From Bolinopsis microptera (Eukaryota; Ctenophora; Tentaculata; Lobata; Bolinopsidae), in the NCBI RefSeq assembly GCF_026151205.1, contig NC_087072.1, forward strand, positions 2,809,375 to 2,873,374: a stretch of 64,000 nt of DNA. The letters are read 5' to 3'. Shown piece by piece: positions 1 through 64,000 of this stretch. Position 1 is the stretch's first letter, and each line of letters opens with the position of its first letter. Made by a program: the position numbers and the translations under genes. The notes beneath the pieces were generated by a model, which did no database searches, was not told where the DNA came from, and was given only the letters and a program-made list of their open reading frames with translations.

Positions 1-2
1 CC

Positions 3-209
3 GCCGCCATTTCCGAACTTCACGACTATATCAGCGTAAGGGGGAAATCCGTGAGCTGCCCTCTAACAAGGGGGTACGTAAAGTTTATCGATAAAGAAGA
101 GCACTTGCGGAGAGAGCTAGGGAAAATCAACATCTCACTCACATCACACTCTCCTGGACGCTCGTCAGAGAACTATAACGGCACAGATGATGCTGCCGAA
201 AAGAGTTGA
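3..209 (+). CDS. C-terminal tail of an unrecognised ORF, cut by window edge
   Basis: The frame is open from the first bases to a TGA, giving 68 residues with no start in view. The tail is basic in the middle (a GYVKFIDKEEHLRRELGKI stretch) and ends acidic. It loosely resembles the C-terminal part of ORF1-type proteins of invertebrate retroelements, but I cannot assign a family. It may be chance or the end of an element lying mostly outside the window. The other two forward frames stop earlier. Confidence 0.3.
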   Translation, partial: AAISELHDYISVRGKSVSCPLTRGYVKFIDKEEHLRRELGKINISLTSHSPGRSSENYNGTDDAAEKS

Positions 210-1597
210 GGACCATGAGAACTGCTCAATTAATGACTATTTGTTTATCTATTTAACTGCCTCGATCCCAAATATTTGTTTCAATTGCTTACACATCTTA
301 TGAAACAAAACTGCAAACTTGAACTGAAATATCAACAGAATCCACGAAATTGTCAATATAAACCTAAAATTATAAAATAAAAACGAATAATCTCTGAACT
401 ATAGTATAGGAGCCTCGTCCTACTTGGGCAAGCACGAAGCAGGACGGATGTCACCTTGTCTGGTTCCTCCAGGCTGTATTCGTCTACGACGACGGAGCGA
501 GAGAACGGCGCGCGGAGCCCGGCAACTGCCACCCCACACCCACCACCAAGAGTCCATCATTCTCAGCAAATGCTCCAACCTGCTCCTGCACCTAATCTCT
601 ACTAACCTTTACATAACTCCTTCAGACCATAACCTATATCGATGACCAGTATCCGGATAGATATGATACAGAATTTGAAGGCACTCGCTGTACGCCGCGC
701 ACTCAGAGCACACCCTGGCTCATTGAACAACCTTGCCTCCGCAATACTTTCAAGTCTTTTGAGCGCGCCAGCCACGCACGCTACACTGATCTCAAGCTTG
801 TCCCGCCGTTAATCTCTTGTAGGAGATCTTTTCCGCTACATACAGTTAACCGACAGTTTCGTCTGTAACTTGTTGCTACAGTGACTCTGCTTACTCAGGT
901 TCGTACAGCTATTCTAGTACAGTTACTTGCTCTAGCTATAATTTGAGGATGTCAAGTGAGGCCAGGAGCCCAATGTCCATGTGTTGCTAAAGATCAAAGA
1001 TCTGTGGGGGTGTTGCAGGGTGTGTGAAGAGGTGCCACTGTCGGAGATGAAGCTCTAACCGAAGATGAGTAGATCATGGAACACAACCTCATAAATCATC
1101 AGATCATCCAAATCCCCTCCCTTACCCCATCCCTTAAAGTCTATGTAACACATGGACTGCCGGCTTCTGGTTGGACACATCCTTGAATTATTTGTATTTT
1201 CTGTAGTTTTGGAGAGTATGATCTACTTGATATTGATTTATCGGAAAGTTCTTACACTATTGTTATGATATTGGAGAGTGTCTATATAATGATAATGATA
1301 ATGATATTGATTAATTTGAGTATGAGTTATTCTTTAGGATTGATTAGATTTTATATATTTATTTACTTGAATTTAGTATGAATATGAATTATTCTCTAAA
1401 TTGACTTACTTATTGAACTATTCAAGTTTATTGTACCTTGACTCCTAGCCTTTTGTGGCAGGTTTGTCAAACAGACATGCCTGCCACAATGTTTCCTGTT
1501 CAAAGGAACCCCCATTTATCTCTACTGTCTTCACTCTGAAGCCTGTAGTTCATCTGCATCCCTCCCCGAACATAATAAATAATCCAAAAGGAACCCT
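210..1597. other. Non-coding stretch, no gene recognised
   Basis: The first half is mixed composition; about 1200-1440 is AT-rich with GATAAT-like runs. A 73-codon ORF at 424-645 has no recognisable domain and an arginine-rich, shadow-like composition, so it is not called. One hairpin (1453-1489) is listed separately. Confidence 0.5.
1453..1489. repeat. Perfect 10-bp inverted repeat (hairpin)
   Basis: TTGTGGCAGG at 1453-1462 is matched exactly by CCTGCCACAA at 1480-1489. Inside it, TGTC (1465-1468) pairs with GACA (1474-1477), leaving a five-base loop. It could be an RNA hairpin, a small element end or a binding site. Confidence 0.6.
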
Positions 1598-1713
1598 CCA
1601 CCACCCCCACCCACCCTCCCAAAACAGAACATGAATAGATCCATCCACCACCCCCACCCACCCTCCCCAAACAAAGCATGAATAGATCCATCTACCACCC
1701 CCACCCACCCCCC
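1598..1713. repeat. C-rich tandem repeat, 47-bp unit, about 2.5 copies
   Basis: The block CCACCACCCCCACCCACC recurs at 1598, 1645 and 1692, separated by a conserved part containing CATGAATAGATCCATC. The period is 47 bp. Minus-strand ORFs over it (MDLFMLCLGRVGGGGGW type) are products of this repeat. Confidence 0.8.
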
Positions 1714-1925
1714 TATCATGTCACCATATGTCTTATAATTTAATTAATTATTTCATTAAATTACCTTTCAGTTTCAACATGCAAATCAATGAAATTTTCA
1801 AGTGTCTCTCAACATCAATTCCCTGGCTTCAACTCATTACCACCAGACCACCACCCATGATCTATATATTTCAGGCGAAGCTGACTCGATGAAAGTGGCA
1901 CCTCGGAGGCACCTGGCACACCCCC

Positions 1926-3944
1926 ATGATCTTGTTTTCCGTGAATATGGTATTAAAGAAAGACACCAACACCAAGACCGCAGCAACCCCCAACCGTACA
2001 GCAAAGGATATAGCAAAGGACCCAGCCAAAAAGGCCCCGAAGAAAGCCACCAAATCAGGAGAAACCTCGAAACCGGACATCAGGTATGATAAATGTCCCT
2101 GTGGAACTAGTGATAAAACCTCATGGATTATTGATTGTACCTCTTGCCCTCAAACCTGGCACAGCAATTGTTGTAATCTAAAAGGTATTTCCGAACAGTT
2201 TGTTACACAGATAGAGGATTGGCTCTGTCCGCTTTGTTTCAGTGCCCCTGGCGTGACCATCCGTAACAACCAACAGATCGAGACTTTACTTCTCAATATG
2301 TCTAATCTGAGGAATAAAAACATTGATCTTGAAGAAACTGTCATGAAAATGGAGGAGAAACTAACTTCGCTGATATCCAACACAAACGATCTCGGAGCTA
2401 CCACCAAGACCATTTCTGAGAGAATACTCAAGCTAGGAGACATTGAGCTACATATTCAACATCGGACCCTCCAAGAAGGTCAGGTTGATGAGAAACTTAA
2501 AACTATGAAAAATCAGATCACTGAGCTTCAGTCTAGTATGGATGACCTTAAGAAATCAACTGCCTCCTCAAGCAGCCCTCAAATCACCCAAGCACCATCA
2601 AGCTCTCAGCCCTGGGTCCATCCTAGTCGTGTCACACCACCCACCCACCCACTCACCCACCCACCCACAGTTGTCCCTGAACCCACAACTACCATAGAAC
2701 ACAATCAGAAAAGCTTCACCGACCTCAAACTAGAATTCATCAATGAAGATACAGCCTCAAATATCACCACATCACTAGAGTCATTGTCATTTGTGTCTGA
2801 ATCAGGCCGCTCAACTGTTGCATTCGGAGCTCCTTACACGTATACAGGTTCCAAATCTGGTGCCGATGCAACCCCAATCCCCCTGGTGCTTCAGCCGATA
2901 CTGGAGAAAATCAATGTCCTACAAAAGGAATTATTCTACGAACAGCACCCCACCTTCAAGTCACATCCTGAGAGGCATCCTTCACCTCCTGTCATCAATT
3001 CATGTCTCATAAATAGGTACGAAGGCCCTAATAGTTCACTTCCCAGCCACTCAGACGACGAGCCCACTATAGATGTCGAATCATCCATTTTCACACTGTC
3101 CCTCGGCCAAGAATGCTCCATCCAGTTCCTTGACAAAAAGTCTGGTGTCAAGTCTGACCTAACATCCACCCACCGATCACTCTATCATATGACAAGAAAA
3201 TCACAAGACTTTTTCACTCATTCAATTCCAGAAGGTAACGTCACCCAGGACATCAGATATAGCCTCACGTTCAGATCAGTTAACTGGAAGAACAAAAACT
3301 CTACAATCTTGATAGGAGATTCAAATACAGGAATGCTCAAGTTTGGGACTAATAAACGTAATACATTTGGTGAACTCATGCCTGGCCTTAAAGAATGGGC
3401 GCCTATAATCAACAACATTGACCCTTACAGCTGTCAATCCTACAGCAATGTTGTTATCATGTGCGGGATAAATGATATAAAGCAACCTCAAAGTAACGTC
3501 AGAAGTGTATGTAGTTCGCTGTTAACAAAAATAAAAGAAATTAAGCTGCTGAACCCTAAATGTTTTGTTTATGTTTGCCCGCTGCTTCCTACTAAAATTG
3601 CTGATTTGAATAGAAAAGTTAACTTGTTTAATGAACTGCTGACGAACGGTCTTACATCTATGAGTTCTGGTGTTCAGAGTGTGCAAGGTTTTAATGGCTT
3701 TGCTGATCATTATGGCATGTTGGTCCATCAATTGTCCAAGACAGTTGATCGACAAAACAGGCCTGACACGCTTCACCTTAACGAACTAGGTGCTAGGGTC
3801 CTTGCTGGCCTAATTAAACAAACCATATTTTCCAGGCTCCACCGAGGAGTTGATAAACTAAGAGGACCGACTAGCAGAGTTGACGGGAGACCCTTCAGTT
3901 CAGTTGCCAGAGGAGGAGGCGGGTACAGTTTCCAGGTATGGTAA
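1926..3944 (+). CDS. CR1-like ORF1 protein: PHD finger, coiled coil, SGNH esterase-like domain
   Basis: 672 residues. After a basic, Lys/Thr/Pro-rich leader comes a PHD-type zinc finger at about residues 56-107, starting KCPCGTSDKTSW and ending DWLCPLC. A coiled-coil region covers about 115-215, then a long Ser/Pro/Thr-rich linker. An SGNH/GDSL hydrolase-like domain begins near residue 456: block I ILIGDSNTG, a VIMCGINDI block near 510 and a DTLHLN block near 614, giving Ser, Asn and Asp/His catalytic candidates. Esterase-bearing ORF1 proteins are known in CR1-group elements and are thought to act in RNP binding or membrane association. The start could be Met 1926 or the second Met at 1947. 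Its stop overlaps the ORF2 start (ATGGTAA, 3938-3944). Confidence 0.85.
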   Translation: MILFSVNMVLKKDTNTKTAATPNRTAKDIAKDPAKKAPKKATKSGETSKPDIRYDKCPCGTSDKTSWIIDCTSCPQTWHSNCCNLKGISEQFVTQIEDWLCPLCFSAPGVTIRNNQQIETLLLNMSNLRNKNIDLEETVMKMEEKLTSLISNTNDLGATTKTISERILKLGDIELHIQHRTLQEGQVDEKLKTMKNQITELQSSMDDLKKSTASSSSPQITQAPSSSQPWVHPSRVTPPTHPLTHPPTVVPEPTTTIEHNQKSFTDLKLEFINEDTASNITTSLESLSFVSESGRSTVAFGAPYTYTGSKSGADATPIPLVLQPILEKINVLQKELFYEQHPTFKSHPERHPSPPVINSCLINRYEGPNSSLPSHSDDEPTIDVESSIFTLSLGQECSIQFLDKKSGVKSDLTSTHRSLYHMTRKSQDFFTHSIPEGNVTQDIRYSLTFRSVNWKNKNSTILIGDSNTGMLKFGTNKRNTFGELMPGLKEWAPIINNIDPYSCQSYSNVVIMCGINDIKQPQSNVRSVCSSLLTKIKEIKLLNPKCFVYVCPLLPTKIADLNRKVNLFNELLTNGLTSMSSGVQSVQGFNGFADHYGMLVHQLSKTVDRQNRPDTLHLNELGARVLAGLIKQTIFSRLHRGVDKLRGPTSRVDGRPFSSVARGGGGYSFQVW

Positions 3945-6607
3945 CTTTCTCAAATAAGGAAAAATGCAGTCACTGCCTTAAGAGCTTATGTTTAGGTCAA
4001 AAATTTGTTGAATGTTTTAAATGTAATTGCATTATACATGAAAAATGTTTCAAAAACTCTGAAGCAACCGTGATCAACTCAAATTACTTTTGTAGTCAGT
4101 GCAAAGCGCTAATCCTTAAACAGTACAACCCGTTTAAAGATATGATTAGTAAGTCGGATAACAATAACAACGACCCCTTGATTCTGAAAATGTCACAAGT
4201 TCTAGAATATTGTAAGCCTTACTCCACCAACAAATTTAATAACGAACTTAGTGCCGATCTTCATAAAAATGGTGGCTCTTTCTTCCTGAATATCGACGGC
4301 AATAAAAGCAACTTCGACCATCTCATATCTGAATTAGAGTGCCTCAAACACAATTTCCCTATCATAGGCCTTGCCGAAACCAATATTAGCCCAGAAGAGA
4401 GTTCCGTTTACCCTATTAATGGATTCAATAGTTTCTACCAGACTACAATGCATAACAAATCGAAAGGAACGGGCGTTGCAGTTTATGTTCACAATGCTTT
4501 TAATGCAGTCGTTAATGTAGATGTATCAAACGTCACCAGTAATTTAGAAAGCCTCTTTGTGACTATTCATCAAGAATCTAAAACTATAAACGTAGGAGTA
4601 ATCTATAGACCCCCTAGTGGAGACATTGACGAGTTTCTCGCTGAGCTACAAGTAATTATGGGGAAACTCCCAAAGTTAAATGTACATGTAATGGGTGATT
4701 TTAATATTAACCTCCATAACGGCAATAGAAGATGCACACAAGAATTAGAAAACATAATGCTCGGATTAGGGTACTCACCAACGATATCTATCCAAACACA
4801 CGAAAAGCCTGGATGTAAACCATCCTGTATTGATAATATTTTCACTAATGAAATCGAAAGCACGTTGTTTACAGGAACGTTGCAACTCAATGTTTCTCAC
4901 CACCATGCCATCTTTCAAATCAATAGTTGTCTTAATTTTGTAGCTGATGAACCTAAACTTAAACATGCACAATATTACGACTATAGCACCTCAAATGTAG
5001 ACGCCTTTCTCACATCAATTGATAATGAACTACATACCAATCCTCCTGAAAACTTCAGTAGTTTCTGCACTACTTTTCAGAAGCACCTAGACGAGGCATT
5101 CAAACTTGACAAACCGAAATTATCTAAACGTAACGCTTTGAACAACCCATGGATTACTAGTGGTATTGTTACCTCAATTCGAACGAAAGACTCGCTCTAT
5201 GATTTGTGGAAAAAGTCTCAGAAGAAAAAATGTTTATTGCTAACTAATAATAATAATATTAAACGCGAGGAGTGTAATTGCCTCACTTGTATGAATATAG
5301 CAAAAAGATACCTTGAATATAAGGATTACAGGAAGCATCTCAAGGTACTTATTGACCGTGTCAAGAAGAATCATTATGCAGGTAAATTAACTGACTGCTC
5401 TGGTGATAGTAAGAAAACGTGGGAAATCATAAACACTATTCGTGGAAAATCCAGGCGTGAAATAAAGCCATGTTTCATCCTTAACGATCAAAAAATAATA
5501 AATCGTAGGATGATTGCTAATGAATTCAATAAATATTTTCAGTCGATTGCATTTAAACTAAATGAAAATTATTCTGAAGATTATATAACCCTGGATGCAA
5601 TTCCCTCATTCTCAAACTTCTTACCTAAAACCTGTGAGTCAAGTATATATCTAAGTGATTGTACACAGTATGAAATTATAGATATTATTAATGAGTTCAC
5701 AAATGGTAAATCTAGTGACATTCCAATTCACGTTATAAAAAAGTCTGCTAGAATAATATCTCCCTTTTTAGCCAAGCACTTTAACCATTGCATGCAACAG
5801 GGGATATTCCCAGATGAACTTAAATTAGGAAAGATAAGTCCCATCTATAAAAAAGATAATCAGGAACTATTTGAAAACTATAGGCCAATATCAACCTTAC
5901 CAGTATTTGGAAAAATTTTAGAGAAACTTATTTATAAACGTATGTACAGCTTCCTGATTGCTAAAAGAATCATTTATGAGAACCAATTTGGATTTAGAAA
6001 GGGTCACTCAACAAGCCACGCACTGAACTTATCTGTTAGCCATATCGAATCACACTTAAAAGACAGGAAACACGTTCTTGGCATTTTCATTGATTTAAGT
6101 AAGGCTTTCGACACGATATCTCACGAGAAGCTTTTATTCAAATTAAATAATTACGGAATTAGGGGCAACGCACTGAATTTGATAAAAAGTTACCTGTCAA
6201 ACCGGAGCCAATATGTTCACGTCTTAAATGAAAACTCCGATAAACTTCCTGTTGAGTGGGGAGTTCCCCAAGGCTCTGTTCTTGGTCCCTTACTATTCCT
6301 CCTGTATATAAATGACCTATGCAACGTATCTAATAAAGGCAAGTTTATCTTATTTGCTGACGACACTAACCTATTCGTTTCTGCAGACTCGAAAAAAGAC
6401 GTTTATAATGTAGCTAACGATATTCTTTCGTCTATTTCTAGATACATGAAATGTAATCTACTACATATTAACGCTAAGAAGAGCTGTTATATGTATTTCT
6501 CCCCAAACAAACGTGTAAATGAATCGTCTACATGCAGTACACCCGATGATTTAAATCTCTCCATAGACGGCTCCATAATAATACGTGTAGAGTTGAGACA
6601 CAGTTAA
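3938..6607 (+). CDS. CR1-like ORF2, first part: PHD-like finger, EEP endonuclease, reverse transcriptase (interrupted)
   Basis: This part encodes about 884 native residues followed by a few foreign codons after 6588. An N-terminal Cys/His finger (about residues 8-55, CSHCLKSLCLGQKFVECF to YFCSQC) is PHD-like. An exonuclease-endonuclease-phosphatase domain follows at about 110-340 (GLAETNIS, GVIYRPPSG, MGDFNIN, SHHHAIF) and would nick target DNA. RT motifs run from about residue 640: NYRPISTLPVFGKI, NQFGFRKGHST, FIDLSKAFDT, GVPQGSVLGPLLF and the catalytic FADD near 805. The frame leaves the element at 6589, where the HERO-like insertion begins, and stops at 6605-6607. The remainder is at 9597-10446. 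The start overlaps the ORF1 stop by 7 nt. Confidence 0.9.
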   Translation: MVTFSNKEKCSHCLKSLCLGQKFVECFKCNCIIHEKCFKNSEATVINSNYFCSQCKALILKQYNPFKDMISKSDNNNNDPLILKMSQVLEYCKPYSTNKFNNELSADLHKNGGSFFLNIDGNKSNFDHLISELECLKHNFPIIGLAETNISPEESSVYPINGFNSFYQTTMHNKSKGTGVAVYVHNAFNAVVNVDVSNVTSNLESLFVTIHQESKTINVGVIYRPPSGDIDEFLAELQVIMGKLPKLNVHVMGDFNINLHNGNRRCTQELENIMLGLGYSPTISIQTHEKPGCKPSCIDNIFTNEIESTLFTGTLQLNVSHHHAIFQINSCLNFVADEPKLKHAQYYDYSTSNVDAFLTSIDNELHTNPPENFSSFCTTFQKHLDEAFKLDKPKLSKRNALNNPWITSGIVTSIRTKDSLYDLWKKSQKKKCLLLTNNNNIKREECNCLTCMNIAKRYLEYKDYRKHLKVLIDRVKKNHYAGKLTDCSGDSKKTWEIINTIRGKSRREIKPCFILNDQKIINRRMIANEFNKYFQSIAFKLNENYSEDYITLDAIPSFSNFLPKTCESSIYLSDCTQYEIIDIINEFTNGKSSDIPIHVIKKSARIISPFLAKHFNHCMQQGIFPDELKLGKISPIYKKDNQELFENYRPISTLPVFGKILEKLIYKRMYSFLIAKRIIYENQFGFRKGHSTSHALNLSVSHIESHLKDRKHVLGIFIDLSKAFDTISHEKLLFKLNNYGIRGNALNLIKSYLSNRSQYVHVLNENSDKLPVEWGVPQGSVLGPLLFLLYINDLCNVSNKGKFILFADDTNLFVSADSKKDVYNVANDILSSISRYMKCNLLHINAKKSCYMYFSPNKRVNESSTCSTPDDLNLSIDGSIIIRVELRHS
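6287..6588 (+). repeat. Left copy of a 302-bp direct repeat flanking the HERO-like insertion
   Basis: Bases 6287-6588 recur at 9295-9596 with a constant offset of 3008; I see no mismatch. The repeat is CR1 ORF2 sequence spanning the FADD motif. It is either an exceptionally long target-site duplication or a local duplication. Confidence 0.92.
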
Positions 6608-9294
6608 TAAACTGCGGAGTGACTAAAATGCTATACAGCAAAAACAGAAAGCTCCAACCAAACACTCCACCTACTGATCCTAACCACCCTAACAACTCTC
6701 AAGCTCTCTCTCTTCACCCCTCATTCCCTCACTCCTCTTGGTGCACAAAACCATTCTAACCTATGTATGTCCCCCTTACGGGTTCCACAAGCCCAACGGT
6801 ACATAGTTAGACGAAAAACAGAGAAGCCTTGATTGCCAGATCAAGGACTGCATCAGTAGCAGCGAAATACGGATATACCTTCTCCCTTACAGTCAGCGAG
6901 CTGACAACTATCTGACTGTGTCTTTTAGGCCTTGCCACACCACCTTCGCTATTGCATCCGCTCGCCCGTATTCACTGACACATGCCACACCTGGGTTTAG
7001 TATGAAGATGTACGCATATTCACCCAAGATGCGGAGATGCCTCAGTTTAGCAAGTTGAGATACAACAGCAAACTCACAGGAGCATGGATCAGAATCATCA
7101 GTTACCAACCTGACACCGTTTCGGGGCTTTAATCGCAATACGGTTTCCTGTCAGGCGCCCCAGCAGTCCACCCTTGAACCACCATCTGATCCGAGAGTCA
7201 CTTGAGGAGACCCGTTAGAGCTCGCAATTGGCGACGAGATAACGTTTATGGTTCCTCTAGATGTTATAGTGAACTCTCAAGCTCCAACCTTCCTGAACTC
7301 CCACTCCCTCTTTCTCGATAACAAGTAAATCCATCTGGAACAGTGGGCTGCCTCTTTCCCACTGTCCCGTACCAGCTTCTTCAGCTCTCTTCCTCTAAAA
7401 CCAATCCTCCTCGCAGCTCTCTCCAAACTCTGCGCAACCACTCCCCTAGCTCCAACTTCGACTGCGGCATTATAACAGCACCAACCTTTCGCCTGAATCT
7501 CAGCCTGCAGACCACTGTATCGGTCGAGTTTGTACTCGTGCGATTCAGCGATCCGCTCTTCAGATGGTACTGTTAGCTCCCACCAAATAACTGTCTTTGC
7601 CGACCTTGAGAATATCACAAGGTCCGGCCTCAGCCGTGTTTCCACAATCTCACTGGGAAACTTAAGCTGCCCCTCAAGGTCTGACAGCACTATCCAATCC
7701 CGATACCCACTCAGGATCCCAAAACCACGACTCTCCTTCCGGTCGTCTGTACCTGCTTTTCTCCTCCCAGCAGGAACAAAATCAATGAACTGTCTTCCAT
7801 TGCCGGCCTTGTTCTTATAAGTGTTCACTCGGCGATCACAATGGAAGACAACCTGTTCAGAGATCTGCTTCAGAACCTTGTCGTGCCGCCATCTATACCT
7901 TCCTTGACTAAGGGCCACCTTACACCCAGCCAAAATGTGCTGAATGGTGCCCATCCTCTCCTCACATAACTTGCACTTCCCATCCTCATCTTCACTCCAC
8001 TTGGAAACCATAGAGGGGGTTAAGAGGGTGCCGTACACAGCACTTAGCATGAACCCAATAAGTGAGTCACCATACTTAAAAAGTGTATGCCAGCTCAAAT
8101 CCGTCTTCATTACGAGCTCTCTCCACTCACCCCACCTGCTCTGCATCTCCAGAGAACCTACTTGCACCTCCCTCTCTCTTTCAATGTTCTCCTTCACTCT
8201 CAGCATAACCTCCCTCTCTCTTTCCCGCTCATCCATCCTCTCCCAAGGTTTTTTCCAGTCACCAAAACCGATGCCAACTCTTTTTTGAGGTTGCACCATC
8301 CCTCGCACCGATTCACAGACCAAATCTCTTCTGGCCTCTTCCAGTTCTGTCTCAGGCCTCCAAACTCTACCAGAACGAACTTGGGGCTGGACTGCTTTAA
8401 TCAGGTCATCCTTAGATGTCTGATAAGATTGCAACAGTCGACACTTCTCTATCTTCCATGTATCTGTCAAGCTGCTCACCGGTAAGGCCACACTGGATGA
8501 TTGACTGAACAGACAAAGACCACTCAGAGTGTGCCCCACCCCTAACCACTTTCTGAGGAAACTGTTGGTATTCTGTTCCCATCTGGTAACTGTTGTGAAC
8601 GGAATATCATAGATGGCAAGAGGCCACTTCAGTTTTGGAAGGACCATGTACTGATATCCCCAGCACTTCTGGAGTCCAGTAAGGGAACTTTCATCGAGTC
8701 TCCGAAGAAAAGTGTTAAGGTCGACCTTGGTTGAGTCGATGACTGATTTGTCATTTCCTTCCACTCTTATCCATCTCCCAAGGAATTTTATCGGCTTCTC
8801 TGACACATTCGGAATCACCTCACCACCCAACTGCAAACACAACTCTCTCTCCACCTCCTCCTCTCCTACCACTACCTCCTCAACCCACCTCACAGCCACT
8901 CCCTTCTTCAACACCAGTGCTCTGGACTTGGAGGACTTTAACTTAAATCTGGACCAGTCCACATACTTCTGAAACACATTGAGTAACGTTTGCATATCTT
9001 CTGCACGTGCGGTGGTCAGACAGCTATCGTCCATAAACAGCTTCAGAGTTGGTATTGGTGTGTCATCCTTGATGTACTCAATGCTTCTCGGAACCTTAGA
9101 CTTTAGGTGTTCATGCCCAAGGTTCATGCACAAGACAAACAAGATGACTGATATCACACACCCCATGAAGATTCCTATCTCAAACTGCTGCCAGTCTGAT
9201 GTCACCGTTCTTGAGGAGAACCTTCCGAATACCCCGGAGAAGTACCGTAGGATAATGTTGATAACCTTCTCAGGGACGTTGTAGAAACGGAGGG
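6589..9294 (-). mobile_element. HERO-like (R2 group) non-LTR retrotransposon, 5'-truncated
   Basis: A 2.7-kb insertion on the minus strand. Its 5' end is at 9294, inside the RT domain, and its 3' UTR runs down to 6589 with no obvious poly-A. The encoded protein has an FMDD RT core, a CCHC finger and a restriction-like endonuclease, as in HERO/R2-group elements. A decayed relative of its 3' half lies at about 26770-27569, so the family has been active more than once. Confidence 0.85.
7277..9205 (-). CDS. HERO-like reverse transcriptase with restriction-like endonuclease, N-terminally truncated
   Basis: 642 residues from the first Met; the frame continues upstream towards 9294 with more RT sequence (LRFYNVPEKVINIILRYF), so the Met is not the native start. 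RT motifs visible: GIFMGCVISVILF, the catalytic FMDD (LKLFMDDSCLTT) and KSSKSRALVLKKG. A CCHC finger (CKLCEERMGTIQHILAGC) sits near residue 430. The restriction-like endonuclease core (RLRPDLVIF followed by WELTVPSEE) is near residue 545. This order (RT, CCHC, PD-D/E endonuclease) is typical of R2-group elements, and the IPxxSEKPIKxLGR and LPKLxWPL segments recall HERO. Without its N-terminus it is a dead insertion. Confidence 0.85.
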   Translation of the reverse strand: MTSDWQQFEIGIFMGCVISVILFVLCMNLGHEHLKSKVPRSIEYIKDDTPIPTLKLFMDDSCLTTARAEDMQTLLNVFQKYVDWSRFKLKSSKSRALVLKKGVAVRWVEEVVVGEEEVERELCLQLGGEVIPNVSEKPIKFLGRWIRVEGNDKSVIDSTKVDLNTFLRRLDESSLTGLQKCWGYQYMVLPKLKWPLAIYDIPFTTVTRWEQNTNSFLRKWLGVGHTLSGLCLFSQSSSVALPVSSLTDTWKIEKCRLLQSYQTSKDDLIKAVQPQVRSGRVWRPETELEEARRDLVCESVRGMVQPQKRVGIGFGDWKKPWERMDEREREREVMLRVKENIEREREVQVGSLEMQSRWGEWRELVMKTDLSWHTLFKYGDSLIGFMLSAVYGTLLTPSMVSKWSEDEDGKCKLCEERMGTIQHILAGCKVALSQGRYRWRHDKVLKQISEQVVFHCDRRVNTYKNKAGNGRQFIDFVPAGRRKAGTDDRKESRGFGILSGYRDWIVLSDLEGQLKFPSEIVETRLRPDLVIFSRSAKTVIWWELTVPSEERIAESHEYKLDRYSGLQAEIQAKGWCCYNAAVEVGARGVVAQSLERAARRIGFRGRELKKLVRDSGKEAAHCSRWIYLLSRKREWEFRKVGA

Positions 9295-9596
9295 CCCTTA
9301 CTATTCCTCCTGTATATAAATGACCTATGCAACGTATCTAATAAAGGCAAGTTTATCTTATTTGCTGACGACACTAACCTATTCGTTTCTGCAGACTCGA
9401 AAAAAGACGTTTATAATGTAGCTAACGATATTCTTTCGTCTATTTCTAGATACATGAAATGTAATCTACTACATATTAACGCTAAGAAGAGCTGTTATAT
9501 GTATTTCTCCCCAAACAAACGTGTAAATGAATCGTCTACATGCAGTACACCCGATGATTTAAATCTCTCCATAGACGGCTCCATAATAATACGTGT
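9295..9596 (+). repeat. Right copy of the 302-bp direct repeat
   Basis: Same sequence as 6287-6588. After 9596 the reading frame continues into native CR1 ORF2 sequence (VKTTKFLGVLIDD), whereas after 6588 it enters the insertion. Confidence 0.92.
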
Positions 9597-10446
9597 TAAA
9601 ACAACTAAGTTTCTAGGTGTGCTGATTGATGATAAACTGAACTGGAAACCTCACATCGAATCACTAAATAAGAAACTAAGAAGTGCTTGTGGACGTATTT
9701 ACCGCATAAAAAACTGTCTACCTATAAAACTGCACAAGCAGATATACCACACACTATTTGAATCACACCTTACGTTCGCCATCTCAGTATGGGGTGGTGT
9801 CTCTAACCAAGTTATCAACCCTGTATTCTTAACACAGAAGAGATGTATTAGAATAATTTTTGGAGATGCAAACTCATACCAAAACAAATTCAAAACATGT
9901 GCTCGTTCCAGACCTATTCAATGTAAAATACTGGGTAAATATGAGTCTAATGTTAATAACTCTGTTAATCCACGTATTAAACCATGTGCAAAGTGTGTCC
10001 GCTCTAAATCGGTAGTTCATAATAAACTTGTTAGACCCTTATGTTGTCAAAAACTAGGAGCTGAATTCTTTTCCAAGGAATCAACCAAACCATTATTTAA
10101 CAGTCATAAACTCCTTACTGTTCATAATCTTTACAAACTTCGTACTATAACTGAACTTTTTAAAATAGTGAAATATAGGGTACCCATATCTCTCTACTCT
10201 TTACTTAACATGTCTGAACTGAGGGATGACCGTCTAATACCACCAAAGCCAAGCCATAACTTTATTTATAAATCTTCTTGGCTTTGGAATCAATTCAAGG
10301 ACTCCAATCCACAGAATAAACCTGACTTTGTGAACACATCCTGTAACTCAATCAAATCAAGGCTAAACCGATCTCTTCTAGATGCCCAAAGCAGGTTCGA
10401 TAATGAGTGGCATAATGACAACTTTAACAGTTTTGGACCATGCTAG
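9454..10446 (+). CDS. CR1-like ORF2, C-terminal part (after the HERO-like insertion)
   Basis: 330 residues from the first internal Met; the frame is open from 9295. The first 48 residues duplicate the end of the first ORF2 part. They are followed by the RT thumb and C-terminal region (FLGVLIDDKLNWKPHI, YHTLFESHLTFAISVWGG, TQKRCIRIIFGD) and a Cys-containing region (CARSRPIQC, KPCAKCVRSK). With the insertion and one repeat removed it joins the first part in frame. The equivalent minus-strand region of copy B (38958-39995) aligns over its length but lacks a Cys-rich segment of about 40 residues. Confidence 0.85.
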   Translation: MKCNLLHINAKKSCYMYFSPNKRVNESSTCSTPDDLNLSIDGSIIIRVKTTKFLGVLIDDKLNWKPHIESLNKKLRSACGRIYRIKNCLPIKLHKQIYHTLFESHLTFAISVWGGVSNQVINPVFLTQKRCIRIIFGDANSYQNKFKTCARSRPIQCKILGKYESNVNNSVNPRIKPCAKCVRSKSVVHNKLVRPLCCQKLGAEFFSKESTKPLFNSHKLLTVHNLYKLRTITELFKIVKYRVPISLYSLLNMSELRDDRLIPPKPSHNFIYKSSWLWNQFKDSNPQNKPDFVNTSCNSIKSRLNRSLLDAQSRFDNEWHNDNFNSFGPC

Positions 10447-10512
10447 ATTATTGAAAAAAACGTGGAATTTATGTAAACAAATACTTAATTACGAGTTGGA
10501 CTTTCTGTTCCG

Positions 10513-13500
10513 TATGTTCCGCGGAACAATATTTGACGAAAGTCGATTATCTTGAGATCCTACTGATAAATTTTCTTTAAACTTTTCAGATAGTTGTATG
10601 GCTATGAGACAGATATTCTGTGCGATTTTGGGCGAATTTCTATGTGCCAAACCTGAGATATGACTTCAAACACAAGAAAATATCTCAAAATGGCGGTTTC
10701 TAGCGGAACGCAGGCACATATTTCGAGATCCTACTGATAGATTTTCTTTAAACTTTCCAGATAGTTGTATGGCTGTAAGACGGACATTCTGTGCGATTTT
10801 GGGCGAATTTCTATGTGCCAAACCAGAGATATGACTTCAAACACAAGAAAATATCGCAAATTGGCGCATTCTAGCGGAACGCAGGCACATATTTCGAGAT
10901 TCTACAGATAAATTTTCTTTAAATTTTCCAGATAGTTGTATGGCTATGAGACAGATAATCTGAGGAAGTTTGGGCGAATTCCTATGTGCCAAACCTGAGA
11001 TATGACTTCAAACACAAGAAAATATCTCAAAATGGCGGTTTCTAGCGGAACGCAGGCACATATTTCGAGATCCTACTGATAAATTTTCTTTAAACTTTCC
11101 AAATAGTTGTATGGCTGTGAGACGGATATTCTGTGCGATTTTGGGCGAATTTCTATATGCCAAACCTGAGATATGACTTCAAACACAAGAAAATATCTCA
11201 AAATGGCGGTTTCTAGCGGAACGCAGGCACATATTTCGAGATCCTACTGATAAATTTTCTTTAAATTTTCCAGATAGTTGTATGGCTGTAAGACGGATAT
11301 TCTGTGCGATTTTGGGCGAATTTCTATATGCCAAACCTGAGATATGACTTCAAACACAAGAAAATATCTCAAAATGGCGGTTTCTAGCGGAACGCAGGCA
11401 CATATTTCGAGATCCTACTGATAAATTTTCTTTAAATTTTCCAGATAGTTGTATGGCTGTAAGACGGATATTCTGTGCGATTTTGGGCGAATTTCTATGT
11501 GCCAAACCTGAGATATGACTTCAAACACAAGAAAATATCTCAAAATGGCGGTTTCTAGCGGAACGCAGGCACATATTTCGAGATCCTACTGATAAATTTT
11601 CTTTAAACTTTCCAGATAGTTTTATGGCTGTGAGACGGATATTCTGTGCGATTTTGGGCGAATTTCTATGTGCCAAACCTGAGATATGACTTCAAACACA
11701 AGAAAATATCTCAAAATGGCGGTTTCTAGCGGAACGCAGGCACATATTTCGAGATCCTACTGATCAATTTTCTTTAAACTTTTCAGATAGTTGTATGGCT
11801 ATGAGACAGATATTCTGTGCGATTTTGGGCGAATTTCTATGTGCCAAACCTGAGATATGACTTCAAACACAAGAAAATATCTCAAAATGGCGGTTTCTAG
11901 CGGAACGCAGGCACATATTTCGAGATCCTACTGATAAATTTTCTTTAAACTTTCCAGATAGTTGTATGGCTATGAGACGGATATTCTGTGCGATTCTGTG
12001 CGAATTTCTATGTGCCAAACCTGAGATATGACTTCAAACACAAGAAAATATCTCAAAATGGCGGTTTCTAGCGGAACGCAGGCACATATTTCGAGATCCT
12101 ACTGATAAATTTTCTTTAAACTTTCCAGATAGTTGTATGGCTGTGAGACGGATATTCTGTTCGATTTTGGGCGAATTTCTATGTGCCAAACCTGAGATAT
12201 GACTTCAAACACAAGAAAATATCTCAAAATGGCGGTTTCTAGCGGAACGCAGGCACATATTTCGAGATCCTACTGATAAATTTTCTTTAAACTTTCCAGA
12301 TAGTTGTATGGCTGTGAGACGGATATTCTGTTCGATTTTGGGCGAATTTCTATGTGCCAAACCTGAGATATGACTTCAAACACAAGAAAATATCTCAAAA
12401 TGGCGGTTTCTAGCGGAACGCAGGCACATATTTCGAGATCCTACTGATAAATTTTCTTTAAACTTTCCAGATAGTTGTATGGCTGTGAGACGGATATTCT
12501 GTGCGATTCTGTGCGAATTTCTATGTGCCAAACCTGAGATATGACTTCAAACACAAGAAAATATCTCAAAATGGCGGTTTCTAGCGGAACGCAGGCACAT
12601 ATTTCGAGATCCTACTGATAAATTTTCTTTAAACTTTCCAGATAGTTGTATGGCTGTGAGACGGATATTCTGTTCGATTTTGGGCGAATTTCTATGTGCC
12701 AAACCTGAGATATGACTTCAAACACAAGAAAATATCTCAAAATGGCGGTTTCTAGCGGAACGCAGGCACATACTTCGAGATCCTACTGATAAATTTTCTT
12801 TAAACTTTCCAGATAGTTGTATGGCTGTGAGACGGATATTCTGTGCGATTTTGGGCGAATTTCTATGTGCCAAACCTGAGATATGACTTCAAACACAAGA
12901 AAATATCTCAAAATGGCGCGTTCTAGCGGAACGCAGGCACATATTTCGAGATCCTACTGATACATTTTCTTTAAATTTTCCACATAGTTGTATGGCTATG
13001 AAACAGATAATCTGAGCAAGTTTGGGCGAATTTCTATGTGCCAAACTTGAGATATGACTTCAAACTCATGAAAACATCTCAAATTGGCGGTTTCGGAACG
13101 ATATTTGACGAAAGTCGATTATTTTGAGATCCTACTGATAAATGTTCTTTAAACTTTCCAGATAGTTGTATGGCTATGAGACAGATATTCTGTGCGATTT
13201 TGGGCGAATTTCTATGTGCCAAACCTGAGATATGACTTCAAACACAAGAAAATATCTCAAAATGGCGGTTTCTAGCGGAACGCAGGCACATATTACGAGA
13301 TCCTACTAATAAATTTTCTTTAAACTTTCCAGATAGTTGTATGGCTGTGAGACGGATATTCTGTGCGATTTTGGGCGAATTTCTATGTGCCAAACCTGAG
13401 ATATGACTTCAAACACAAGAAAATATCTCAAAATGGCGGTTTCTAGCGGAACGCAGGCACATATTTCGAGATCCTACTGATAAATGTTCTTAAAACTTTC

Positions 13501-16039
13501 CAGATAGTTGTATGGATGTGAGACGGATATTCTGTTCGATTTTGGGCGAATTTCTATGTGCCAAACCTGAGATATGACTTCAAACACAAGAAAATATCTC
13601 AAAATGGCGGTTTCTAGCGGAACGCAGGCACATACTTCGAGATCCTACTGATAAATTTTCTTTAAACTTTCCAGATAGTTGTATGGCTGTGAGACGGATA
13701 TTCTGTGCGATTTTGGGCGAATTTCTATGTGCCAAACCTGAGATATGACTTCAAACACAAGAAAATATCTCAAATTGGCGCGTTCTAGCGGAACGCAGGA
13801 ACATATTTCGAGATCCTACTGATAAATTTTCTTTAAATTTTCCAGATAGTTGTATGGCTATGAGACAGATAATCTGAGCAAGTTTGGGCGAATTTCTATG
13901 TGCCAAACCTGAGATATGACTTCAAACACAAGAAAATATCTCAAAATGGCGGTTTCGGAACGATATTTGACGAAAGTCGATTATTTTGAGATCCTACTGA
14001 TAAATTTTCTTTAAATTTCCCAGATAGTTGTATGGCTATGAGACGGATATTCTGTACGATTTTGGGCGAATTTCTATATGCCAAACCTGAGATATGACTT
14101 CAAACACAAGAAAATATCTCAAAATGGCAGTTTCTAGCGGAACGCAGGCACATATTTCGAGATCCTACTGATAAATTTTCTTTAAACTTTCCAGGTAGTT
14201 GTATGGCTGTGAGACGGATATTCTGTGCGATTTTGGGCGAATTTCTATGTGCCCAACCTGAGATATGACTTCAAACACAAGAAAATATCTCAAATTGGCG
14301 CGTTCTAGCGGAACGCAGGCACATATTTCGAGATCCTACTGATACATTTTCTTTAAATTTTCCACATAGTTGTATGGCTATGAAACAGATAATCTGAGCA
14401 AGTTTGGGCGAATTTCTATGTGCCAAACTTGAGATATGACTTCAAACTCATGAAAACATCTCAAATTGGCGGTTTCGGAACGATATTTGACGAAAGTCGA
14501 TTATTTTGAGATCCTACTGATAAATTTTCTTTAAATTTTTCAGATAGTTGTATGGCTATGAGACAGATATTCTGTGCGATTTTGGGCGAATTTCTATGTG
14601 CCAAACCTGAGATATGACTTCAAACACAAGAAAATATCTCAAATTGGCGCGTTCTAGCGGAACGCAGGCACATATTTCGAGATCCTACTGATACATTTTC
14701 TTTAAATTTTCCACATAGTTGTATGGCTATGAAACAGATAATCTGAGCAAGTTTGGGCGAATTTCTATGTGCCAAACTTGAGATATGACTTCAAACTCAT
14801 GAAAACATCTCAAATTGGCGGTTTCGGAACGATATTTGACGAAAGTCGATTATTTTGAGATCCTACTGATAAATTTTCTTTAAATTTTTCAGATAGTTGT
14901 ATGGCTATGAGACAGATATTCTGTGCGAATTTCTATGTGCCAAACCTGAGATATGACTTCAAACACAAGAAAATATCTCAAAATGGCGGTTTCTAGCGGA
15001 ACGCAGGCACATATTACGAGATCCTACTGATAAATGTTCTTTAAACTTTCCAGATAGTTGTATGGCTGTGAGACGGATATTCTGTGCGATTTTGGGCGAA
15101 TTTCTATGTGCCAAACCTGAGATATGACTTCAAACACAAGAAAATATCTCAAAATGGCGGTTTCTAGCGGAACGCAGGCACATATTTCGAGATCCTACTG
15201 ATAAATGTTCTTTAAACTTTCCAGATAGTTGTATGGATGTGAGACGGATATTCTGTTCGATTTTGGGCGAATTTCTATGTGCCAAACCTGAGATATGACT
15301 TCAAACTCATGAAAACATCTCAAATTGGCGGTTTCGGAACGATATTTGACGAAAGTCGATTATTTTGAGATCCTACTGATAAATTTTCTTTAAATTTTTC
15401 AGATAGTTGTATGGCTGTGAGACGGATATTTTGTGCGATTTTGGGCGAATTTCTCCTCCTTCTCCTGAGTCCTCCCGAGTCCATCTCCTCCACATCCTCC
15501 ACTTCCTCGTCCTCTTCAGTCCTCCTCCTCCTCCTTCTGAGTCCACCTCCTCATACACAAGAAAATATCTCAAAATGGCGGTTTCTAGCGGAACGCAGGC
15601 ACATATTTCGAGATCCTACTGATAAATGTTCTTTAAACTTTCCAGATAGTTGTATGGCTGTGAGACGGATATTCTGTGCGATTTTGGGCGAATTTCTATG
15701 TGCCAAACCTGAGATATGACTTCAAACACAAGAAAATATCTCAAATTGGCGCGTTCTAGCGGAACGCAGGCACATATTTCGAGATCCTACTGATACATTT
15801 TCTTTAAATTTTCCACATAGTTGTATGGCTATGAAACAGATAATCTGAGCAAGTTTGGGCGAATTTCTATGTGCCAAACTTGAGATATGACTTCAAACTC
15901 ATGAAAACATCTTAAATTGGCGGTTTCGGAACGATATTTGACGAAAGTCGATTATTTTGAGATCCTACTGATAAATTTTCTTTAAATTTTTCAGATAGTT
16001 GTATGGCTATGAGACAGATATTCTGTGCGATTTTGGGCG
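10513..16039 (+). repeat. 171-bp satellite array, forward orientation, about 32 monomers
   Basis: The landmark CAGGCACATATTTCGAG recurs at 10711, 10882, 11053, 11224 and 11395, exactly 171 bp apart, and continues to about 16 kb. Each monomer carries TGAGATAT and ATATCTCA arms (a potential stem-loop) and a CGATTTTGGGCGAATTTC block. At least two variants exist. One replaces the TAGCGGAACGCAGGCACAT block with GGAACGATATTTGACGAAAG (near 13095, 13955, 14470, 14825, 15335, 15925). One has GAAACAGATAATCTGAGCAA (13000, 14382, 14731, 15833). The array begins right after the CR1 3' end. Confidence 0.95.
15452..15551. repeat. CTCC-rich polypyrimidine insert inside one satellite monomer
   Basis: One monomer departs after GGGCGAATTTCT into about 100 bp of CTCCTCCTTCTCCTGAGTCC-type sequence, then resumes at ACAAGAAAATATCTC. 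It is the reverse complement of segments in the GGA hub (compare about 16845-16900). Confidence 0.85.
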
Positions 16040-16205
16040 AGGAGGAGGAGAAGGAAGACTGAGGAGGACTGAGGAGGAGGAAGAAGAGAAGGAGGAGGAA
16101 GACTGAGGAGGAGGACTGAGAAGGAGGAGGAAGAGGAGAAGGAGTAGGAACTAGGAGGGGCATGAGGGAGAGGAGGAGGAGGAGGAGGAGAAGGAGGAGG
16201 AGGAA

Positions 16206-16385
16206 GCATCTAAATGTTATTTCCATTTTTTCATTTTTGTTCCGTTTTTGTCCGTTTTATTATGTTTTTGTTCGCCCTACTTTTTATCCATTTTGAAAAT
16301 AAAGGGTACCGAATGGACAAAAACGGACACAAAACATGATCCCCCTATCCAGATAATTGTATGGCTATGAGACAGATAATCAAGA
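16206..16385. repeat. Spacer unit, first copy, embedded in the polypurine hub
   Basis: About 140 bp starting GCATCTAAATGTTATTTCC, containing near-inverted arms (TCCGTTTTTGTCC and GGACAAAAACGGA), then a 36-bp satellite fragment (CCAGATAATTGTATGGC). It recurs at 17333. Confidence 0.85.
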
Positions 16386-17305
16386 GGAAGAGGAGCATGA
16401 GGATGAGGAGGACTGAAGAGGAGAATGAGGAGGAAGAGGACTGAGGAGGAGGACTGAGGAGGAGGAGGACTGAGGAGGAATAGGACTGAGGATGAGGAGA
16501 AAGACTTAGGAGGAGTACTGATGAGGAGGAGAAGGAGGAGGAGGACTGAGGAGGAGAAGGAGGAAGAGGAGGAGGACTGAGGACTGAGGTGGAGGAGGAG
16601 GAGGAGGAGGAGGAGGAGGAGGAGGAGGAGGAGGACTGACGTGGAGAAGGAGTACTGAGGAGGAGGAGGATGATGACTGAGGAGGAGGAGGACTGAGGAG
16701 GAGGAGGAGTGAGGAGGAGGAGGACTGAGGAAGACTGAGGAGGAGGAGGAAGTGTAGGAGAAGGTAGACTCAGAAGGAGGAGGAGGACTGAAGAGGACGA
16801 GGAAGTGGAGGAGGTGGAGGAGGAAGAGGACTCAGGAGGGTGTGGACTCAGGAGGAGGAGGAATCAGGAGGACTCAGATGGAGGAGGACTCAGGAGGACT
16901 CAGGAGGAGGACTCAGAAGGAGGGGGAGGATGATGACACAGGAGGAGGAGAAGGAGGATGAGGAAGAGGAAGTGGGGGAGTAGGAGGACTGAGGAGGACT
17001 GAGGAGGAGGAGGAAGAGAAGGATGAGGAGGAGGACTGATGAGGAGGAGGAGAAGGACTGACGAGGAGGAGGAGGATGATGATGACTGAGGAGGAGGAAG
17101 ACTAAGGAGGACTGAGAAGGAGGAGGAAGAGGAGGAGGAGGGACATGAGGGAGAGGACGAGGAGGAGGATGATGAGGAGGAGGAGGAGGAGGAGGAGGAG
17201 GAGGAGGAGGAGGAGGAGGAGGAGGAGGAGGAGGAGGAGGAGGAGGAGGAGGAGGAGGAGGAGGAGGAGGAGGAGGAGGAGGAGGAGGAGGAGGAGGAGG
17301 AGGAG

Positions 17306-17332
<27 letters not shown>

Positions 17333-17336
<4 letters not shown>

Positions 17337-17525
17337 ATAAATGTTATTTCCATTTTTCCCTTTTTCCATAACATCTTTGTTCCGTTTTTTTTCGTTTTAT
17401 TTATTCTGTTTTTGTTCGCCCTACTTTTTGTCCGTTTTGAAAATAAAGGGTACCGAACGGACAGAAACGGACACAAAACATGATCCCCCTTTCCAGATAA
17501 TTGTAGGGCTATGAGACAGATAATC
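17333..17525. repeat. Spacer unit, second copy, embedded in the polypurine hub
   Basis: Near-identical to 16206-16385, displaced by 1127 bp, and again followed by a satellite fragment and GAGGAAGAGGA sequence. The two copies imply that a higher-order unit of about 1.13 kb was duplicated. Confidence 0.85.
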
Positions 17526-17690
17526 AAGAGGAAGAGGAGGATGAGGAGGACTGAAGAGGAGAATGAGGAGGAAGAGGACTGAGGAGGAGGAGGAGTAGGA
17601 CTGAGGAGGAAAAGGAGGAGGAAGACTGAGGAGGAGAAGGAGGAGGAGGACTGAGGAGGAGACGGAGGAAGAGGAATGGGGGACTGTTAT

Positions 17691-18755
17691 AGCCATACAA
17701 ATATCTGGAAAGTTTAAAGAAAATGTATCAGAATAGGATCTCGAAATATGTGTCTGCGTTCCACTAAAACGCGCTAATTTGAGATGTTTTCATGAGTTTG
17801 AAGTCATATCTCAGGTTTGGCACATAGAAATTCGCCCAAAATCACACAGAATATCCGTCTCACAGCCATAAAACTATCTGGAAAGTTTAAAGAAAATTTA
17901 TTAGTAGGATCTCGAAATATGTGCCTGCGTTCCGCTAGAAACCGCCATTTTGAGATATTTTCTTGTGTTTGAAGTCATATCTCAGGTTTGGCACATAGAA
18001 ATTCGCCCAAAATCGCACAGAATATCCGTCTCACAGCCATACAACTACCTGGAAAGTTTAAAGAAAATTTATCAGTAGGATCTCGAAATATGTGCCTGCG
18101 TTCCGCTAGAAACCGCCATTTTGAGATATTTTCTTGTGTTTGGAGTCATATCTCAGGTTTGGCACATAGAAATTCGCCCAAACTTGCTCAGATTATCTGT
18201 CTCATAGCCATACAACTATCTGGAAAATTTATCAGTAGGATCTCAAAATAATCGACTTTCGTCAAATATCGTTCCGAAACCGCCATTTTGAGATATTCTC
18301 TTGTGTTTGAAGTCATATCTCAAGTTCGGCACATAGAAACTCGACCAAAATCACACAGATTATCCGTCTCATAGCCATACAACTATCTAGAAAGTTTAAA
18401 GAAAATTTATCAGTAGGATCTCGAAATATGTGCCTGCATTCCGCTAGAAACCGCCAATTTTGAGATATTTTCTTGTGTTTGAAGTCATATCTCAGGTTTG
18501 GCACATATAAGGTTGCCCAAAATCGCACAGAATATCCGTCTCATAGCTATACAACTATCTGGAAAGTTTAAAGAAAATGTATCAGTAGGATCTCGAAATA
18601 TGTGCCTGCATTCCGCTAGAAACCGCCAATTTGGAGATATTTTCTTGTGTTTGAAGTCATATCTCAAGTTTAACATATAAAAATTCTCCCAAACTCTCAC
18701 ACATTATCCGTCATATAGCCATGTAACTATCTGGAAAGTTTAAAGAAAATCTGTT
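17691..18755 (-). repeat. 171-bp satellite array, inverted orientation, about 6 monomers
   Basis: From about 17691 the same monomer appears as its reverse complement (CTCGAAATATGTGCCTGCG, AAATTCGCCCAAAATC). It includes one copy of the GACGAAAGTCG-type variant near 18250. Monomers near the right end are more diverged, and the array stops near 18755. ORFs of 60-90 codons here are repeat translations. Confidence 0.93.
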
Positions 18756-19757
18756 TGTCAGATCTTGAGAAAATCAAAAATATATTCTAAGTTATTCACT
18801 AAAACACTATATTTTCGAACTTTTCATTTGGAACAGATTTGTCGAAAGTCCTTCTGTTAATTACTTAAATATTGCCGTTTCCGTACGGCGCTATACGTAA
18901 TATATGTTAAAAGCGCGCCGCAGCTACTCCCTACCTCAACATTTGCGCGGGTTTCTTAAGCGCGCACGTACGTTTATTCTTGGCCGTTAATCAGACCCAT
19001 GACATAACGCTATAGGTGGCAGTGACTGTAATTTTCTTCAACAATTACTGAATTATCCATCCATAAAGTGATTTACAAAATGACACCTAAACCTCGTGTT
19101 TCGGTGTTCACTTAAACGGTACTTGGCGGCTGAACTGTGGTGTCTGACGTTTGCAGCTAGATCGGACTCTGCATGATATTGTATTAGCAAATTTGTATAG
19201 TGTATAATTGTTTAGTGTTTATAATACTCTGCAACCTGGTAGCACGGCTGACACAAAAACAAAATGTTGGCCTGGCTTGTGCATAACCAAGTAAATAACA
19301 CGCACTCCGATAAAAGCCGTCTGGAGAAACTCCGCAAAATGTTCATTGTAGTCAACGGGCACAAAGAAGCACTACTAGCAATTGTGTCCTTTACCCTCCT
19401 ACATAATTTGAACATTTTTGTGGCTAACTCATTGAACAACATCTGAATTAAAATGTGTCTAGTATTAAAAGATTCAGTAAGTAATTTTTTCATGTACGCT
19501 GTACACTGTAGTTAGTAAATCAAATCAAACTTTTTCGATCAGCCGCGCGCTGAACCAGTGTTGCACTAGGTAAAAATTGTGTATATTTTGTTCATTTTTG
19601 AGTGTAAATTAATTTATTAATTTATCACAAATTATTTTATTATAACATAACCACTTATATTATGTGAAATGGTTATTTTGACTTTAAATATTTGAACTAA
19701 ATATGAATTGATTGTGGGTATAAAATAAAATTTGTTTTACTAAAAATTTGTTTTACT
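18756..19757. other. Non-coding stretch between satellite and I-like element
   Basis: AT-rich at both ends, with a GC-rich GCGCGC-containing part near 18890-18980. It probably includes the 5' UTR of the I-like element, but its 5' boundary is not visible. A 15-bp near-repeat (AAATTTGTTTTACTA) occurs twice just before the ORF. Two short ORFs (19264-19446 plus, 19212-19493 minus) show no domain and are not called. Confidence 0.5.
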
Positions 19758-22067
19758 ATGACTTCACCACTTGAGGACTCGTGTCCTGTTAATAGTCTCA
19801 CCACCGGCAATTCAGCCATCACACATGAACCCACGCAAACAAACAATAAATCCACCATCCGTGGTGATCCAGAGGAAGCTGGATCTAACAAGGGTAAAAA
19901 ACCCGACCAAACAAACTCTAAACCCACAACTAGCGCTGGTACAACAGCAAACAAAGTAATGAAGGGAGGGAAATCCAAAATCACACATTACTACAACCTT
20001 CGTTCATTGAGCAGTAACAATAATCCCTGGCCCTCGCAGGTGGAACTTCAAAATCAGAAGAAGACACAGGACAAGCAACCTCCCGCATTAAAATCCTCCA
20101 CAGCCCCGAAAAAAGGCAAGATGAGTGACTCCTTTCTAACTACAATAAAGCAAATCAATATGCAGAAAAAGAAAAGCGCATGCCGCACTTTTTTCCAGGA
20201 ATTAGAAAGTCATGAAATCCTGATTGGACAGGAACCATATTTTAATAAGAATAAACTAGAATCCGTACCTAAAACTCACAAATCCTTCACTCCTTTTCAC
20301 AAGGAAACACCTAGAGTGTGCATTATAGTACCCATTGAATTAGGGAAACTCTCATACTCTTTGACCCCCTTCTGTACCAGGGACATGATCACAGTTAGAT
20401 GCAATCTTAAAAACAGGTCGGACGTAGTTCTGTGCTCACTATACATGGGACATGAACCTAACAAACCCGAAATAGACTCGACCACGGTAGACAAGATGTC
20501 TAAATTAGTGGAATTTACCAAGACAAAGAACCTACCACTAATAATGGGGGCTGACAGCAACGGTCACCACGTGCTTTGGAACAGCTTCAAAAGAAACGAC
20601 CGAAGAGGCACTCTGCTAGCACAGTTGATTGACAGTCTGAATCTTACTGTAGCCAATCAAGGAAAGAACCCGACCTTCCTGAATAGCAGGGGTCATAAAA
20701 GCATCATTGACATTTCATTGACAAATAAAAAGGGGAGCAACCTCATATCAAACTGGAACGTCTCCACGAAGTGCTCCCTCTCCGACCACAAAATGATATC
20801 GTTCAATGTGGACCTCGGCAATAGATGGGAATCCTACACCCGGAACATGAAAGAACTCGACCCCGAACAGTACAAGAAAGCAGTAGAAAAACGCATGAAA
20901 GCGAAACCCTACATATGGAGAAAGAATAAAACCGACAAGGCAGTCAACTACATAAATCAGATTCTCATGGAGGCCCTGGAAGAATCTTGCCCTATGGTCA
21001 AAATAGTCCACAAGTCTAAAATCCCGTGGTCAAAACAACTAAATGTACTTAAGCACACAACAAAAAAAGCGAAAAACAAGTCCATCTCTGCCCACTCTAA
21101 AAAATCGATCTCTACCCCTGAGGAGAAGAATGCCAAGTCAGCTGAATGGACTGCGGCCGAGAAAGCTTATAATAAGGCGATTAAGGACAAGGACAGAGAA
21201 GCGTACCGTGAGTACTGCTCCAACATTTCTCACCCTAAAAACCTTGCCAAAACCACCAAAAAGAAGACGCAGCCCTGGGAGCAACTGAATGTACTGCAGA
21301 AGGCAGATGGAAGCTTCACAGAGGACTCCGAAGAAACGCTAAATGTACTAGCAGCCGTACACTTTCAATCTGACTCCAACTCAGAGCGAATAAATCCAAA
21401 GTCTGAACCGTTTGACTCAGAAAACGACAGAGCAACAATCAATGATATATTCCACAAATCAAGAATGGACAGGGTTATCAGAACTATACCACTAAACAAA
21501 GCCCCGGGAATGGACAGCATTACTAACACAATGATCAAATCAGCCTGGGAACTGATCCAAGAACCACTTCAACACATCTTCAAAAGCTGTATGATATATT
21601 CCCACTGCCCAACGTGCTGGAAAACCTGCTGTGGCATAATTATTCCTAAAGATGGGAAAGACGACTACTCTAACCCGAGAGCGTTCAGAATCATCAGCCT
21701 GACCTCAAATATCCAGAAACTCATGGAGAGAATTATTCTCGACTACTTGGAAAGAAAAACGAGAGTGGACAATAAACTAACCAAAAACCAATTTGGCTTT
21801 AGGAAAAAGAAAAGCACAGAGGCAGCTATCCACAGACTAACAAGAAAGATAGAAGACGCAATCCAGAACGGCCACTACGGCCTAGGCGTATTCCTTGACG
21901 TTGAAGGAGCCTTCGATAATATCAAATTCAGCTCTATCTACAACGCTCTGATAAAGGCTAAAATACCCCCCATGATCGCGTGTTGGATCAGAGAGATGTT
22001 GACGGACCGCTCGATCATTCTCACTCTGCACTCTACACGGCATAACCATTACCAAGAAAATCTATAA
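19758..22067 (+). CDS. I-like ORF2, first part: basic leader, EEP endonuclease, RT fingers and palm
   Basis: 769 residues. A Thr/Lys/Pro-rich leader (about 1-130, no zinc knuckle) precedes an endonuclease domain at about 135-355 (LIGQEPYFNKNK, VVLCSLYMGHE, GADSNGHHVLW, IDISLTN, SDHKMISFNVDL). RT motifs start near residue 575: IPLNKAPGMDSI, FRIISLTSNIQKLMERII, NQFGFRKKKSTEAA and FLDVEGAFDNI. The last 10 or so residues (TRHNHYQENL) are out of frame: one extra base near 22020-22036 diverts it to a stop at 22065-22067. RT continues one frame over with KGCPQGGILSPLLWNL from 22066. Confidence 0.88.
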   Translation: MTSPLEDSCPVNSLTTGNSAITHEPTQTNNKSTIRGDPEEAGSNKGKKPDQTNSKPTTSAGTTANKVMKGGKSKITHYYNLRSLSSNNNPWPSQVELQNQKKTQDKQPPALKSSTAPKKGKMSDSFLTTIKQINMQKKKSACRTFFQELESHEILIGQEPYFNKNKLESVPKTHKSFTPFHKETPRVCIIVPIELGKLSYSLTPFCTRDMITVRCNLKNRSDVVLCSLYMGHEPNKPEIDSTTVDKMSKLVEFTKTKNLPLIMGADSNGHHVLWNSFKRNDRRGTLLAQLIDSLNLTVANQGKNPTFLNSRGHKSIIDISLTNKKGSNLISNWNVSTKCSLSDHKMISFNVDLGNRWESYTRNMKELDPEQYKKAVEKRMKAKPYIWRKNKTDKAVNYINQILMEALEESCPMVKIVHKSKIPWSKQLNVLKHTTKKAKNKSISAHSKKSISTPEEKNAKSAEWTAAEKAYNKAIKDKDREAYREYCSNISHPKNLAKTTKKKTQPWEQLNVLQKADGSFTEDSEETLNVLAAVHFQSDSNSERINPKSEPFDSENDRATINDIFHKSRMDRVIRTIPLNKAPGMDSITNTMIKSAWELIQEPLQHIFKSCMIYSHCPTCWKTCCGIIIPKDGKDDYSNPRAFRIISLTSNIQKLMERIILDYLERKTRVDNKLTKNQFGFRKKKSTEAAIHRLTRKIEDAIQNGHYGLGVFLDVEGAFDNIKFSSIYNALIKAKIPPMIACWIREMLTDRSIILTLHSTRHNHYQENL

Positions 22068-22179
22068 AGGATGTCCACAAGGCGGAATTCTATCTCCACT
22101 TCTATGGAACCTAACTCTCAATACCCTTCTAACAAAGGACCAACTTGACGACGACTTCATCCAAGCCTTTGCAGACGAC

Positions 22180-23847
22180 TTGGCTATCCTAATCCAAGGT
22201 TTCGATCTATCTGCAACCATGAGGGACATAGCAACCAGATACCTCAAAATTATCAACAAATGGTGCATAGATAATGGAGTGAAACTCAGCACAATCAAAA
22301 CAAAAGTCATTATCTTCTCAGCTCTCAAAAAGAAACATACAATGAAACCCGTCCTTCTGGATGGAGAGAAGCTGGAATTCTCAGACGAGGTAAAATACCT
22401 AGGTGTCACTTTCGACAAGCATCTTAGATGGGACTCACACATCAAATCAAAATGCCAGCTGGCAACCAAACTTCTCCACATGTGCAAAAACCATATTTCC
22501 AAGACTTGGGGCTTATCACCAAGCAAAACCAGATGGATCTACAGGCAGGTTGTTCTCCCAACTGTCAGCTACTCTTGTTTCGTCTGGATCCACAGACTCA
22601 GTGAAAATGCAAACCTACGGAACTTACTAAACTCCGTACAGAAAATAGCAACACTGTACATCACTGGCGGTCTCCAGAAATCACCTAACATCACCCTAGA
22701 CATCCTATCCGGCTTAATGCCTATAGACGTGTTTCTAAAATTTAAAGCCTCAAAAACTTCTATCAGACTTAAAATTGAAAATAATTGGATCAGCCAATAC
22801 TCACTGACTAGTAAAGTTATCTCCCATGCTAAATACCTAGACAAAGAGATCGATAAACTAGGACTATCTAGCAAAATATCCCTCCTAGACCGCACAACTC
22901 GTACCAATTTTAACACAGACTACACTGTCTCACTAGAATATCCGCAGGTAACACCCCCTGACTCGACCCTAAAAGTGTACACTGATGGGTCTCTACAGAC
23001 GAACACACAGTTGGCTGGAGCTGGCTTCACAATCAATAGAAACAACAGAACAATAATTGATCAATCGATAAACCTTGGGATAAATGCGACCATAAATCAG
23101 AGTGAGATGTTTGCTATCCAGAGAGCAGCAGCCTTACTGTATGACGCAAACACCAAGAACCAGGTAATAAACTTCTACTCAGATTCTCTAAGTTCACTCC
23201 ATCAATTAAAGATGGGGCACTCCACTTCAAAATTGACCATGGATACTTCCGTAACTCTTAACAAACTTTCTGAACTAAACCAAGTAACACTCTACAAAGT
23301 CGCTGCCCATACAGGTATAGCGGGCAACGAAAGAGCGGACATACTGGCAAAAGCAGGAGCGAGCTCCCCACCAGTTGGCCCTGAACCCTTCCTCTGCATA
23401 AGCTGGAGCAACGTAATCGCAGGCCTACTAAAGAAAGCCCGGAATGAAACTCTTCATAAACTAGAACAGCACACGATGAAAGACGAATCGAAAACGCCAA
23501 TAGAGAGCTACATCAGAAGATTTGGCAATAACAGACTAGCATACCAGAAGAAGGAACCGCTCAGACTACTGACTCATATGTATACGGGTCAAAATTGGTT
23601 AAAGGACAACTTCAGCAAACGTGACATAAACACAGATCCACTCTGCACAAAGTGCCGGGAGAGCAGGGAAACAGCCCACCACTTCATCAGCGAATGCCCA
23701 GCATATGCAACCGTAAGACTGGAACTTTTTGGCGTACCATACATCTCTCTAGCAGATATTATAACTAATTTCGGCCCTGAAAAACTGATAAAATACATCT
23801 ACAAAACAGGTAGAACTAAGACTGACTACTTCCCTAGAGCTAGCTAA
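22180..23847 (+). CDS. I-like ORF2, second part: end of RT, RNase H, C-terminal Cys/His motif
   Basis: 555 residues from the first Met, but the frame is open upstream and its RT sequence (GCPQGGILSPLL, then FADDLAIL with the catalytic Asp pair) precedes that Met, so the real coding part starts near 22036. RNase H spans about residues 265-395: YTDGSLQTN, QSEMFAIQRAAALL, NFYSDSLSSL and AHTGIAGNERADILAKAG supply the acidic residues expected for the active site. A motif CTKCRESRETAHHFISEC near residue 485 matches the C-terminal Cys/His pattern of this group. A single frameshift separates it from 19758-22067, so this copy is inactive as assembled. Confidence 0.88.
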   Translation: MAILIQGFDLSATMRDIATRYLKIINKWCIDNGVKLSTIKTKVIIFSALKKKHTMKPVLLDGEKLEFSDEVKYLGVTFDKHLRWDSHIKSKCQLATKLLHMCKNHISKTWGLSPSKTRWIYRQVVLPTVSYSCFVWIHRLSENANLRNLLNSVQKIATLYITGGLQKSPNITLDILSGLMPIDVFLKFKASKTSIRLKIENNWISQYSLTSKVISHAKYLDKEIDKLGLSSKISLLDRTTRTNFNTDYTVSLEYPQVTPPDSTLKVYTDGSLQTNTQLAGAGFTINRNNRTIIDQSINLGINATINQSEMFAIQRAAALLYDANTKNQVINFYSDSLSSLHQLKMGHSTSKLTMDTSVTLNKLSELNQVTLYKVAAHTGIAGNERADILAKAGASSPPVGPEPFLCISWSNVIAGLLKKARNETLHKLEQHTMKDESKTPIESYIRRFGNNRLAYQKKEPLRLLTHMYTGQNWLKDNFSKRDINTDPLCTKCRESRETAHHFISECPAYATVRLELFGVPYISLADIITNFGPEKLIKYIYKTGRTKTDYFPRAS

Positions 23848-24547
23848 CTTCCTACAATGCTAAAACACCAACGGCAGTCAATTAAACTGAGCACAACCTT
23901 CGCACATCACAGCCTGCTGCCAGGGAGCCAGGGCTTTCATAAAATCACATCAACAGTCCACCCGCCCTGGGAACGATACGCTCACGAGGGCGCGCCAAAG
24001 TCTTATGAATACACAAACCCAATACTGTGAGCACAATTAGGTTGTGGCGCGCACAGCATGACACGATCGTCCACTTTGTATGGTAAAATACCACTCCATC
24101 AAGTTCTCTAAGTACAGAAATCGCTCTGCTGAGATCCCTAGCCGAGTAACCTCAATCTTGATGTATAAAATGGAACAACACAGCCCAACCACAAACCGCC
24201 TACACATCACCCAACGTAACACACACCTAGAGTCAGCATTTTCTCACCTGGGGCGTCAGCATCCTCCTAAATGGTGGTGAGAGACCGGACAACTTTAATC
24301 CAATCATCCTTAGGGACTATGTTAGTCGCTCGCCTGATTGCTATCTTCTGATAGTGATCAAAGGAGCGGCAACCCCGACTCGGCTGTTGTCTATCAAGAC
24401 ATTATCATCTGGAAGCCCAGGGGAATGGGGTACAAATGCTAACCAGGTGGACCCCAGTAGGATACTCCGTATGGAGGGTCGCTACCTCATATCTTGTGAC
24501 GGTAGTCAGTGGGTGCCGCACCAAAAAAAAAAAAAAAAAAAAAAAAA
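23848..24547 (+). other. 3' UTR and poly-A tail of the I-like element
   Basis: Non-coding, moderately GC-rich, ending in a run of 25 A at 24523-24547. Two short ORFs here (24080-24280, 24354-24641) have no support. Confidence 0.75.
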
Positions 24548-24616
24548 TTGTCGCTCAGTCGCTGTGAAAAGCCTCATTGAGTGCGCGGCGCGGCACAGTG
24601 ACGCATCGCGCTACAA
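24548..24616 (+). repeat. Half copy of a small GC-rich dispersed element
   Basis: AAGCCTCATTGAGTGCGCGG to CGCATCGCGCTACAA matches the end of the 130-bp element at 48908-49037 (reverse complement). Only this half follows the I-like poly-A; I could not find the other half upstream of the I-like element. Confidence 0.7.
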
Positions 24617-24762
24617 AGCTGCAACGTGGTTCATAACCTAAAATACAAAGCAAAATTTGTTTGCTAAGCTGCATTTTATTGCCAAATATTTTATTACTGG
24701 GCCGCGCTCAGCCTGTCATTCCGCCTAATCTCTATTCGGCGCTATGTTAATGAACATAATAG

Positions 24763-24777
24763 CCTGGGGTCCCCAGG
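24763..24777. repeat. 15-bp perfect palindrome CCTGGGGTCCCCAGG
   Basis: Seven-base arms around a central T. A second small hairpin (TATGTT/AACATA) lies just upstream, so this short interval is rich in dyad symmetry. Confidence 0.6.
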
Positions 24778-24809
24778 TAAAATATTTTAATAATATTTAT
24801 GTGTATCAT

Positions 24810-24936
24810 TTAATTGATGATGTCAATTCATCGCAACTCGGCGCGGCACAATGGCGCATTTTGCCGATCTAGCGAGCGTCGTTGCAAGAAGCATAATTGA
24901 GTGCGCGGCGCGCCACAGTAACACATTGCGCTACAA
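24810..24936 (+). mobile_element. Small GC-rich non-autonomous element, full copy
   Basis: Begins TTAATTGATGATGTCAATTC, has the CGGCGCGGCACA block twice in degenerate form and ends GCGCTACAA. Flanks GTGTATCAT (24801-24809) and GGGTATCAT (24937-24945) match in 8 of 9 bases and are a likely target-site duplication. It is the reverse complement of the 48908-49037 copy. Eight- to nine-base duplications would fit a DNA-transposon MITE, but no transposase is in view. Confidence 0.75.
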
Positions 24937-25204
24937 GGGTATCATCCATAAAAATAAATAAATTCAGCTTTGCTGTGCACATTTGTGCTATCAATGTACT
25001 GCAAAAATCTTAACCATTAAAATGGTCAAAAAGAAAGTGGTGCGTGCTACTTCAAAGAAATTTAGACGAGTAATATTGAATATCCGTCAACAAAAATCTA
25101 GCGCTGCGCAAAATTTCCTTATCTTCGATGATATATAAATATATATATAACGATGTTTAATAAATGATGCAAAGAATTTCGAAGATCTAATCAACACAGA
25201 CTTT

Positions 25205-25453
25205 TTGTTAAATCAAGTCTTATTATACACTTCACATAGCTATGAAACATTCATCTTGGGAGGCCAGCCCATCCAACACACCGAAAAATACTGCTATCTT
25301 GACATATTCCACAGAAATGGATCTTTTACAGCAGCAAATACTGAACTGAGGGCCAAGGCTCTCCGTGCTCTCTATGGTCTCAAAGGCAATATCGTCAATA
25401 TGCCCTCTTTCACCGTTCCCTAAACATTCTATTTTGACTCTCTAATAAAACCG
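25205..25453 (+). pseudogene. Non-LTR reverse transcriptase fragment, part A (split)
   Basis: A 72-codon ORF contains EKYCYLDIFHRNGSFTAA and LRAKALRALYGLKGNI, characteristic of the C-terminal region of invertebrate non-LTR RTs. After a frameshift the last bases read FDSLIKP up to 25453. The continuation (ILLYGC) lies 11 kb away at 36447. The break is exactly at the 9-bp direct repeat ATAAAACCG (25445-25453 and 36438-36446). Upstream of 25205 the similarity fades. This is an old, 5'-truncated insertion. Confidence 0.75.
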
Positions 25454-25511
25454 TTGTAGCGCGATGCACTACTGGGTCGCGAGCGCATCAAATAATGCTT
25501 CTCGCAACCAC
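25454..25511 (-). repeat. Left part of a split small GC-rich element
   Basis: TTGTAGCGCGATGCACTACT to about GCTTCTCGCAAC matches the start of the 48908 copy with scattered changes. It abuts the ATAAAACCG duplication. Its right part is at 36352-36437. Confidence 0.7.
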
Positions 25512-26769
25512 AGTAGTGTGCAAACCAACATTCGAACCACCAGCAGCTGGTGGTCAATTTCCTACGAACGCGGACTTAATTTGGTTCAGACTGGAGTCGA
25601 GCGCTACGTTATAGCTGTATATATAGCTCGTTTCACGACGAAATTCTTCATTTATTGAGTTTGTCTGTCGATTATGTTGGAGTTTGTATTTTTAATTTTG
25701 TACTCGAATACTGTTAATTTATTATTTATTAAATAGTTGTTTTTCGTAACAGCACACTAGTACGTGATTCCTTTTGTTTATTCTTACATAATTAGGAAGA
25801 TTTTAAACTTCAATACTATAAATAATCAAATATTTACGAACACCGATCATCGGTATGTACCCATTATGCATTATTGGTATCGAAGTCTTATGTTGAGCTG
25901 GATATCGAAAATTTCAAAATGTAAGGCTGTAATTTTGTACTTGTTTAGGGTGTAGAACTAGGATTAACAACTTGATTGCTAGGAGCTAGGAAGATATTTT
26001 AGTAATGATGACCCTTTAAACTTAAACTATATCTCTAGTGCACTTCGATCGGTTTTCTTTTCAATTTTGATAAAACCTAGTCGAGGATCTTTGTTTCAGA
26101 ACTTCACTAATTTATTAAGTTTTGTAGTTTATATAGACGGAACATGAGCAGATACCATTCGATTATTATAAAATATCCGATTTGAAATATTATGCTGTCG
26201 AGTTTGAGTTCAACATGGACTCATATATTAACATCCCGCATTGAATTTGTGTCGTCCTTACAATTTTTTGCGCTGAATTTGTATGCTTATTAATACTGCC
26301 GCATGATATCAGTAGCTGCTATAAAACTAGAGTGTATAGCAAGTGTATTATACGATGTTTCCCACGTAAAATCGCAGTTGTTTGGTGCAGCTGGGGCACT
26401 CTACTGGTGATTGACACCAGAGACTGAGAAAAACTTTGACATAATTTCAAGTTGATATGACCTATAAACTACCACATTTACAGAAGTATGGTAATACATT
26501 CTTGTCAGCTGTCTGGGCAAATCTTCTCTCGCAAATTGATTAAAATTTAATGTTTTTATTTCTCACTTCCAACGATGTCGCAATTATTAAGGTAAAATTT
26601 GAAGTTATTTTGAGATTCAATTAATAAATTTTAGATTGCAGCTGATATCACTTAGTATGTACATTGAACTCGGTTGCAAGGGTAGAACTTATGAAATACT
26701 ATCATAGTATTATTGCACTATACTATTATGGTTCATCAAAGTTCGTATCATGATTTGTCACAATTAAAC
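25512..26769. other. Non-coding AT-rich stretch inside the 11-kb insert
   Basis: Two ORFs of 63-64 codons (25464-25658, 25764-25955) show no recognisable domain. I see no repeats or RNA genes. Confidence 0.45.
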
Positions 26770-27569
26770 CATCGAGTCACTTGAGGAAACCCGTTAAAGC
26801 TCGCAATTGGCGACGAGATAAAGGTTTGTGGTACCTCTAGATGTTAAGTTCCAATCTTCCTTACTATACCTACCACTCCTTCTTCCTTGAGTAGATCCAT
26901 CTGGAACAGTGAGCTGCTTCTTCCCTTCTATCCCGACTAGTCTACTCAGCTCTCTCCAAACCGTGAACAACTACACCCGTGCTAGAACTTTAACCGCATA
27001 ATTATAACAGCACAATTCTTTCGCTTGAATCTCAGTCTGCTGTAAGACTGCTGTACCGGTAGAGTTTTACTTGTATGATTCAGCAATCTGCTCTTTAGAA
27101 TGGTACCGTTACCTCCCGCCATAAGACTGTGCCGTCTGTGACCTTGAGATATCATAAGGTCCGATAGATAAGAAGCACTATCCAATATCGAGACCCACTC
27201 AGGATCCCAAACCACGACTCCTTTCGGTCGTCTGTACTTGCTTTTTTCCTCCCAGCATGGACTAAGTCAATGATACTGTCTTACATCGCTGCCTTGTTCT
27301 TATAAGTGTTCACTCGGCGCTCACTAAGATAACATGTTCAGAGATCTGTTGCAGAACCTTGTCGTGGCCGTCATTATATACTCCTTGACTAAGAGCACTT
27401 TACACCTACAAGAAAAATGTGCTAAATGATACCCATCCTCTCCGCACATTACTGTACTTGCACTTACCATCCTCATCTTCGCCATAGAGGTGGTTAAGAG
27501 GGTGACGTACACAGCATCTAGCACGAATCCAATAAGTGAGTCTACAGTGCGTGTCGAAATACATTGCAT
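26770..27569 (-). pseudogene. Decayed HERO-like element, 3' fragment
   Basis: Clearly related to 7195-8080: both share GCTCGCAATTGGCGACGAGA, and the minus-strand ORF 27324-27569 contains DSLIGFVLDAVY, LLTTSMAK and a broken CCHC region aligning with DSLIGFMLSAVY, LLTPSMVSK and HILAGCKVALSQ. Many indels break the frame, so the endonuclease region (26982-27215) is only recognisable in pieces. It is much older than the copy at 6589-9294. Confidence 0.8.
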
Positions 27570-28599
27570 GTACCCTTATATATTAATTGAGACAGATTTT
27601 AATAAATCAACAAATTCTTAAAATTTAAAAAGGTAGAATTTATATTCTATGGCATTTATTGAAACCTGCTTTTTTAAAGTTGAGAATTGGTTTCAATTTC
27701 TAGAAATATCACGATAATGTTGACTCAAAACTGTTTCAGGCAGCTATCAAGTCTCAAGATATGACATAATTTGATAGAATGTTAGTACCAACGCTATCAG
27801 TGCATTGAATCGAGTTTCTCGATCAGTGTATTATAATTAGGTTCTATCGACCGTTTTTGTAGTCGTAACTCATTTTATTTGTTATTATTCGACCAATTAA
27901 AACCTAGCAAACCAGACTCTTTATGTGCTAAATGTTACTTTAACCTTAATAATAGCAGCATTGTGCAGATATCCAGTTACATTTTTTCCAGCCGTATATT
28001 ATGAAATATACAGGGTGGGGCCAAAAGTCAGTGTGCAAACGTTGGCATTAATAGCTCAGTTCACTGAGTGCCCAATTGAAATAATTGGTTCTGTATGACT
28101 TCTACCACCACTGGTTCGAGAAATTGTCAAATCGAAACATATTTGTAATCTCATTAAACTATATAAAAAAAATAAGTATAAAGAATAAGGAAATAGGAAC
28201 GGGAATGAAGCCAATACCAGGAAGTGAAACCCCACCAAAGAATAATTGATCCTTAGTAGACCTGGTGAAATAAAGTAACTGAACTGTAAGTTTAAGAAAA
28301 GACGAAGGAATAAAGGAGAGAGGAAATAATGTTATGTGAACATCATTCAGCAGATGACTTGGCACACCGGTTTCGGGGGGTTTAATACCTGTACCGGTTT
28401 AATTGGCCAAGACCCCCTAGCAATCACTCGTCAGGTGATCACCTGTTCACGTTAAATGTGATGTCAAGGATGTCGCTGACATCAAGTATACTGTATTTGT
28501 ACAGAATACTAGGTCGGTCTTTCAGAAGCTTTCTGAATTTACTCTTCAGGAGTCTGTCATTATAACATCTTGAAAGAAGTGTCCTATAAAGGGTGTTGG
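27570..28599. other. Non-coding stretch
   Basis: AT-rich. The string TACAGGGTGGGGCCAAAAGT at about 28009 resembles the start of some mariner-like or other DNA transposon ends, but I found no matching inverted end. Around 28370-28430 is a GC-richer part with CACCGGTTTCGGGG and TACCGGTTTAATTGG. Short ORFs at 28056-28365 are not supported. Confidence 0.4.
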
Positions 28600-29590
28600 T
28601 AGACACAGAAAAGAATCAAGGTCAGAGATAATGAAGAGTAACGAAGGACCTGACCGTAAAAAACATTATAACCAACAGAAGAGGAAATATTACTGTTAGG
28701 AAAGGTGTACATGACCACAGAAAAGTTGAAGTCATCAAGTTGTTGTAAAGCTTGGTGGCGACGTTCCGGAGTTATTCATCGAGATGTTGATGTCGAGATA
28801 GTTTACGGACTTATGTCGTCACCACTCCTCTCCATACGCAGGTCAGGTGGATAAATGGACCTGATTAGGTTTAGAGAAATGCAAATAGTTCATGGTGTTG
28901 AGGTCGTCGACATATCTGCAGTTTCTTGAGAGGAGCTTAGCGAGACCGAACTTCTTTTCTTTGAATAGGAGTGTCCATGTAGTTGAATTCACACTTCCTA
29001 GCGAAAGATCAGCGAACTGGCTACTAGAATTCCCTCCCATGGGAATGGCCTTTTCGTTTGTCTTAAAATCTGATCCCCAAAAACAAACAAAAGTGTTAAA
29101 CAGAATAAATGTAATAGCTGTTTTGAGTTTATCAGCAGAAAAACCTAAGTATCCGTTATATTCCTTTTTAGAGAAAAAAGTGTTGTTCTTATACAGAGAA
29201 ACACAAATAAATTATTCGTATTACTAAGAGGGAGATCTATTAGCTCGAAAAGCAGTGACTGTACAACCTGAAGGTCTAGATTGGTATACAGAGTGGTAAA
29301 GTCGTATACCTGCATATTAAAAATCTCTAGTCTAGGCAGCCTTTCCAGGAACTGTTTAGAGCTGTTAATGCTCCAGTCGCAGTTAATTCCAGTATTGTTT
29401 GTAGATAGAGTTGCAGTAATTTGGGAAAAGTATTCTTTTAAAACTTTTAAAGGCTTTGTTGACTACAACTGATATCTGCTTAGTTGGACATTTACTACTG
29501 GCCCCAGCTATAAATCTAGACTTATAAGGATTCTTGTGAAGTTTAGGGAATCCAAAAGATTCTCGGTGGACAAAGGTTGTGTTCATTGTT
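28600..29590 (-). pseudogene. Penelope-like reverse transcriptase relic
   Basis: On the minus strand, pieces in different frames follow RT order. GFPKLHKNPYKSRFIAG comes near 29560-29500, VYDFTTLYTNL near 29300, IPMGGNSSSQFADLSL near 29040-29000 and CRYVDDLNTMN near 28920. The LPKLHK, YDFSTLYT and Y/F-x-DD signatures are those of Penelope-like elements. Frameshifts separate the blocks and no GIY-YIG endonuclease is recognisable, so this is a decayed fragment. Boundaries are approximate. Confidence 0.72.
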
Positions 29591-30011
29591 TTCAGATGAA
29601 AGTGTAGTTTTGTTACGCGTTGATTATTGAGCTCTCTATCTCATCTCTTATCGCTACAATTTAAACGACGACTCAGCTGCTAGTTTGTGTCTGGTGCTGT
29701 ACAATTCTGAATACATTATGGGAAATGTGGACTTTGACTCTACAATGTGGTCATGTAAATATTTGACCATGTTTGGGTGAAGCTGCTAATGATCTTGGTA
29801 TTTGGGATGAGGAAGTGATGAAACAATAAACTGTGATGAAGATAGTCATTTACATTAGACAAGTTCAAGAAACCACAACAAGGACGTTTTAGTAAAGCAC
29901 CTTTTGAGTGCATTTCAGGGTATTATTGCATATAAGGAAGCTTTTCTAACAGCGACAACAAAACGAGGAAATGAAAAGTGACATGATTAATGCTCAGAAT
30001 CAGTTATTCAG
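29591..30011. other. Non-coding stretch
   Basis: No domain, repeat or RNA gene recognised. It may include the diverged 5' part of the ORF1-like relic that follows. Confidence 0.4.
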
Positions 30012-30480
30012 TTGCAAGGGGAACTCTTTGACATTAAGACTAAGGATCTAGAATCAGTCCAGAGAACTGTTCAAACCGCTGTAGAAAACACTGTTCAAGC
30101 TGAGATTAAGTCTTACAGTGCTGCTGTGTCAAAACACTCCCCCAGCTCTGCATCCACTTTCACAGCAGAGAACTTGAAGAAGAGTAGTTCAGAATGTGGT
30201 AGCTGAAGAGGATCGCAGCAGAAATGTGTTGATTTTTGGTCTAAAGGAGGAAGCAGGAGAGAAACTTGGGGATAAAATTGCGATGTGTTTGAACAAATGG
30301 CAGAGAAGCCTACGCTTTGAAGCTTGCTCGAATTGGGAATAAAGCTGCTGAAAAACATAGAGCTGTCAAAGTATCATTTGGAAGCTCTAGCACCGTTCAT
30401 CAGATACTGATTAAAGCTAAAGAACTCGTGTCTCAGTTTTCAAAACTGTCTTATTTCACGGATCGGTCGCCGGAAGCGTG
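30012..30480 (+). pseudogene. Non-LTR retrotransposon ORF1-like relic
   Basis: The first frame (to 30206) has a coiled-coil-like, Gln/Glu/Lys-rich segment (SVQRTVQTAVENTVQAEIKS). After a frameshift come EEDRSRNVLIFGLKEEAGEK, RIGNKAAEKHRAVKVSF and KAKELVSQFSKLSYFTDRSP. This RSRN-V-FGL to V-V-F-S plan is that of ORF1 RNA-binding proteins of many invertebrate non-LTR elements. At least two frameshifts break it. I cannot say whether it belonged to the RT fragments at 25205 and 36438. Confidence 0.65.
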
Positions 30481-32119
30481 AAGTACATAACAGTTGGTTC
30501 TAATTTGAAGAAAAGGTCACGGAAATCCTAATAAACGTTATTTTACAGGACTGTAAAATTTGTGAGAAAGATTGTGAGTTTATAATAGTTTATTTTTTAT
30601 CTAATAAATATTTTCATATTTTTGGCCTTTTACTGACTTACACTTAGGAATATACAGCATTTGGAGTTAAAAATATCATTTTTTGTCACCACGCCAGCCG
30701 CTTTGAAGTCGGCAATTTTATTTTTTAATATATGGTTGTTGATTTAAGGGGATATAAATACTTATTTTTTCATTTCTTTCATTTCCAAAAAGGGGTTCTT
30801 TTTCGCATTTATTTATTTTTGATAATCGGATCGAGCCAAATTTATTAAATTGTGTTTACCATTTAAAATCGTTGCTCTAAAAAATGAGGAAATAAAATTT
30901 TATTACTCATGCAACTAAGAAAAATTGAGTATAAAAAAACTCAATTTACTGTTTTAAGTTCCAAGTTAATATAATCATTTTCTAAAGGTCTCGAAAACTT
31001 TAATCATTTACAGAGGGTTGGCCTCTTTTTCACTGAAAAGAGCCATCAGATTTCATGCATTCTGGGACCAATTTGTGTGATTTAAGTACCTACAAATTGG
31101 TGTTACTGTTTCGAATTTTTAAAATACTGTAAACAATTTTAATCTGTATTCTTATAGTTTAAACCATAATGTGAAATAGGGGGGCCCAATACCACACTCT
31201 GTAATGATTTAACTACGAAACTTTCAGAAATTTGTGTGTAATTGGGAATAATTAAAAAGTTGTTATGGGGCCCCAAATTGTGTTAAACGGAATGTACAGA
31301 CTGTATAATACTTAACATACATTTTCTTACACACAACAAATCTAATCTCTGGAATGTTCTATGATATCAATGGCAATGTTTTGATACTGTGTATTATCAT
31401 GATTATGCCTTACAGGCCGACTTCCGAGGAGTTTCGGTTGCCATGGCAACACATAAATATGATAAAGAATTTGTAAACGCAGTCACAACTCTGTCGTGTA
31501 CACTGTACGGTGCAGCGGTTATTTTTTGATAGGTAACATCTACTTTTTCAGCATTTGCGGGATGACCAGTTCACACGTATATTTTCCCGCAGAAACAAAC
31601 CGCAAAAAATTATTTTAAATTTTTTCCAAAAACCCAAATTATCACAGGGACTTCTGTCTAAATAAATTTAAATCGAAAAAACCAAATTTTTAATTTTTTA
31701 ATCCTGAAGTGCTGATTTTCCCAGGCAGAATAATAAAAGATCCTGATAGTTATCGAAGTCCCCCCTTAAATGATTTCTTTTGTGCTTAATATATTTTGGA
31801 TTGTGTTGGGGGGGCGATGCAAAATTTTTTATTTTTTAAGGGGGGATTTTCGGGCTAACGGGAAAAAGGTGATGCCTTTTTTGTATTTTTTTCTGACAGA
31901 AGGACTTGAGCCACTTTTTTCCGTAAGGAAATTAAAGGGTAACGAGGGGGTTTTTTGGTTTTCCCTGAATAAGAGCTGAGTTTTTTTGGCACTTCCCATA
32001 TCTCGAAAATGAGGCACAATTAAATTAACGGGAAAATTAAACGGGGGAAAGGGGAATAAGGGAAACGTGCATGTTCCTCTGAGGCTTTAGGAACTGCGGG
32101 GAAGTGGAAAATGGGGGTA
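30481..32119. other. AT-rich non-coding sequence, reference copy of the duplicated block
   Basis: No coding signal. The landmarks AATTGAGTATAAAAAA (about 30926), GTTTCGGTTGCCATGG (about 31431) and GCATTTGCGGGATG (about 31551) recur in a degraded form from about 32120. Homopolymer runs become longer after about 31560, so degradation may already start there. Confidence 0.6.
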
Positions 32120-35100
32120 GTATATAAAAATTACCATGCAACTAAAAAAAATTGAGTATAAAAAACTAAATTTTAAAACTTAGTTTTAAGTTGAAATTTA
32201 AATATTACTCCCCCCAAAAGTTTTTTAAAGGTTCCAAAAAAAAATTTAATAATTAAGAGTATGTCCTTTTTTTTTTACCTTGGAAAAGACCCAAAAAAAA
32301 CAATTTCCCAATTTTATTTTCCCCCGGACCCCCAATTTTTTGGGGTTTTTTTAAAGGGTTAAAAAATTGGTTTTTTTTTTGGGGAAAAATTTTGTTTTAA
32401 AAACCTTAACAAAAATAAATTAAGATTTTTTTTAAGGGTTTTTTTAAACCCTTATAAAAATTTTAAAAAGGGGTTGGAAAATTGGGCCAACCCTTGAAAA
32501 ATTAAATTTTCGGAAAACCTTAAAATTTTTTGTTTAATTCCCCAATTTTTTTTTAAACAATTTTGTTATAGGGAAAATTTTGGTAAACGTTTTAATGGTT
32601 TAAAAAAAACTTAAATTTTTCGAAAAAGGGAATTAACATTTTTTTCAAAAAACATTACCTTTAATTCTTCTTTAAATTTTTGAAATTTAATGGCAAATTT
32701 TTTTTGAAATGTTAAATTAAACATGAATTTTGCCTTTTTTGGCCCTTTTTCCCATGGAGTTTCGGTTGCCATGGAACCAAAACAAAGGGGAAAGGGAATT
32801 TTTTAAACCAGTCACAACTCTTCCCTGTAACTGTACGGGCGAGCGGTTATTTTAAGATAGGGAAAATCAAATTTTTTAGCATTTGCGGGAGGGCCATTCA
32901 CAAATATATTTTCGCAGACCCAACTTTGCATAAAAATTTTAAACCAAATTTTCTATAACCAAATTTTCTAAAAAACGGGCCCTTTAAGGGGCCCAAATTT
33001 TGAATGAAATCGAAAAACCAAAAATTTTTATTTTTCATTCCCGAATTCGAGTTTCCAGGCAGTAAAACAGATTTCCAAGATATCGAAAATCTCCTTAAAT
33101 TTATTTTCTCTGCTGCTTTAAAATCGGGGTTGTCGTTGGGGGGCGATGCAGATTTGTTTTCTTTTTAAGGGGGGGGTTTTGCTCGCAGGGGAAAGAGGGG
33201 ATGCACATTTTTTATTTGTCTGAACCAAAGTAGGGCTTGACCCCGTTTTTGTAATGCAATAAAGTAAAAGAGTGGTTTTTGGTTTTCTCCTGAAAAAAGC
33301 TGGATTTTTGGATTTCCCCCAATTTCTTCGGATTGATGCACTTAAAAAATTCATGGACTTGGGCATTTAAAACAGGGATTAGGAAAACGGCACGTGCAGT
33401 GTATCCCTGAGGGGGTTGGAAATGCTGGTAGTGGTTTTGGGAAAAAAAAGGGAAAAAAGGCGTTTTTTTCCGGGAAAAAAAGGTTTTTTGGGGTTGGTTT
33501 TTTTCCCGGGTAGGTTTTTTTTGGGCCAATTTTTTGGGGTTTGAAAAGGGAGGAGAAAAAACCGTAACAAATAATTTTCTTTTTTAAAAAAGGGAGGGGG
33601 GCCCCCAATCAAAAGTTTGCAGCGGGTTTCCAAAAAGGGGTTTTGGTAAATTAAAAAAATTCCCCTTTTGAAATTCCCCGGTTAAAATTTTAAACTTAAA
33701 AAAACTAAGGAATTTTTAAACAAAGGTTTTTTGGAACGTTTGCCCTTTTCCCGTAAATTTTTTCCAAGGCACCTATGAAAAAAATTTTTAAACCTTAAAA
33801 TTTTTAAATTCTGGAAAAAATTTTTATTTTAAGGCTTTTTTTTACCGGGGGAAACCCGTTTTTTCCCCCTTGTTTTTACTTTTTTAAACCAAAAAAGGGC
33901 CGTTTTGAAATTTAAAAGCCTTTAAGTTTAACCAATTTTTTTAAGTATAAAGGTCCTTGAATGGAAAGGTTTTTCCAAAAAATTCGTTTTCAACCCCCGG
34001 GGTTTGTTTTTAAAATTTTAAAAAAGGGGGACTTTTGTATTTTTCCTTGGTTAAAACTTTCCGGGGCAAAAATTTAAAGGAAATTTTTTTTCTCCAAAAG
34101 GTTAATTTTTGGACTTTTAAATTAACCCCCTTGAGGCCAATTAACGGGAATTTAAAAATTTGAAAATCCCGGATTTTTTAAAACCAAAATTCCCCGGCCG
34201 TACCGGGGGGGGGCAAAATCGGCCCAAAATTTTAACCCAGGGGCCCTTTTTTCCGGCCCCGCGTTTTTTTTTTGGCCGGGTTTTTTTTTATCCCCCGGGG
34301 CGGAAAAAAATTCTTTTCTTTGGGGGAAACCTTTTTTTTTTCCCCCCCTTTTCCTAATTTTAAAAAATCCAAAGACACCCAAAAAAAATCCCCTTCCTTT
34401 AAATTTTGTTTAAAATTTAAAAAAGGTTTAAATTAAAAAAAAGGAAAATTAAAAAACAAAGGGGGGGGAAAAACTATTTCCCATATTTGGTTTTTTTTAG
34501 TAACCATTTTAATTTAAAAAAACCGGGAATTTACGTTGTTTTAAATTTTTTAAAATTTAAAAAAAAATTTAAAAATTTTTATAAAACATTTAAACACATT
34601 TTTTTATTCCTGCATTGTAAACCCTTAAATTTTTCTAGTAATATTATATTTTTAAAACCCCATTTCTTTGTCAGGGGGTGCTGGAAAATACCGTCGCTAT
34701 AAAATACTATGACTAAATCCTACTTTTAAAAACAAACAAAATTTTTTATCCACATTTTCGGGGGACTAAATTTTTATCACAAACAAAAAATAGACATGGT
34801 AAATAAAGGGAGGGTTTTTTTCAATGAAATTCGTTAAATTTGTTTCATATTTTCACACAAATTACGGGCAACATTTAAAGGGGTTTCTTGTTTGGGAGTT
34901 ACTTCTGGGGCCCGCGCCACCCTGTGGGGTTTTCACATAAGTAAAAATTTTCCGATAAAACAATTTTTTCTCATTTTGGGGCTTTTTTACCTAAAAAATC
35001 AAATTTTTAAATATTAAATTTTTTCCGGCTGTCTTCTATTCCACGATGAAAAAAAGCTGGGCGAAAACATTTGGGGAAAGCGAATTTTCAGAACTGGAAA

Positions 35101-35640
35101 ATCTTTTGAAGACAGTTTCTGCTGATTGTGCTGCAAACAAATTTTCACATCATGAAAATTCGATCGGGAAAAGAACCCCCTTTATTTTCCCACCAAAAAA
35201 CAAACCCGTTTTTTTCCCCAAATTACCCAATATTAAGTAACTGCATTTTATGATTAAAATTTGGGCCCAAAATCGAACAATTTTAAAAAATTAAACTTTA
35301 AAAGCAATGGCCAATTTTTTCACTAAATAATTTTCCCCTTTTAATTTTCAAACACCGGGTTTTTGGGCTTTGTTTCCCCAATCGTCTATAAATTTAAAAC
35401 TGCACTCTTCCCCCTAACTCGGATGGTTTTTTAAAAAGGGGTCCCCCAGTTAATTAGATCAATTTTTTTTTTTTTGATACAAAAATACCCGTTGGGGGGT
35501 TTTATCATTCAAACTTCACAAGGTAACCCATTAAGTTTTCGATCAGTTCCAAATCGACAGGCCCCAAAAACCCTAAAAAATTTTAATTTCCTTGTAAATT
35601 TAAAATTTTTTTCTTTTCCGATCAAAATAAATATTTAAAT
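32120..35640. other. Suspect low-quality block: corrupted repeat of the preceding sequence
   Basis: The same landmarks reappear at about 32152, 32759 and 32880, surrounded by unusual homopolymer runs (AAAAATTTTT, GGGGG, CCCCC) and many small indels; the offset grows from about 1.23 to 1.33 kb. Past about 33.4 kb I can no longer align it, but the run-rich texture continues to about 35.6 kb. This looks like poor base-calling or an unmerged contig overlap rather than biology. ORFs of 60-105 codons here (for example 33212-33633 minus) should not be used. Confidence 0.65.
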
Positions 35641-36351
35641 TTTTAAAGTTACAATTGAACGGTGTTAAGAAGATAATTTAAGAGAAATGTTTTGAAAGTG
35701 CCTGATTTCGAGTATAAGATCTGTACTGATACATTAATTTTCAGATTGTTATTATAGTGTATTTGTATTTTTTATATTATCTTATCCGCACAAGTTCGGA
35801 AGCCATCTGAACGCTATTGCCAGACACAGGCATATATTTATTTTGGGGTATCATGCTCTCAGAAATTTTAACTCAGTCCGATATTATAGTTATACTAACC
35901 TGCATTGCATAAGGTTAATTGTCTCGCAGTCTAGTGCATAAACCTTTTATTTTGTATAAACCCTTTATTTTGATTGGGAAAACTTTAGTTTAATGTGGTT
36001 ACCGTCTCTAAAGTTGGCATGATAGTTAATAAACTCTTATCTATTATGTCACTGAAGATGACGCCTTGCAACATGTTTGACGATAGCCTGTAGATTGATA
36101 GTTTGATCTAAGTATTTACAACAATTCATCTAGTTTGATTGATTCAAAGGGAAACAAATTCCTCTCTTATCTATTATGACTATATTTAAATTCAATCCTG
36201 TAAAGTGATACTCCTTTTTTAGTAATTTAAACATGTGTTTTCTCCTTCTGATTTTTAAACTATTACCGGTCACGCTGAATAATAATGACATCAGTGAATT
36301 TAAAGCTATCGTTAACATCACTCAGAAAATGCGCGTCTTTAGCGCGTGTCT
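35641..36351. other. Non-coding stretch
   Basis: Sequence texture returns to normal. Short ORFs (36130-36321 minus, 36233-36424 plus) show no domain. It is the right end of the 11-kb insert. Confidence 0.45.
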
Positions 36352-36437
36352 TGTTGTTATGCATCAATCCTTCGGTAGATCGGCGAGATGCACCACTGTG
36401 CCTCAACGAGCTGCGAAGGATTGACATCGTGAATCAA
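36352..36437 (-). repeat. Right part of the split small GC-rich element
   Basis: GTAGATCGGCGAGATGCACC to GATTGACATCGTGAATCAA matches the end of the 48908 copy and is followed immediately by the second ATAAAACCG (36438-36446). Confidence 0.7.
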
Positions 36438-36700
36438 ATAAAACCGATACTGCTCTATGGCTGCCAAATCTTATGTCCTCACTCAAAAACCATGAGATAC
36501 CTCTCCAAAACAGATAGCAAAGCCAACCCCCAGCATACTCTCAGGTACATCTCACAAGACCACTATGAAAGATTCCACCTTAAGTTTATCAAGTGGACAG
36601 TGGTCCTTGTCTGTCCATTCAAAAGTATCAAATATAGGCTGCTGGGGCGAAAGTGGGCGCCACCCCCTCTTCTTTGAAGCCTGCAAACTTGCAATAGTGA
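36438..36700 (+). pseudogene. Non-LTR reverse transcriptase fragment, part B (split)
   Basis: Continues the fragment ending at 25453: IKPILLYGCQILC, SKTMRYLSKTDSK, LRYISQDHYERFHLKFIKW, then after frameshifts GRKWAPPPLL and FFEACKLAI. These are C-terminal blocks of the same non-LTR RT type. The ORF from 36285 includes non-native sequence upstream of 36438. Joined with part A it is still frameshifted. Confidence 0.78.
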
Positions 36701-37760
36701 AACAAATTTTTTTTTAGTGAAACAAATTTAAAATTTTATCCTTTATTTTACAATCATAATATAATAATATTTATAAGCCTCCGTTTTGAAAGTTTTAAAT
36801 TTTAATATATTCACATTTCTATTTAAAATTCAATTTAATGTTTAAGTCAATAACTGGCCGCCAAAGCCGCGCATTCTTAAAAACACGATTAAATTGTTTA
36901 TGATTATACGACAAATAGAAATAAATTTAAAATTATCCGTGGTTTTTTAAAAATAAATTATAATCTTACCTAAATCCAAAGCCAGCTTTGTAAAATTTAC
37001 TTTTAGATCAAAATATATCGTCAATTCTAAATATTTACAATGCAACATTTCATTAATTTACATACAAGCGTACTCCAGCCCCTGCACGCATCCGTTCTTA
37101 TGCGGCGCGGCTCAAGCCGCGCACGCACGTATTATTTTATACTTTTTGCTTTCTAATAAATATCGTGTCAATGTCTACGTCTAAATGTTCATGCTTTGTG
37201 TAAACCGAATCCAATTGAGATTAGTGACAAGGATAAGGACCCAAGTGCCTGTACGGCTTTTTCGGACCCCTGTGGACCACTACTCTTGAAGTCGCTCTAC
37301 AACTATTGAACATTTATAACTGTTATATAATATATAACGACATTTGACAATTATTATCATTAATCTATAATCTAGCTGTCTTGCTGAGGGGGAGGAGTAA
37401 ACGCTTCACAAACTAAAGTGCTTACAACATACAAAATTTAAAACCATCAACACGGTTATAGTTCATATCAAGGGCCAATTTGGTATACCTCTATTTCGTT
37501 GTAATATCTAGTATATCTTCACATCTTAATACTATAATGAAATACAATAGGATAATAATAATAATAAATTGAAATTTAATAATACCGCTTTTAAGATAAA
37601 TCTTATACTCAGCAGTGTTTGAACTAGTCATCCCAGAAAATATCATGAATACTGAGCTAAAAAATAACATATGCTTGAAAATATATCGTCAATACTAAAG
37701 CCCGAAAATGGTACTTAAATATATTATGCAAATATCGAATTCCAAATATGACCACAATAG
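36701..37760. other. AT-rich non-coding stretch
   Basis: No ORF with a domain. It contains an 8-bp hairpin GCGCGGCT/AGCCGCGC with a 2-base loop (37105-37122) and an (ATA)n run near 37553-37566. The left part may be the remains of the RT element's 3' UTR; the right part is probably the 3' UTR of the minus-strand fragment at 37761-38219. Confidence 0.5.
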
Positions 37761-38219
37761 TTATCGATAAAGTTTTTCAAGTTCATCTGGAGACATTTTG
37801 AAAAGGTAAGTTTTTAGAAAAGCTTTAAAAAATTCCAGAGATTGAGCAGAGGTGATGGTAACAGGCAGACGATTGTAGATCTTTGGAGCCACTACAGAGA
37901 AGCTACGCTCACCAAACTTTGAATTACAAGAAGGAACAATAAGCTTCAATGAGTGACCATGATGAGCATACTTGAACATGTCCTGCAGATAAATTGGTGC
38001 CAATCCTAACAGTGACTTGTGAGATAGTAATAAGATTTTGAAGACAATCCTTTTCTTTACATCTAACCAGTGAAGCTTTATCAGGTCATCATCAAGATGG
38101 TCATGTTTATATTTACCAGTGACAGCTTTTGCAGCAGCATTCTGAAGTAACTGGAGCTGATGCAGCAGCTTCTCGCTGATACCAAAGTACAGACCGTTAC
38201 AGTAATCTAGACATGACAC
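37761..38219 (-). pseudogene. C-terminal end of a non-LTR reverse transcriptase (CR1/L2-like), 5'-truncated
   Basis: 152 residues: SCLDYCNGLYFGISEKLL, LQLLQNAAAKAVTG, LHWLDVKKRIVFKILLL, ERSFSVVAPKIYNRLP and FFKAFLKTYLF. This LDYCN to LP to FK-LK order is the well-known C-terminus of CR1/L2/Rex-type RTs. No RT core lies upstream, so it is a 5'-truncated copy with an intact tail. Confidence 0.82.
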
Positions 38220-38957
38220 TACTAGGATACATGTTTCGAGAAAGAAAGGTTGGTCCGATTATTAACAAAAGTAAACAAAAGTCCATCAGGGACTCCACGG
38301 AGTCGAAAAAGGTACACGGCTGCTGTCTGGTGCTGCTAGGCATTTATTGATCAAGATGTTTTATTGTATTGGTTTTTGATGATTCTATTGTTCGTGACTA
38401 ATCAAGTTCTAAGTGGGGGTATAAAGTGCTGCTTAAGATACTTCGTCATCTCATGTCCAGTATAATGAATAAGATAGTAAACAATATAGTTTCAGTAGTT
38501 GACCCATGCAGTTAAGTCCGTCATAACTCACAATTGTTTAGTCATCTGTCAATTGTCAAAGTCGTTGTGTGTTTAGTCGCTGAGTTAGCAGTAAGATAAG
38601 TTGTTACGCGCGCGCGCGTTTAATCCCGTCGACGTGAGATGTGACAATAAAAACGCTACAGAATTATTGTTTTCGCGCGTTACGTAGAATTTACTAGTGT
38701 GTAATACTGGTTAACACTGGGTGTACACTGAGTGTAAGTCGCTAAGTTTCATATACGAGCCGAATATTTCTAATTTTGAGTGTATCGTGAGCATGTTTTA
38801 CAGTGCAATTGTTCGGTACTAGTGTGTTTGTGTGTATATATAAATATATCATCTGTGGAGTATGGTGTGTGGACTGTGGTAAATAATGTGTTTAGTTGGA
38901 GTGCAGTGGTTGCATGTATGAGGAAAGATAAGTGGTTATTTTAGTAACTCACATTAA
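38220..38957. other. Non-coding stretch with a short (CG)n run
   Basis: Contains a CGCGCGCGCGCG run at about 38607-38618. The right end is probably the 3' UTR of the minus-strand CR1-like copy B. No RNA gene or ORF supported. Confidence 0.5.
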
Positions 38958-39995
38958 TCAAAACTTGAGCTTATTCGTGGCAAAATTAAGCTCACACCAA
39001 TCAAGTGTATCATGCTTGAATTGCAATTCTTGTAAAGCAATTTTCAATGTATTCTTAAACCCGTTTGTCAGAGTATTAAAACTTATCTTACTTGATGTTT
39101 GTCGACAGCTGTTCCACATGTAGGATGATTGGTAGATGAATTGTGAGGATGGTTGTGATGTGATGAAATAATCCTCTCGTCGTGGTGACCTGTTAAATGA
39201 TGAGTACAGTGATAATGGTTCCTCTAACTTATTAATTTTGAATAGTTCTAAGAGACAAGTGTACTTATACAGGTTGTGAACAGTTAACAATTTCTGATTC
39301 TTAAACAAGGGCTTAGAGTGTTCTTTTTTGTAAAAGTCCACACCTAGTCTTTGCTCACCGAATGGTCGTGTCCGGGCGCAAGTTCTAAATTTTTCTAAGT
39401 AAGCTTCTTTATCCCCAAATAGAATTCTTATACAATTTTTCTGTGTTTTAAAGAGAGGTTCGAGTCGGTTGTTGCTAATACCACCCCATACAGATATTCC
39501 AAATCCCAAATGTGATTCGAATAAAGTATGGTATAAATCCTTATAATACTGTTTAGGGACAATGTGTCGTATTCTGCATAACTTACCTACTTCACATTTA
39601 AGTTTTGAGTTAAGTGACCGTGTGTGAGTTTTCCAATTAAGTTGATCATCGATAATGACACCTAGAAATTTAGCTTCTTGGACTTTTTTAATGACAACAT
39701 TGTTCAAAGTTAATATGTTCTCGTCATTTTCTACTTCCTCTTTGGCACGTGACGGTCTAAAGTGGATAAAACAGCATTTCTTAATGTTAATATGTAATAA
39801 GTTTAGTTTCATATACTTATAAACAGATGCTAAAACTTCATTTCCCTTTTCGTACAGTCTTCTGACACATGTTTCTTCAATAAATATGTTAGTGTCATCG
39901 GCAAATAGTATAAACGTTCCTATAATTGATGAGTTTCGGATGTCATTTATGTAGATGATAAACAGCAGGGGACCTAAACAGGACCCTTGGGGCAC
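38958..39995 (-). CDS. CR1-like copy B ORF2, C-terminal part
   Basis: 345 residues beginning inside RT at MPQGSCLGPLLFIIYINDI, with the catalytic FADD (FILFADDTNIF), FLGVIIDDQLNWKTH, YHTLFESHLGFGISVWGG and TQKNCIRILFGD, then a C-terminal tail. The first Met is internal to the RT palm; the native frame comes from 40059-40372 through two frameshifts between 39996 and 40070. It aligns along most of copy A 9295-10446 but lacks the Cys-rich stretch that copy A has after FKTCAR. Confidence 0.85.
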   Translation of the reverse strand: MPQGSCLGPLLFIIYINDIRNSSIIGTFILFADDTNIFIEETCVRRLYEKGNEVLASVYKYMKLNLLHINIKKCCFIHFRPSRAKEEVENDENILTLNNVVIKKVQEAKFLGVIIDDQLNWKTHTRSLNSKLKCEVGKLCRIRHIVPKQYYKDLYHTLFESHLGFGISVWGGISNNRLEPLFKTQKNCIRILFGDKEAYLEKFRTCARTRPFGEQRLGVDFYKKEHSKPLFKNQKLLTVHNLYKYTCLLELFKINKLEEPLSLYSSFNRSPRREDYFITSQPSSQFIYQSSYMWNSCRQTSSKISFNTLTNGFKNTLKIALQELQFKHDTLDWCELNFATNKLKF

Positions 39996-40058
39996 TCCGT
40001 AGACAACGGGCAGTTTCTGAGAGTCTTCACCTAATACTATACTGAGACATACTGGTAT

Positions 40059-40412
40059 CTATTCGACAGGTAACTTGCTAATAAGGTTGTTTGCATTTCC
40101 ACGGATCCCATAATTTTCTAACTTATGCAGTAACTTTTCATGTGAGATTGTATCAAAAGCTTTGCTAAGATCAATAAATATTCCAAGTACGTGTTGTTTT
40201 TTCTTGAGACGTGATTCTATGTGGTTAACTGAGTAATTTAAAGCATAACTAGTCGAATGATTTTTACGGAATCCGTACTGGTTTTCATACAAGGAATTCT
40301 GTGAATGAAAGAAGCTATATAATCTGTTGAATATAATTTTTTCAAATATTTTACCAAATACTGCAAGTGTCGACCCTGTTCTTGGGTTAATTAAATAACA
40401 AATAATACTCAA
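40059..40412 (-). CDS. CR1-like copy B ORF2, middle RT part
   Basis: 117 codons, of which the first 13 or so come from the copia-like LTR (start at 40412) and are not native. From about 40372 it reads STLAVFGKIFEKIIF, NQYGFRKNHSTSYAL, FIDLSKAFDTISHE and LENYGIRGNANNLI, then hits a frameshift and stop. It connects the first part (ending NYRPV near 46011) with the C-terminal part. Confidence 0.8.
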   Translation of the reverse strand: MSIICYLINPRTGSTLAVFGKIFEKIIFNRLYSFFHSQNSLYENQYGFRKNHSTSYALNYSVNHIESRLKKKQHVLGIFIDLSKAFDTISHEKLLHKLENYGIRGNANNLISKLPVE

Positions 40413-41196
40413 TTATTATAAATACAAATTAGATGAATAAAGAGGTTATACAAATAAATGGTGTTTCAAATGTAACCTTGTTACTCTATGTACTCACCCT
40501 CAAATAGTGAATGAGTGATTAAAAGGTGATTGGTGTGACTCAGTTACTCACACTGCTCTAACTAATACACAATTCAATACTAAACTAAATAATGTCTTTT
40601 TACTATTAGATTAAACAACTATTAAATTAAAACTACTACTCTGATGATGATGTTCTTCTTACTATATGAGGGACTTCTGAATGATGAGGACTTCAACTAA
40701 ACTGGAACTGATAACTATAATAAAAAACACTGGGGGAAAACTACCGTGAGTAAAGTGAAAGGTAATCCACGTGAAACTATAAATGAAAGTGAAAGAGGAA
40801 GCGGGAACTCCTAGACTAAACTACTAAACTATAACTATAAACTACTTACCACTCTTTCCACGTCACAGAACACAGATAGTATCTGTCGACTGGAATCTGT
40901 GGGATCACTAAAACAACGTCACTCCTCTCCCTTCTGCTACGCTAGAGTCTGGAGTCGACAACGTCACTCCTCTCCCTTCTGCTTCGCTAGAGTCTGGAGT
41001 CAACTAAACACTGGACACTCCTCTCTCTTCTGTTACTTCAACTAGAGTCTGGAGTCGAGCCTTGTCTGCCTTCTGGAGTCCCTTTACCCCAACACTGTAT
41101 ATACAATCACTGGAACTAAACCTTTGCTAAAGTGAGATACAGGGTTAGTAATATGAAGTACAAAAACAAGCTACAAATAGAATTAAGATTCTAACA
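40373..41196 (-). repeat. 3' LTR of the copia-like element (end-truncated)
   Basis: Matches 45187-46010 in length and, apart from one noticed mismatch, in sequence. Contains three degenerate copies of a 45- to 51-bp unit (ACTCCTCTCCCTTCTGC to AGAGTCTGGAGTC) at about 40921-41056. The outermost TGTTGGA of the other LTR is missing here, replaced by CR1 sequence. Confidence 0.93.
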
Positions 41197-43039
41197 TTCC
41201 CCCTACTTTAAAAAAGAAAAAGTACTTACTAATAATTTAACTCATGACTTTTACAATCTTAAAGTCATAGCTCCCTATACTTTCTTTGTTAAAAAATAGA
41301 TATCCGACTATCCGAGTTAAATTAGGAGATAAACTCTAGAAAAAATGTTAAGTTAAAAATATTCTAGTCCCGCACGCTGCACAAAAACGTGTCGTGTGCG
41401 CTAAAAATACTTTCTATGAGTTTTGAGAAAAATTGCGCGGCTCAATCCGAAATATTTCTAATTTAATACGTGTCATGTCCACTGTCATAAAAGCAGATAA
41501 CTAAAAAAGCAGTTAACGATTATTCCATATTCGGCGAGTCACGTGGTACAAGTGGATTAAATCTCTGTTAACGCGGGAAAAACATCCGCTGTAAAACAGG
41601 CTAGTGGCTAAAATGACTGCCTTCCACGCTGAGCGTGAGATCTGAGAGATATAATACTTGTACAAAACGTCCGATAGAATTAATACAGTCTAACTATTAG
41701 CTAATAACTATCAAAGTTCTTAATACGAAAATCTCTTTTCTATGAACGGAATTGAAACATCGTTCTAAGACTGACAGGTGCACAAAAAAATACCCGTCCA
41801 ACACTGTAATCAAGTGTGATCTTTAGAGATTTCTGTATTGAGTTATCGTAATGACAGAAAACTGCGTACTAAAACTAAATATTAGGAGCTATTCAAGCTT
41901 TAAACACAACCTCTAGAGAGTCAATAATGAGTCACTAACAAATCATTGACACACACCACTGTACTAAACAGTTCTAAAACGTAAAATACTGTCGTTTAAA
42001 AACAGGTTCAAACTGAGTCCCTAAAGGCTCGGGATCAGTGAAGAACATGTAATAGCATGTTGATCGAAACGACAGCATTCTTATAAAACCAAAAACTCAC
42101 GCTGAGCAACCTGCTCCTAGCTCATCCCAACAGAAAATACCAAACATCCCCTGTTAACACTTCCTACAGAAGATGCAAGTTAAAAAGTAATATCAGGTAA
42201 ATACTTTCATTTCTTTGAGAAGAAAGGATCGTCTTTCTGAAAAGTAAGTTTGAAACTGAAATGTTAGACTTTTAGAAGTAGGAATCTGAAATATTCTGTT
42301 AGCGGTAATTTTATTACACATGTCACGTACAAAATGTACTTTAAATTGTATCTATTAATCCTTATTATCTCTACACCATGTAATAGAAAATTTAGCAAAT
42401 CAACTGACAAATGTGACCGTGCGCTACAACACAAAGAAAAGGAGCGCTAAAGCTGGTACACACGTCTAAATTCGCTAACTAATCTATGTTTCTCCCAAAA
42501 TTGTTGAAAATTTAGCAAATACAACCAAAGTTCAGTTACCAGACTAAGAGAAAAGAAAAGAAAGGATAGAATGGTTCCTAAAAATGGGATTCACTAACTT
42601 TTCATCAAACATTCCCAACTTACTACATTCTCAGTAAAAAATATGAACTAACGACAAAAAATTGTCCAAAATATCCTTCCCGAAACTTCTGTTCGAGAAA
42701 CTTCTCTAGAACATAAAAACACAAAATTAATATACGTGTAAAGAGTTACAAATGTTTAAAAGATTGTTAAATACAAACACCTCGTGCATGTTAAAAGTCT
42801 CTGAAAGGTTAAAAATGTAAAAATGACTCGTTACAAAGTTGGTAATTCTAACAATACTAATATATACACACACATTTAAAGTTAAAAGTTTATTACATAT
42901 AATGACGTTAAAAAGTTATTGTTTAACCAAATTGACATTTCAAACAACAAATAATCCAAGCAAAAATATTCAATCTCTTTCTACAACATTAAGTCCAAAA
43001 CAGTTATACTCTCTCTGACATATTCACAGTATCCTTGAT
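41197..43039 (-). other. Non-coding internal region and polypurine tract of the copia-like element
   Basis: No ORF of 60 codons or more lies in this 1.84 kb, where integrase and RT would be expected. Immediately inside the LTR the minus strand reads AAAGTAGGGGGAA, a plausible polypurine tract for second-strand priming (41197-41209). Confidence 0.75.
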
Positions 43040-45076
43040 CTATGACTTAAGCGAGCTTGCTGAAAACTGCACCTCTCTTCGTGAGACATCCTGAACAATC
43101 TTTAACCTCTGCACTTGTACAGAGTTATCCAACTCAACTGATACGGGTTCACCGTTTGACTCGTCCAATCGTACATTGTAAAGATTTTTGTTCTTCCCTG
43201 TAGGTTTCCCGGCTCTACCTATCACCAAGGCATTATTCCAATCATCACTCTCCGAGGATCTGAACCTGATAATGTCATTCTTCTTTACACCCACGCCTGT
43301 TCTGGTTTGACACACACTTTCCCAATCCGACTGATTCACTGACAGATCTAACAGATTCACACTCCCTGAAACTGAACTTACAGTTCCATTGTCATCTGGC
43401 TCAAATTCTGTCTCAATTTCTGGCTCACTTTCTGGCTCACTGTCTTGATTCACATTACCTGAAACTGAGCTCACAACTCCATGGTCCTCTAGCTCACTAT
43501 CTGGCTCAATTTCTGGCTCATTGTCTTGCACACTCTCAAGGTCACCTGCACTATCAGTTTCTAACTCCTCCTCTTGATCACTTTCATCCTCACTTAGTGA
43601 CCATGGCGATGAAATCTTCTCCTCTAAAACAGGACGGACCTTAATTTCTGTTGCATGATTAGTTCTTCCAGAATCTGTTTGGCTGATAGAACTTTCACAT
43701 CGTCCTATGGGTATCATCATGTGTCCTGACTTAGTGATCACTAGATTCTCTTCTCCTCCGAAAGCATAAACTTTGTCAGTTTCAGTATCGATCTTCATCT
43801 TAATCTTTTTCATGGACTCTCTAGACAGTAACAAAGGAATATCATTTTTCACAATAAACACGTTTAAAGTTACTTTCTGACCACATATTGTTACTGGGAG
43901 TGCTTTTTGTATCCTGGCTGTAACTGCATCTCCATCCCCGAAACAAAAATTCTTCTCACAAGGAGTCACGTTGACCTCTTCTTGTTCAGCTGATGTCAGA
44001 GATTCCTCGAAGGCTGTCAGCCATTTCTTCCCACACACTGTGGAACTAGCACCTGTATCTAAAAGTGCTCTATTTTTCGATTCTCCCATAAGACACTTGT
44101 CTTCGTCTTTTAGTTTAAAGTCAGACTCAAAGAATGTAAGCTTCTTCTCTCCAAATGTGTTGTACTTACAGTCTCTCATCATATGGTCTGTTTCCTTACA
44201 AATATGACAACGTAAGGGTCCTGATTGTTGGGCTTGTGCTCCTCGTCTGGATCTAAATGGAGCTTGTTGATACACGTTTCCTGAACTCTGTCCTTGAAAT
44301 GCAGGTCTTTGTCCGAAGGGTCTTTGTCCGAAAGGTCTCTTAGATGGATAAAAATCCCTGTGTTGGTGGTATCTTTGTTGATAAAAAACTTTCTGAGGGT
44401 CTTCCTCCTGGTTGCTCTGGTCATCACCAAAATGTTCTGAATTGTTGATGTCATACTGTTGAAAATACGTATTTACAGGCTCTTCTTTAATCTTTGGTTT
44501 TCCGATGGAATATGTTTCACCGCTTGCGCTTGATGAAGAAGAAGATGTATTAGTATAATCTTCTCCGTATGCTCTTTTAAGCTGGGATTCCATATTCTCG
44601 TAGCTTAACTTAGAGACCGTTGCCCTGATCAATGTCTTTTGATGGTCCGAGAGATTAGCATGATGTAATAAGAAGTACGCTAGTACCCCATCTTCAAATA
44701 CCACAGTAGCACCACGCTTCTGCACAAGGCTCTTGTAACGATGGCTAAATTCTCTCACATACTCTTCCATGGGCACTTCCTTGGGTCTTCTGTAGTTCAT
44801 GAAGCTGTCAATGGATGTAAAGACTGACTGTGTCTGGTCTTTTTCATATAACTTATCCAGCTCGGCAATGAGAACATCTATTCCTCCATCTATGGATAAC
44901 TTTTCTACGTCTAGCTGTATAGCCACAGCTTCTGGTTTTCCAGACATATTCATGATTAATGCAGCTGCTCCTGCCTCAGGCTTGACGGTAGTCACCTTCT
45001 TCCACCACTGAACTCTCCGTTTCCAATCTGTATAGTTGGACTTCTCATCAAGAACAGGTACTCTATCACCTCCCAT
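43040..45076 (-). CDS. Copia-like Gag-protease polyprotein without integrase or RT
   Basis: 678 residues. A Gag domain covers about 1-170 (WKRRVQWWKKV, FMNYRRPKEVPMEEYVREF, GVLAYFLLHHANLS). A Gly/Gln/Arg-rich region and a CCHC knuckle CHICKETDHMMRDC (about 288-301) follow. An aspartic protease domain has ALLDTGASSTVCG at about 336-348, with a second-lobe block IPLLLSRESMKKIKMKID. Then comes a highly acidic linker (DESDQEEELETDS, EPESEPEIETEFEPDD) and a C-terminal module with VIGRAGKPTGKNKNLYNVRL near residue 620. In related copia-type polyproteins a RAGKATGKYKN-like module lies between integrase and RT, so I infer an internal deletion joined protease to it. The intact frame suggests retained Gag function. 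Confidence 0.82.
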   Translation of the reverse strand: MGGDRVPVLDEKSNYTDWKRRVQWWKKVTTVKPEAGAAALIMNMSGKPEAVAIQLDVEKLSIDGGIDVLIAELDKLYEKDQTQSVFTSIDSFMNYRRPKEVPMEEYVREFSHRYKSLVQKRGATVVFEDGVLAYFLLHHANLSDHQKTLIRATVSKLSYENMESQLKRAYGEDYTNTSSSSSSASGETYSIGKPKIKEEPVNTYFQQYDINNSEHFGDDQSNQEEDPQKVFYQQRYHQHRDFYPSKRPFGQRPFGQRPAFQGQSSGNVYQQAPFRSRRGAQAQQSGPLRCHICKETDHMMRDCKYNTFGEKKLTFFESDFKLKDEDKCLMGESKNRALLDTGASSTVCGKKWLTAFEESLTSAEQEEVNVTPCEKNFCFGDGDAVTARIQKALPVTICGQKVTLNVFIVKNDIPLLLSRESMKKIKMKIDTETDKVYAFGGEENLVITKSGHMMIPIGRCESSISQTDSGRTNHATEIKVRPVLEEKISSPWSLSEDESDQEEELETDSAGDLESVQDNEPEIEPDSELEDHGVVSSVSGNVNQDSEPESEPEIETEFEPDDNGTVSSVSGSVNLLDLSVNQSDWESVCQTRTGVGVKKNDIIRFRSSESDDWNNALVIGRAGKPTGKNKNLYNVRLDESNGEPVSVELDNSVQVQRLKIVQDVSRREVQFSASSLKS

Positions 45077-45164
45077 GATGAAAACTGAAATCTAGTGTTA
45101 GGTGTTAAGTTGTTAGGTGTTAGTTTAAATATATACAAAAAAAATACGGTCGGTGTAACGTAGT

Positions 45165-45178
45165 TCTTCCTGCTACCA
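45165..45178 (-). promoter_or_regulatory. Probable primer-binding site of the copia-like element
   Basis: Just inside the 5' LTR the minus strand reads TGGTAGCAGGAAG, one base after the LTR end. TGGTAGCAG matches the complement of the 3' end of animal initiator-Met tRNA, the usual copia primer. Confidence 0.65.
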
Positions 45179-45179
45179 C

Positions 45180-46010
45180 TGTTGGAACCCTGTTCTTGGG
45201 TTAATTAAATAACAAATAATACTCAATTATTATAAATACAAATTAGATGAATAAAGAGGTTATACAAATAAATGGTGTTTCAAATGTAACCTTGTTACTC
45301 TATGTACTCACCCTCAAATAGTGAATGAGTGATTAAAAGGTGATTGGTGTGACTCAGTTACTCACACTGCTCTAACTAATACACAATTCAATACTAAACT
45401 AAATAATGTCTTTTTACTATTAGATTAAACAACTATTAAATTAAAACTACTACTCTGATGATGATGTTCTTCTTACTATATGAGGGACTTCTGAATGATG
45501 AGGACTTCAACTAAACTGGAACTGATAACTATAATAAAAAACCCTGGGGGAAAACTACCGTGAGTAAAGTGAAAGGTAATCCACGTGAAACTATAAATGA
45601 AAGTGAAAGAGGAAGCGGGAACTCCTAGACTAAACTACTAAACTATAACTATAAACTACTTACCACTCTTTCCACGTCACAGAACACAGATAGTATCTGT
45701 CGACTGGAATCTGTGGGATCACTAAAACAACGTCACTCCTCTCCCTTCTGCTACGCTAGAGTCTGGAGTCGACAACGTCACTCCTCTCCCTTCTGCTTCG
45801 CTAGAGTCTGGAGTCAACTAAACACTGGACACTCCTCTCTCTTCTGTTACTTCAACTAGAGTCTGGAGTCGAGCCTTGTCTGCCTTCTGGAGTCCCTTTA
45901 CCCCAACACTGTATATACAATCACTGGAACTAAACCTTTGCTAAAGTGAGATACAGGGTTAGTAATATGAAGTACAAAAACAAGCTACAAATAGAATTAA
46001 GATTCTAACA
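45180..46010 (-). repeat. 5' LTR of the copia-like element
   Basis: In sense (minus) orientation it starts TGTTAGAATC and ends CCAACA. It abuts CR1-like ORF2 on the right (NYRPV codons) and the primer-binding site on the left. Confidence 0.93.
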
Positions 46011-47967
46011 CAGGTCTATAATTTTCAAGGAGTTCCTGGTTATCTTTCTTGTAAATTGGACTAATCCTTCCAATCTTAAGGTCATCAGGGAATATGCCAT
46101 CTTTCATACATTCATTGTACAGTACAGTAAGTAGAGGAGTGACTATTTTTGAGGACTGTTTTACAACATGAATAGGAATATCACTTGCCTTACCGTTCTT
46201 AAGTTCAGATATGATTTTGCTAACCTCGTCTGTTGTGCAGTCATGCATGTAAATGCTGGAGGTGTTTGAGAGCGGTAAATAGTCATAGAAACTAGGTAGA
46301 TTGTTTATGTTCATTTGACCAAGTTCATTGTAAGCAGTATTTAGGTCAGAGGCCAATGATACGAAATACTTATTGAATTCGTTTGCTATGATCCTCCTGT
46401 TCGTTATCTTAACGTTGTCTATGGTGAACAGCGGCTTTATTTCACGCCGCCGTTTTCCTCTTATACTATTAATTAGTTCCCAGGTCTTTTTACTATTCCC
46501 GCTATTTTCTGCAAATTTACCAGAGAAGTAATCTGTTTTCACTGTTTGACGTGTTTTCTTTAGGACTTTTCTGTATTCTTTGTAGATAAGGTAGCGACTA
46601 CGTTTTAGTGAGCATTCAGGGCACTGGCAAATCCCGCCCTTGTTATCAGTTTCCCCGAGTTTACATTTTCTATTTCTTATCTCAACCCAATTTTCGTACA
46701 GTTTATGCTGATTATTAATTGAGCAAATGAGACCGGGAGTTATCCAAGGGTTAACCTTAACAGTTCTCTTAGAGGTTTTCGGGGTTTCTAGTTTAAACGA
46801 TTTTTCGATGCAGTTTTTGTAAGTGTCATGGAATTCAGTAAAGTTATGGATTATTTTAGTTTTAAGCTCATCTTCAAGATCCACTAGGAAGCCGTTAACA
46901 TTTGATTGACAGAAATCGTAATACTGTTTAATAGAAGTTTTTCCAGAGTTGACTTCAACATTCCAGTTAAATATGTTAAAAATAGGCGAGTGGTGAGTTA
47001 TTCGTTCTTTTAGGGTGCCTGAAGTAATAACATTCTCAATGTCGTTGGTAATTATGTTGTCTATGCAAGATGCTTTACAGCCTGGTTTTTCGTGAGTAGC
47101 AATAGATATTAACGGACAAAATCCTTTACTGAACAATATTTCTTCATATTTTTGTACATTTTTGTTATCTTTATCATGAAGATCGATATTAAAGTCTCCA
47201 GCTAGATAACTAAACTTCGGCATGTGATCAAGAAGGTTAGAAAGTTCAACTAGAGCTTGGGAAATACAGCCACTTGGTGGACGATACAAAACACCTACAT
47301 TAACAGGTTGATCTTCGTTACTTAATGATAAGACAAGTATTTCTAGATGTTCTGTGACTTGTGATATATTTTCAATTACTGTAGCATTTAATCTATCGTC
47401 AACATAAAGGGCTACTCCAGTGCCCTTTTGTTTGTTAGGTGCTGTGTCCTGATAGTAACTATTATAACCGTCGAGCTGAAATAGGTTGCTTAATTCTTTC
47501 CCAGTGTTGGTTTCAGCTAGGCCTATTACGGAGAATTTTGTTTTGTACCTACAGGTTTCAATGGCAAGGTTGTCAAAATTTGATTTATTTCCATCAATAT
47601 TTTGAAAGAGAATAGATGATTGTTTCTTTACTTGGTTGCAGAGAATATTGGTAAGGTCAGATGCAGTGTATGAGTTACAATTATTTAAAGTATTCGAGAT
47701 TTTGGTTGTGTATTCGTCTAGGTTGTTGTCGTCGTTGTCATTGTCAGTGAGTAGTTTAAATGGGTTGTATTTAACCTTGTCTAAATGGATACAACGAGTA
47801 CAGTAAAACTCATTAGATTGGCTATTTGTATTGGATTTGCGATAGCATTTATGGTGCATTATGCAGTCACAGTGGAAACATTCAACTATTGTTTGGCCGA
47901 TGACTATGTTCTTAGAACAGACAAGACATACCTCCTTAATGAGGGGAGTCATGTGGTTGGTAGCCAT
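45997..47967 (-). CDS. CR1-like copy B ORF2, first part: PHD-like finger, EEP endonuclease, RT start
   Basis: 656 residues; the last few (LES) are LTR-derived. The N-terminal finger (CLVCSKNIVIGQTIVECFH to YCTRC, about residues 14-60) parallels copy A. Endonuclease motifs: GLAETNTG, GVLYRPPSG, AGDFNIDLH, DNIITN and THHSPIF. RT begins with GRISPIYKKDNQELLENYRPV and is cut by the copia-like LTR at 46010. The frame up to the break is fully open, in contrast to the frameshifted part beyond it. Confidence 0.88.
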   Translation of the reverse strand: MATNHMTPLIKEVCLVCSKNIVIGQTIVECFHCDCIMHHKCYRKSNTNSQSNEFYCTRCIHLDKVKYNPFKLLTDNDNDDNNLDEYTTKISNTLNNCNSYTASDLTNILCNQVKKQSSILFQNIDGNKSNFDNLAIETCRYKTKFSVIGLAETNTGKELSNLFQLDGYNSYYQDTAPNKQKGTGVALYVDDRLNATVIENISQVTEHLEILVLSLSNEDQPVNVGVLYRPPSGCISQALVELSNLLDHMPKFSYLAGDFNIDLHDKDNKNVQKYEEILFSKGFCPLISIATHEKPGCKASCIDNIITNDIENVITSGTLKERITHHSPIFNIFNWNVEVNSGKTSIKQYYDFCQSNVNGFLVDLEDELKTKIIHNFTEFHDTYKNCIEKSFKLETPKTSKRTVKVNPWITPGLICSINNQHKLYENWVEIRNRKCKLGETDNKGGICQCPECSLKRSRYLIYKEYRKVLKKTRQTVKTDYFSGKFAENSGNSKKTWELINSIRGKRRREIKPLFTIDNVKITNRRIIANEFNKYFVSLASDLNTAYNELGQMNINNLPSFYDYLPLSNTSSIYMHDCTTDEVSKIISELKNGKASDIPIHVVKQSSKIVTPLLTVLYNECMKDGIFPDDLKIGRISPIYKKDNQELLENYRPVLES

Positions 47968-47975
47968 AGATTTCT

Positions 47976-48647
47976 ATAGTCGGCTTGAAAGCACTGAAAA
48001 TGAACTTCTCTCCGCTGCATTTCACGAGCTGATTATGCTGGGCCTTCCTTGGTACACCAACATCTCTAATCTTCTCACCAAATATAACTTCCCCCACTCA
48101 TCCTCTTCAAAATCCAAGCTCTACCCAAATCAGTCACAACATGAGGGAAGAATTTGTGGATACCTGGAAATCTGCCAAGGCATCTTCACCTAAATTAGAA
48201 TTCTACAATCAAATTAAGCATGATTTTGAACCAGAAACATACTTAGGAGTGGTTAAGATCCCCGATGCTTGGAAAAGCTTAACAAGGTTTCGTATTAGCT
48301 GCCACAATCTTTACATTGAGAGGGGCCGTTACGAAACCCCCCTAGTACCAAGAGAACATCGATGGTGCACTTTTTGCTTTTTCAGCAAGGGGCTTAAGCC
48401 TATTGAGGACGAAATTCATGTTCTAACTGACTGTTTACTCTACTCCTCAGTTAGAGAAAAATGTAACTTCCATCCCAAAAATATTACTGACCTAGCCGGT
48501 CTGCTATCCGATAAAACACTAGAGTCTACAAAATTTACTGCCACAGCAAGAGCAATCCACTCAATTCTCTCTGTGAACGAAAATTTTACAGCCTACTATA
48601 AGAGCCCAGATTTCCACTCAAATACTGGCCAATGCATAATGCTATAG
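47976..48647 (+). pseudogene. C-terminal fragment of a different non-LTR RT element
   Basis: Frame 1 (to about 48140) reads FYSRLESTENELLSAAFHEL; the frame then shifts to a 168-codon ORF from 48141. That contains FRISCHNLYIERGRYET and WCTFCFFSKGL, then IEDEIHVLTDC, the Arg-x-S-x-H-x-L-x-I-E-x-GRY followed by Cys-Cys-His-Cys pattern at the C-terminus of several non-LTR RTs. The 3' UTR runs to the (TTGTATCC)n tail. It begins just where CR1-like copy B ends, so the two insertions are adjacent or nested. Confidence 0.7.
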
Positions 48648-48775
48648 GACCTCAAAAATAGTATTATAAAACATTTCTATTTTATCCCTACACATTTGTA
48701 AATAACTAGAATTGTGAAACCTTAAATTATCTCAGAATTATAACTATTGTGAATTCAATAAAATAATTATCACTT

Positions 48776-48863
48776 TTGTATCCTTGTATCCTTGTATCCT
48801 TGTATCCTTGTATCCTTGTATCCTTGTATCCTTGTATCCTTGTATCCTTGTATCCTTGTATCC
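48776..48863 (+). repeat. (TTGTATCC)n microsatellite tail, about 11 units
   Basis: An 8-bp unit, perfect across the run, directly after an AATAAAATAATT stretch. CR1- and L2-type elements often end in short 8-bp tandem repeats instead of poly-A, so I read this as the 3' terminus of the 47976-48647 fragment. Confidence 0.85.
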
Positions 48864-48907
48864 ATAGCCATGTGTATACGCGTACTGCGTGACGCGCTTG
48901 TTACTGC

Positions 48908-49037
48908 TTGTAGCGCGATGCGTTACTGCGCCGCGCACTCAATGAGGCTTCTCACAGCAATGAGGCTTCTCTGGCTAGATCGGCGAGATGCGCTACTGTG
49001 CCGCGCCGAGCTGCCATGAATTGACATCGTCAATTAA
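48908..49037 (-). mobile_element. Small GC-rich non-autonomous element, best-preserved copy (130 bp)
   Basis: Starts TTGTAGCGCGATGCGTTACT and ends TTGACATCGTCAATTAA. It is flanked by a perfect 8-bp direct repeat GTTACTGC (48900-48907 and 49038-49045). Internally GATGCGYTACTGYGCCGCGC occurs twice, and the right end holds an AATTGA/TCAATT hairpin. Relatives: 24548, 24810, and the split copy 25454/36352. Confidence 0.82.
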
Positions 49038-49276
<239 letters not shown>

Positions 49277-50425
49277 AAATTGCCAGGAATGTTCTCTGTT
49301 CTCATATAAAAACTTTTATATTTGTTCTGATAAGTCACACTTTATTAGATACCAGCGTATTCACAGATTCACGGGTAAAGAATGTAAGTTTACTTCCACT
49401 TTTATATTATTAGTTTACCTATGAGGTATGATTAATGATTGCCTTTATAGTCTAGAAATAATCTCCACCAATTTTTTGAATTATTACATTGATAAGATTT
49501 ACTTTTGATAGGTACTTAATAAAGTTGATGAATTCCCTTCCCTATTAAATTTTTAAAAATATTTAGTGAAAATTGATAAACGAAGATCTAGATATTGATA
49601 CATATTATAACCAACATTGCTTATCCTCTGCCTTGTTAACAAAGAGCAAATTTTCTTAATGCCTTCTCCCTGTCCTAAAACCAAAACTTCATCCTATCAA
49701 AGTAAAGGCCTGTTGTTACCACAAGCTATTATACCGTCCCTCTCAAAAACATGCCTCAACCTCCATCAAAAACAATTTTAGTATTCAGTCCTTCTAGTTT
49801 CCAAAAATGTACCGAGCTAGTGTTCTGGTGTGCACAAAAGCCCCTAAGCCCGTGCATTCCTTGCCCCGCTAGCTGCCAGTCCTTGACAAACTTCCAATAG
49901 CAAAGATCAACTACCTAGTCATTTAAAAATTGAGCACTATACAATTTTAATTGTTTTAAATATTTGACTTTGTAAAATAAGCTAAAACATTGATTTATTA
50001 GTTTCATTGATTTATTAGTTTCATTGAATGTTTAGAGCTATGTTTGAAATGGATTTTTCTGATTTAAATAAGAGAATTTTGCAGTTTTTTGCACAAATAA
50101 ATGAGAAATTAATCATAATCTAACAATTAATTGAATCTCACTGATTTTGTCTTGTCTCAATAGTAGAAATTAGTAAATATATCGTTTTCCACTTTAATCT
50201 ATATTGAAATATTGTTCGTTATTTTTATTATATGACTATGATAATATGATATTTATTAACTGTATTATAGCTGCTTGGTACTGATAGAATACAGTTGTAT
50301 GAGGATGGTTTAATTATTATTATTTAATAATATTGCATTTATTTATACCACTGATAATTAAAGATTTTGTTATTTGAATTTAGAAAGTTTGTGTATTTTT
50401 ATTTTATTAATCAGTTATTTATCCA
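49277..50425. other. Intergenic or intronic region upstream of zinc-finger gene 1
   Basis: The first 200 bp match the region after gene 1, and about 50030-50425 matches 51523-51921 upstream of gene 2; the middle (about 49490-50020) is unique. No upstream exon could be identified. Confidence 0.6.
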
Positions 50426-50426
50426 G
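50412..50426 (+). promoter_or_regulatory. 3' splice acceptor of zinc-finger gene 1
   Basis: Pyrimidine-rich GTTATTTATCCAG, with AG at 50425-50426, precedes GAAAGTTTGTC and the ATG at 50438. The same acceptor-to-ATG arrangement occurs in all four complete copies. Confidence 0.65.
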
Positions 50427-50437
50427 GAAAGTTTGTC

Positions 50438-51328
50438 ATGTTAACACGGAGTAAAAGATCCTCAACAGCTGCTGATAAAGAAAAGAGTAACAAAAATGTA
50501 ATTCCAATCAAAAAGGAAATAAAAACTGAACAGGAGGAGGTGACTGGAATATCACATGGTTTTATTTGTCCGAAATGTGAAGCTCACTTCCTTTATGATA
50601 ATTTCTTTGTGGAACATATCAGAGAACATCATAGTGAAAAAATCAATGATATGTCTACTAGAAATGTCTTGTTTGATTCTTTACGATCATCAGTCAGATT
50701 GGACAAAGAAAATACTTCTCCTGTTGGGAAAGCTTTTAAATATGACGATTGTTCTTATAATACCTGTACTGAGAACATTGATCTTGTGAAACATTTACGT
50801 ATTCACACGGGAAAGAAACCCTACAAGTGTAAGGAATGTTCATATTATAGTGCTCAGAAAGGTGATCTTAAGAAACATATGAGGACTCACACGGGAGAGA
50901 AACCGTACAAGTGCAAGGAATGTTCATATTCTAGTGCTCAGAAATGTTCGCTCACAGCGCATATGAGGACTCACACCGGAGAGAATCCCTACAAGTGTAA
51001 GGAATGTTCCTATTGTAGTGCTCAGAAAGGTGATCTCAAGAGACATATGAGGACTCACACTGGAGAGAAACCCTACAAGTGCAAGGAATGTTCATATTCT
51101 AGTGCTCAGAAAGGTGATCTCAAGATACATATGAGGACTCACACGGGAGAGAAACCCTACAAGTGCAAGGAATGTTCATATTCTAGTGCTCAGAAAGGTC
51201 GGTTCAAGATACATATGAGGACTCACACGGGAGAGAAACCCTACAAGTGTAATGAATGTTCATATACTTGCTCTGATAAATCACGTCTTGTCAGACACCA
51301 ACGTACTCACACAAGAGAGAAACTCTAA
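50438..51328 (+). CDS. C2H2 zinc-finger protein, cluster copy 1 (about 8 fingers)
   Basis: 296 residues, probably a nuclear DNA-binding protein. The N-terminus (MLTRSKRSSTAADK) is basic and precedes PIKKEIKTEQEE, in which IKKE and IKTE both fit the sumoylation consensus. A first finger FICPKCEAHFLYDNFFVEH lies near residue 44. A second finger has Tyr for its first Cys (KYDDCSYNTC) and is probably dead. Six regular fingers follow with TGEKPYKC linkers; one linker is TGENPYKC. The array ends with [17 protein letters not shown] and REKL. ATG 50438 lies 12 bases after the splice acceptor, so this looks like a terminal coding exon. Confidence 0.88.
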   Translation: MLTRSKRSSTAADKEKSNKNVIPIKKEIKTEQEEVTGISHGFICPKCEAHFLYDNFFVEHIREHHSEKINDMSTRNVLFDSLRSSVRLDKENTSPVGKAFKYDDCSYNTCTENIDLVKHLRIHTGKKPYKCKECSYYSAQKGDLKKHMRTHTGEKPYKCKECSYSSAQKCSLTAHMRTHTGENPYKCKECSYCSAQKGDLKRHMRTHTGEKPYKCKECSYSSAQKGDLKIHMRTHTGEKPYKCKECSYSSAQKGRFKIHMRTHTGEKPYKCNECSYTCSDKSRLVRHQRTHTREKL

Positions 51329-51919
51329 AATTGCCAGGAATGTTCTCTGTTCTCATATAAAAACTTTTATATTTGTTCTGATAAGTCACACTTTATTAGA
51401 TACCAGCGTATTCACAGATTCACGGGTAAAGAATGTAAGTTTACTTCCACTTTTATATTATTAGTTTACCTATGAGGTATGATTAATGATTGCCTTTATA
51501 GTCTAGGAATAATCTCCACCAATGTTTAGAGCTATGTTTGAAATGGATTTTTCTGATTTAAATAAGAGAATTTTGCAGTTTTTTGCACAAATAAATGAGA
51601 AATTAATCATAATCTAACAATTAATTGAATCTCACTGATTTTGTCTTGTCTCAATAGTAGAAATTAGTAAATATATCGTTTTTCCAATTTAATCTATATT
51701 GAAATATTGTTCGTTATTTTTATTATATGACTATGATAATATGATATTTATTAACTGTATTATAGCTGCTTGGTACTGATAGAATACAGTTGTATGAGGG
51801 TGGTTTAATTATTATTATTTAATAATATTGCATTTATTTATACCACTGATAATTAAAGATTTTGTTATTTGAATTTAGAAAGTTTGTGTATTTTTATTTT
51901 ATTAATCAGTTATTTATCC
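51329..51919. other. Spacer between zinc-finger copies 1 and 2, with a relic finger after the stop
   Basis: After the stop, AATTGCCAGGAATGTTCTCT continues into a degenerate finger-like reading (NCQECS, then YICSDKSHFIRYQRIH in a shifted frame). The rest is AT-rich and repeats the gene 1 upstream sequence. Confidence 0.7.
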
Positions 51920-51921
51920 AG
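51907..51921 (+). promoter_or_regulatory. 3' splice acceptor of zinc-finger gene 2
   Basis: Same GTTATTTATCCAG context as gene 1, AG at 51920-51921, 11 bases before ATG 51933. Confidence 0.65.
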
Positions 51922-51932
51922 GAAAGTTTGTC

Positions 51933-52988
51933 ATGTTAACACGGAGTAAAAGATCCTCAACAGCTGCTGATAAAGAAAAGAGTAACAAAAATGTAATTCC
52001 AATCAAAAAGGAAATAAAAACTGAACAGGAGGAGGTGACTGGAGTATCACATGGTTTCATTTGTCCACAATGTCAAGCTCACTTCCTGTATGATGATTTC
52101 TTTGTGCAACACATCAGAGAACATCATGGTGAAACAATCAATGATATGTCTACAAGAAATGTCTTGTTCAATTCATTACCATCATCAGTCAGGTTGGGCA
52201 AAGAAAATACTTCTTCTGTTGGGAAAGCTTTTAAATGTGACGATTGTTCTTATACCTGTAATGAGAATAGTGATATTGTGAACCATTTATGTATTCACAC
52301 GGGAGAAAAACCCTACAAGTGTACGGAATGTTCATTTGCTTGCTCTTTTAAATCAAAGCTTATTAACCACCAACGTACTCACACGGGAGAGAAACCCTAC
52401 AAGTGTAGTCAATGTTCATATTCTTTTGCTCAGAAAGGTAATCTCAAGAAACATATGAGGACCCACACAGGAGAGAAACCCTACAAGTGTAAGGATTGTT
52501 CATATTCTTGTGCTCAGAAAGGTAATCTCACATTACATATGAGGACTCACACAGGAGAGAAACACTACAAGTGTAAGGATTGTTCATATTCTTGTGCTCA
52601 GAAAAGTAATCTCACATTACATATGAGGACCCACACAGGAGAGAAACCCTACAAGTGTAAGGAATGTTCATATTCTTGTGCTCAGAAAGGTAATCTCACA
52701 TTACATACGAGGACTCACACAGGAGAGAAACCCTACAAATGTAAGGAATGTTCATATGTTAGTGCTCAGAAAGGTGATCTCACACTACATATGATGACTC
52801 ACACAGGAGAGAAACCCTACAAGTGTAAGGAATGTTCATATTGTAGTGCTCGGAAAGTTGATCTCAAGAAACATATGAGGACTCACACAGGAGAGAAACC
52901 CTACAAGTGTAAGAAATGTGCATATACTTGCTCTGTTAAATCAAATCTTATTAAACACCAAAGAACTCACAAGAGAGAGAAACTATAA
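51933..52988 (+). CDS. C2H2 zinc-finger protein, cluster copy 2 (about 10 fingers)
   Basis: 351 residues, the longest array in the cluster. It has the same basic and KKEIKTEQEE N-terminus, a first finger FICPQCQAHFLYDDFFVQH, a second finger FKCDDCSYTCNENSD with all four ligands intact, then eight fingers with TGEKPYKC (two TGEKHYKC-type) linkers. The fingers YKCKDCSYSCAQKGNLTLH and its neighbours are near-identical, pointing to recent internal duplication. The residues that contact DNA (between the second Cys and first His) vary less than the linkers would allow, so specificity may be repetitive. It ends in SVKSNLIKHQRTHKREKL. Confidence 0.9.
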   Translation: MLTRSKRSSTAADKEKSNKNVIPIKKEIKTEQEEVTGVSHGFICPQCQAHFLYDDFFVQHIREHHGETINDMSTRNVLFNSLPSSVRLGKENTSSVGKAFKCDDCSYTCNENSDIVNHLCIHTGEKPYKCTECSFACSFKSKLINHQRTHTGEKPYKCSQCSYSFAQKGNLKKHMRTHTGEKPYKCKDCSYSCAQKGNLTLHMRTHTGEKHYKCKDCSYSCAQKSNLTLHMRTHTGEKPYKCKECSYSCAQKGNLTLHTRTHTGEKPYKCKECSYVSAQKGDLTLHMMTHTGEKPYKCKECSYCSARKVDLKKHMRTHTGEKPYKCKKCAYTCSVKSNLIKHQRTHKREKL

Positions 52989-53503
52989 AATTGCCAGGAA
53001 TGTTCTATACAACTGTTATACTTGTTCTGATCAGTCACACTTTATTAGACACCAGTGTATTCACTGGTAAAGAATGTCAGTTTATCTAGAAATAATCTCC
53101 ACAAATGTTTAGAGCTATGTTTGAAATGAATTTTTCTGATTTAAATAAAAGAATTTTGCAGTATGTTGACCAAATAAATGTGAAATTAAACTTAATCTTT
53201 GATATATATCTAACCATTAATTGAATCCCACTGATTTTGTCTTGTCTTAGTAGTAGAAATTAGTAAATTTAATGTTTTTTCACAATCTATATATTATTTG
53301 TTATTTTTATAATACGACTCTGAAATGAAATTTATTAACTGCATTATAGCTGCATGGAACTGATAGAATAAAGATGTCTGAAGGCGGTGTAAATATTATA
53401 ATTTGATAATATTCCATTTATTTATACCCAGTGGTAATTAAAGATTTAGTTATTTGAATTTGGAAAGTTTATATATTTTAATTTATTAATGAGTGTTTGT
53501 TGC
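52989..53503. other. Spacer between zinc-finger copies 2 and 3
   Basis: Again begins AATTGCCAGGAATGTTCTAT with a relic finger (CYTCSDQSHFIRHQCIHW in pieces), then AT-rich sequence like that upstream of copies 3 and 4. Confidence 0.7.
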
Positions 53504-53505
53504 AG
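53491..53505 (+). promoter_or_regulatory. 3' splice acceptor of zinc-finger gene 3
   Basis: GTGTTTGTTGCAG with AG at 53504-53505, 11 bases before ATG 53517. Because the open frame reads through it, an ORF start at 53493 is possible but would include intron sequence. Confidence 0.65.
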
Positions 53506-53516
53506 GAAAGTTTATA

Positions 53517-54329
53517 ATGTTAACTGGGAGTAAAAGATCCTCAACAGCTGCTGATAAAGTAAAGAGTAACATAACTGTAATTCCCATCAAAAAGGAAATA
53601 AAAACTGAACAGGAGGAGGTGACTGGAGTATCACACGGTTTCATTTGTCCACAATGTCAAGCTCACTTCCTGTATGATGAGTTCTTTGTGGAACACATCA
53701 GGGAACATCATGGTGAAACAATCAATGATATGTCTACTAGAAATGTCTTGTTCAATTCATTACCATCATCACATTCATCAGTCAGGTTGGGCAAGGAAAA
53801 TACTTCTTCTTTTGGGAAAGCTTTTAAATGTGACGATTGTTCTTATACCTGTAATGAGAATAGTGATCTTGTGAAACATTTATGTATTCACACGGGAGAA
53901 AAACCCTACAAGTGTACGGAATGTTCATTTGCTTGCTCTTTTAAATCAAAGCTTATTAACCACCAACGTACTCACACGGGAGAGAAACCCTACAAGTGTA
54001 GTCAATGTTCATATTCTAGTGCTCAGAAAGGTCATCTCACATTACATATGAGGACTCACACAGGAGAGAAACCCTACAAATGTAAGGAATGTTCATATGT
54101 TAGTGCTCAGAAAGGTGATCTCACATTACATATGAGGACTCACACAGGAGAGAAACCCTACAAGTGTAAGGAATGTTCATATTGTAGTGCTCGGAAAGTT
54201 GATCTCAAGAAACATATGAGGACTCACACAGGAGAGAAACCCTACAAGTGTAAGGAATGTGCATATACTTGCTCTGTTAAATCAAATCTTATTAAACACC
54301 AAAGAACTCACACGAGAGAGAAACTATAA
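53517..54329 (+). CDS. C2H2 zinc-finger protein, cluster copy 3 (about 7 fingers)
   Basis: 270 residues from the ATG equivalent to that of copies 1 and 2; an in-frame upstream ATG at 53493 lies before the splice acceptor and is less likely. The N-terminus starts MLTGSKRSSTAADK with the IKTE motif. The linker has an extra Ser-His repeat (SSHSSVRLGKE) relative to copy 2. Fingers: the FICPQC finger, FKCDDCSYTCNENSDLVKH, then five with TGEKPYKC linkers, ending in [18 protein letters not shown]. It has the beginning and end of copy 2 with three central fingers fewer, as expected from unequal exchange within the array. Confidence 0.9.
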   Translation: MLTGSKRSSTAADKVKSNITVIPIKKEIKTEQEEVTGVSHGFICPQCQAHFLYDEFFVEHIREHHGETINDMSTRNVLFNSLPSSHSSVRLGKENTSSFGKAFKCDDCSYTCNENSDLVKHLCIHTGEKPYKCTECSFACSFKSKLINHQRTHTGEKPYKCSQCSYSSAQKGHLTLHMRTHTGEKPYKCKECSYVSAQKGDLTLHMRTHTGEKPYKCKECSYCSARKVDLKKHMRTHTGEKPYKCKECAYTCSVKSNLIKHQRTHTREKL

Positions 54330-54914
54330 AATTGCCAGGAATGTTCTATACAACTGTTATACTTGTTCTGATCAGTCACACTTTATTAGACACCAGTGTA
54401 TTCACTGGCAAAGAATGTCAGTTTACACTTTACTTGGACCACTTTTATTTTATTAGTTTACCTATGAGGTATGATCAATGATTGCATTTATTATCTAGAC
54501 ATAATCTCCACAAATGTTTAGAGCTATGTTTGAAATGAATTTTTCTGATTTAAATAAAAGAATTTTGCAGTATGTTGACCAAATAAATGTGAAATTAAAC
54601 TTAATCTTTGATATATATCTAACCATTAATTGAATCCCACTGATTTTGTCTTGTCTTAGTAGTAGAAATTAGTTTAAATTTAATGTTTTTTCACAATCTA
54701 TATATTATTTGTTATTTTTATAATACGACTCTGAAATGAAATTTATTAACTGCATTATAGCTGCATGGAACTGATAGAATAAAGATGTCTGAAGGCGGTG
54801 TAAATATTATAATTTGATAATATTCCATTTATTTATACCCAGTGGTAATTAAAGATTTAGTTATTTGAATTTGGAAAGTTTATATATTTTAATTTATTAA
54901 TGAGTGTTTGTTGC
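54330..54914. other. Spacer between zinc-finger copies 3 and 4
   Basis: Carries the relic finger after the stop (in the ORF 54259-54456 reading YNCYTCSDQSHFIRHQ) and the conserved AT-rich upstream block. Almost identical to 52989-53503 apart from an extra piece near 54430-54500. Confidence 0.7.
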
Positions 54915-54916
54915 AG
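54902..54916 (+). promoter_or_regulatory. 3' splice acceptor of zinc-finger gene 4
   Basis: Same GTGTTTGTTGCAG context, AG at 54915-54916, before ATG 54928. Confidence 0.65.
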
Positions 54917-54927
54917 GAAAGTTTATA

Positions 54928-55068
54928 ATGTTAACTGGGAGTAAAAGGTTCTCAACTGCTGCTGATAAAGTTAACAGTAACATAACTGTAATTCCCATAA
55001 AAAAGGAAATAAAAACTGAACAGGAGGAGGTGACTGGAGTATCACACGGTTTCATTTGTCCACAATGT
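54928..55068 (+). pseudogene. C2H2 zinc-finger copy 4, 5' part (split by gypsy-like element)
   Basis: Encodes the N-terminus (MLTGSKRFSTAADK, KKEIKTEQEE) and the first finger up to FICPQC, then runs into the LTR at 55069. The frame continues into LTR sequence to 55191, which is not native. The rest of the gene is at 63297-64000, 8.2 kb downstream. Confidence 0.88.
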
Positions 55069-55933
55069 TGTTGTAAACGAGGTATTATACTAAAAGTTGG
55101 TCTACGTGGCGAGAAAGTGGGCGTTCCTAACTTATGTCAATCTACACTCACTAGTATCAAACGATCGGGAAGTATGTCCCAATATCAATAACAGAAAAGG
55201 AGAGAAGTGTGTCTCAACAATTTAGTTGTATCAGAAGTGTGTCCGATACAACAGTAAGGAGTGTGCCTTACTAAACTTCAACAATAAATACGTAACAGTA
55301 AAGGAGAGAAGTGTGTCTCTACAATTTGGTTGTATCAGAAGCGTGTCTGATACAACAGTAAGGAGTGTGCCTTACTAAACTTCAACAACAAATACGTAAC
55401 AATAAAGGAGAGAAGTGTGTCTCTACAATTTGGTTGTATCAGAAGTGTGTCCGATACAACAGTAAGGAGTGTGCCTTACTAAACTTCAACAATAAATTTT
55501 AAAGGTGAGAAGTGTGTCTCACTAAAAATGTCTAAATAGAATAGAAAAAAGTCTTTGGATAATTCGGTAAATAAACGTATTGTACTTTGTAATAATCTTA
55601 AAAACTCTCCAAAAGGGGGACGTGACACAGACACCCGCACTGAACAAGTAGGCCCTTAAAAAGGCTGTACTCACGCGTGAATATAAGTCACGCATGAGTA
55701 CAACTTCCGCGTGCTCGTACTTACACGTAAAAATAAAATTTAAAGATAAGAAATGTAAATGAATGTAACCTAGCACTAAAAGGATTCTAAAAGATGCTGC
55801 AATATAAAACCTACGAAATTACTTTACCCTAGTGGACTATAAGAACTAACTATTAAACTATAATATAAACTGTACTAAAAACCTAACTTAACCCTTGATC
55901 CTGCTAAATTGACCCTAATCCTACTTAACTACA
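55069..55933 (-). repeat. 3' LTR of the gypsy-like element
   Basis: Plus strand begins TGTTGTAAACGAGG and ends CTTAACTACA. Besides the stem-loop array it holds a 15-bp inverted repeat with one mismatch (TGTACTCACGCGTGA and TCACGCATGAGTACA, 55666-55702). Confidence 0.93.
55167..55522 (-). repeat. Array of 11 stem-loops with a common loop, in the 3' LTR
   Basis: Stems on the plus strand: GGGA/TCCC at 55167; then three repeats (104-bp period) of GAGA/TCTC (55202), GTTGTATCAGA/TCCGATACAAC (55225) and AGTAAGG/CCTTACT (55253); then GTGAGA/TCTCAC (55505). Each encloses AGTGTG (once AGTATG, once AGCGTG). In the middle repeat the stem position that is A-C elsewhere reads as an A-T pair, which improves pairing. 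Confidence 0.88.
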
Positions 55934-56544
55934 TATCACCCCAACAAGAAAACGTGATGCTGTGTCGTCTCTAGGAGACAACACAACATCAGAAATTAAA
56001 ATTTTACAAAAAATATTTTCCCAAAAATTCAACATTTTTTTCAAATGTTTGCGACTAAAACAGATTCATCGCCCAAATATTACAATCAAAACCGCGTTTG
56101 AAAACGGTACACTTAGTACGTTTTAAAAGAGCTGAACTTCAAATCATATACATTCACATACAATAGTCCTTCTCAGAGGCAGGATAAAAATGATCATCTA
56201 ATACAATTAGATATAAACTGTCTTCTTTATATTTACTCAAAATCAACAAAAATAGTTCATCGTCATCATTTCGTATCCATCTTTTCTTTATCATCATAAA
56301 TCTTTCTCCATCTTTTACTCCGTCGTTGAAGAAACATCATTTTCTTTCCCATCTTGAAACGCCAGGTACTTCTGTGAACTGGTTTACACAGACAAATACT
56401 ACTGACAAACATTCTGACTCATACTGATGTAGTCTAGCAGTGTGGCTAGAACTATACCAACTATAATCGATCGGTCAACTGTGCTCGGTTGGGCCTGGGT
56501 AGCACTCCAATCCCAGTCTTGAAACCGTGCCCGAATATCTGGCA
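55934..56544 (-). other. Non-coding region between integrase and 3' LTR of the gypsy-like element
   Basis: No ORF of size and no envelope-like sequence. Next to the LTR the minus strand reads TTGGGGTGATA, a weak candidate polypurine tract. Confidence 0.6.
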
Positions 56545-58398
56545 TTACTGAAATATTCCAGCCAGATTGGTAATCACCCGTCTAATCGTAGATGATTGGT
56601 TATCACTGTAATAGTCCGGAGGTCGCAAACTTTCTCTGTTCCTCAACCCATATCGTGGTTCTGGTTCCGGTATCTCTTGATGGCTCTGTTCTTCAGCATC
56701 CAGCTGAACTGTGCCTTCATCACTAGTTTCGAAAGACACAAAGGCACCCGTTGAGTTTCTACTCTCCTGTTCTTCTAAAGATCCACTTCGTCGATCAGTT
56801 TCTTCTTCATTCAATTCCGTTGGAGGAGTGGTCCTTATCGATATTGGCGAAGCTGGTAATCTTTCAATCTCTCGTGTAGTTGTCCGAGCAGGTGGTGGTT
56901 GAACTGGGGTACTACTCATATCAGGAGCAGCTATCACAGGATCAAGTGTCTTGTCGGGATGTAAAGACTGTCTTTTTCTACGCTGAGGATGATGTATTGT
57001 AGCAAACTGTTCGTCTTCGTCACTGTCATCGTTGTTCAGTTCACCTGTATGGGTGTCTGAAGAAGCAGTCTGTGCACCAGAGTGGGTGACAGGGAGAGCA
57101 GTCTGTGCGCCAGAGTGGGTGACAGCTAAAGGATATTTGGTCTTATTGTGCTTATTCCTCGCAAAATGTTTCATTTTACTGATATTTGTCACTTTATCCG
57201 TATCAGGTGTTATCTGCACAACATAAAGATGGTCATTTATCACTTTCTTTACCAATAGCGGACCTCTCCATCTTATTGAGTACTTGTGTTGAGGACAGTT
57301 TATCAGGACATAACACAGATCACCTGCTTTAAAGTATGGTCCCAGGATATTTCTGTCATGCTGATGTTTAGAGTACAGAAAGTCCGTGTCCGCATTTTCC
57401 CGAACTTTTCTAAGTGTTCTCTTCATCAAGGTATACATCTCGTAAGCTCCTTTACTTTTCTTTGATGGGATCTCCGTCTTTAAGTCATTATCCACAAGTA
57501 AAGTTATCGGGGTGTTTGTTTCCCTTCCAAAGACTAATCTGTTGCTTGAGTATCCAGTGTGTCTGTTTTTCAGTGAGTTAAGCGCCATGACACAGTAGCC
57601 CAAATAAATGTCCCAGCATCTTTCTTTTCCCTCTGGAATAGCAGCTCTCAACGCCTGGTTTATCCTTTTATTTGATCTCTCTGCTTTTCCGGTGCTCCGT
57701 GCTTTGTAACTTGTGCCGTGAGTTACCTTACATTCAAAGTACTGCCATATTGCTTTGAAATAATCAGCCGAGTAGCCTGGATGATTATCGACGATGATCT
57801 CTTTTGGTATTCCATGAATCAACGTCCAACGTCGAACAATTTGTTCAATGTTTTCTTTTGCAGTCTGTGTCTTTACAGGAATTGCCACAACATAGTTGCT
57901 CCACGCATCAGTTATAGTCAGGATATACCGATATCCTCGTGGAGTTCTTCCCTCAGACTCTGGCACTATGTGGTCCACAATGATGCAATCGTTGAAGGAG
58001 TGGAATAACATGTGTCGTAGAGGGGCTTTCAGGTACCTCTGTGGTTGCTTTATGGCTCCGCACTTCTCGCAAGCTGCAATGTATTCTTTGAAATCCTCAA
58101 CCATCTTGGGCCAATAGAAGTTTCGGCGACAGAGGTCAACCGATATTTCTGCTCCAGGGTGGCAACTTGTAAGGGTCGAGTGATGTAGCTTCATAATCCC
58201 TTCGACGAGAATCTCCGGTACAACGATCAGGTCCCGTTTCTGATCTGGATGTCTCACATTCACCCATGCTCTCATAAGTAAACCATCATCAGAGATCTTC
58301 AGCAGATTAAATTGTTTCCACAATGAAACTAACATAGCTGGAGTCCTATTAGTATGGATCTTGGGCTTTTCTCCAGCAATTATCCAGTCTTTGACCAC
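56545..58398 (-). CDS. Gypsy-like integrase and C-terminal tail of Pol
   Basis: 617 residues. Integrase would join element DNA to the chromosome. The HHCC zinc domain is visible (LHHSTLTSCHPG to ACEKC, about residues 72-110). In the catalytic core, Asp is in IIVDHIVPE, the second Asp in IIVDNHPGYSADYF and Glu in GKAERSNKRINQAL. A GPY/F-like module (RWRGPLLVKKV) follows near residue 375. The tail is acidic and Thr/Ser-rich, with an 11-residue tandem repeat (VTHSGAQTALP). The first Met follows a frameshift near 58490, so the native frame comes from 58380-58946. Confidence 0.9.
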   Translation of the reverse strand: MVKDWIIAGEKPKIHTNRTPAMLVSLWKQFNLLKISDDGLLMRAWVNVRHPDQKRDLIVVPEILVEGIMKLHHSTLTSCHPGAEISVDLCRRNFYWPKMVEDFKEYIAACEKCGAIKQPQRYLKAPLRHMLFHSFNDCIIVDHIVPESEGRTPRGYRYILTITDAWSNYVVAIPVKTQTAKENIEQIVRRWTLIHGIPKEIIVDNHPGYSADYFKAIWQYFECKVTHGTSYKARSTGKAERSNKRINQALRAAIPEGKERCWDIYLGYCVMALNSLKNRHTGYSSNRLVFGRETNTPITLLVDNDLKTEIPSKKSKGAYEMYTLMKRTLRKVRENADTDFLYSKHQHDRNILGPYFKAGDLCYVLINCPQHKYSIRWRGPLLVKKVINDHLYVVQITPDTDKVTNISKMKHFARNKHNKTKYPLAVTHSGAQTALPVTHSGAQTASSDTHTGELNNDDSDEDEQFATIHHPQRRKRQSLHPDKTLDPVIAAPDMSSTPVQPPPARTTTREIERLPASPISIRTTPPTELNEEETDRRSGSLEEQESRNSTGAFVSFETSDEGTVQLDAEEQSHQEIPEPEPRYGLRNRESLRPPDYYSDNQSSTIRRVITNLAGIFQ

Positions 58399-58946
58399 TT
58401 TAAGAATCTGATCTTTATCCTGTTCATCACATATCTTTTTTCTTTTAGGCTCGACATCAACATCCTCGGTAACAGCAGATACTTGAAATTCTTTAATTCC
58501 TCTTCGCTCAACCTCTTTTCATTTACTGGCATTTCTTGCAATGCACAATAGCATTCAACCTCCTCAACTTTTTGAATCTTGAAATTCACTACAGACTCGT
58601 ATTCTCCTTCAAATAGTAGCTGCAGATCACTGGGTATCTCCACCTCACTGATAGTCGTGCTATCATCACAGACGGGTGGTAAGATATTTTCCTTCTTCTT
58701 TTCGGACTGAGTTTTACTTCCGTCACAGAGTGGTGACGAAGTATTTTCTTTCACGCTGTTCGTATCTACACAGATTGGTGTAATACTCTTTACTCTAAAC
58801 ATCTCGGCTTCTTCAGTCTGTGTAGAAATCTCAACAGTTGATGGTTTCATTCCATAACGAGAAAGGAAATCTGAGACGTTCCGCACTCCTTCAATGTGAT
58901 GCATAGTGAAGTTGAAGGCTGCTAGCTCCTGTAATCGTCGTATCAT
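58380..58946 (-). CDS. Gypsy-like Pol, linker between RNase H and integrase
   Basis: 188 codons. The start (LQELAAFNFTMHHIEGVRNV and DFLSRYGMKPS) is the end of the RNase H region typical of gypsy Pol. The rest is a variable Glu/Lys/Ser-rich linker. The last 35 or so residues are out of frame because of a frameshift near 58490; the frame of 56545-58398 takes over. The native frame enters from 58992-59840 across the TGA at 58992-58994. Confidence 0.75.
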   Translation of the reverse strand: MIRRLQELAAFNFTMHHIEGVRNVSDFLSRYGMKPSTVEISTQTEEAEMFRVKSITPICVDTNSVKENTSSPLCDGSKTQSEKKKENILPPVCDDSTTISEVEIPSDLQLLFEGEYESVVNFKIQKVEEVECYCALQEMPVNEKRLSEEELKNFKYLLLPRMLMSSLKEKRYVMNRIKIRFLKWSKTG

Positions 58947-58991
58947 CGTGGGGTTAGCTTTGAATATAGTGTCCAGGTGGAGGAGACTCTT

Positions 58992-59840
58992 TCAGTCAGT
59001 GATCACTTTAAATGTCTTAGCTCCTCTAAGATAGACAGCCCAGTGTTTCAAACTTGCACATAACGACTCGAATTCAAGCTTTGTTTGACCCCATTCTCTC
59101 TTGTGTCGAGGAACTGCTTTGCTGAAGTACCCCACCGTTCTTCTCTGTCCATCAATCATCTGGGTTAAAGTTGCAGCCAGACCATGTATTGAAGCATCCA
59201 CTGTAACTTCGTAAGAATCATGAGGATCGTGTACTTCAGGGAAGCAGAGGGTAGGCGAGCTGCTGATTGCAATTTTCAGGTCTTCGAAACTTTTCTGGCA
59301 TTCTGATGTCCAGACAAATTTTCTTCCTTTCTGCAGCAGTGCGTATAGAGGTTCACTGAGCTCTGCATAACGTCTAACGAATTTTCTGTTGTATCCGAAG
59401 AATCCTAACACTTTTTGGGTCTCTTTCACCGTTCTTGGAGGCTCTATTTTCTTGATTGCCTCTATTCGATCATCATTTATCCGTATTCCTTCAGTACTCA
59501 GGGTAATACCGACATATCTCACCTCTGTTCGCATCAATTCCGTTTTGTTGGGGGTGAGCTTCAGATTCGCACTCATCAGCTGCTTCAACATCCTTTCCAG
59601 TCTTTCAATGTGAGAATGCACATCCTTAGAACCCAAAAGTAAATCATCTAAAAAATAAAGAAGGTGTTCGATACTAGGTGAGTGTTCTAACAATCTGTAG
59701 ACCATACGAGTAAAGATAGAACTAGAACTACAGTGACCCATAATCATTCTAGCAAAATTATATCTACGTCCCTTATAACTAAATGCAGTGATAGGTTTTG
59801 AAGCTTCATCGTATGGAATCTGATGGAAACTCGCAGCCAT
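58992..59840 (-). CDS. Gypsy-like Pol, reverse transcriptase palm/thumb and RNase H
   Basis: 282 residues: MAASFHQIPYDEASKPITAF (RT block), MGHCSSSSIFTRMV, the catalytic LYFLDDLLLG, and thumb LTPNKTELMRTEVRYVG, then the connection VLGFFGYNRKFVRRY. RNase H follows (DSYEVTVDASIHGLAATL, TKLEFESLCASLKHW), ending in VITD and TGA. The TGA stands where a sense codon is expected (the next frame codons read KSLLHL), so it is a nonsense change. A frameshift near 59905 separates it from 59879-60988. Confidence 0.88.
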   Translation of the reverse strand: MAASFHQIPYDEASKPITAFSYKGRRYNFARMIMGHCSSSSIFTRMVYRLLEHSPSIEHLLYFLDDLLLGSKDVHSHIERLERMLKQLMSANLKLTPNKTELMRTEVRYVGITLSTEGIRINDDRIEAIKKIEPPRTVKETQKVLGFFGYNRKFVRRYAELSEPLYALLQKGRKFVWTSECQKSFEDLKIAISSSPTLCFPEVHDPHDSYEVTVDASIHGLAATLTQMIDGQRRTVGYFSKAVPRHKREWGQTKLEFESLCASLKHWAVYLRGAKTFKVITD

Positions 59841-59878
59841 ATCAAACGTAGAGAATATACAGTCGCCACCTATTTTAT

Positions 59879-60988
59879 CTAGTACGTGATTGATGTTAGG
59901 AAGTCATACTTGTCCGCTAGGCACTGTTTGTTTACTCCCCGAAGATCTGCGACCACACGATATGTTCCAGGAGAAGACTTGGCTACGAGGAAAATGGGAG
60001 AATTCCAGTTAGATTCAGTTGTCAGTGGCTCAACTACTCCAGTATTTATCATATTGTCCATCAAATCATCCATCTTATGTTCAAGATTGTAAGGAACCTT
60101 TCTCTCAGGCGTCCAGCTGGGTACAGAATCTCTCTTGAGGTCAATGTGAGCGTTAAACATATTACAACAACCAAAATCATCCTTGTCGTAAGCAAAACAA
60201 GATCTATACTTCCACAACACATCCTTTAATCTCTGTGTCTCAGAGTCGCTCATCTCAACTTGGATCTTCTGCAGCTTTAAAGCATCAAACAGCTCGTTCT
60301 TAGTCCACTTACTCACCCTCTCTCCGGCAACAGAATGGAAGCCGGCAGGTGCAGGATAACTATCATTCGCCCTCACATTACTGTGAACCATTTTAACTCC
60401 TTGTACACCACCACTTTCTGTGGCTGGTCGCAGAAAACCTAACATGCTCCCCTTATAAATAGTCATGGGTTCATTACTAACATTGATACACCTAATAGGA
60501 ACCCAACGTTTATCAGTGTACACTATAGAGGGTGCCATCAGTACACCGGTAGCTAACATGGTTTTCTCGTACGGTTCTGTTATTCCTTGGTAATTTACAA
60601 ATGTTTGGGGAATTTTACCCGATATAAACTGCACTGTTCTAGGAGGGATGATAACTGTATCTTTACACCTTATTTTCTTCACATGAGGTATGTCACGTGG
60701 TTTCTCCGATAATGTACAGGATTGACCGTTCTCTTTAAATAGTTTGGAACTACCGAAATCTATACTAAGCTTGTTAGCTTCAAGAAAATCCAAACCCACT
60801 AGAAATTCAACGTCTAACATGTTGGTAACGATGAATACGTGCCGAGCTGATACAACTTCTCCAATTCTGAGGTCTAAGCTTATTTGACCTAGTACAGTTA
60901 TGGCATTATTCGAAAATGACGTCAATGCTGCTTTGGAATTCTGTACTTTATCTACCAGACCTATTCTATTGATAAATCCTGGTGACAC
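59879..60988 (-). CDS. Gypsy-like Pol, aspartic protease and start of reverse transcriptase
   Basis: 369 residues from the first Met, but the frame is open upstream to the slippery site at 61153-61159, and the protease active site (FLDSGSGVSL) lies upstream of that Met near 61005. A second protease block is VEFLVGLDFLEANKLSIDFG. Then a linker leads to RT: VPYNLEHKMDDLMDNMIN, NSPIFLVAKSSPGTYRVVAD and LRGVNKQCLADKYDF, ending in a frameshift near 59905. The expected continuation (LPNINHVLDKIGGD) is in another frame. It has no ATG of its own near the true start, as expected for a frameshift-expressed Pol. Confidence 0.85.
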   Translation of the reverse strand: MSPGFINRIGLVDKVQNSKAALTSFSNNAITVLGQISLDLRIGEVVSARHVFIVTNMLDVEFLVGLDFLEANKLSIDFGSSKLFKENGQSCTLSEKPRDIPHVKKIRCKDTVIIPPRTVQFISGKIPQTFVNYQGITEPYEKTMLATGVLMAPSIVYTDKRWVPIRCINVSNEPMTIYKGSMLGFLRPATESGGVQGVKMVHSNVRANDSYPAPAGFHSVAGERVSKWTKNELFDALKLQKIQVEMSDSETQRLKDVLWKYRSCFAYDKDDFGCCNMFNAHIDLKRDSVPSWTPERKVPYNLEHKMDDLMDNMINTGVVEPLTTESNWNSPIFLVAKSSPGTYRVVADLRGVNKQCLADKYDFLTSITY

Positions 60989-61086
60989 TAAACTTACACC
61001 ACTTCCGCTATCTAAAAATACATGAACGGGTACACCCTTACAGCTACCCTTCGCTAATAGTTCTTTCTTAGATACTATCTTATCAA

Positions 61087-61159
61087 CACGGTTATAGTTA
61101 GTACCTAATTGAGACGGCTGGGATGTACCGTGAACTCGCCAGCCGTATTCCCGTTTAAA
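61087..61159 (-). promoter_or_regulatory. Predicted -1 ribosomal frameshift signal at the gag/pol junction
   Basis: The minus strand has TTTAAAC at 61159-61153, in frame as T TTA AAC with gag (codon phase checked against the stop at 61107-61105). After a 6-nt spacer an 8-bp stem forms: ACGGCTGG (61146-61139) with CCAGCCGT (61121-61114). CACGGT in its loop (61132-61127) can pair with ACCGTG downstream (61092-61087), making a pseudoknot. The -1 frame is open from the heptamer into protease. These are the textbook elements of -1 frameshifting; function is inferred. Confidence 0.8.
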
Positions 61160-62076
61160 GAAGACCGTTGATTGTTGTTAAACTGAGAATACGTGTTTGC
61201 ACCAGAATTCCTACTATAACGGTTCTGATTTCTAGACCAACATTGACTTGTGTGATGGTTTGTCCTATGACAGATATTACATGATCTAACATCTTGTTCA
61301 TTGCGGTACTGATCAGATCTGATACTACGACAGAATCTCGCCATGTGTCCAGGCTGGTTACAGTTATAGCAGATCATGGGGCGTTCACTGCGCCTTGAGT
61401 TGTTCTGGTTGTGGTTCTGTACTGTGCGGTAATTGGTATGCGGTACACGAGGTTGATCTGGGCCGTCAATACGTAAAACGTCAAATGAAGACTGCAACTG
61501 TGAAACTGGTTCTAAATCACCATGATCCTGGGTTGATATCAGTATATGTTCGTGTTTGATAGCTAAGCGTGTAGCTACATCAAACAACTTCAACTCAGAT
61601 TCCTTAAGTTTCCGCCTTACTTCTACACTGTGGAGCCCATTACCCAAAGCAGACAAACACGCCTCATTCTTGAGAGTATGCTCAAGGGGAGAGAACGCCT
61701 TCGCAGCTTCTGTTTCAATACGTAATGCGAAATCCTCCACATTTTCATCCGGATTCTGCCTTAATTTGTACATAGCATCTCTCAAGGTACGTGACTCCGC
61801 ATCTGGGTACAATACTGCTCTGATAGCCGCAGTGAATTTAGTCACGGACAAAATGTTAGCACTGTTTATGGTATTCAAAATGCTTTTAAACTTCCGGTAC
61901 ATCTTATCGTCTTCTACAAGATTTAATAGACGTAAATCTAGGTTGTTAACATAACTATCACCACTTATAATCATGTATTGTTCAAATCTATCTAAAAATA
62001 TACAGATATCTTGCCCCACCTTAAACTTAGGAGGCTTGGCGATCTGAGCTTTTGACTGAACATTTACACTAGGCAA
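61105..62076 (-). CDS. Gypsy-like Gag (capsid and two zinc knuckles)
   Basis: 323 residues from the first Met, though the frame is open upstream. A capsid-like region contains KFKVGQDICIFLDRFEQYM, LNLVEDDKMYRKF, RTLRDAMYKLRQNPDENVEDF and ALGNGL. Two knuckles follow, CYNCNQPGHMARFC and CNICHRTNHHTSQC, both fitting C-x2-C-x4-H-x4-C. The Asn/Arg/Gln-rich tail ends at a TAG inside the predicted pseudoknot. It overlaps the upstream Gag ORF by 13 nt in another frame. Confidence 0.88.
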   Translation of the reverse strand: MPSVNVQSKAQIAKPPKFKVGQDICIFLDRFEQYMIISGDSYVNNLDLRLLNLVEDDKMYRKFKSILNTINSANILSVTKFTAAIRAVLYPDAESRTLRDAMYKLRQNPDENVEDFALRIETEAAKAFSPLEHTLKNEACLSALGNGLHSVEVRRKLKESELKLFDVATRLAIKHEHILISTQDHGDLEPVSQLQSSFDVLRIDGPDQPRVPHTNYRTVQNHNQNNSRRSERPMICYNCNQPGHMARFCRSIRSDQYRNEQDVRSCNICHRTNHHTSQCWSRNQNRYSRNSGANTYSQFNNNQRSSLNGNTAGEFTVHPSRLN

Positions 62077-62324
62077 TCGTGCAAGAAACTGTGTTCTGGA
62101 AATTCTGGAGGTGAAACTATTTCCTGTTTGTTATCAGCATTAGTTCGTTTATTATCAGATACTAAGTATTGTTGATGTTCTGAATTATACTCTGCTATTT
62201 GTCTCTCGATGTTTGTGTGCTCAACTTTAGCAGTAGTAATTTTGACCACAAGTTCTCCTAGATTTACATTTATTTCCTTTACATCCTGACTAGTTTCTTG
62301 ACCATCCTTACTCTGCTTTATCAA
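62064..62324 (-). CDS. Gypsy-like Gag, N-terminal coiled-coil part
   Basis: 86 codons, Lys/Glu-rich with a coiled-coil-like pattern (VKEINVNLGELVVKI, VEHTNIERQIAEY). It ends near where the main Gag frame begins, and the main frame stays open upstream for at least 20 codons (RISRTQFLARL), so the two may be one Gag separated by a frameshift, or the short ORF may be a separate leader. About 100 bp of leader separates it from the 5' LTR. Confidence 0.6.
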   Translation of the reverse strand: MIKQSKDGQETSQDVKEINVNLGELVVKITTAKVEHTNIERQIAEYNSEHQQYLVSDNKRTNADNKQEIVSPPEFPEHSFLHDCLV

Positions 62325-62431
62325 ACTACTTATCTGTTCATCTAATTCAGCTATTGCTTTTACGGAAGCTTCTAGTTCGATTCGGACAGTAAGGTAGACG
62401 ACATTAAGTTTACTTTCCGTGGCCCTCCAGA

Positions 62432-63296
62432 TGTTGTAAACGAGGTATTATACTAAAAGTTGGTCTACGTGGCGAGAAAGTGGGCGTTCCTAACTTATGT
62501 CAATCTACACTCACTAGTATCAAACGATCGGGAAGTATGTCCCAATATCAATAACAGAAAAGGAGAGAAGTGTGTCTCAACAATTTAGTTGTATCAGAAG
62601 TGTGTCCGATACAACAGTAAGGAGTGTGCCTTACTAAACTTCAACAATAAATACGTAACAGTAAAGGAGAGAAGTGTGTCTCTACAATTTGGTTGTATCA
62701 GAAGCGTGTCTGATACTACAGTAAGGAGTGTGCCTTACTAAACTTCAACAACAAATACGTAACAATAAAGGAGAGAAGTGTGTCTCTACAATTTGGTTGT
62801 ATCAGAAGTGTGTCCGATACAACAGTAAGGAGTGTGCCTTACTAAACTTCAACAGTAAATTTATAAAGGTGAGAAGTGTGTCTCACTAAAAATGTCTAAA
62901 TAGAATAGAAAAAAGTCTTTGGATAATTCGGTAAATAAACGTATTGTACTTTGTAATAATCTTAAAAACTCTCCAAAAGGGGGACGTGACACAGACACCC
63001 GCACTGAACAAGTAGGCCCTTAAAAAGGCTGTACTCACGCGTGAATATAAGTCACGCATGAGTACAACTTCCGCGTGCTCGTACTTACACTAAAACTAAA
63101 ATTTAAAGATAAGAAATGTAAATGAATGTAACCTAGCACTAAAAGGATTCTAAAAGATGCTGCAATATAAAACCTACGAAATTACTTTACCCTAGTGGAC
63201 TATAAGAACTAACTATTAAACTATAATATAAACTGTACTAAAAACCTAACTTAACCCTTGATCCTACTAAATTGACCCTAATCCTACTTTACTACA
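62432..63296 (-). repeat. 5' LTR of the gypsy-like element
   Basis: Same length as the 3' LTR, with roughly eight visible differences (for example near 62716, 62855 and 63291), including two compensating indels. It abuts the target duplication ATGT and the zinc-finger sequence on the right. Confidence 0.93.
62530..62886 (-). repeat. Array of 11 stem-loops with a common loop, in the 5' LTR
   Basis: Same order as 55167-55522: GGGA/TCCC at 62530, three 104-bp repeats, and GTGAGA/TCTCAC at 62869-62886, all closing AGTGTG-type loops. One stem differs (GATACTAC instead of GATACAAC near 62713), which weakens that pairing by one base. Confidence 0.88.
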
Positions 63297-63939
63297 ATGT
63301 CAAGCTCACTTCCTGTATGATGAGTTCTTTGTGGAACACATCAGAGAACATCATGGTGAAGCAATCAATGATATGTCTACTAGAAATGTCTTGTTCAATT
63401 CATTACCATCATCAGTCAGGTTGGGCAAAGAAAATACTTCTTCTGTTGGGAAAGCTTTTAAATGTGACGATTGTTCTTATACCTGTAATGAGAATAGTGA
63501 TCTTGTGAACCATTTATGTATTCACACGGGAGAAAAACCCTACAAGTGTACGGAATGTTCATTTGCTTGCTCTTTTAAATCAAAGCTTATTAACCACCAA
63601 CGTACTCACACGGGAGAGAAACCCTACAAGTGTAGTCAATATTCATATTCTAGTGCTCAGAATGTTGATCTCAAGAAACATATGAGGACCCACACAGGAG
63701 AGAAACCCTACAAGTGTAAGGATTGTTCATATTCTTGTGCTCAGAAAGGTAATCTCACATTACATATGAGGACTCACACAGGAGAGAAACACTACAAGTG
63801 TAAGGAATGTTCATATGTTAGTGCTCAGAAAGGTAATCTCACATTACATATGAGGACTCACACAGGAGAGAAACCCTACAAGTGTAAGGAATGTTCATAT
63901 TGTAGTGCTCGGAAAGGTGATCTCACATTACATATATGA
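63297..63939 (+). pseudogene. C2H2 zinc-finger copy 4, 3' part (split and frameshifted)
   Basis: Resumes at ATGTCAAGCTCACTTCC, the continuation of finger 1 in copies 2 and 3 (FVEHIREHHGEAINDMS). It then encodes FKCDDCSYTCNENSDLVNH and five more fingers with [16 protein letters not shown] linkers. The third finger has Tyr for its second Cys (YKCSQYSYSSAQ). A 2-bp TA insertion near 63933 (LHI then stop) breaks the frame; the finger sequence itself continues in another frame to the window edge at 64000. Confidence 0.88.
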
Positions 63940-64000
63940 GGACTCACACAGGAGAGAAACCCTACAAGTGTAAGGAATGTTCATATTGTAGTGCTCGGAA

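Follow-up and report, generated by a model that had tools for sequence, protein, structure and literature searches.

Hairpins with one loop type on unrelated stems in a Ty3/gypsy retrotransposon, and their possible reading by Gag

Introduction

Why would a retrotransposon carry, in both of its long terminal repeats (LTRs), an array of eleven hairpins whose stems differ while the loop stays nearly the same? The question is raised by a Ty3/gypsy LTR retrotransposon on the minus strand (55069-63296) of a 64-kb window, the whole stretch of DNA analysed here. A preliminary description had treated the hairpins as an array confined to the LTR, proposed that structure rather than sequence is selected, and offered Gag, a host RNA-binding protein or a DNA site array as explanations. 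Here, we take up these proposals using the window itself and the 264.65-Mb assembly that contains it, which was searched for relatives.

The element and its layout

The two LTRs are direct repeats of 865 bp each (3' LTR 55069-55933, 5' LTR 62432-63296, both on the minus strand), with 99.2% mutual identity and TG...CA ends in sense. They are flanked by a 4-bp target-site duplication, ATGT, which has the same letters on the left (55065-55068) and right (63297-63300) and no assigned strand. ATGT is single at the corresponding site in two zinc-finger paralogs of the window (about 52070 and 53653). These belong to a cluster of C2H2 zinc-finger paralogs at 49000-54400 and 63300-64000, into one member of which the element has inserted. 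Direct LTRs, TG...CA ends, a short target duplication, and the order gag (with a zinc knuckle), reverse transcriptase (RT)-RNase H, integrase together place the element in Ty3/gypsy.

The coding region is read as a series of open reading frame (ORF) pieces, all on the minus strand. The first is gag, with a CCHC zinc knuckle and an uncertain start codon (61105-62076), followed by a piece without a Pfam match (59879-60988), RT-RNase H (58992-59840), a second piece without a Pfam match (58380-58946), and integrase (56545-58398), which has an H2C2 zinc-binding domain and an rve core slightly below the curated cut-off. A probable primer-binding site, called by position only, starts TGGAGGGCC two nucleotides past the LTR (62412-62429, minus strand). 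As to the primer tRNA, ARAGORN found no tRNA genes in the 64-kb window, and Rfam families gave no matches there at gathering score. Searching with the integrase confirmed no relatives in IMG/VR; gag has 14 matches in public protein sets, one of them 93% identical.

A TATA-like motif, TTTTTAAG, and an initiator-like TCAGT are predicted in the 5' LTR (63003-63026, minus strand), at LTR positions 271 and 290, while the hairpin array occupies positions of about 411-770. Since both motifs precede the array, it is probably transcribed as part of the 5' leader. The leader position proposed earlier is thus likely, on a motif-based prediction of the start site. Directly upstream of the TATA-like motif, U3 contains a separate hairpin with a 17-bp stem and a 7-nt loop, present in both LTRs (63028-63068, 55664-55704) and containing TCACGCGTGA. 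Elsewhere, positions 10554-18750 of the window hold 171-bp satellite arrays in both orientations, flanking a long GAG-rich simple repeat.

A hairpin array in both LTRs

Each LTR holds eleven hairpins with CAYRCU hexaloops, at 55164-55523 in the 3' LTR and at 62527-62887 in the 5' LTR, the latter array lying downstream of the predicted start site (both minus strand). All eleven stem-loops of the preliminary description, with their different stems and single hexaloop type, were found again, and the array is indeed repeated in the other LTR. In the left LTR, nine loops read AGTGTG on the plus strand, with AGTATG and AGCGTG once each as described, giving nine CACACU, one CAUACU and one CACGCU in sense RNA. 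The middle three hairpins form the 104-bp unit noted previously, present in 3.0 copies. Only roughly does the array adjoin the primer site, as its end falls about 95 nt short of the end of the LTR.

In each LTR, two out of three long GTTGTATC stems show an A/C mismatch when read on the plus strand. In RNA from the minus strand, which is the sense strand, the same position is a G.U, and pairing of these stems is complete only in that form. The hairpin closest to the LTR end likewise reaches 7 bp via a U.G pair in sense, and the third long stem of the right LTR is reduced to 8 bp through one change. When both strands of the 64-kb window were searched for CAYRCT hairpins with 4 bp or more of stem, these were found only in this element and only on its sense strand. 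Minus-strand folding and stem covariation had both been suggested as checks. Compared with shuffled sequences, the array folds with z = -4.9 in sense vs -2.9 in antisense, and the six distinct LTR stems, which have closing bases in common, covary with a score of 0.87 vs 0.30 when shuffled.

The array recurs in copies elsewhere in the genome, with some of its stems compensated and others broken. Array length varies among these relatives, with two units in L011, three in the window element and four in L006; the 3.4-kb locus L016 carries 31 hairpins in a 98-bp tandem. In L013, the stem GTGAGA/TCTCAC has changed on both sides to ATGAGA/TCTCAT. Similarly, AGTAAGG/CCTTACT has become AGTGAGG/CCTCACT in L074, with a G.U intermediate in L015. 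The two commonest stem exceptions among diverged LTR copies are G.U pairs in sense. There are broken stems too; exceptions that are A.C in sense occur mostly in decayed copies. This comparison weighed distinct sequences only; some loci overlap or are segmental duplicates (L016 with L018-L020, L013 with L014, L015 with L017, L010 with L023).

One locus, L021 (G000:C12:6722320-6723156), whose LTR is 73% identical, was left out. Hypermutation was considered and rejected for it, as its differences resemble sequence of poor assembly quality: homopolymers are expanded and small indels numerous within an otherwise 96-99% identical copy. It is probably unpolished assembly, and the same cause may apply to a broken gag stretch at G000:C6:20588244-20589183. 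Among the remaining relatives, L003 and L004 show a duplicated GATA but lack an adjoining internal region, and look like solo LTRs inside a segmental duplication. At L016-L020 (G000:C8:3639229-3640381), the hairpin unit now forms satellite-like tandem repeats of 98 bp. A related LTR family (L027-L030) has retained the upstream LTR portion together with one CACACT hairpin, with similarity ending at the next hairpin, past its loop; this break may reflect template switching.

Hairpins of the same type inside the element

The earlier view of an LTR-only array proved too narrow, as the same loop type recurs in the internal region. Six CANNCU hairpins are distributed along it, all in sense, on stems of 5 bp or more that are unrelated to one another. 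Two lie in gag: CTTGAG CATACT CTCAAG (61668-61687), whose loop is CACACT in the chromosome-7 copy (L006), and TAGCTA CACGCT TAGCTA (61559-61578). Three lie in pol, namely ATGTG CATTCT CACAT in the RT piece (59606-59625), and both TACAC CAATCT GTGTA (58765-58784) and CGTCAC CACTCT GTGACG (58720-58739) in the ORF piece at 58380-58946. The sixth, TCTAGC CACACT GCTAGA (56432-56451), follows the integrase ORF. A seventh, near-consensus hairpin in the ORF piece at 59879-60988 (60680-60699; also minus strand, like the others) was recovered by a model built from the LTR only, and has 7 bp including one G.U and the loop CATACC. A scan for the narrow CAYRCT loop closed by a stem of 4 bp or more yields three internal hairpins (61668-61687, 61559-61578 and 56432-56451); the three pol hairpins are added by the loop CANNCT, to which the motif was relaxed after seeing the data.

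These internal hairpins exceed chance under several nulls. Among internal sense hairpins with a hexaloop and a stem of 5 bp or more, 6 of 13 have a CANNCT loop, whereas 200 shuffles average 0.01 such hairpins and never give more than 1. None was found on the internal antisense strand or on either strand of the other 55.8 kb of the window, where a single CANNCT hairpin appears once stems of 4 bp are allowed. If the loop is held to CAYRCT, the form set by the LTR, the internal region still has three hairpins with stems of 6 bp or longer vs 0.0 in 200 shuffles. In the coding pieces, five hairpins are seen vs 0.08 under synonymous-codon permutation, a number reached in 0 of 300 permutations. Counted by word, 6 of 30 CA..CT words of the internal sense strand sit in such hairpins vs 8 of 6452 other words (Fisher 1.7e-11), and 0 of 40 antisense CA..CT words of the internal region sit in hexaloop hairpins of at least 4 bp. 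A census that takes the best of all loop masks gives 6 for the window element, where 60 shuffles reach 4 at most.

Of the five best non-LTR matches that a covariance model built from six LTR hairpins gives in the 64 kb, four are internal sense hairpins, including the one at 60680-60699. The fifth, outside the element (31863), scores between the internal ones, and the pol hairpins at 59606, 58765 and 58720 were not recovered at E values up to 10. Covariation is 1.25 vs 0.27 shuffled in a 12-row alignment of LTR and internal hairpins, and 1.48 in a further hairpin alignment of 18 rows, scores that are partly circular because both alignments contain hairpins selected for pairing.

Since copies of the internal region in this family are mostly 95-99% identical, the intact hairpins in them say little. 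The stretch around 56432-56451 recurs in other, diverged repeats. Across the 17 rows aligned with it (one 25-nt match dropped, and rows L010 and L023 representing the same place), the loop varies at both N positions (CACACT, CACGCT, CAAACT), the degraded L092_2272 excepted, and L090 has a stem change.

Taken together, covariation among LTR stems, wobble pairing in sense, some compensated stems among the LTR copies that have diverged, and hairpins that occur independently within coding sequence support the proposal that pairing and loop, not stem sequence, are what is kept.

Sister families with other loops

An RT search of the genome returned at least 138 places. Four sister gypsy families among them carry their own sense hairpin sets, found by a census of loop masks independent of CANNCT. 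The loop is GGAUN in two families (weakly so in one) and UGAACUG in the other two. In the RT tree (midpoint-rooted), all four sisters fall into one group (100/100) that divides by loop into a GGAUN pair (97/96) and a UGAACUG pair (90/88), and the family of the window element, F1 and F2 are separate branches. A CCHC knuckle is encoded by the window element and by each of the four sisters.

One sister set has a GGAUN pentaloop and belongs to the element at C9:8.53 Mb, which is young, as its LTRs are 99.7% identical over 299 bp. Of its GGAT. words, 14 of 51 in 7.0 kb lie in hairpins of at least 4 bp, against none in antisense and a shuffle mean of 0.10; GGA.. hairpins of at least 5 bp number 9 vs 0.27 under a synonymous null in 3.75 kb of coding sequence. 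The C12:11.0-Mb element, also with GGAUN loops, has 8 of 92 GGA.. words in hairpins and 0 of 41 in antisense, and is weak in strict tests. For L042, the strict census gives 2, not above shuffles, and the synonymous test is weak (4 vs 0.68, with a maximum of 4, over 1371 nt). GGAUC loops, which can be closed further into a GAU triloop, are removed by a filter from the loop census, the control-lineage census and the comparison of site conservation. The elements at C7:9.87 Mb and C9:14.48 Mb have loops of the UGAACUG type (TGA..WG), with 3 hairpins vs 0.10 and 3 vs 0.03 under the synonymous null. In the best-of-all-masks census, L056 (6 vs a maximum of 3) clearly beats 60 shuffles, as does the window element, and L043 and L054, with 4 each, exceed the shuffle maximum of 3 by one only.

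Comparison between sisters suggests how these sets evolve. L043 and L054 share 67% nucleotide identity, and all five pairs of the UGAACUG-type hairpins of L043 are kept in L054 in 3 of 3 cases, vs 2 of 28 other hairpins. Two of these three have one pair changed on both sides. In the reverse direction, all five pairs are kept in 5 of 5 motif hairpins vs 5 of 21 others. At one aligned site, L043 and L054 have a UGAACUG hairpin where L056 has a GGAUU (TGGATTA) hairpin; at another, the same stem carries UGAACAG in L043 and UGGAUAA in L054. GGAUN hairpins are rarely shared, with all five pairs kept in the other element for 1 of 2 in L042 and 1 of 6 in L056 (Fisher 0.09 and 0.25), and the rest are mostly confined to single lineages when the alignment is judged by eye. 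This looks like site turnover under selection for the number of hairpins and their loop, not their place. Five families in one genome are few for a rule that the loop follows the family, and L042 is weak when taken alone.

The device is not general among gypsy lineages, as five other lineages, all partly sampled, lack a repeated loop. No loop set rose above shuffles in the parts covered of F1, F2, L094, L095 with L065, or L096 with L067, and the 5' region of L066 showed no excess in the same census. CANNCT hairpins of at least 5 bp were absent from 25 examined RT loci of other families, many of which are F1 copies. A 12-hairpin model run on 36 other-family loci found a single site at E 0.001, the next match having E 0.19. 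This site is an 8-bp CACACT hairpin in the F1 LTR, in antisense, present in four LTR copies of three elements (L061 942-961, L071 778-797, L072 1185-1204, L073 1268-1287). It is not explained by packaging of RNA by Gag, and may be chance or a U3 palindrome. A different pattern occurs in the gypsy 5' region of L064 (G000:C9:17001700-17003900), where TGATTCT GATAA AGAATCA is present in five copies with the same stem as well as the same loop.

What might read the loops

We favour, with some reserve, the reading that the element's genomic RNA presents the hairpins as a series of recognition sites to a protein of the element's own, most likely Gag. Gag selects genomic RNA in retroelements generally, which makes it the best candidate. 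The loop would be the recognised letter, the stem would only present it, and the reader would be Gag with its capsid and zinc-knuckle nucleocapsid. Where the LTR is probably transcribed, a dense array could start assembly on the correct RNA, single hairpins across gag, pol and the 3' region could add cooperative contacts, and loops proper to each family (CANNCU, GGAUN, UGAACUG) might let co-resident families package their own RNA. What the sequences show is the hairpins themselves, their excess over shuffled and synonymous-codon controls, their confinement to the sense strand and the different loops of sister families; we infer the transcription start, the binding of Gag and the packaging of genomic RNA. 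Zinc knuckles usually bind loops containing G, and CANNCU has none, which counts against Gag. The broader proposal is that in some Ty3/gypsy families the genomic RNA is labelled by a loop peculiar to the family, set on many unrelated stems in the LTR or leader and across coding sequence and read by the family's own Gag, and that sister families have switched the code (UGAACUG/GGAUN) and gained new sites; we would put this at about an even chance.

It is unlikely, though still to be taken seriously, that a host RNA-binding protein reads the hairpins for export, translation, localisation or stability of unspliced element RNA. An array in the probable leader would serve such a protein well, and sense restriction and wobble pairing would suit any RNA reader. 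However, a host protein common to all families would be expected to hold them to a single loop, whereas families in the same genome use different loops and each would need a different host protein; this difference points to a reader encoded by the element. Nor does the rest of the window contain any such hairpin of at least 5 bp. Of the binders offered in the preliminary description, Gag thus fits the loop differences between families better than a shared host protein or an array of DNA sites does. N6-methyladenosine (m6A) was also considered and set aside, as GGAUN and CANNCU do not fit its DRACH pattern; GAACU, within the UGAACUG loop, does.

A DNA site array, acting as an insulator or promoter element, is quite improbable. 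Its model would be the Su(Hw) array of Drosophila gypsy, reported as 12 sites in 340 bp of 5' untranslated region (PMC2374998) and thus similar in size and place, and the antisense CACACT hairpin of the F1 LTR would suit a DNA or strand-blind role. The likeness ends there, as Su(Hw) sites are DNA sites with another consensus. The published 12-letter consensuses (YRYTGCATAYYY or YWGCMTACTTHY) are absent from both strands of the array and of the whole element, and the shorter core GC[AC]TACTT has two matches on the element's sense strand, neither of them in the array. Moreover, a DNA-binding protein needs no complementary flanks of arbitrary sequence, and the hairpins in coding sequence are in sense only. 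Stems that are arbitrary but complementary, confinement to the sense strand, and commonest exceptions that are G.U in sense make RNA, not DNA, the likely level of action.

Very improbable, too, are contacts between RNA loops, whether kissing in dimerisation or pairing with an RNA that bears the complement. Repeated, accessible loops would be suitable, and a kissing-loop model of Ty1 dimerisation has been published (PMC5454406), but CACACU is not self-complementary, GGAUN and UGAACUG are not palindromic, and hexaloop hairpins with an AG..TG loop and a stem of 4 bp or more are absent from the internal sense strand. Finally, it is highly improbable that a single chance palindrome, duplicated in tandem, accounts for the LTR hairpins and that the internal ones are coincidence or come from choosing the motif after the fact: although the 104-bp unit is tandem, the LTR stems share closing bases, some LTR copies freely expand the array and the loop was widened to CANNCU post hoc, the narrow LTR-fixed loop and the best-of-all-masks census still exceed their shuffles, and the pattern is repeated in sister families.

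If the Gag-read loop code is real, it predicts the RNA preference of each family's Gag. Its changes between sister families would then offer a natural series for studying protein-RNA coevolution.

Comparison with known systems

In bacteria, the CsrB/RsmZ RNAs present many hairpins with one loop motif on different stems to a single protein reader; these are regulatory RNAs unrelated to the window element. The packaging determinants of retroviruses and of Ty1/Ty3 are structured leader RNA beside the primer site, thought to be read by Gag. The window element likewise has structured RNA in its probable leader, adjoining the primer site. Unlike the 5' determinants of those systems, which are few and unique stem-loops, it has many hairpins sharing a loop. 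How the Gag of LTR retrotransposons picks its own RNA is, by one account, poorly defined even in Ty1 and Ty3, whose packaging sequences are described there as not precisely defined (PMC4974528). A literature search by titles and abstract openings, with few subscription journals covered, found no report of shared-loop hairpin sets in LTR retrotransposons.

A further parallel is with the dispersed packaging signals described for single-stranded RNA viruses (STNV with its AxxA loop, MS2, enteroviruses), which are likewise many short stem-loops with a common degenerate loop on different stems and act in the manner proposed for the element. STNV is reported to have about 30 AXXA stem-loops along its genome (PMC3593212). 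The element carries what defines such signals, several stem-loops with a common loop and variable stems in excess of chance. It differs from them in being an LTR retrotransposon, in its dense tandem array in the LTR and in a loop that changes among sister families, and capsid binding, which belongs to the viral case, is here only proposed. An in vivo role is disputed even for AxxA of STNV, the best-known dispersed signal, according to one source (PMC6475782). A Gag-read loop in these families would extend this disputed idea of dispersed packaging signals to retroelements.
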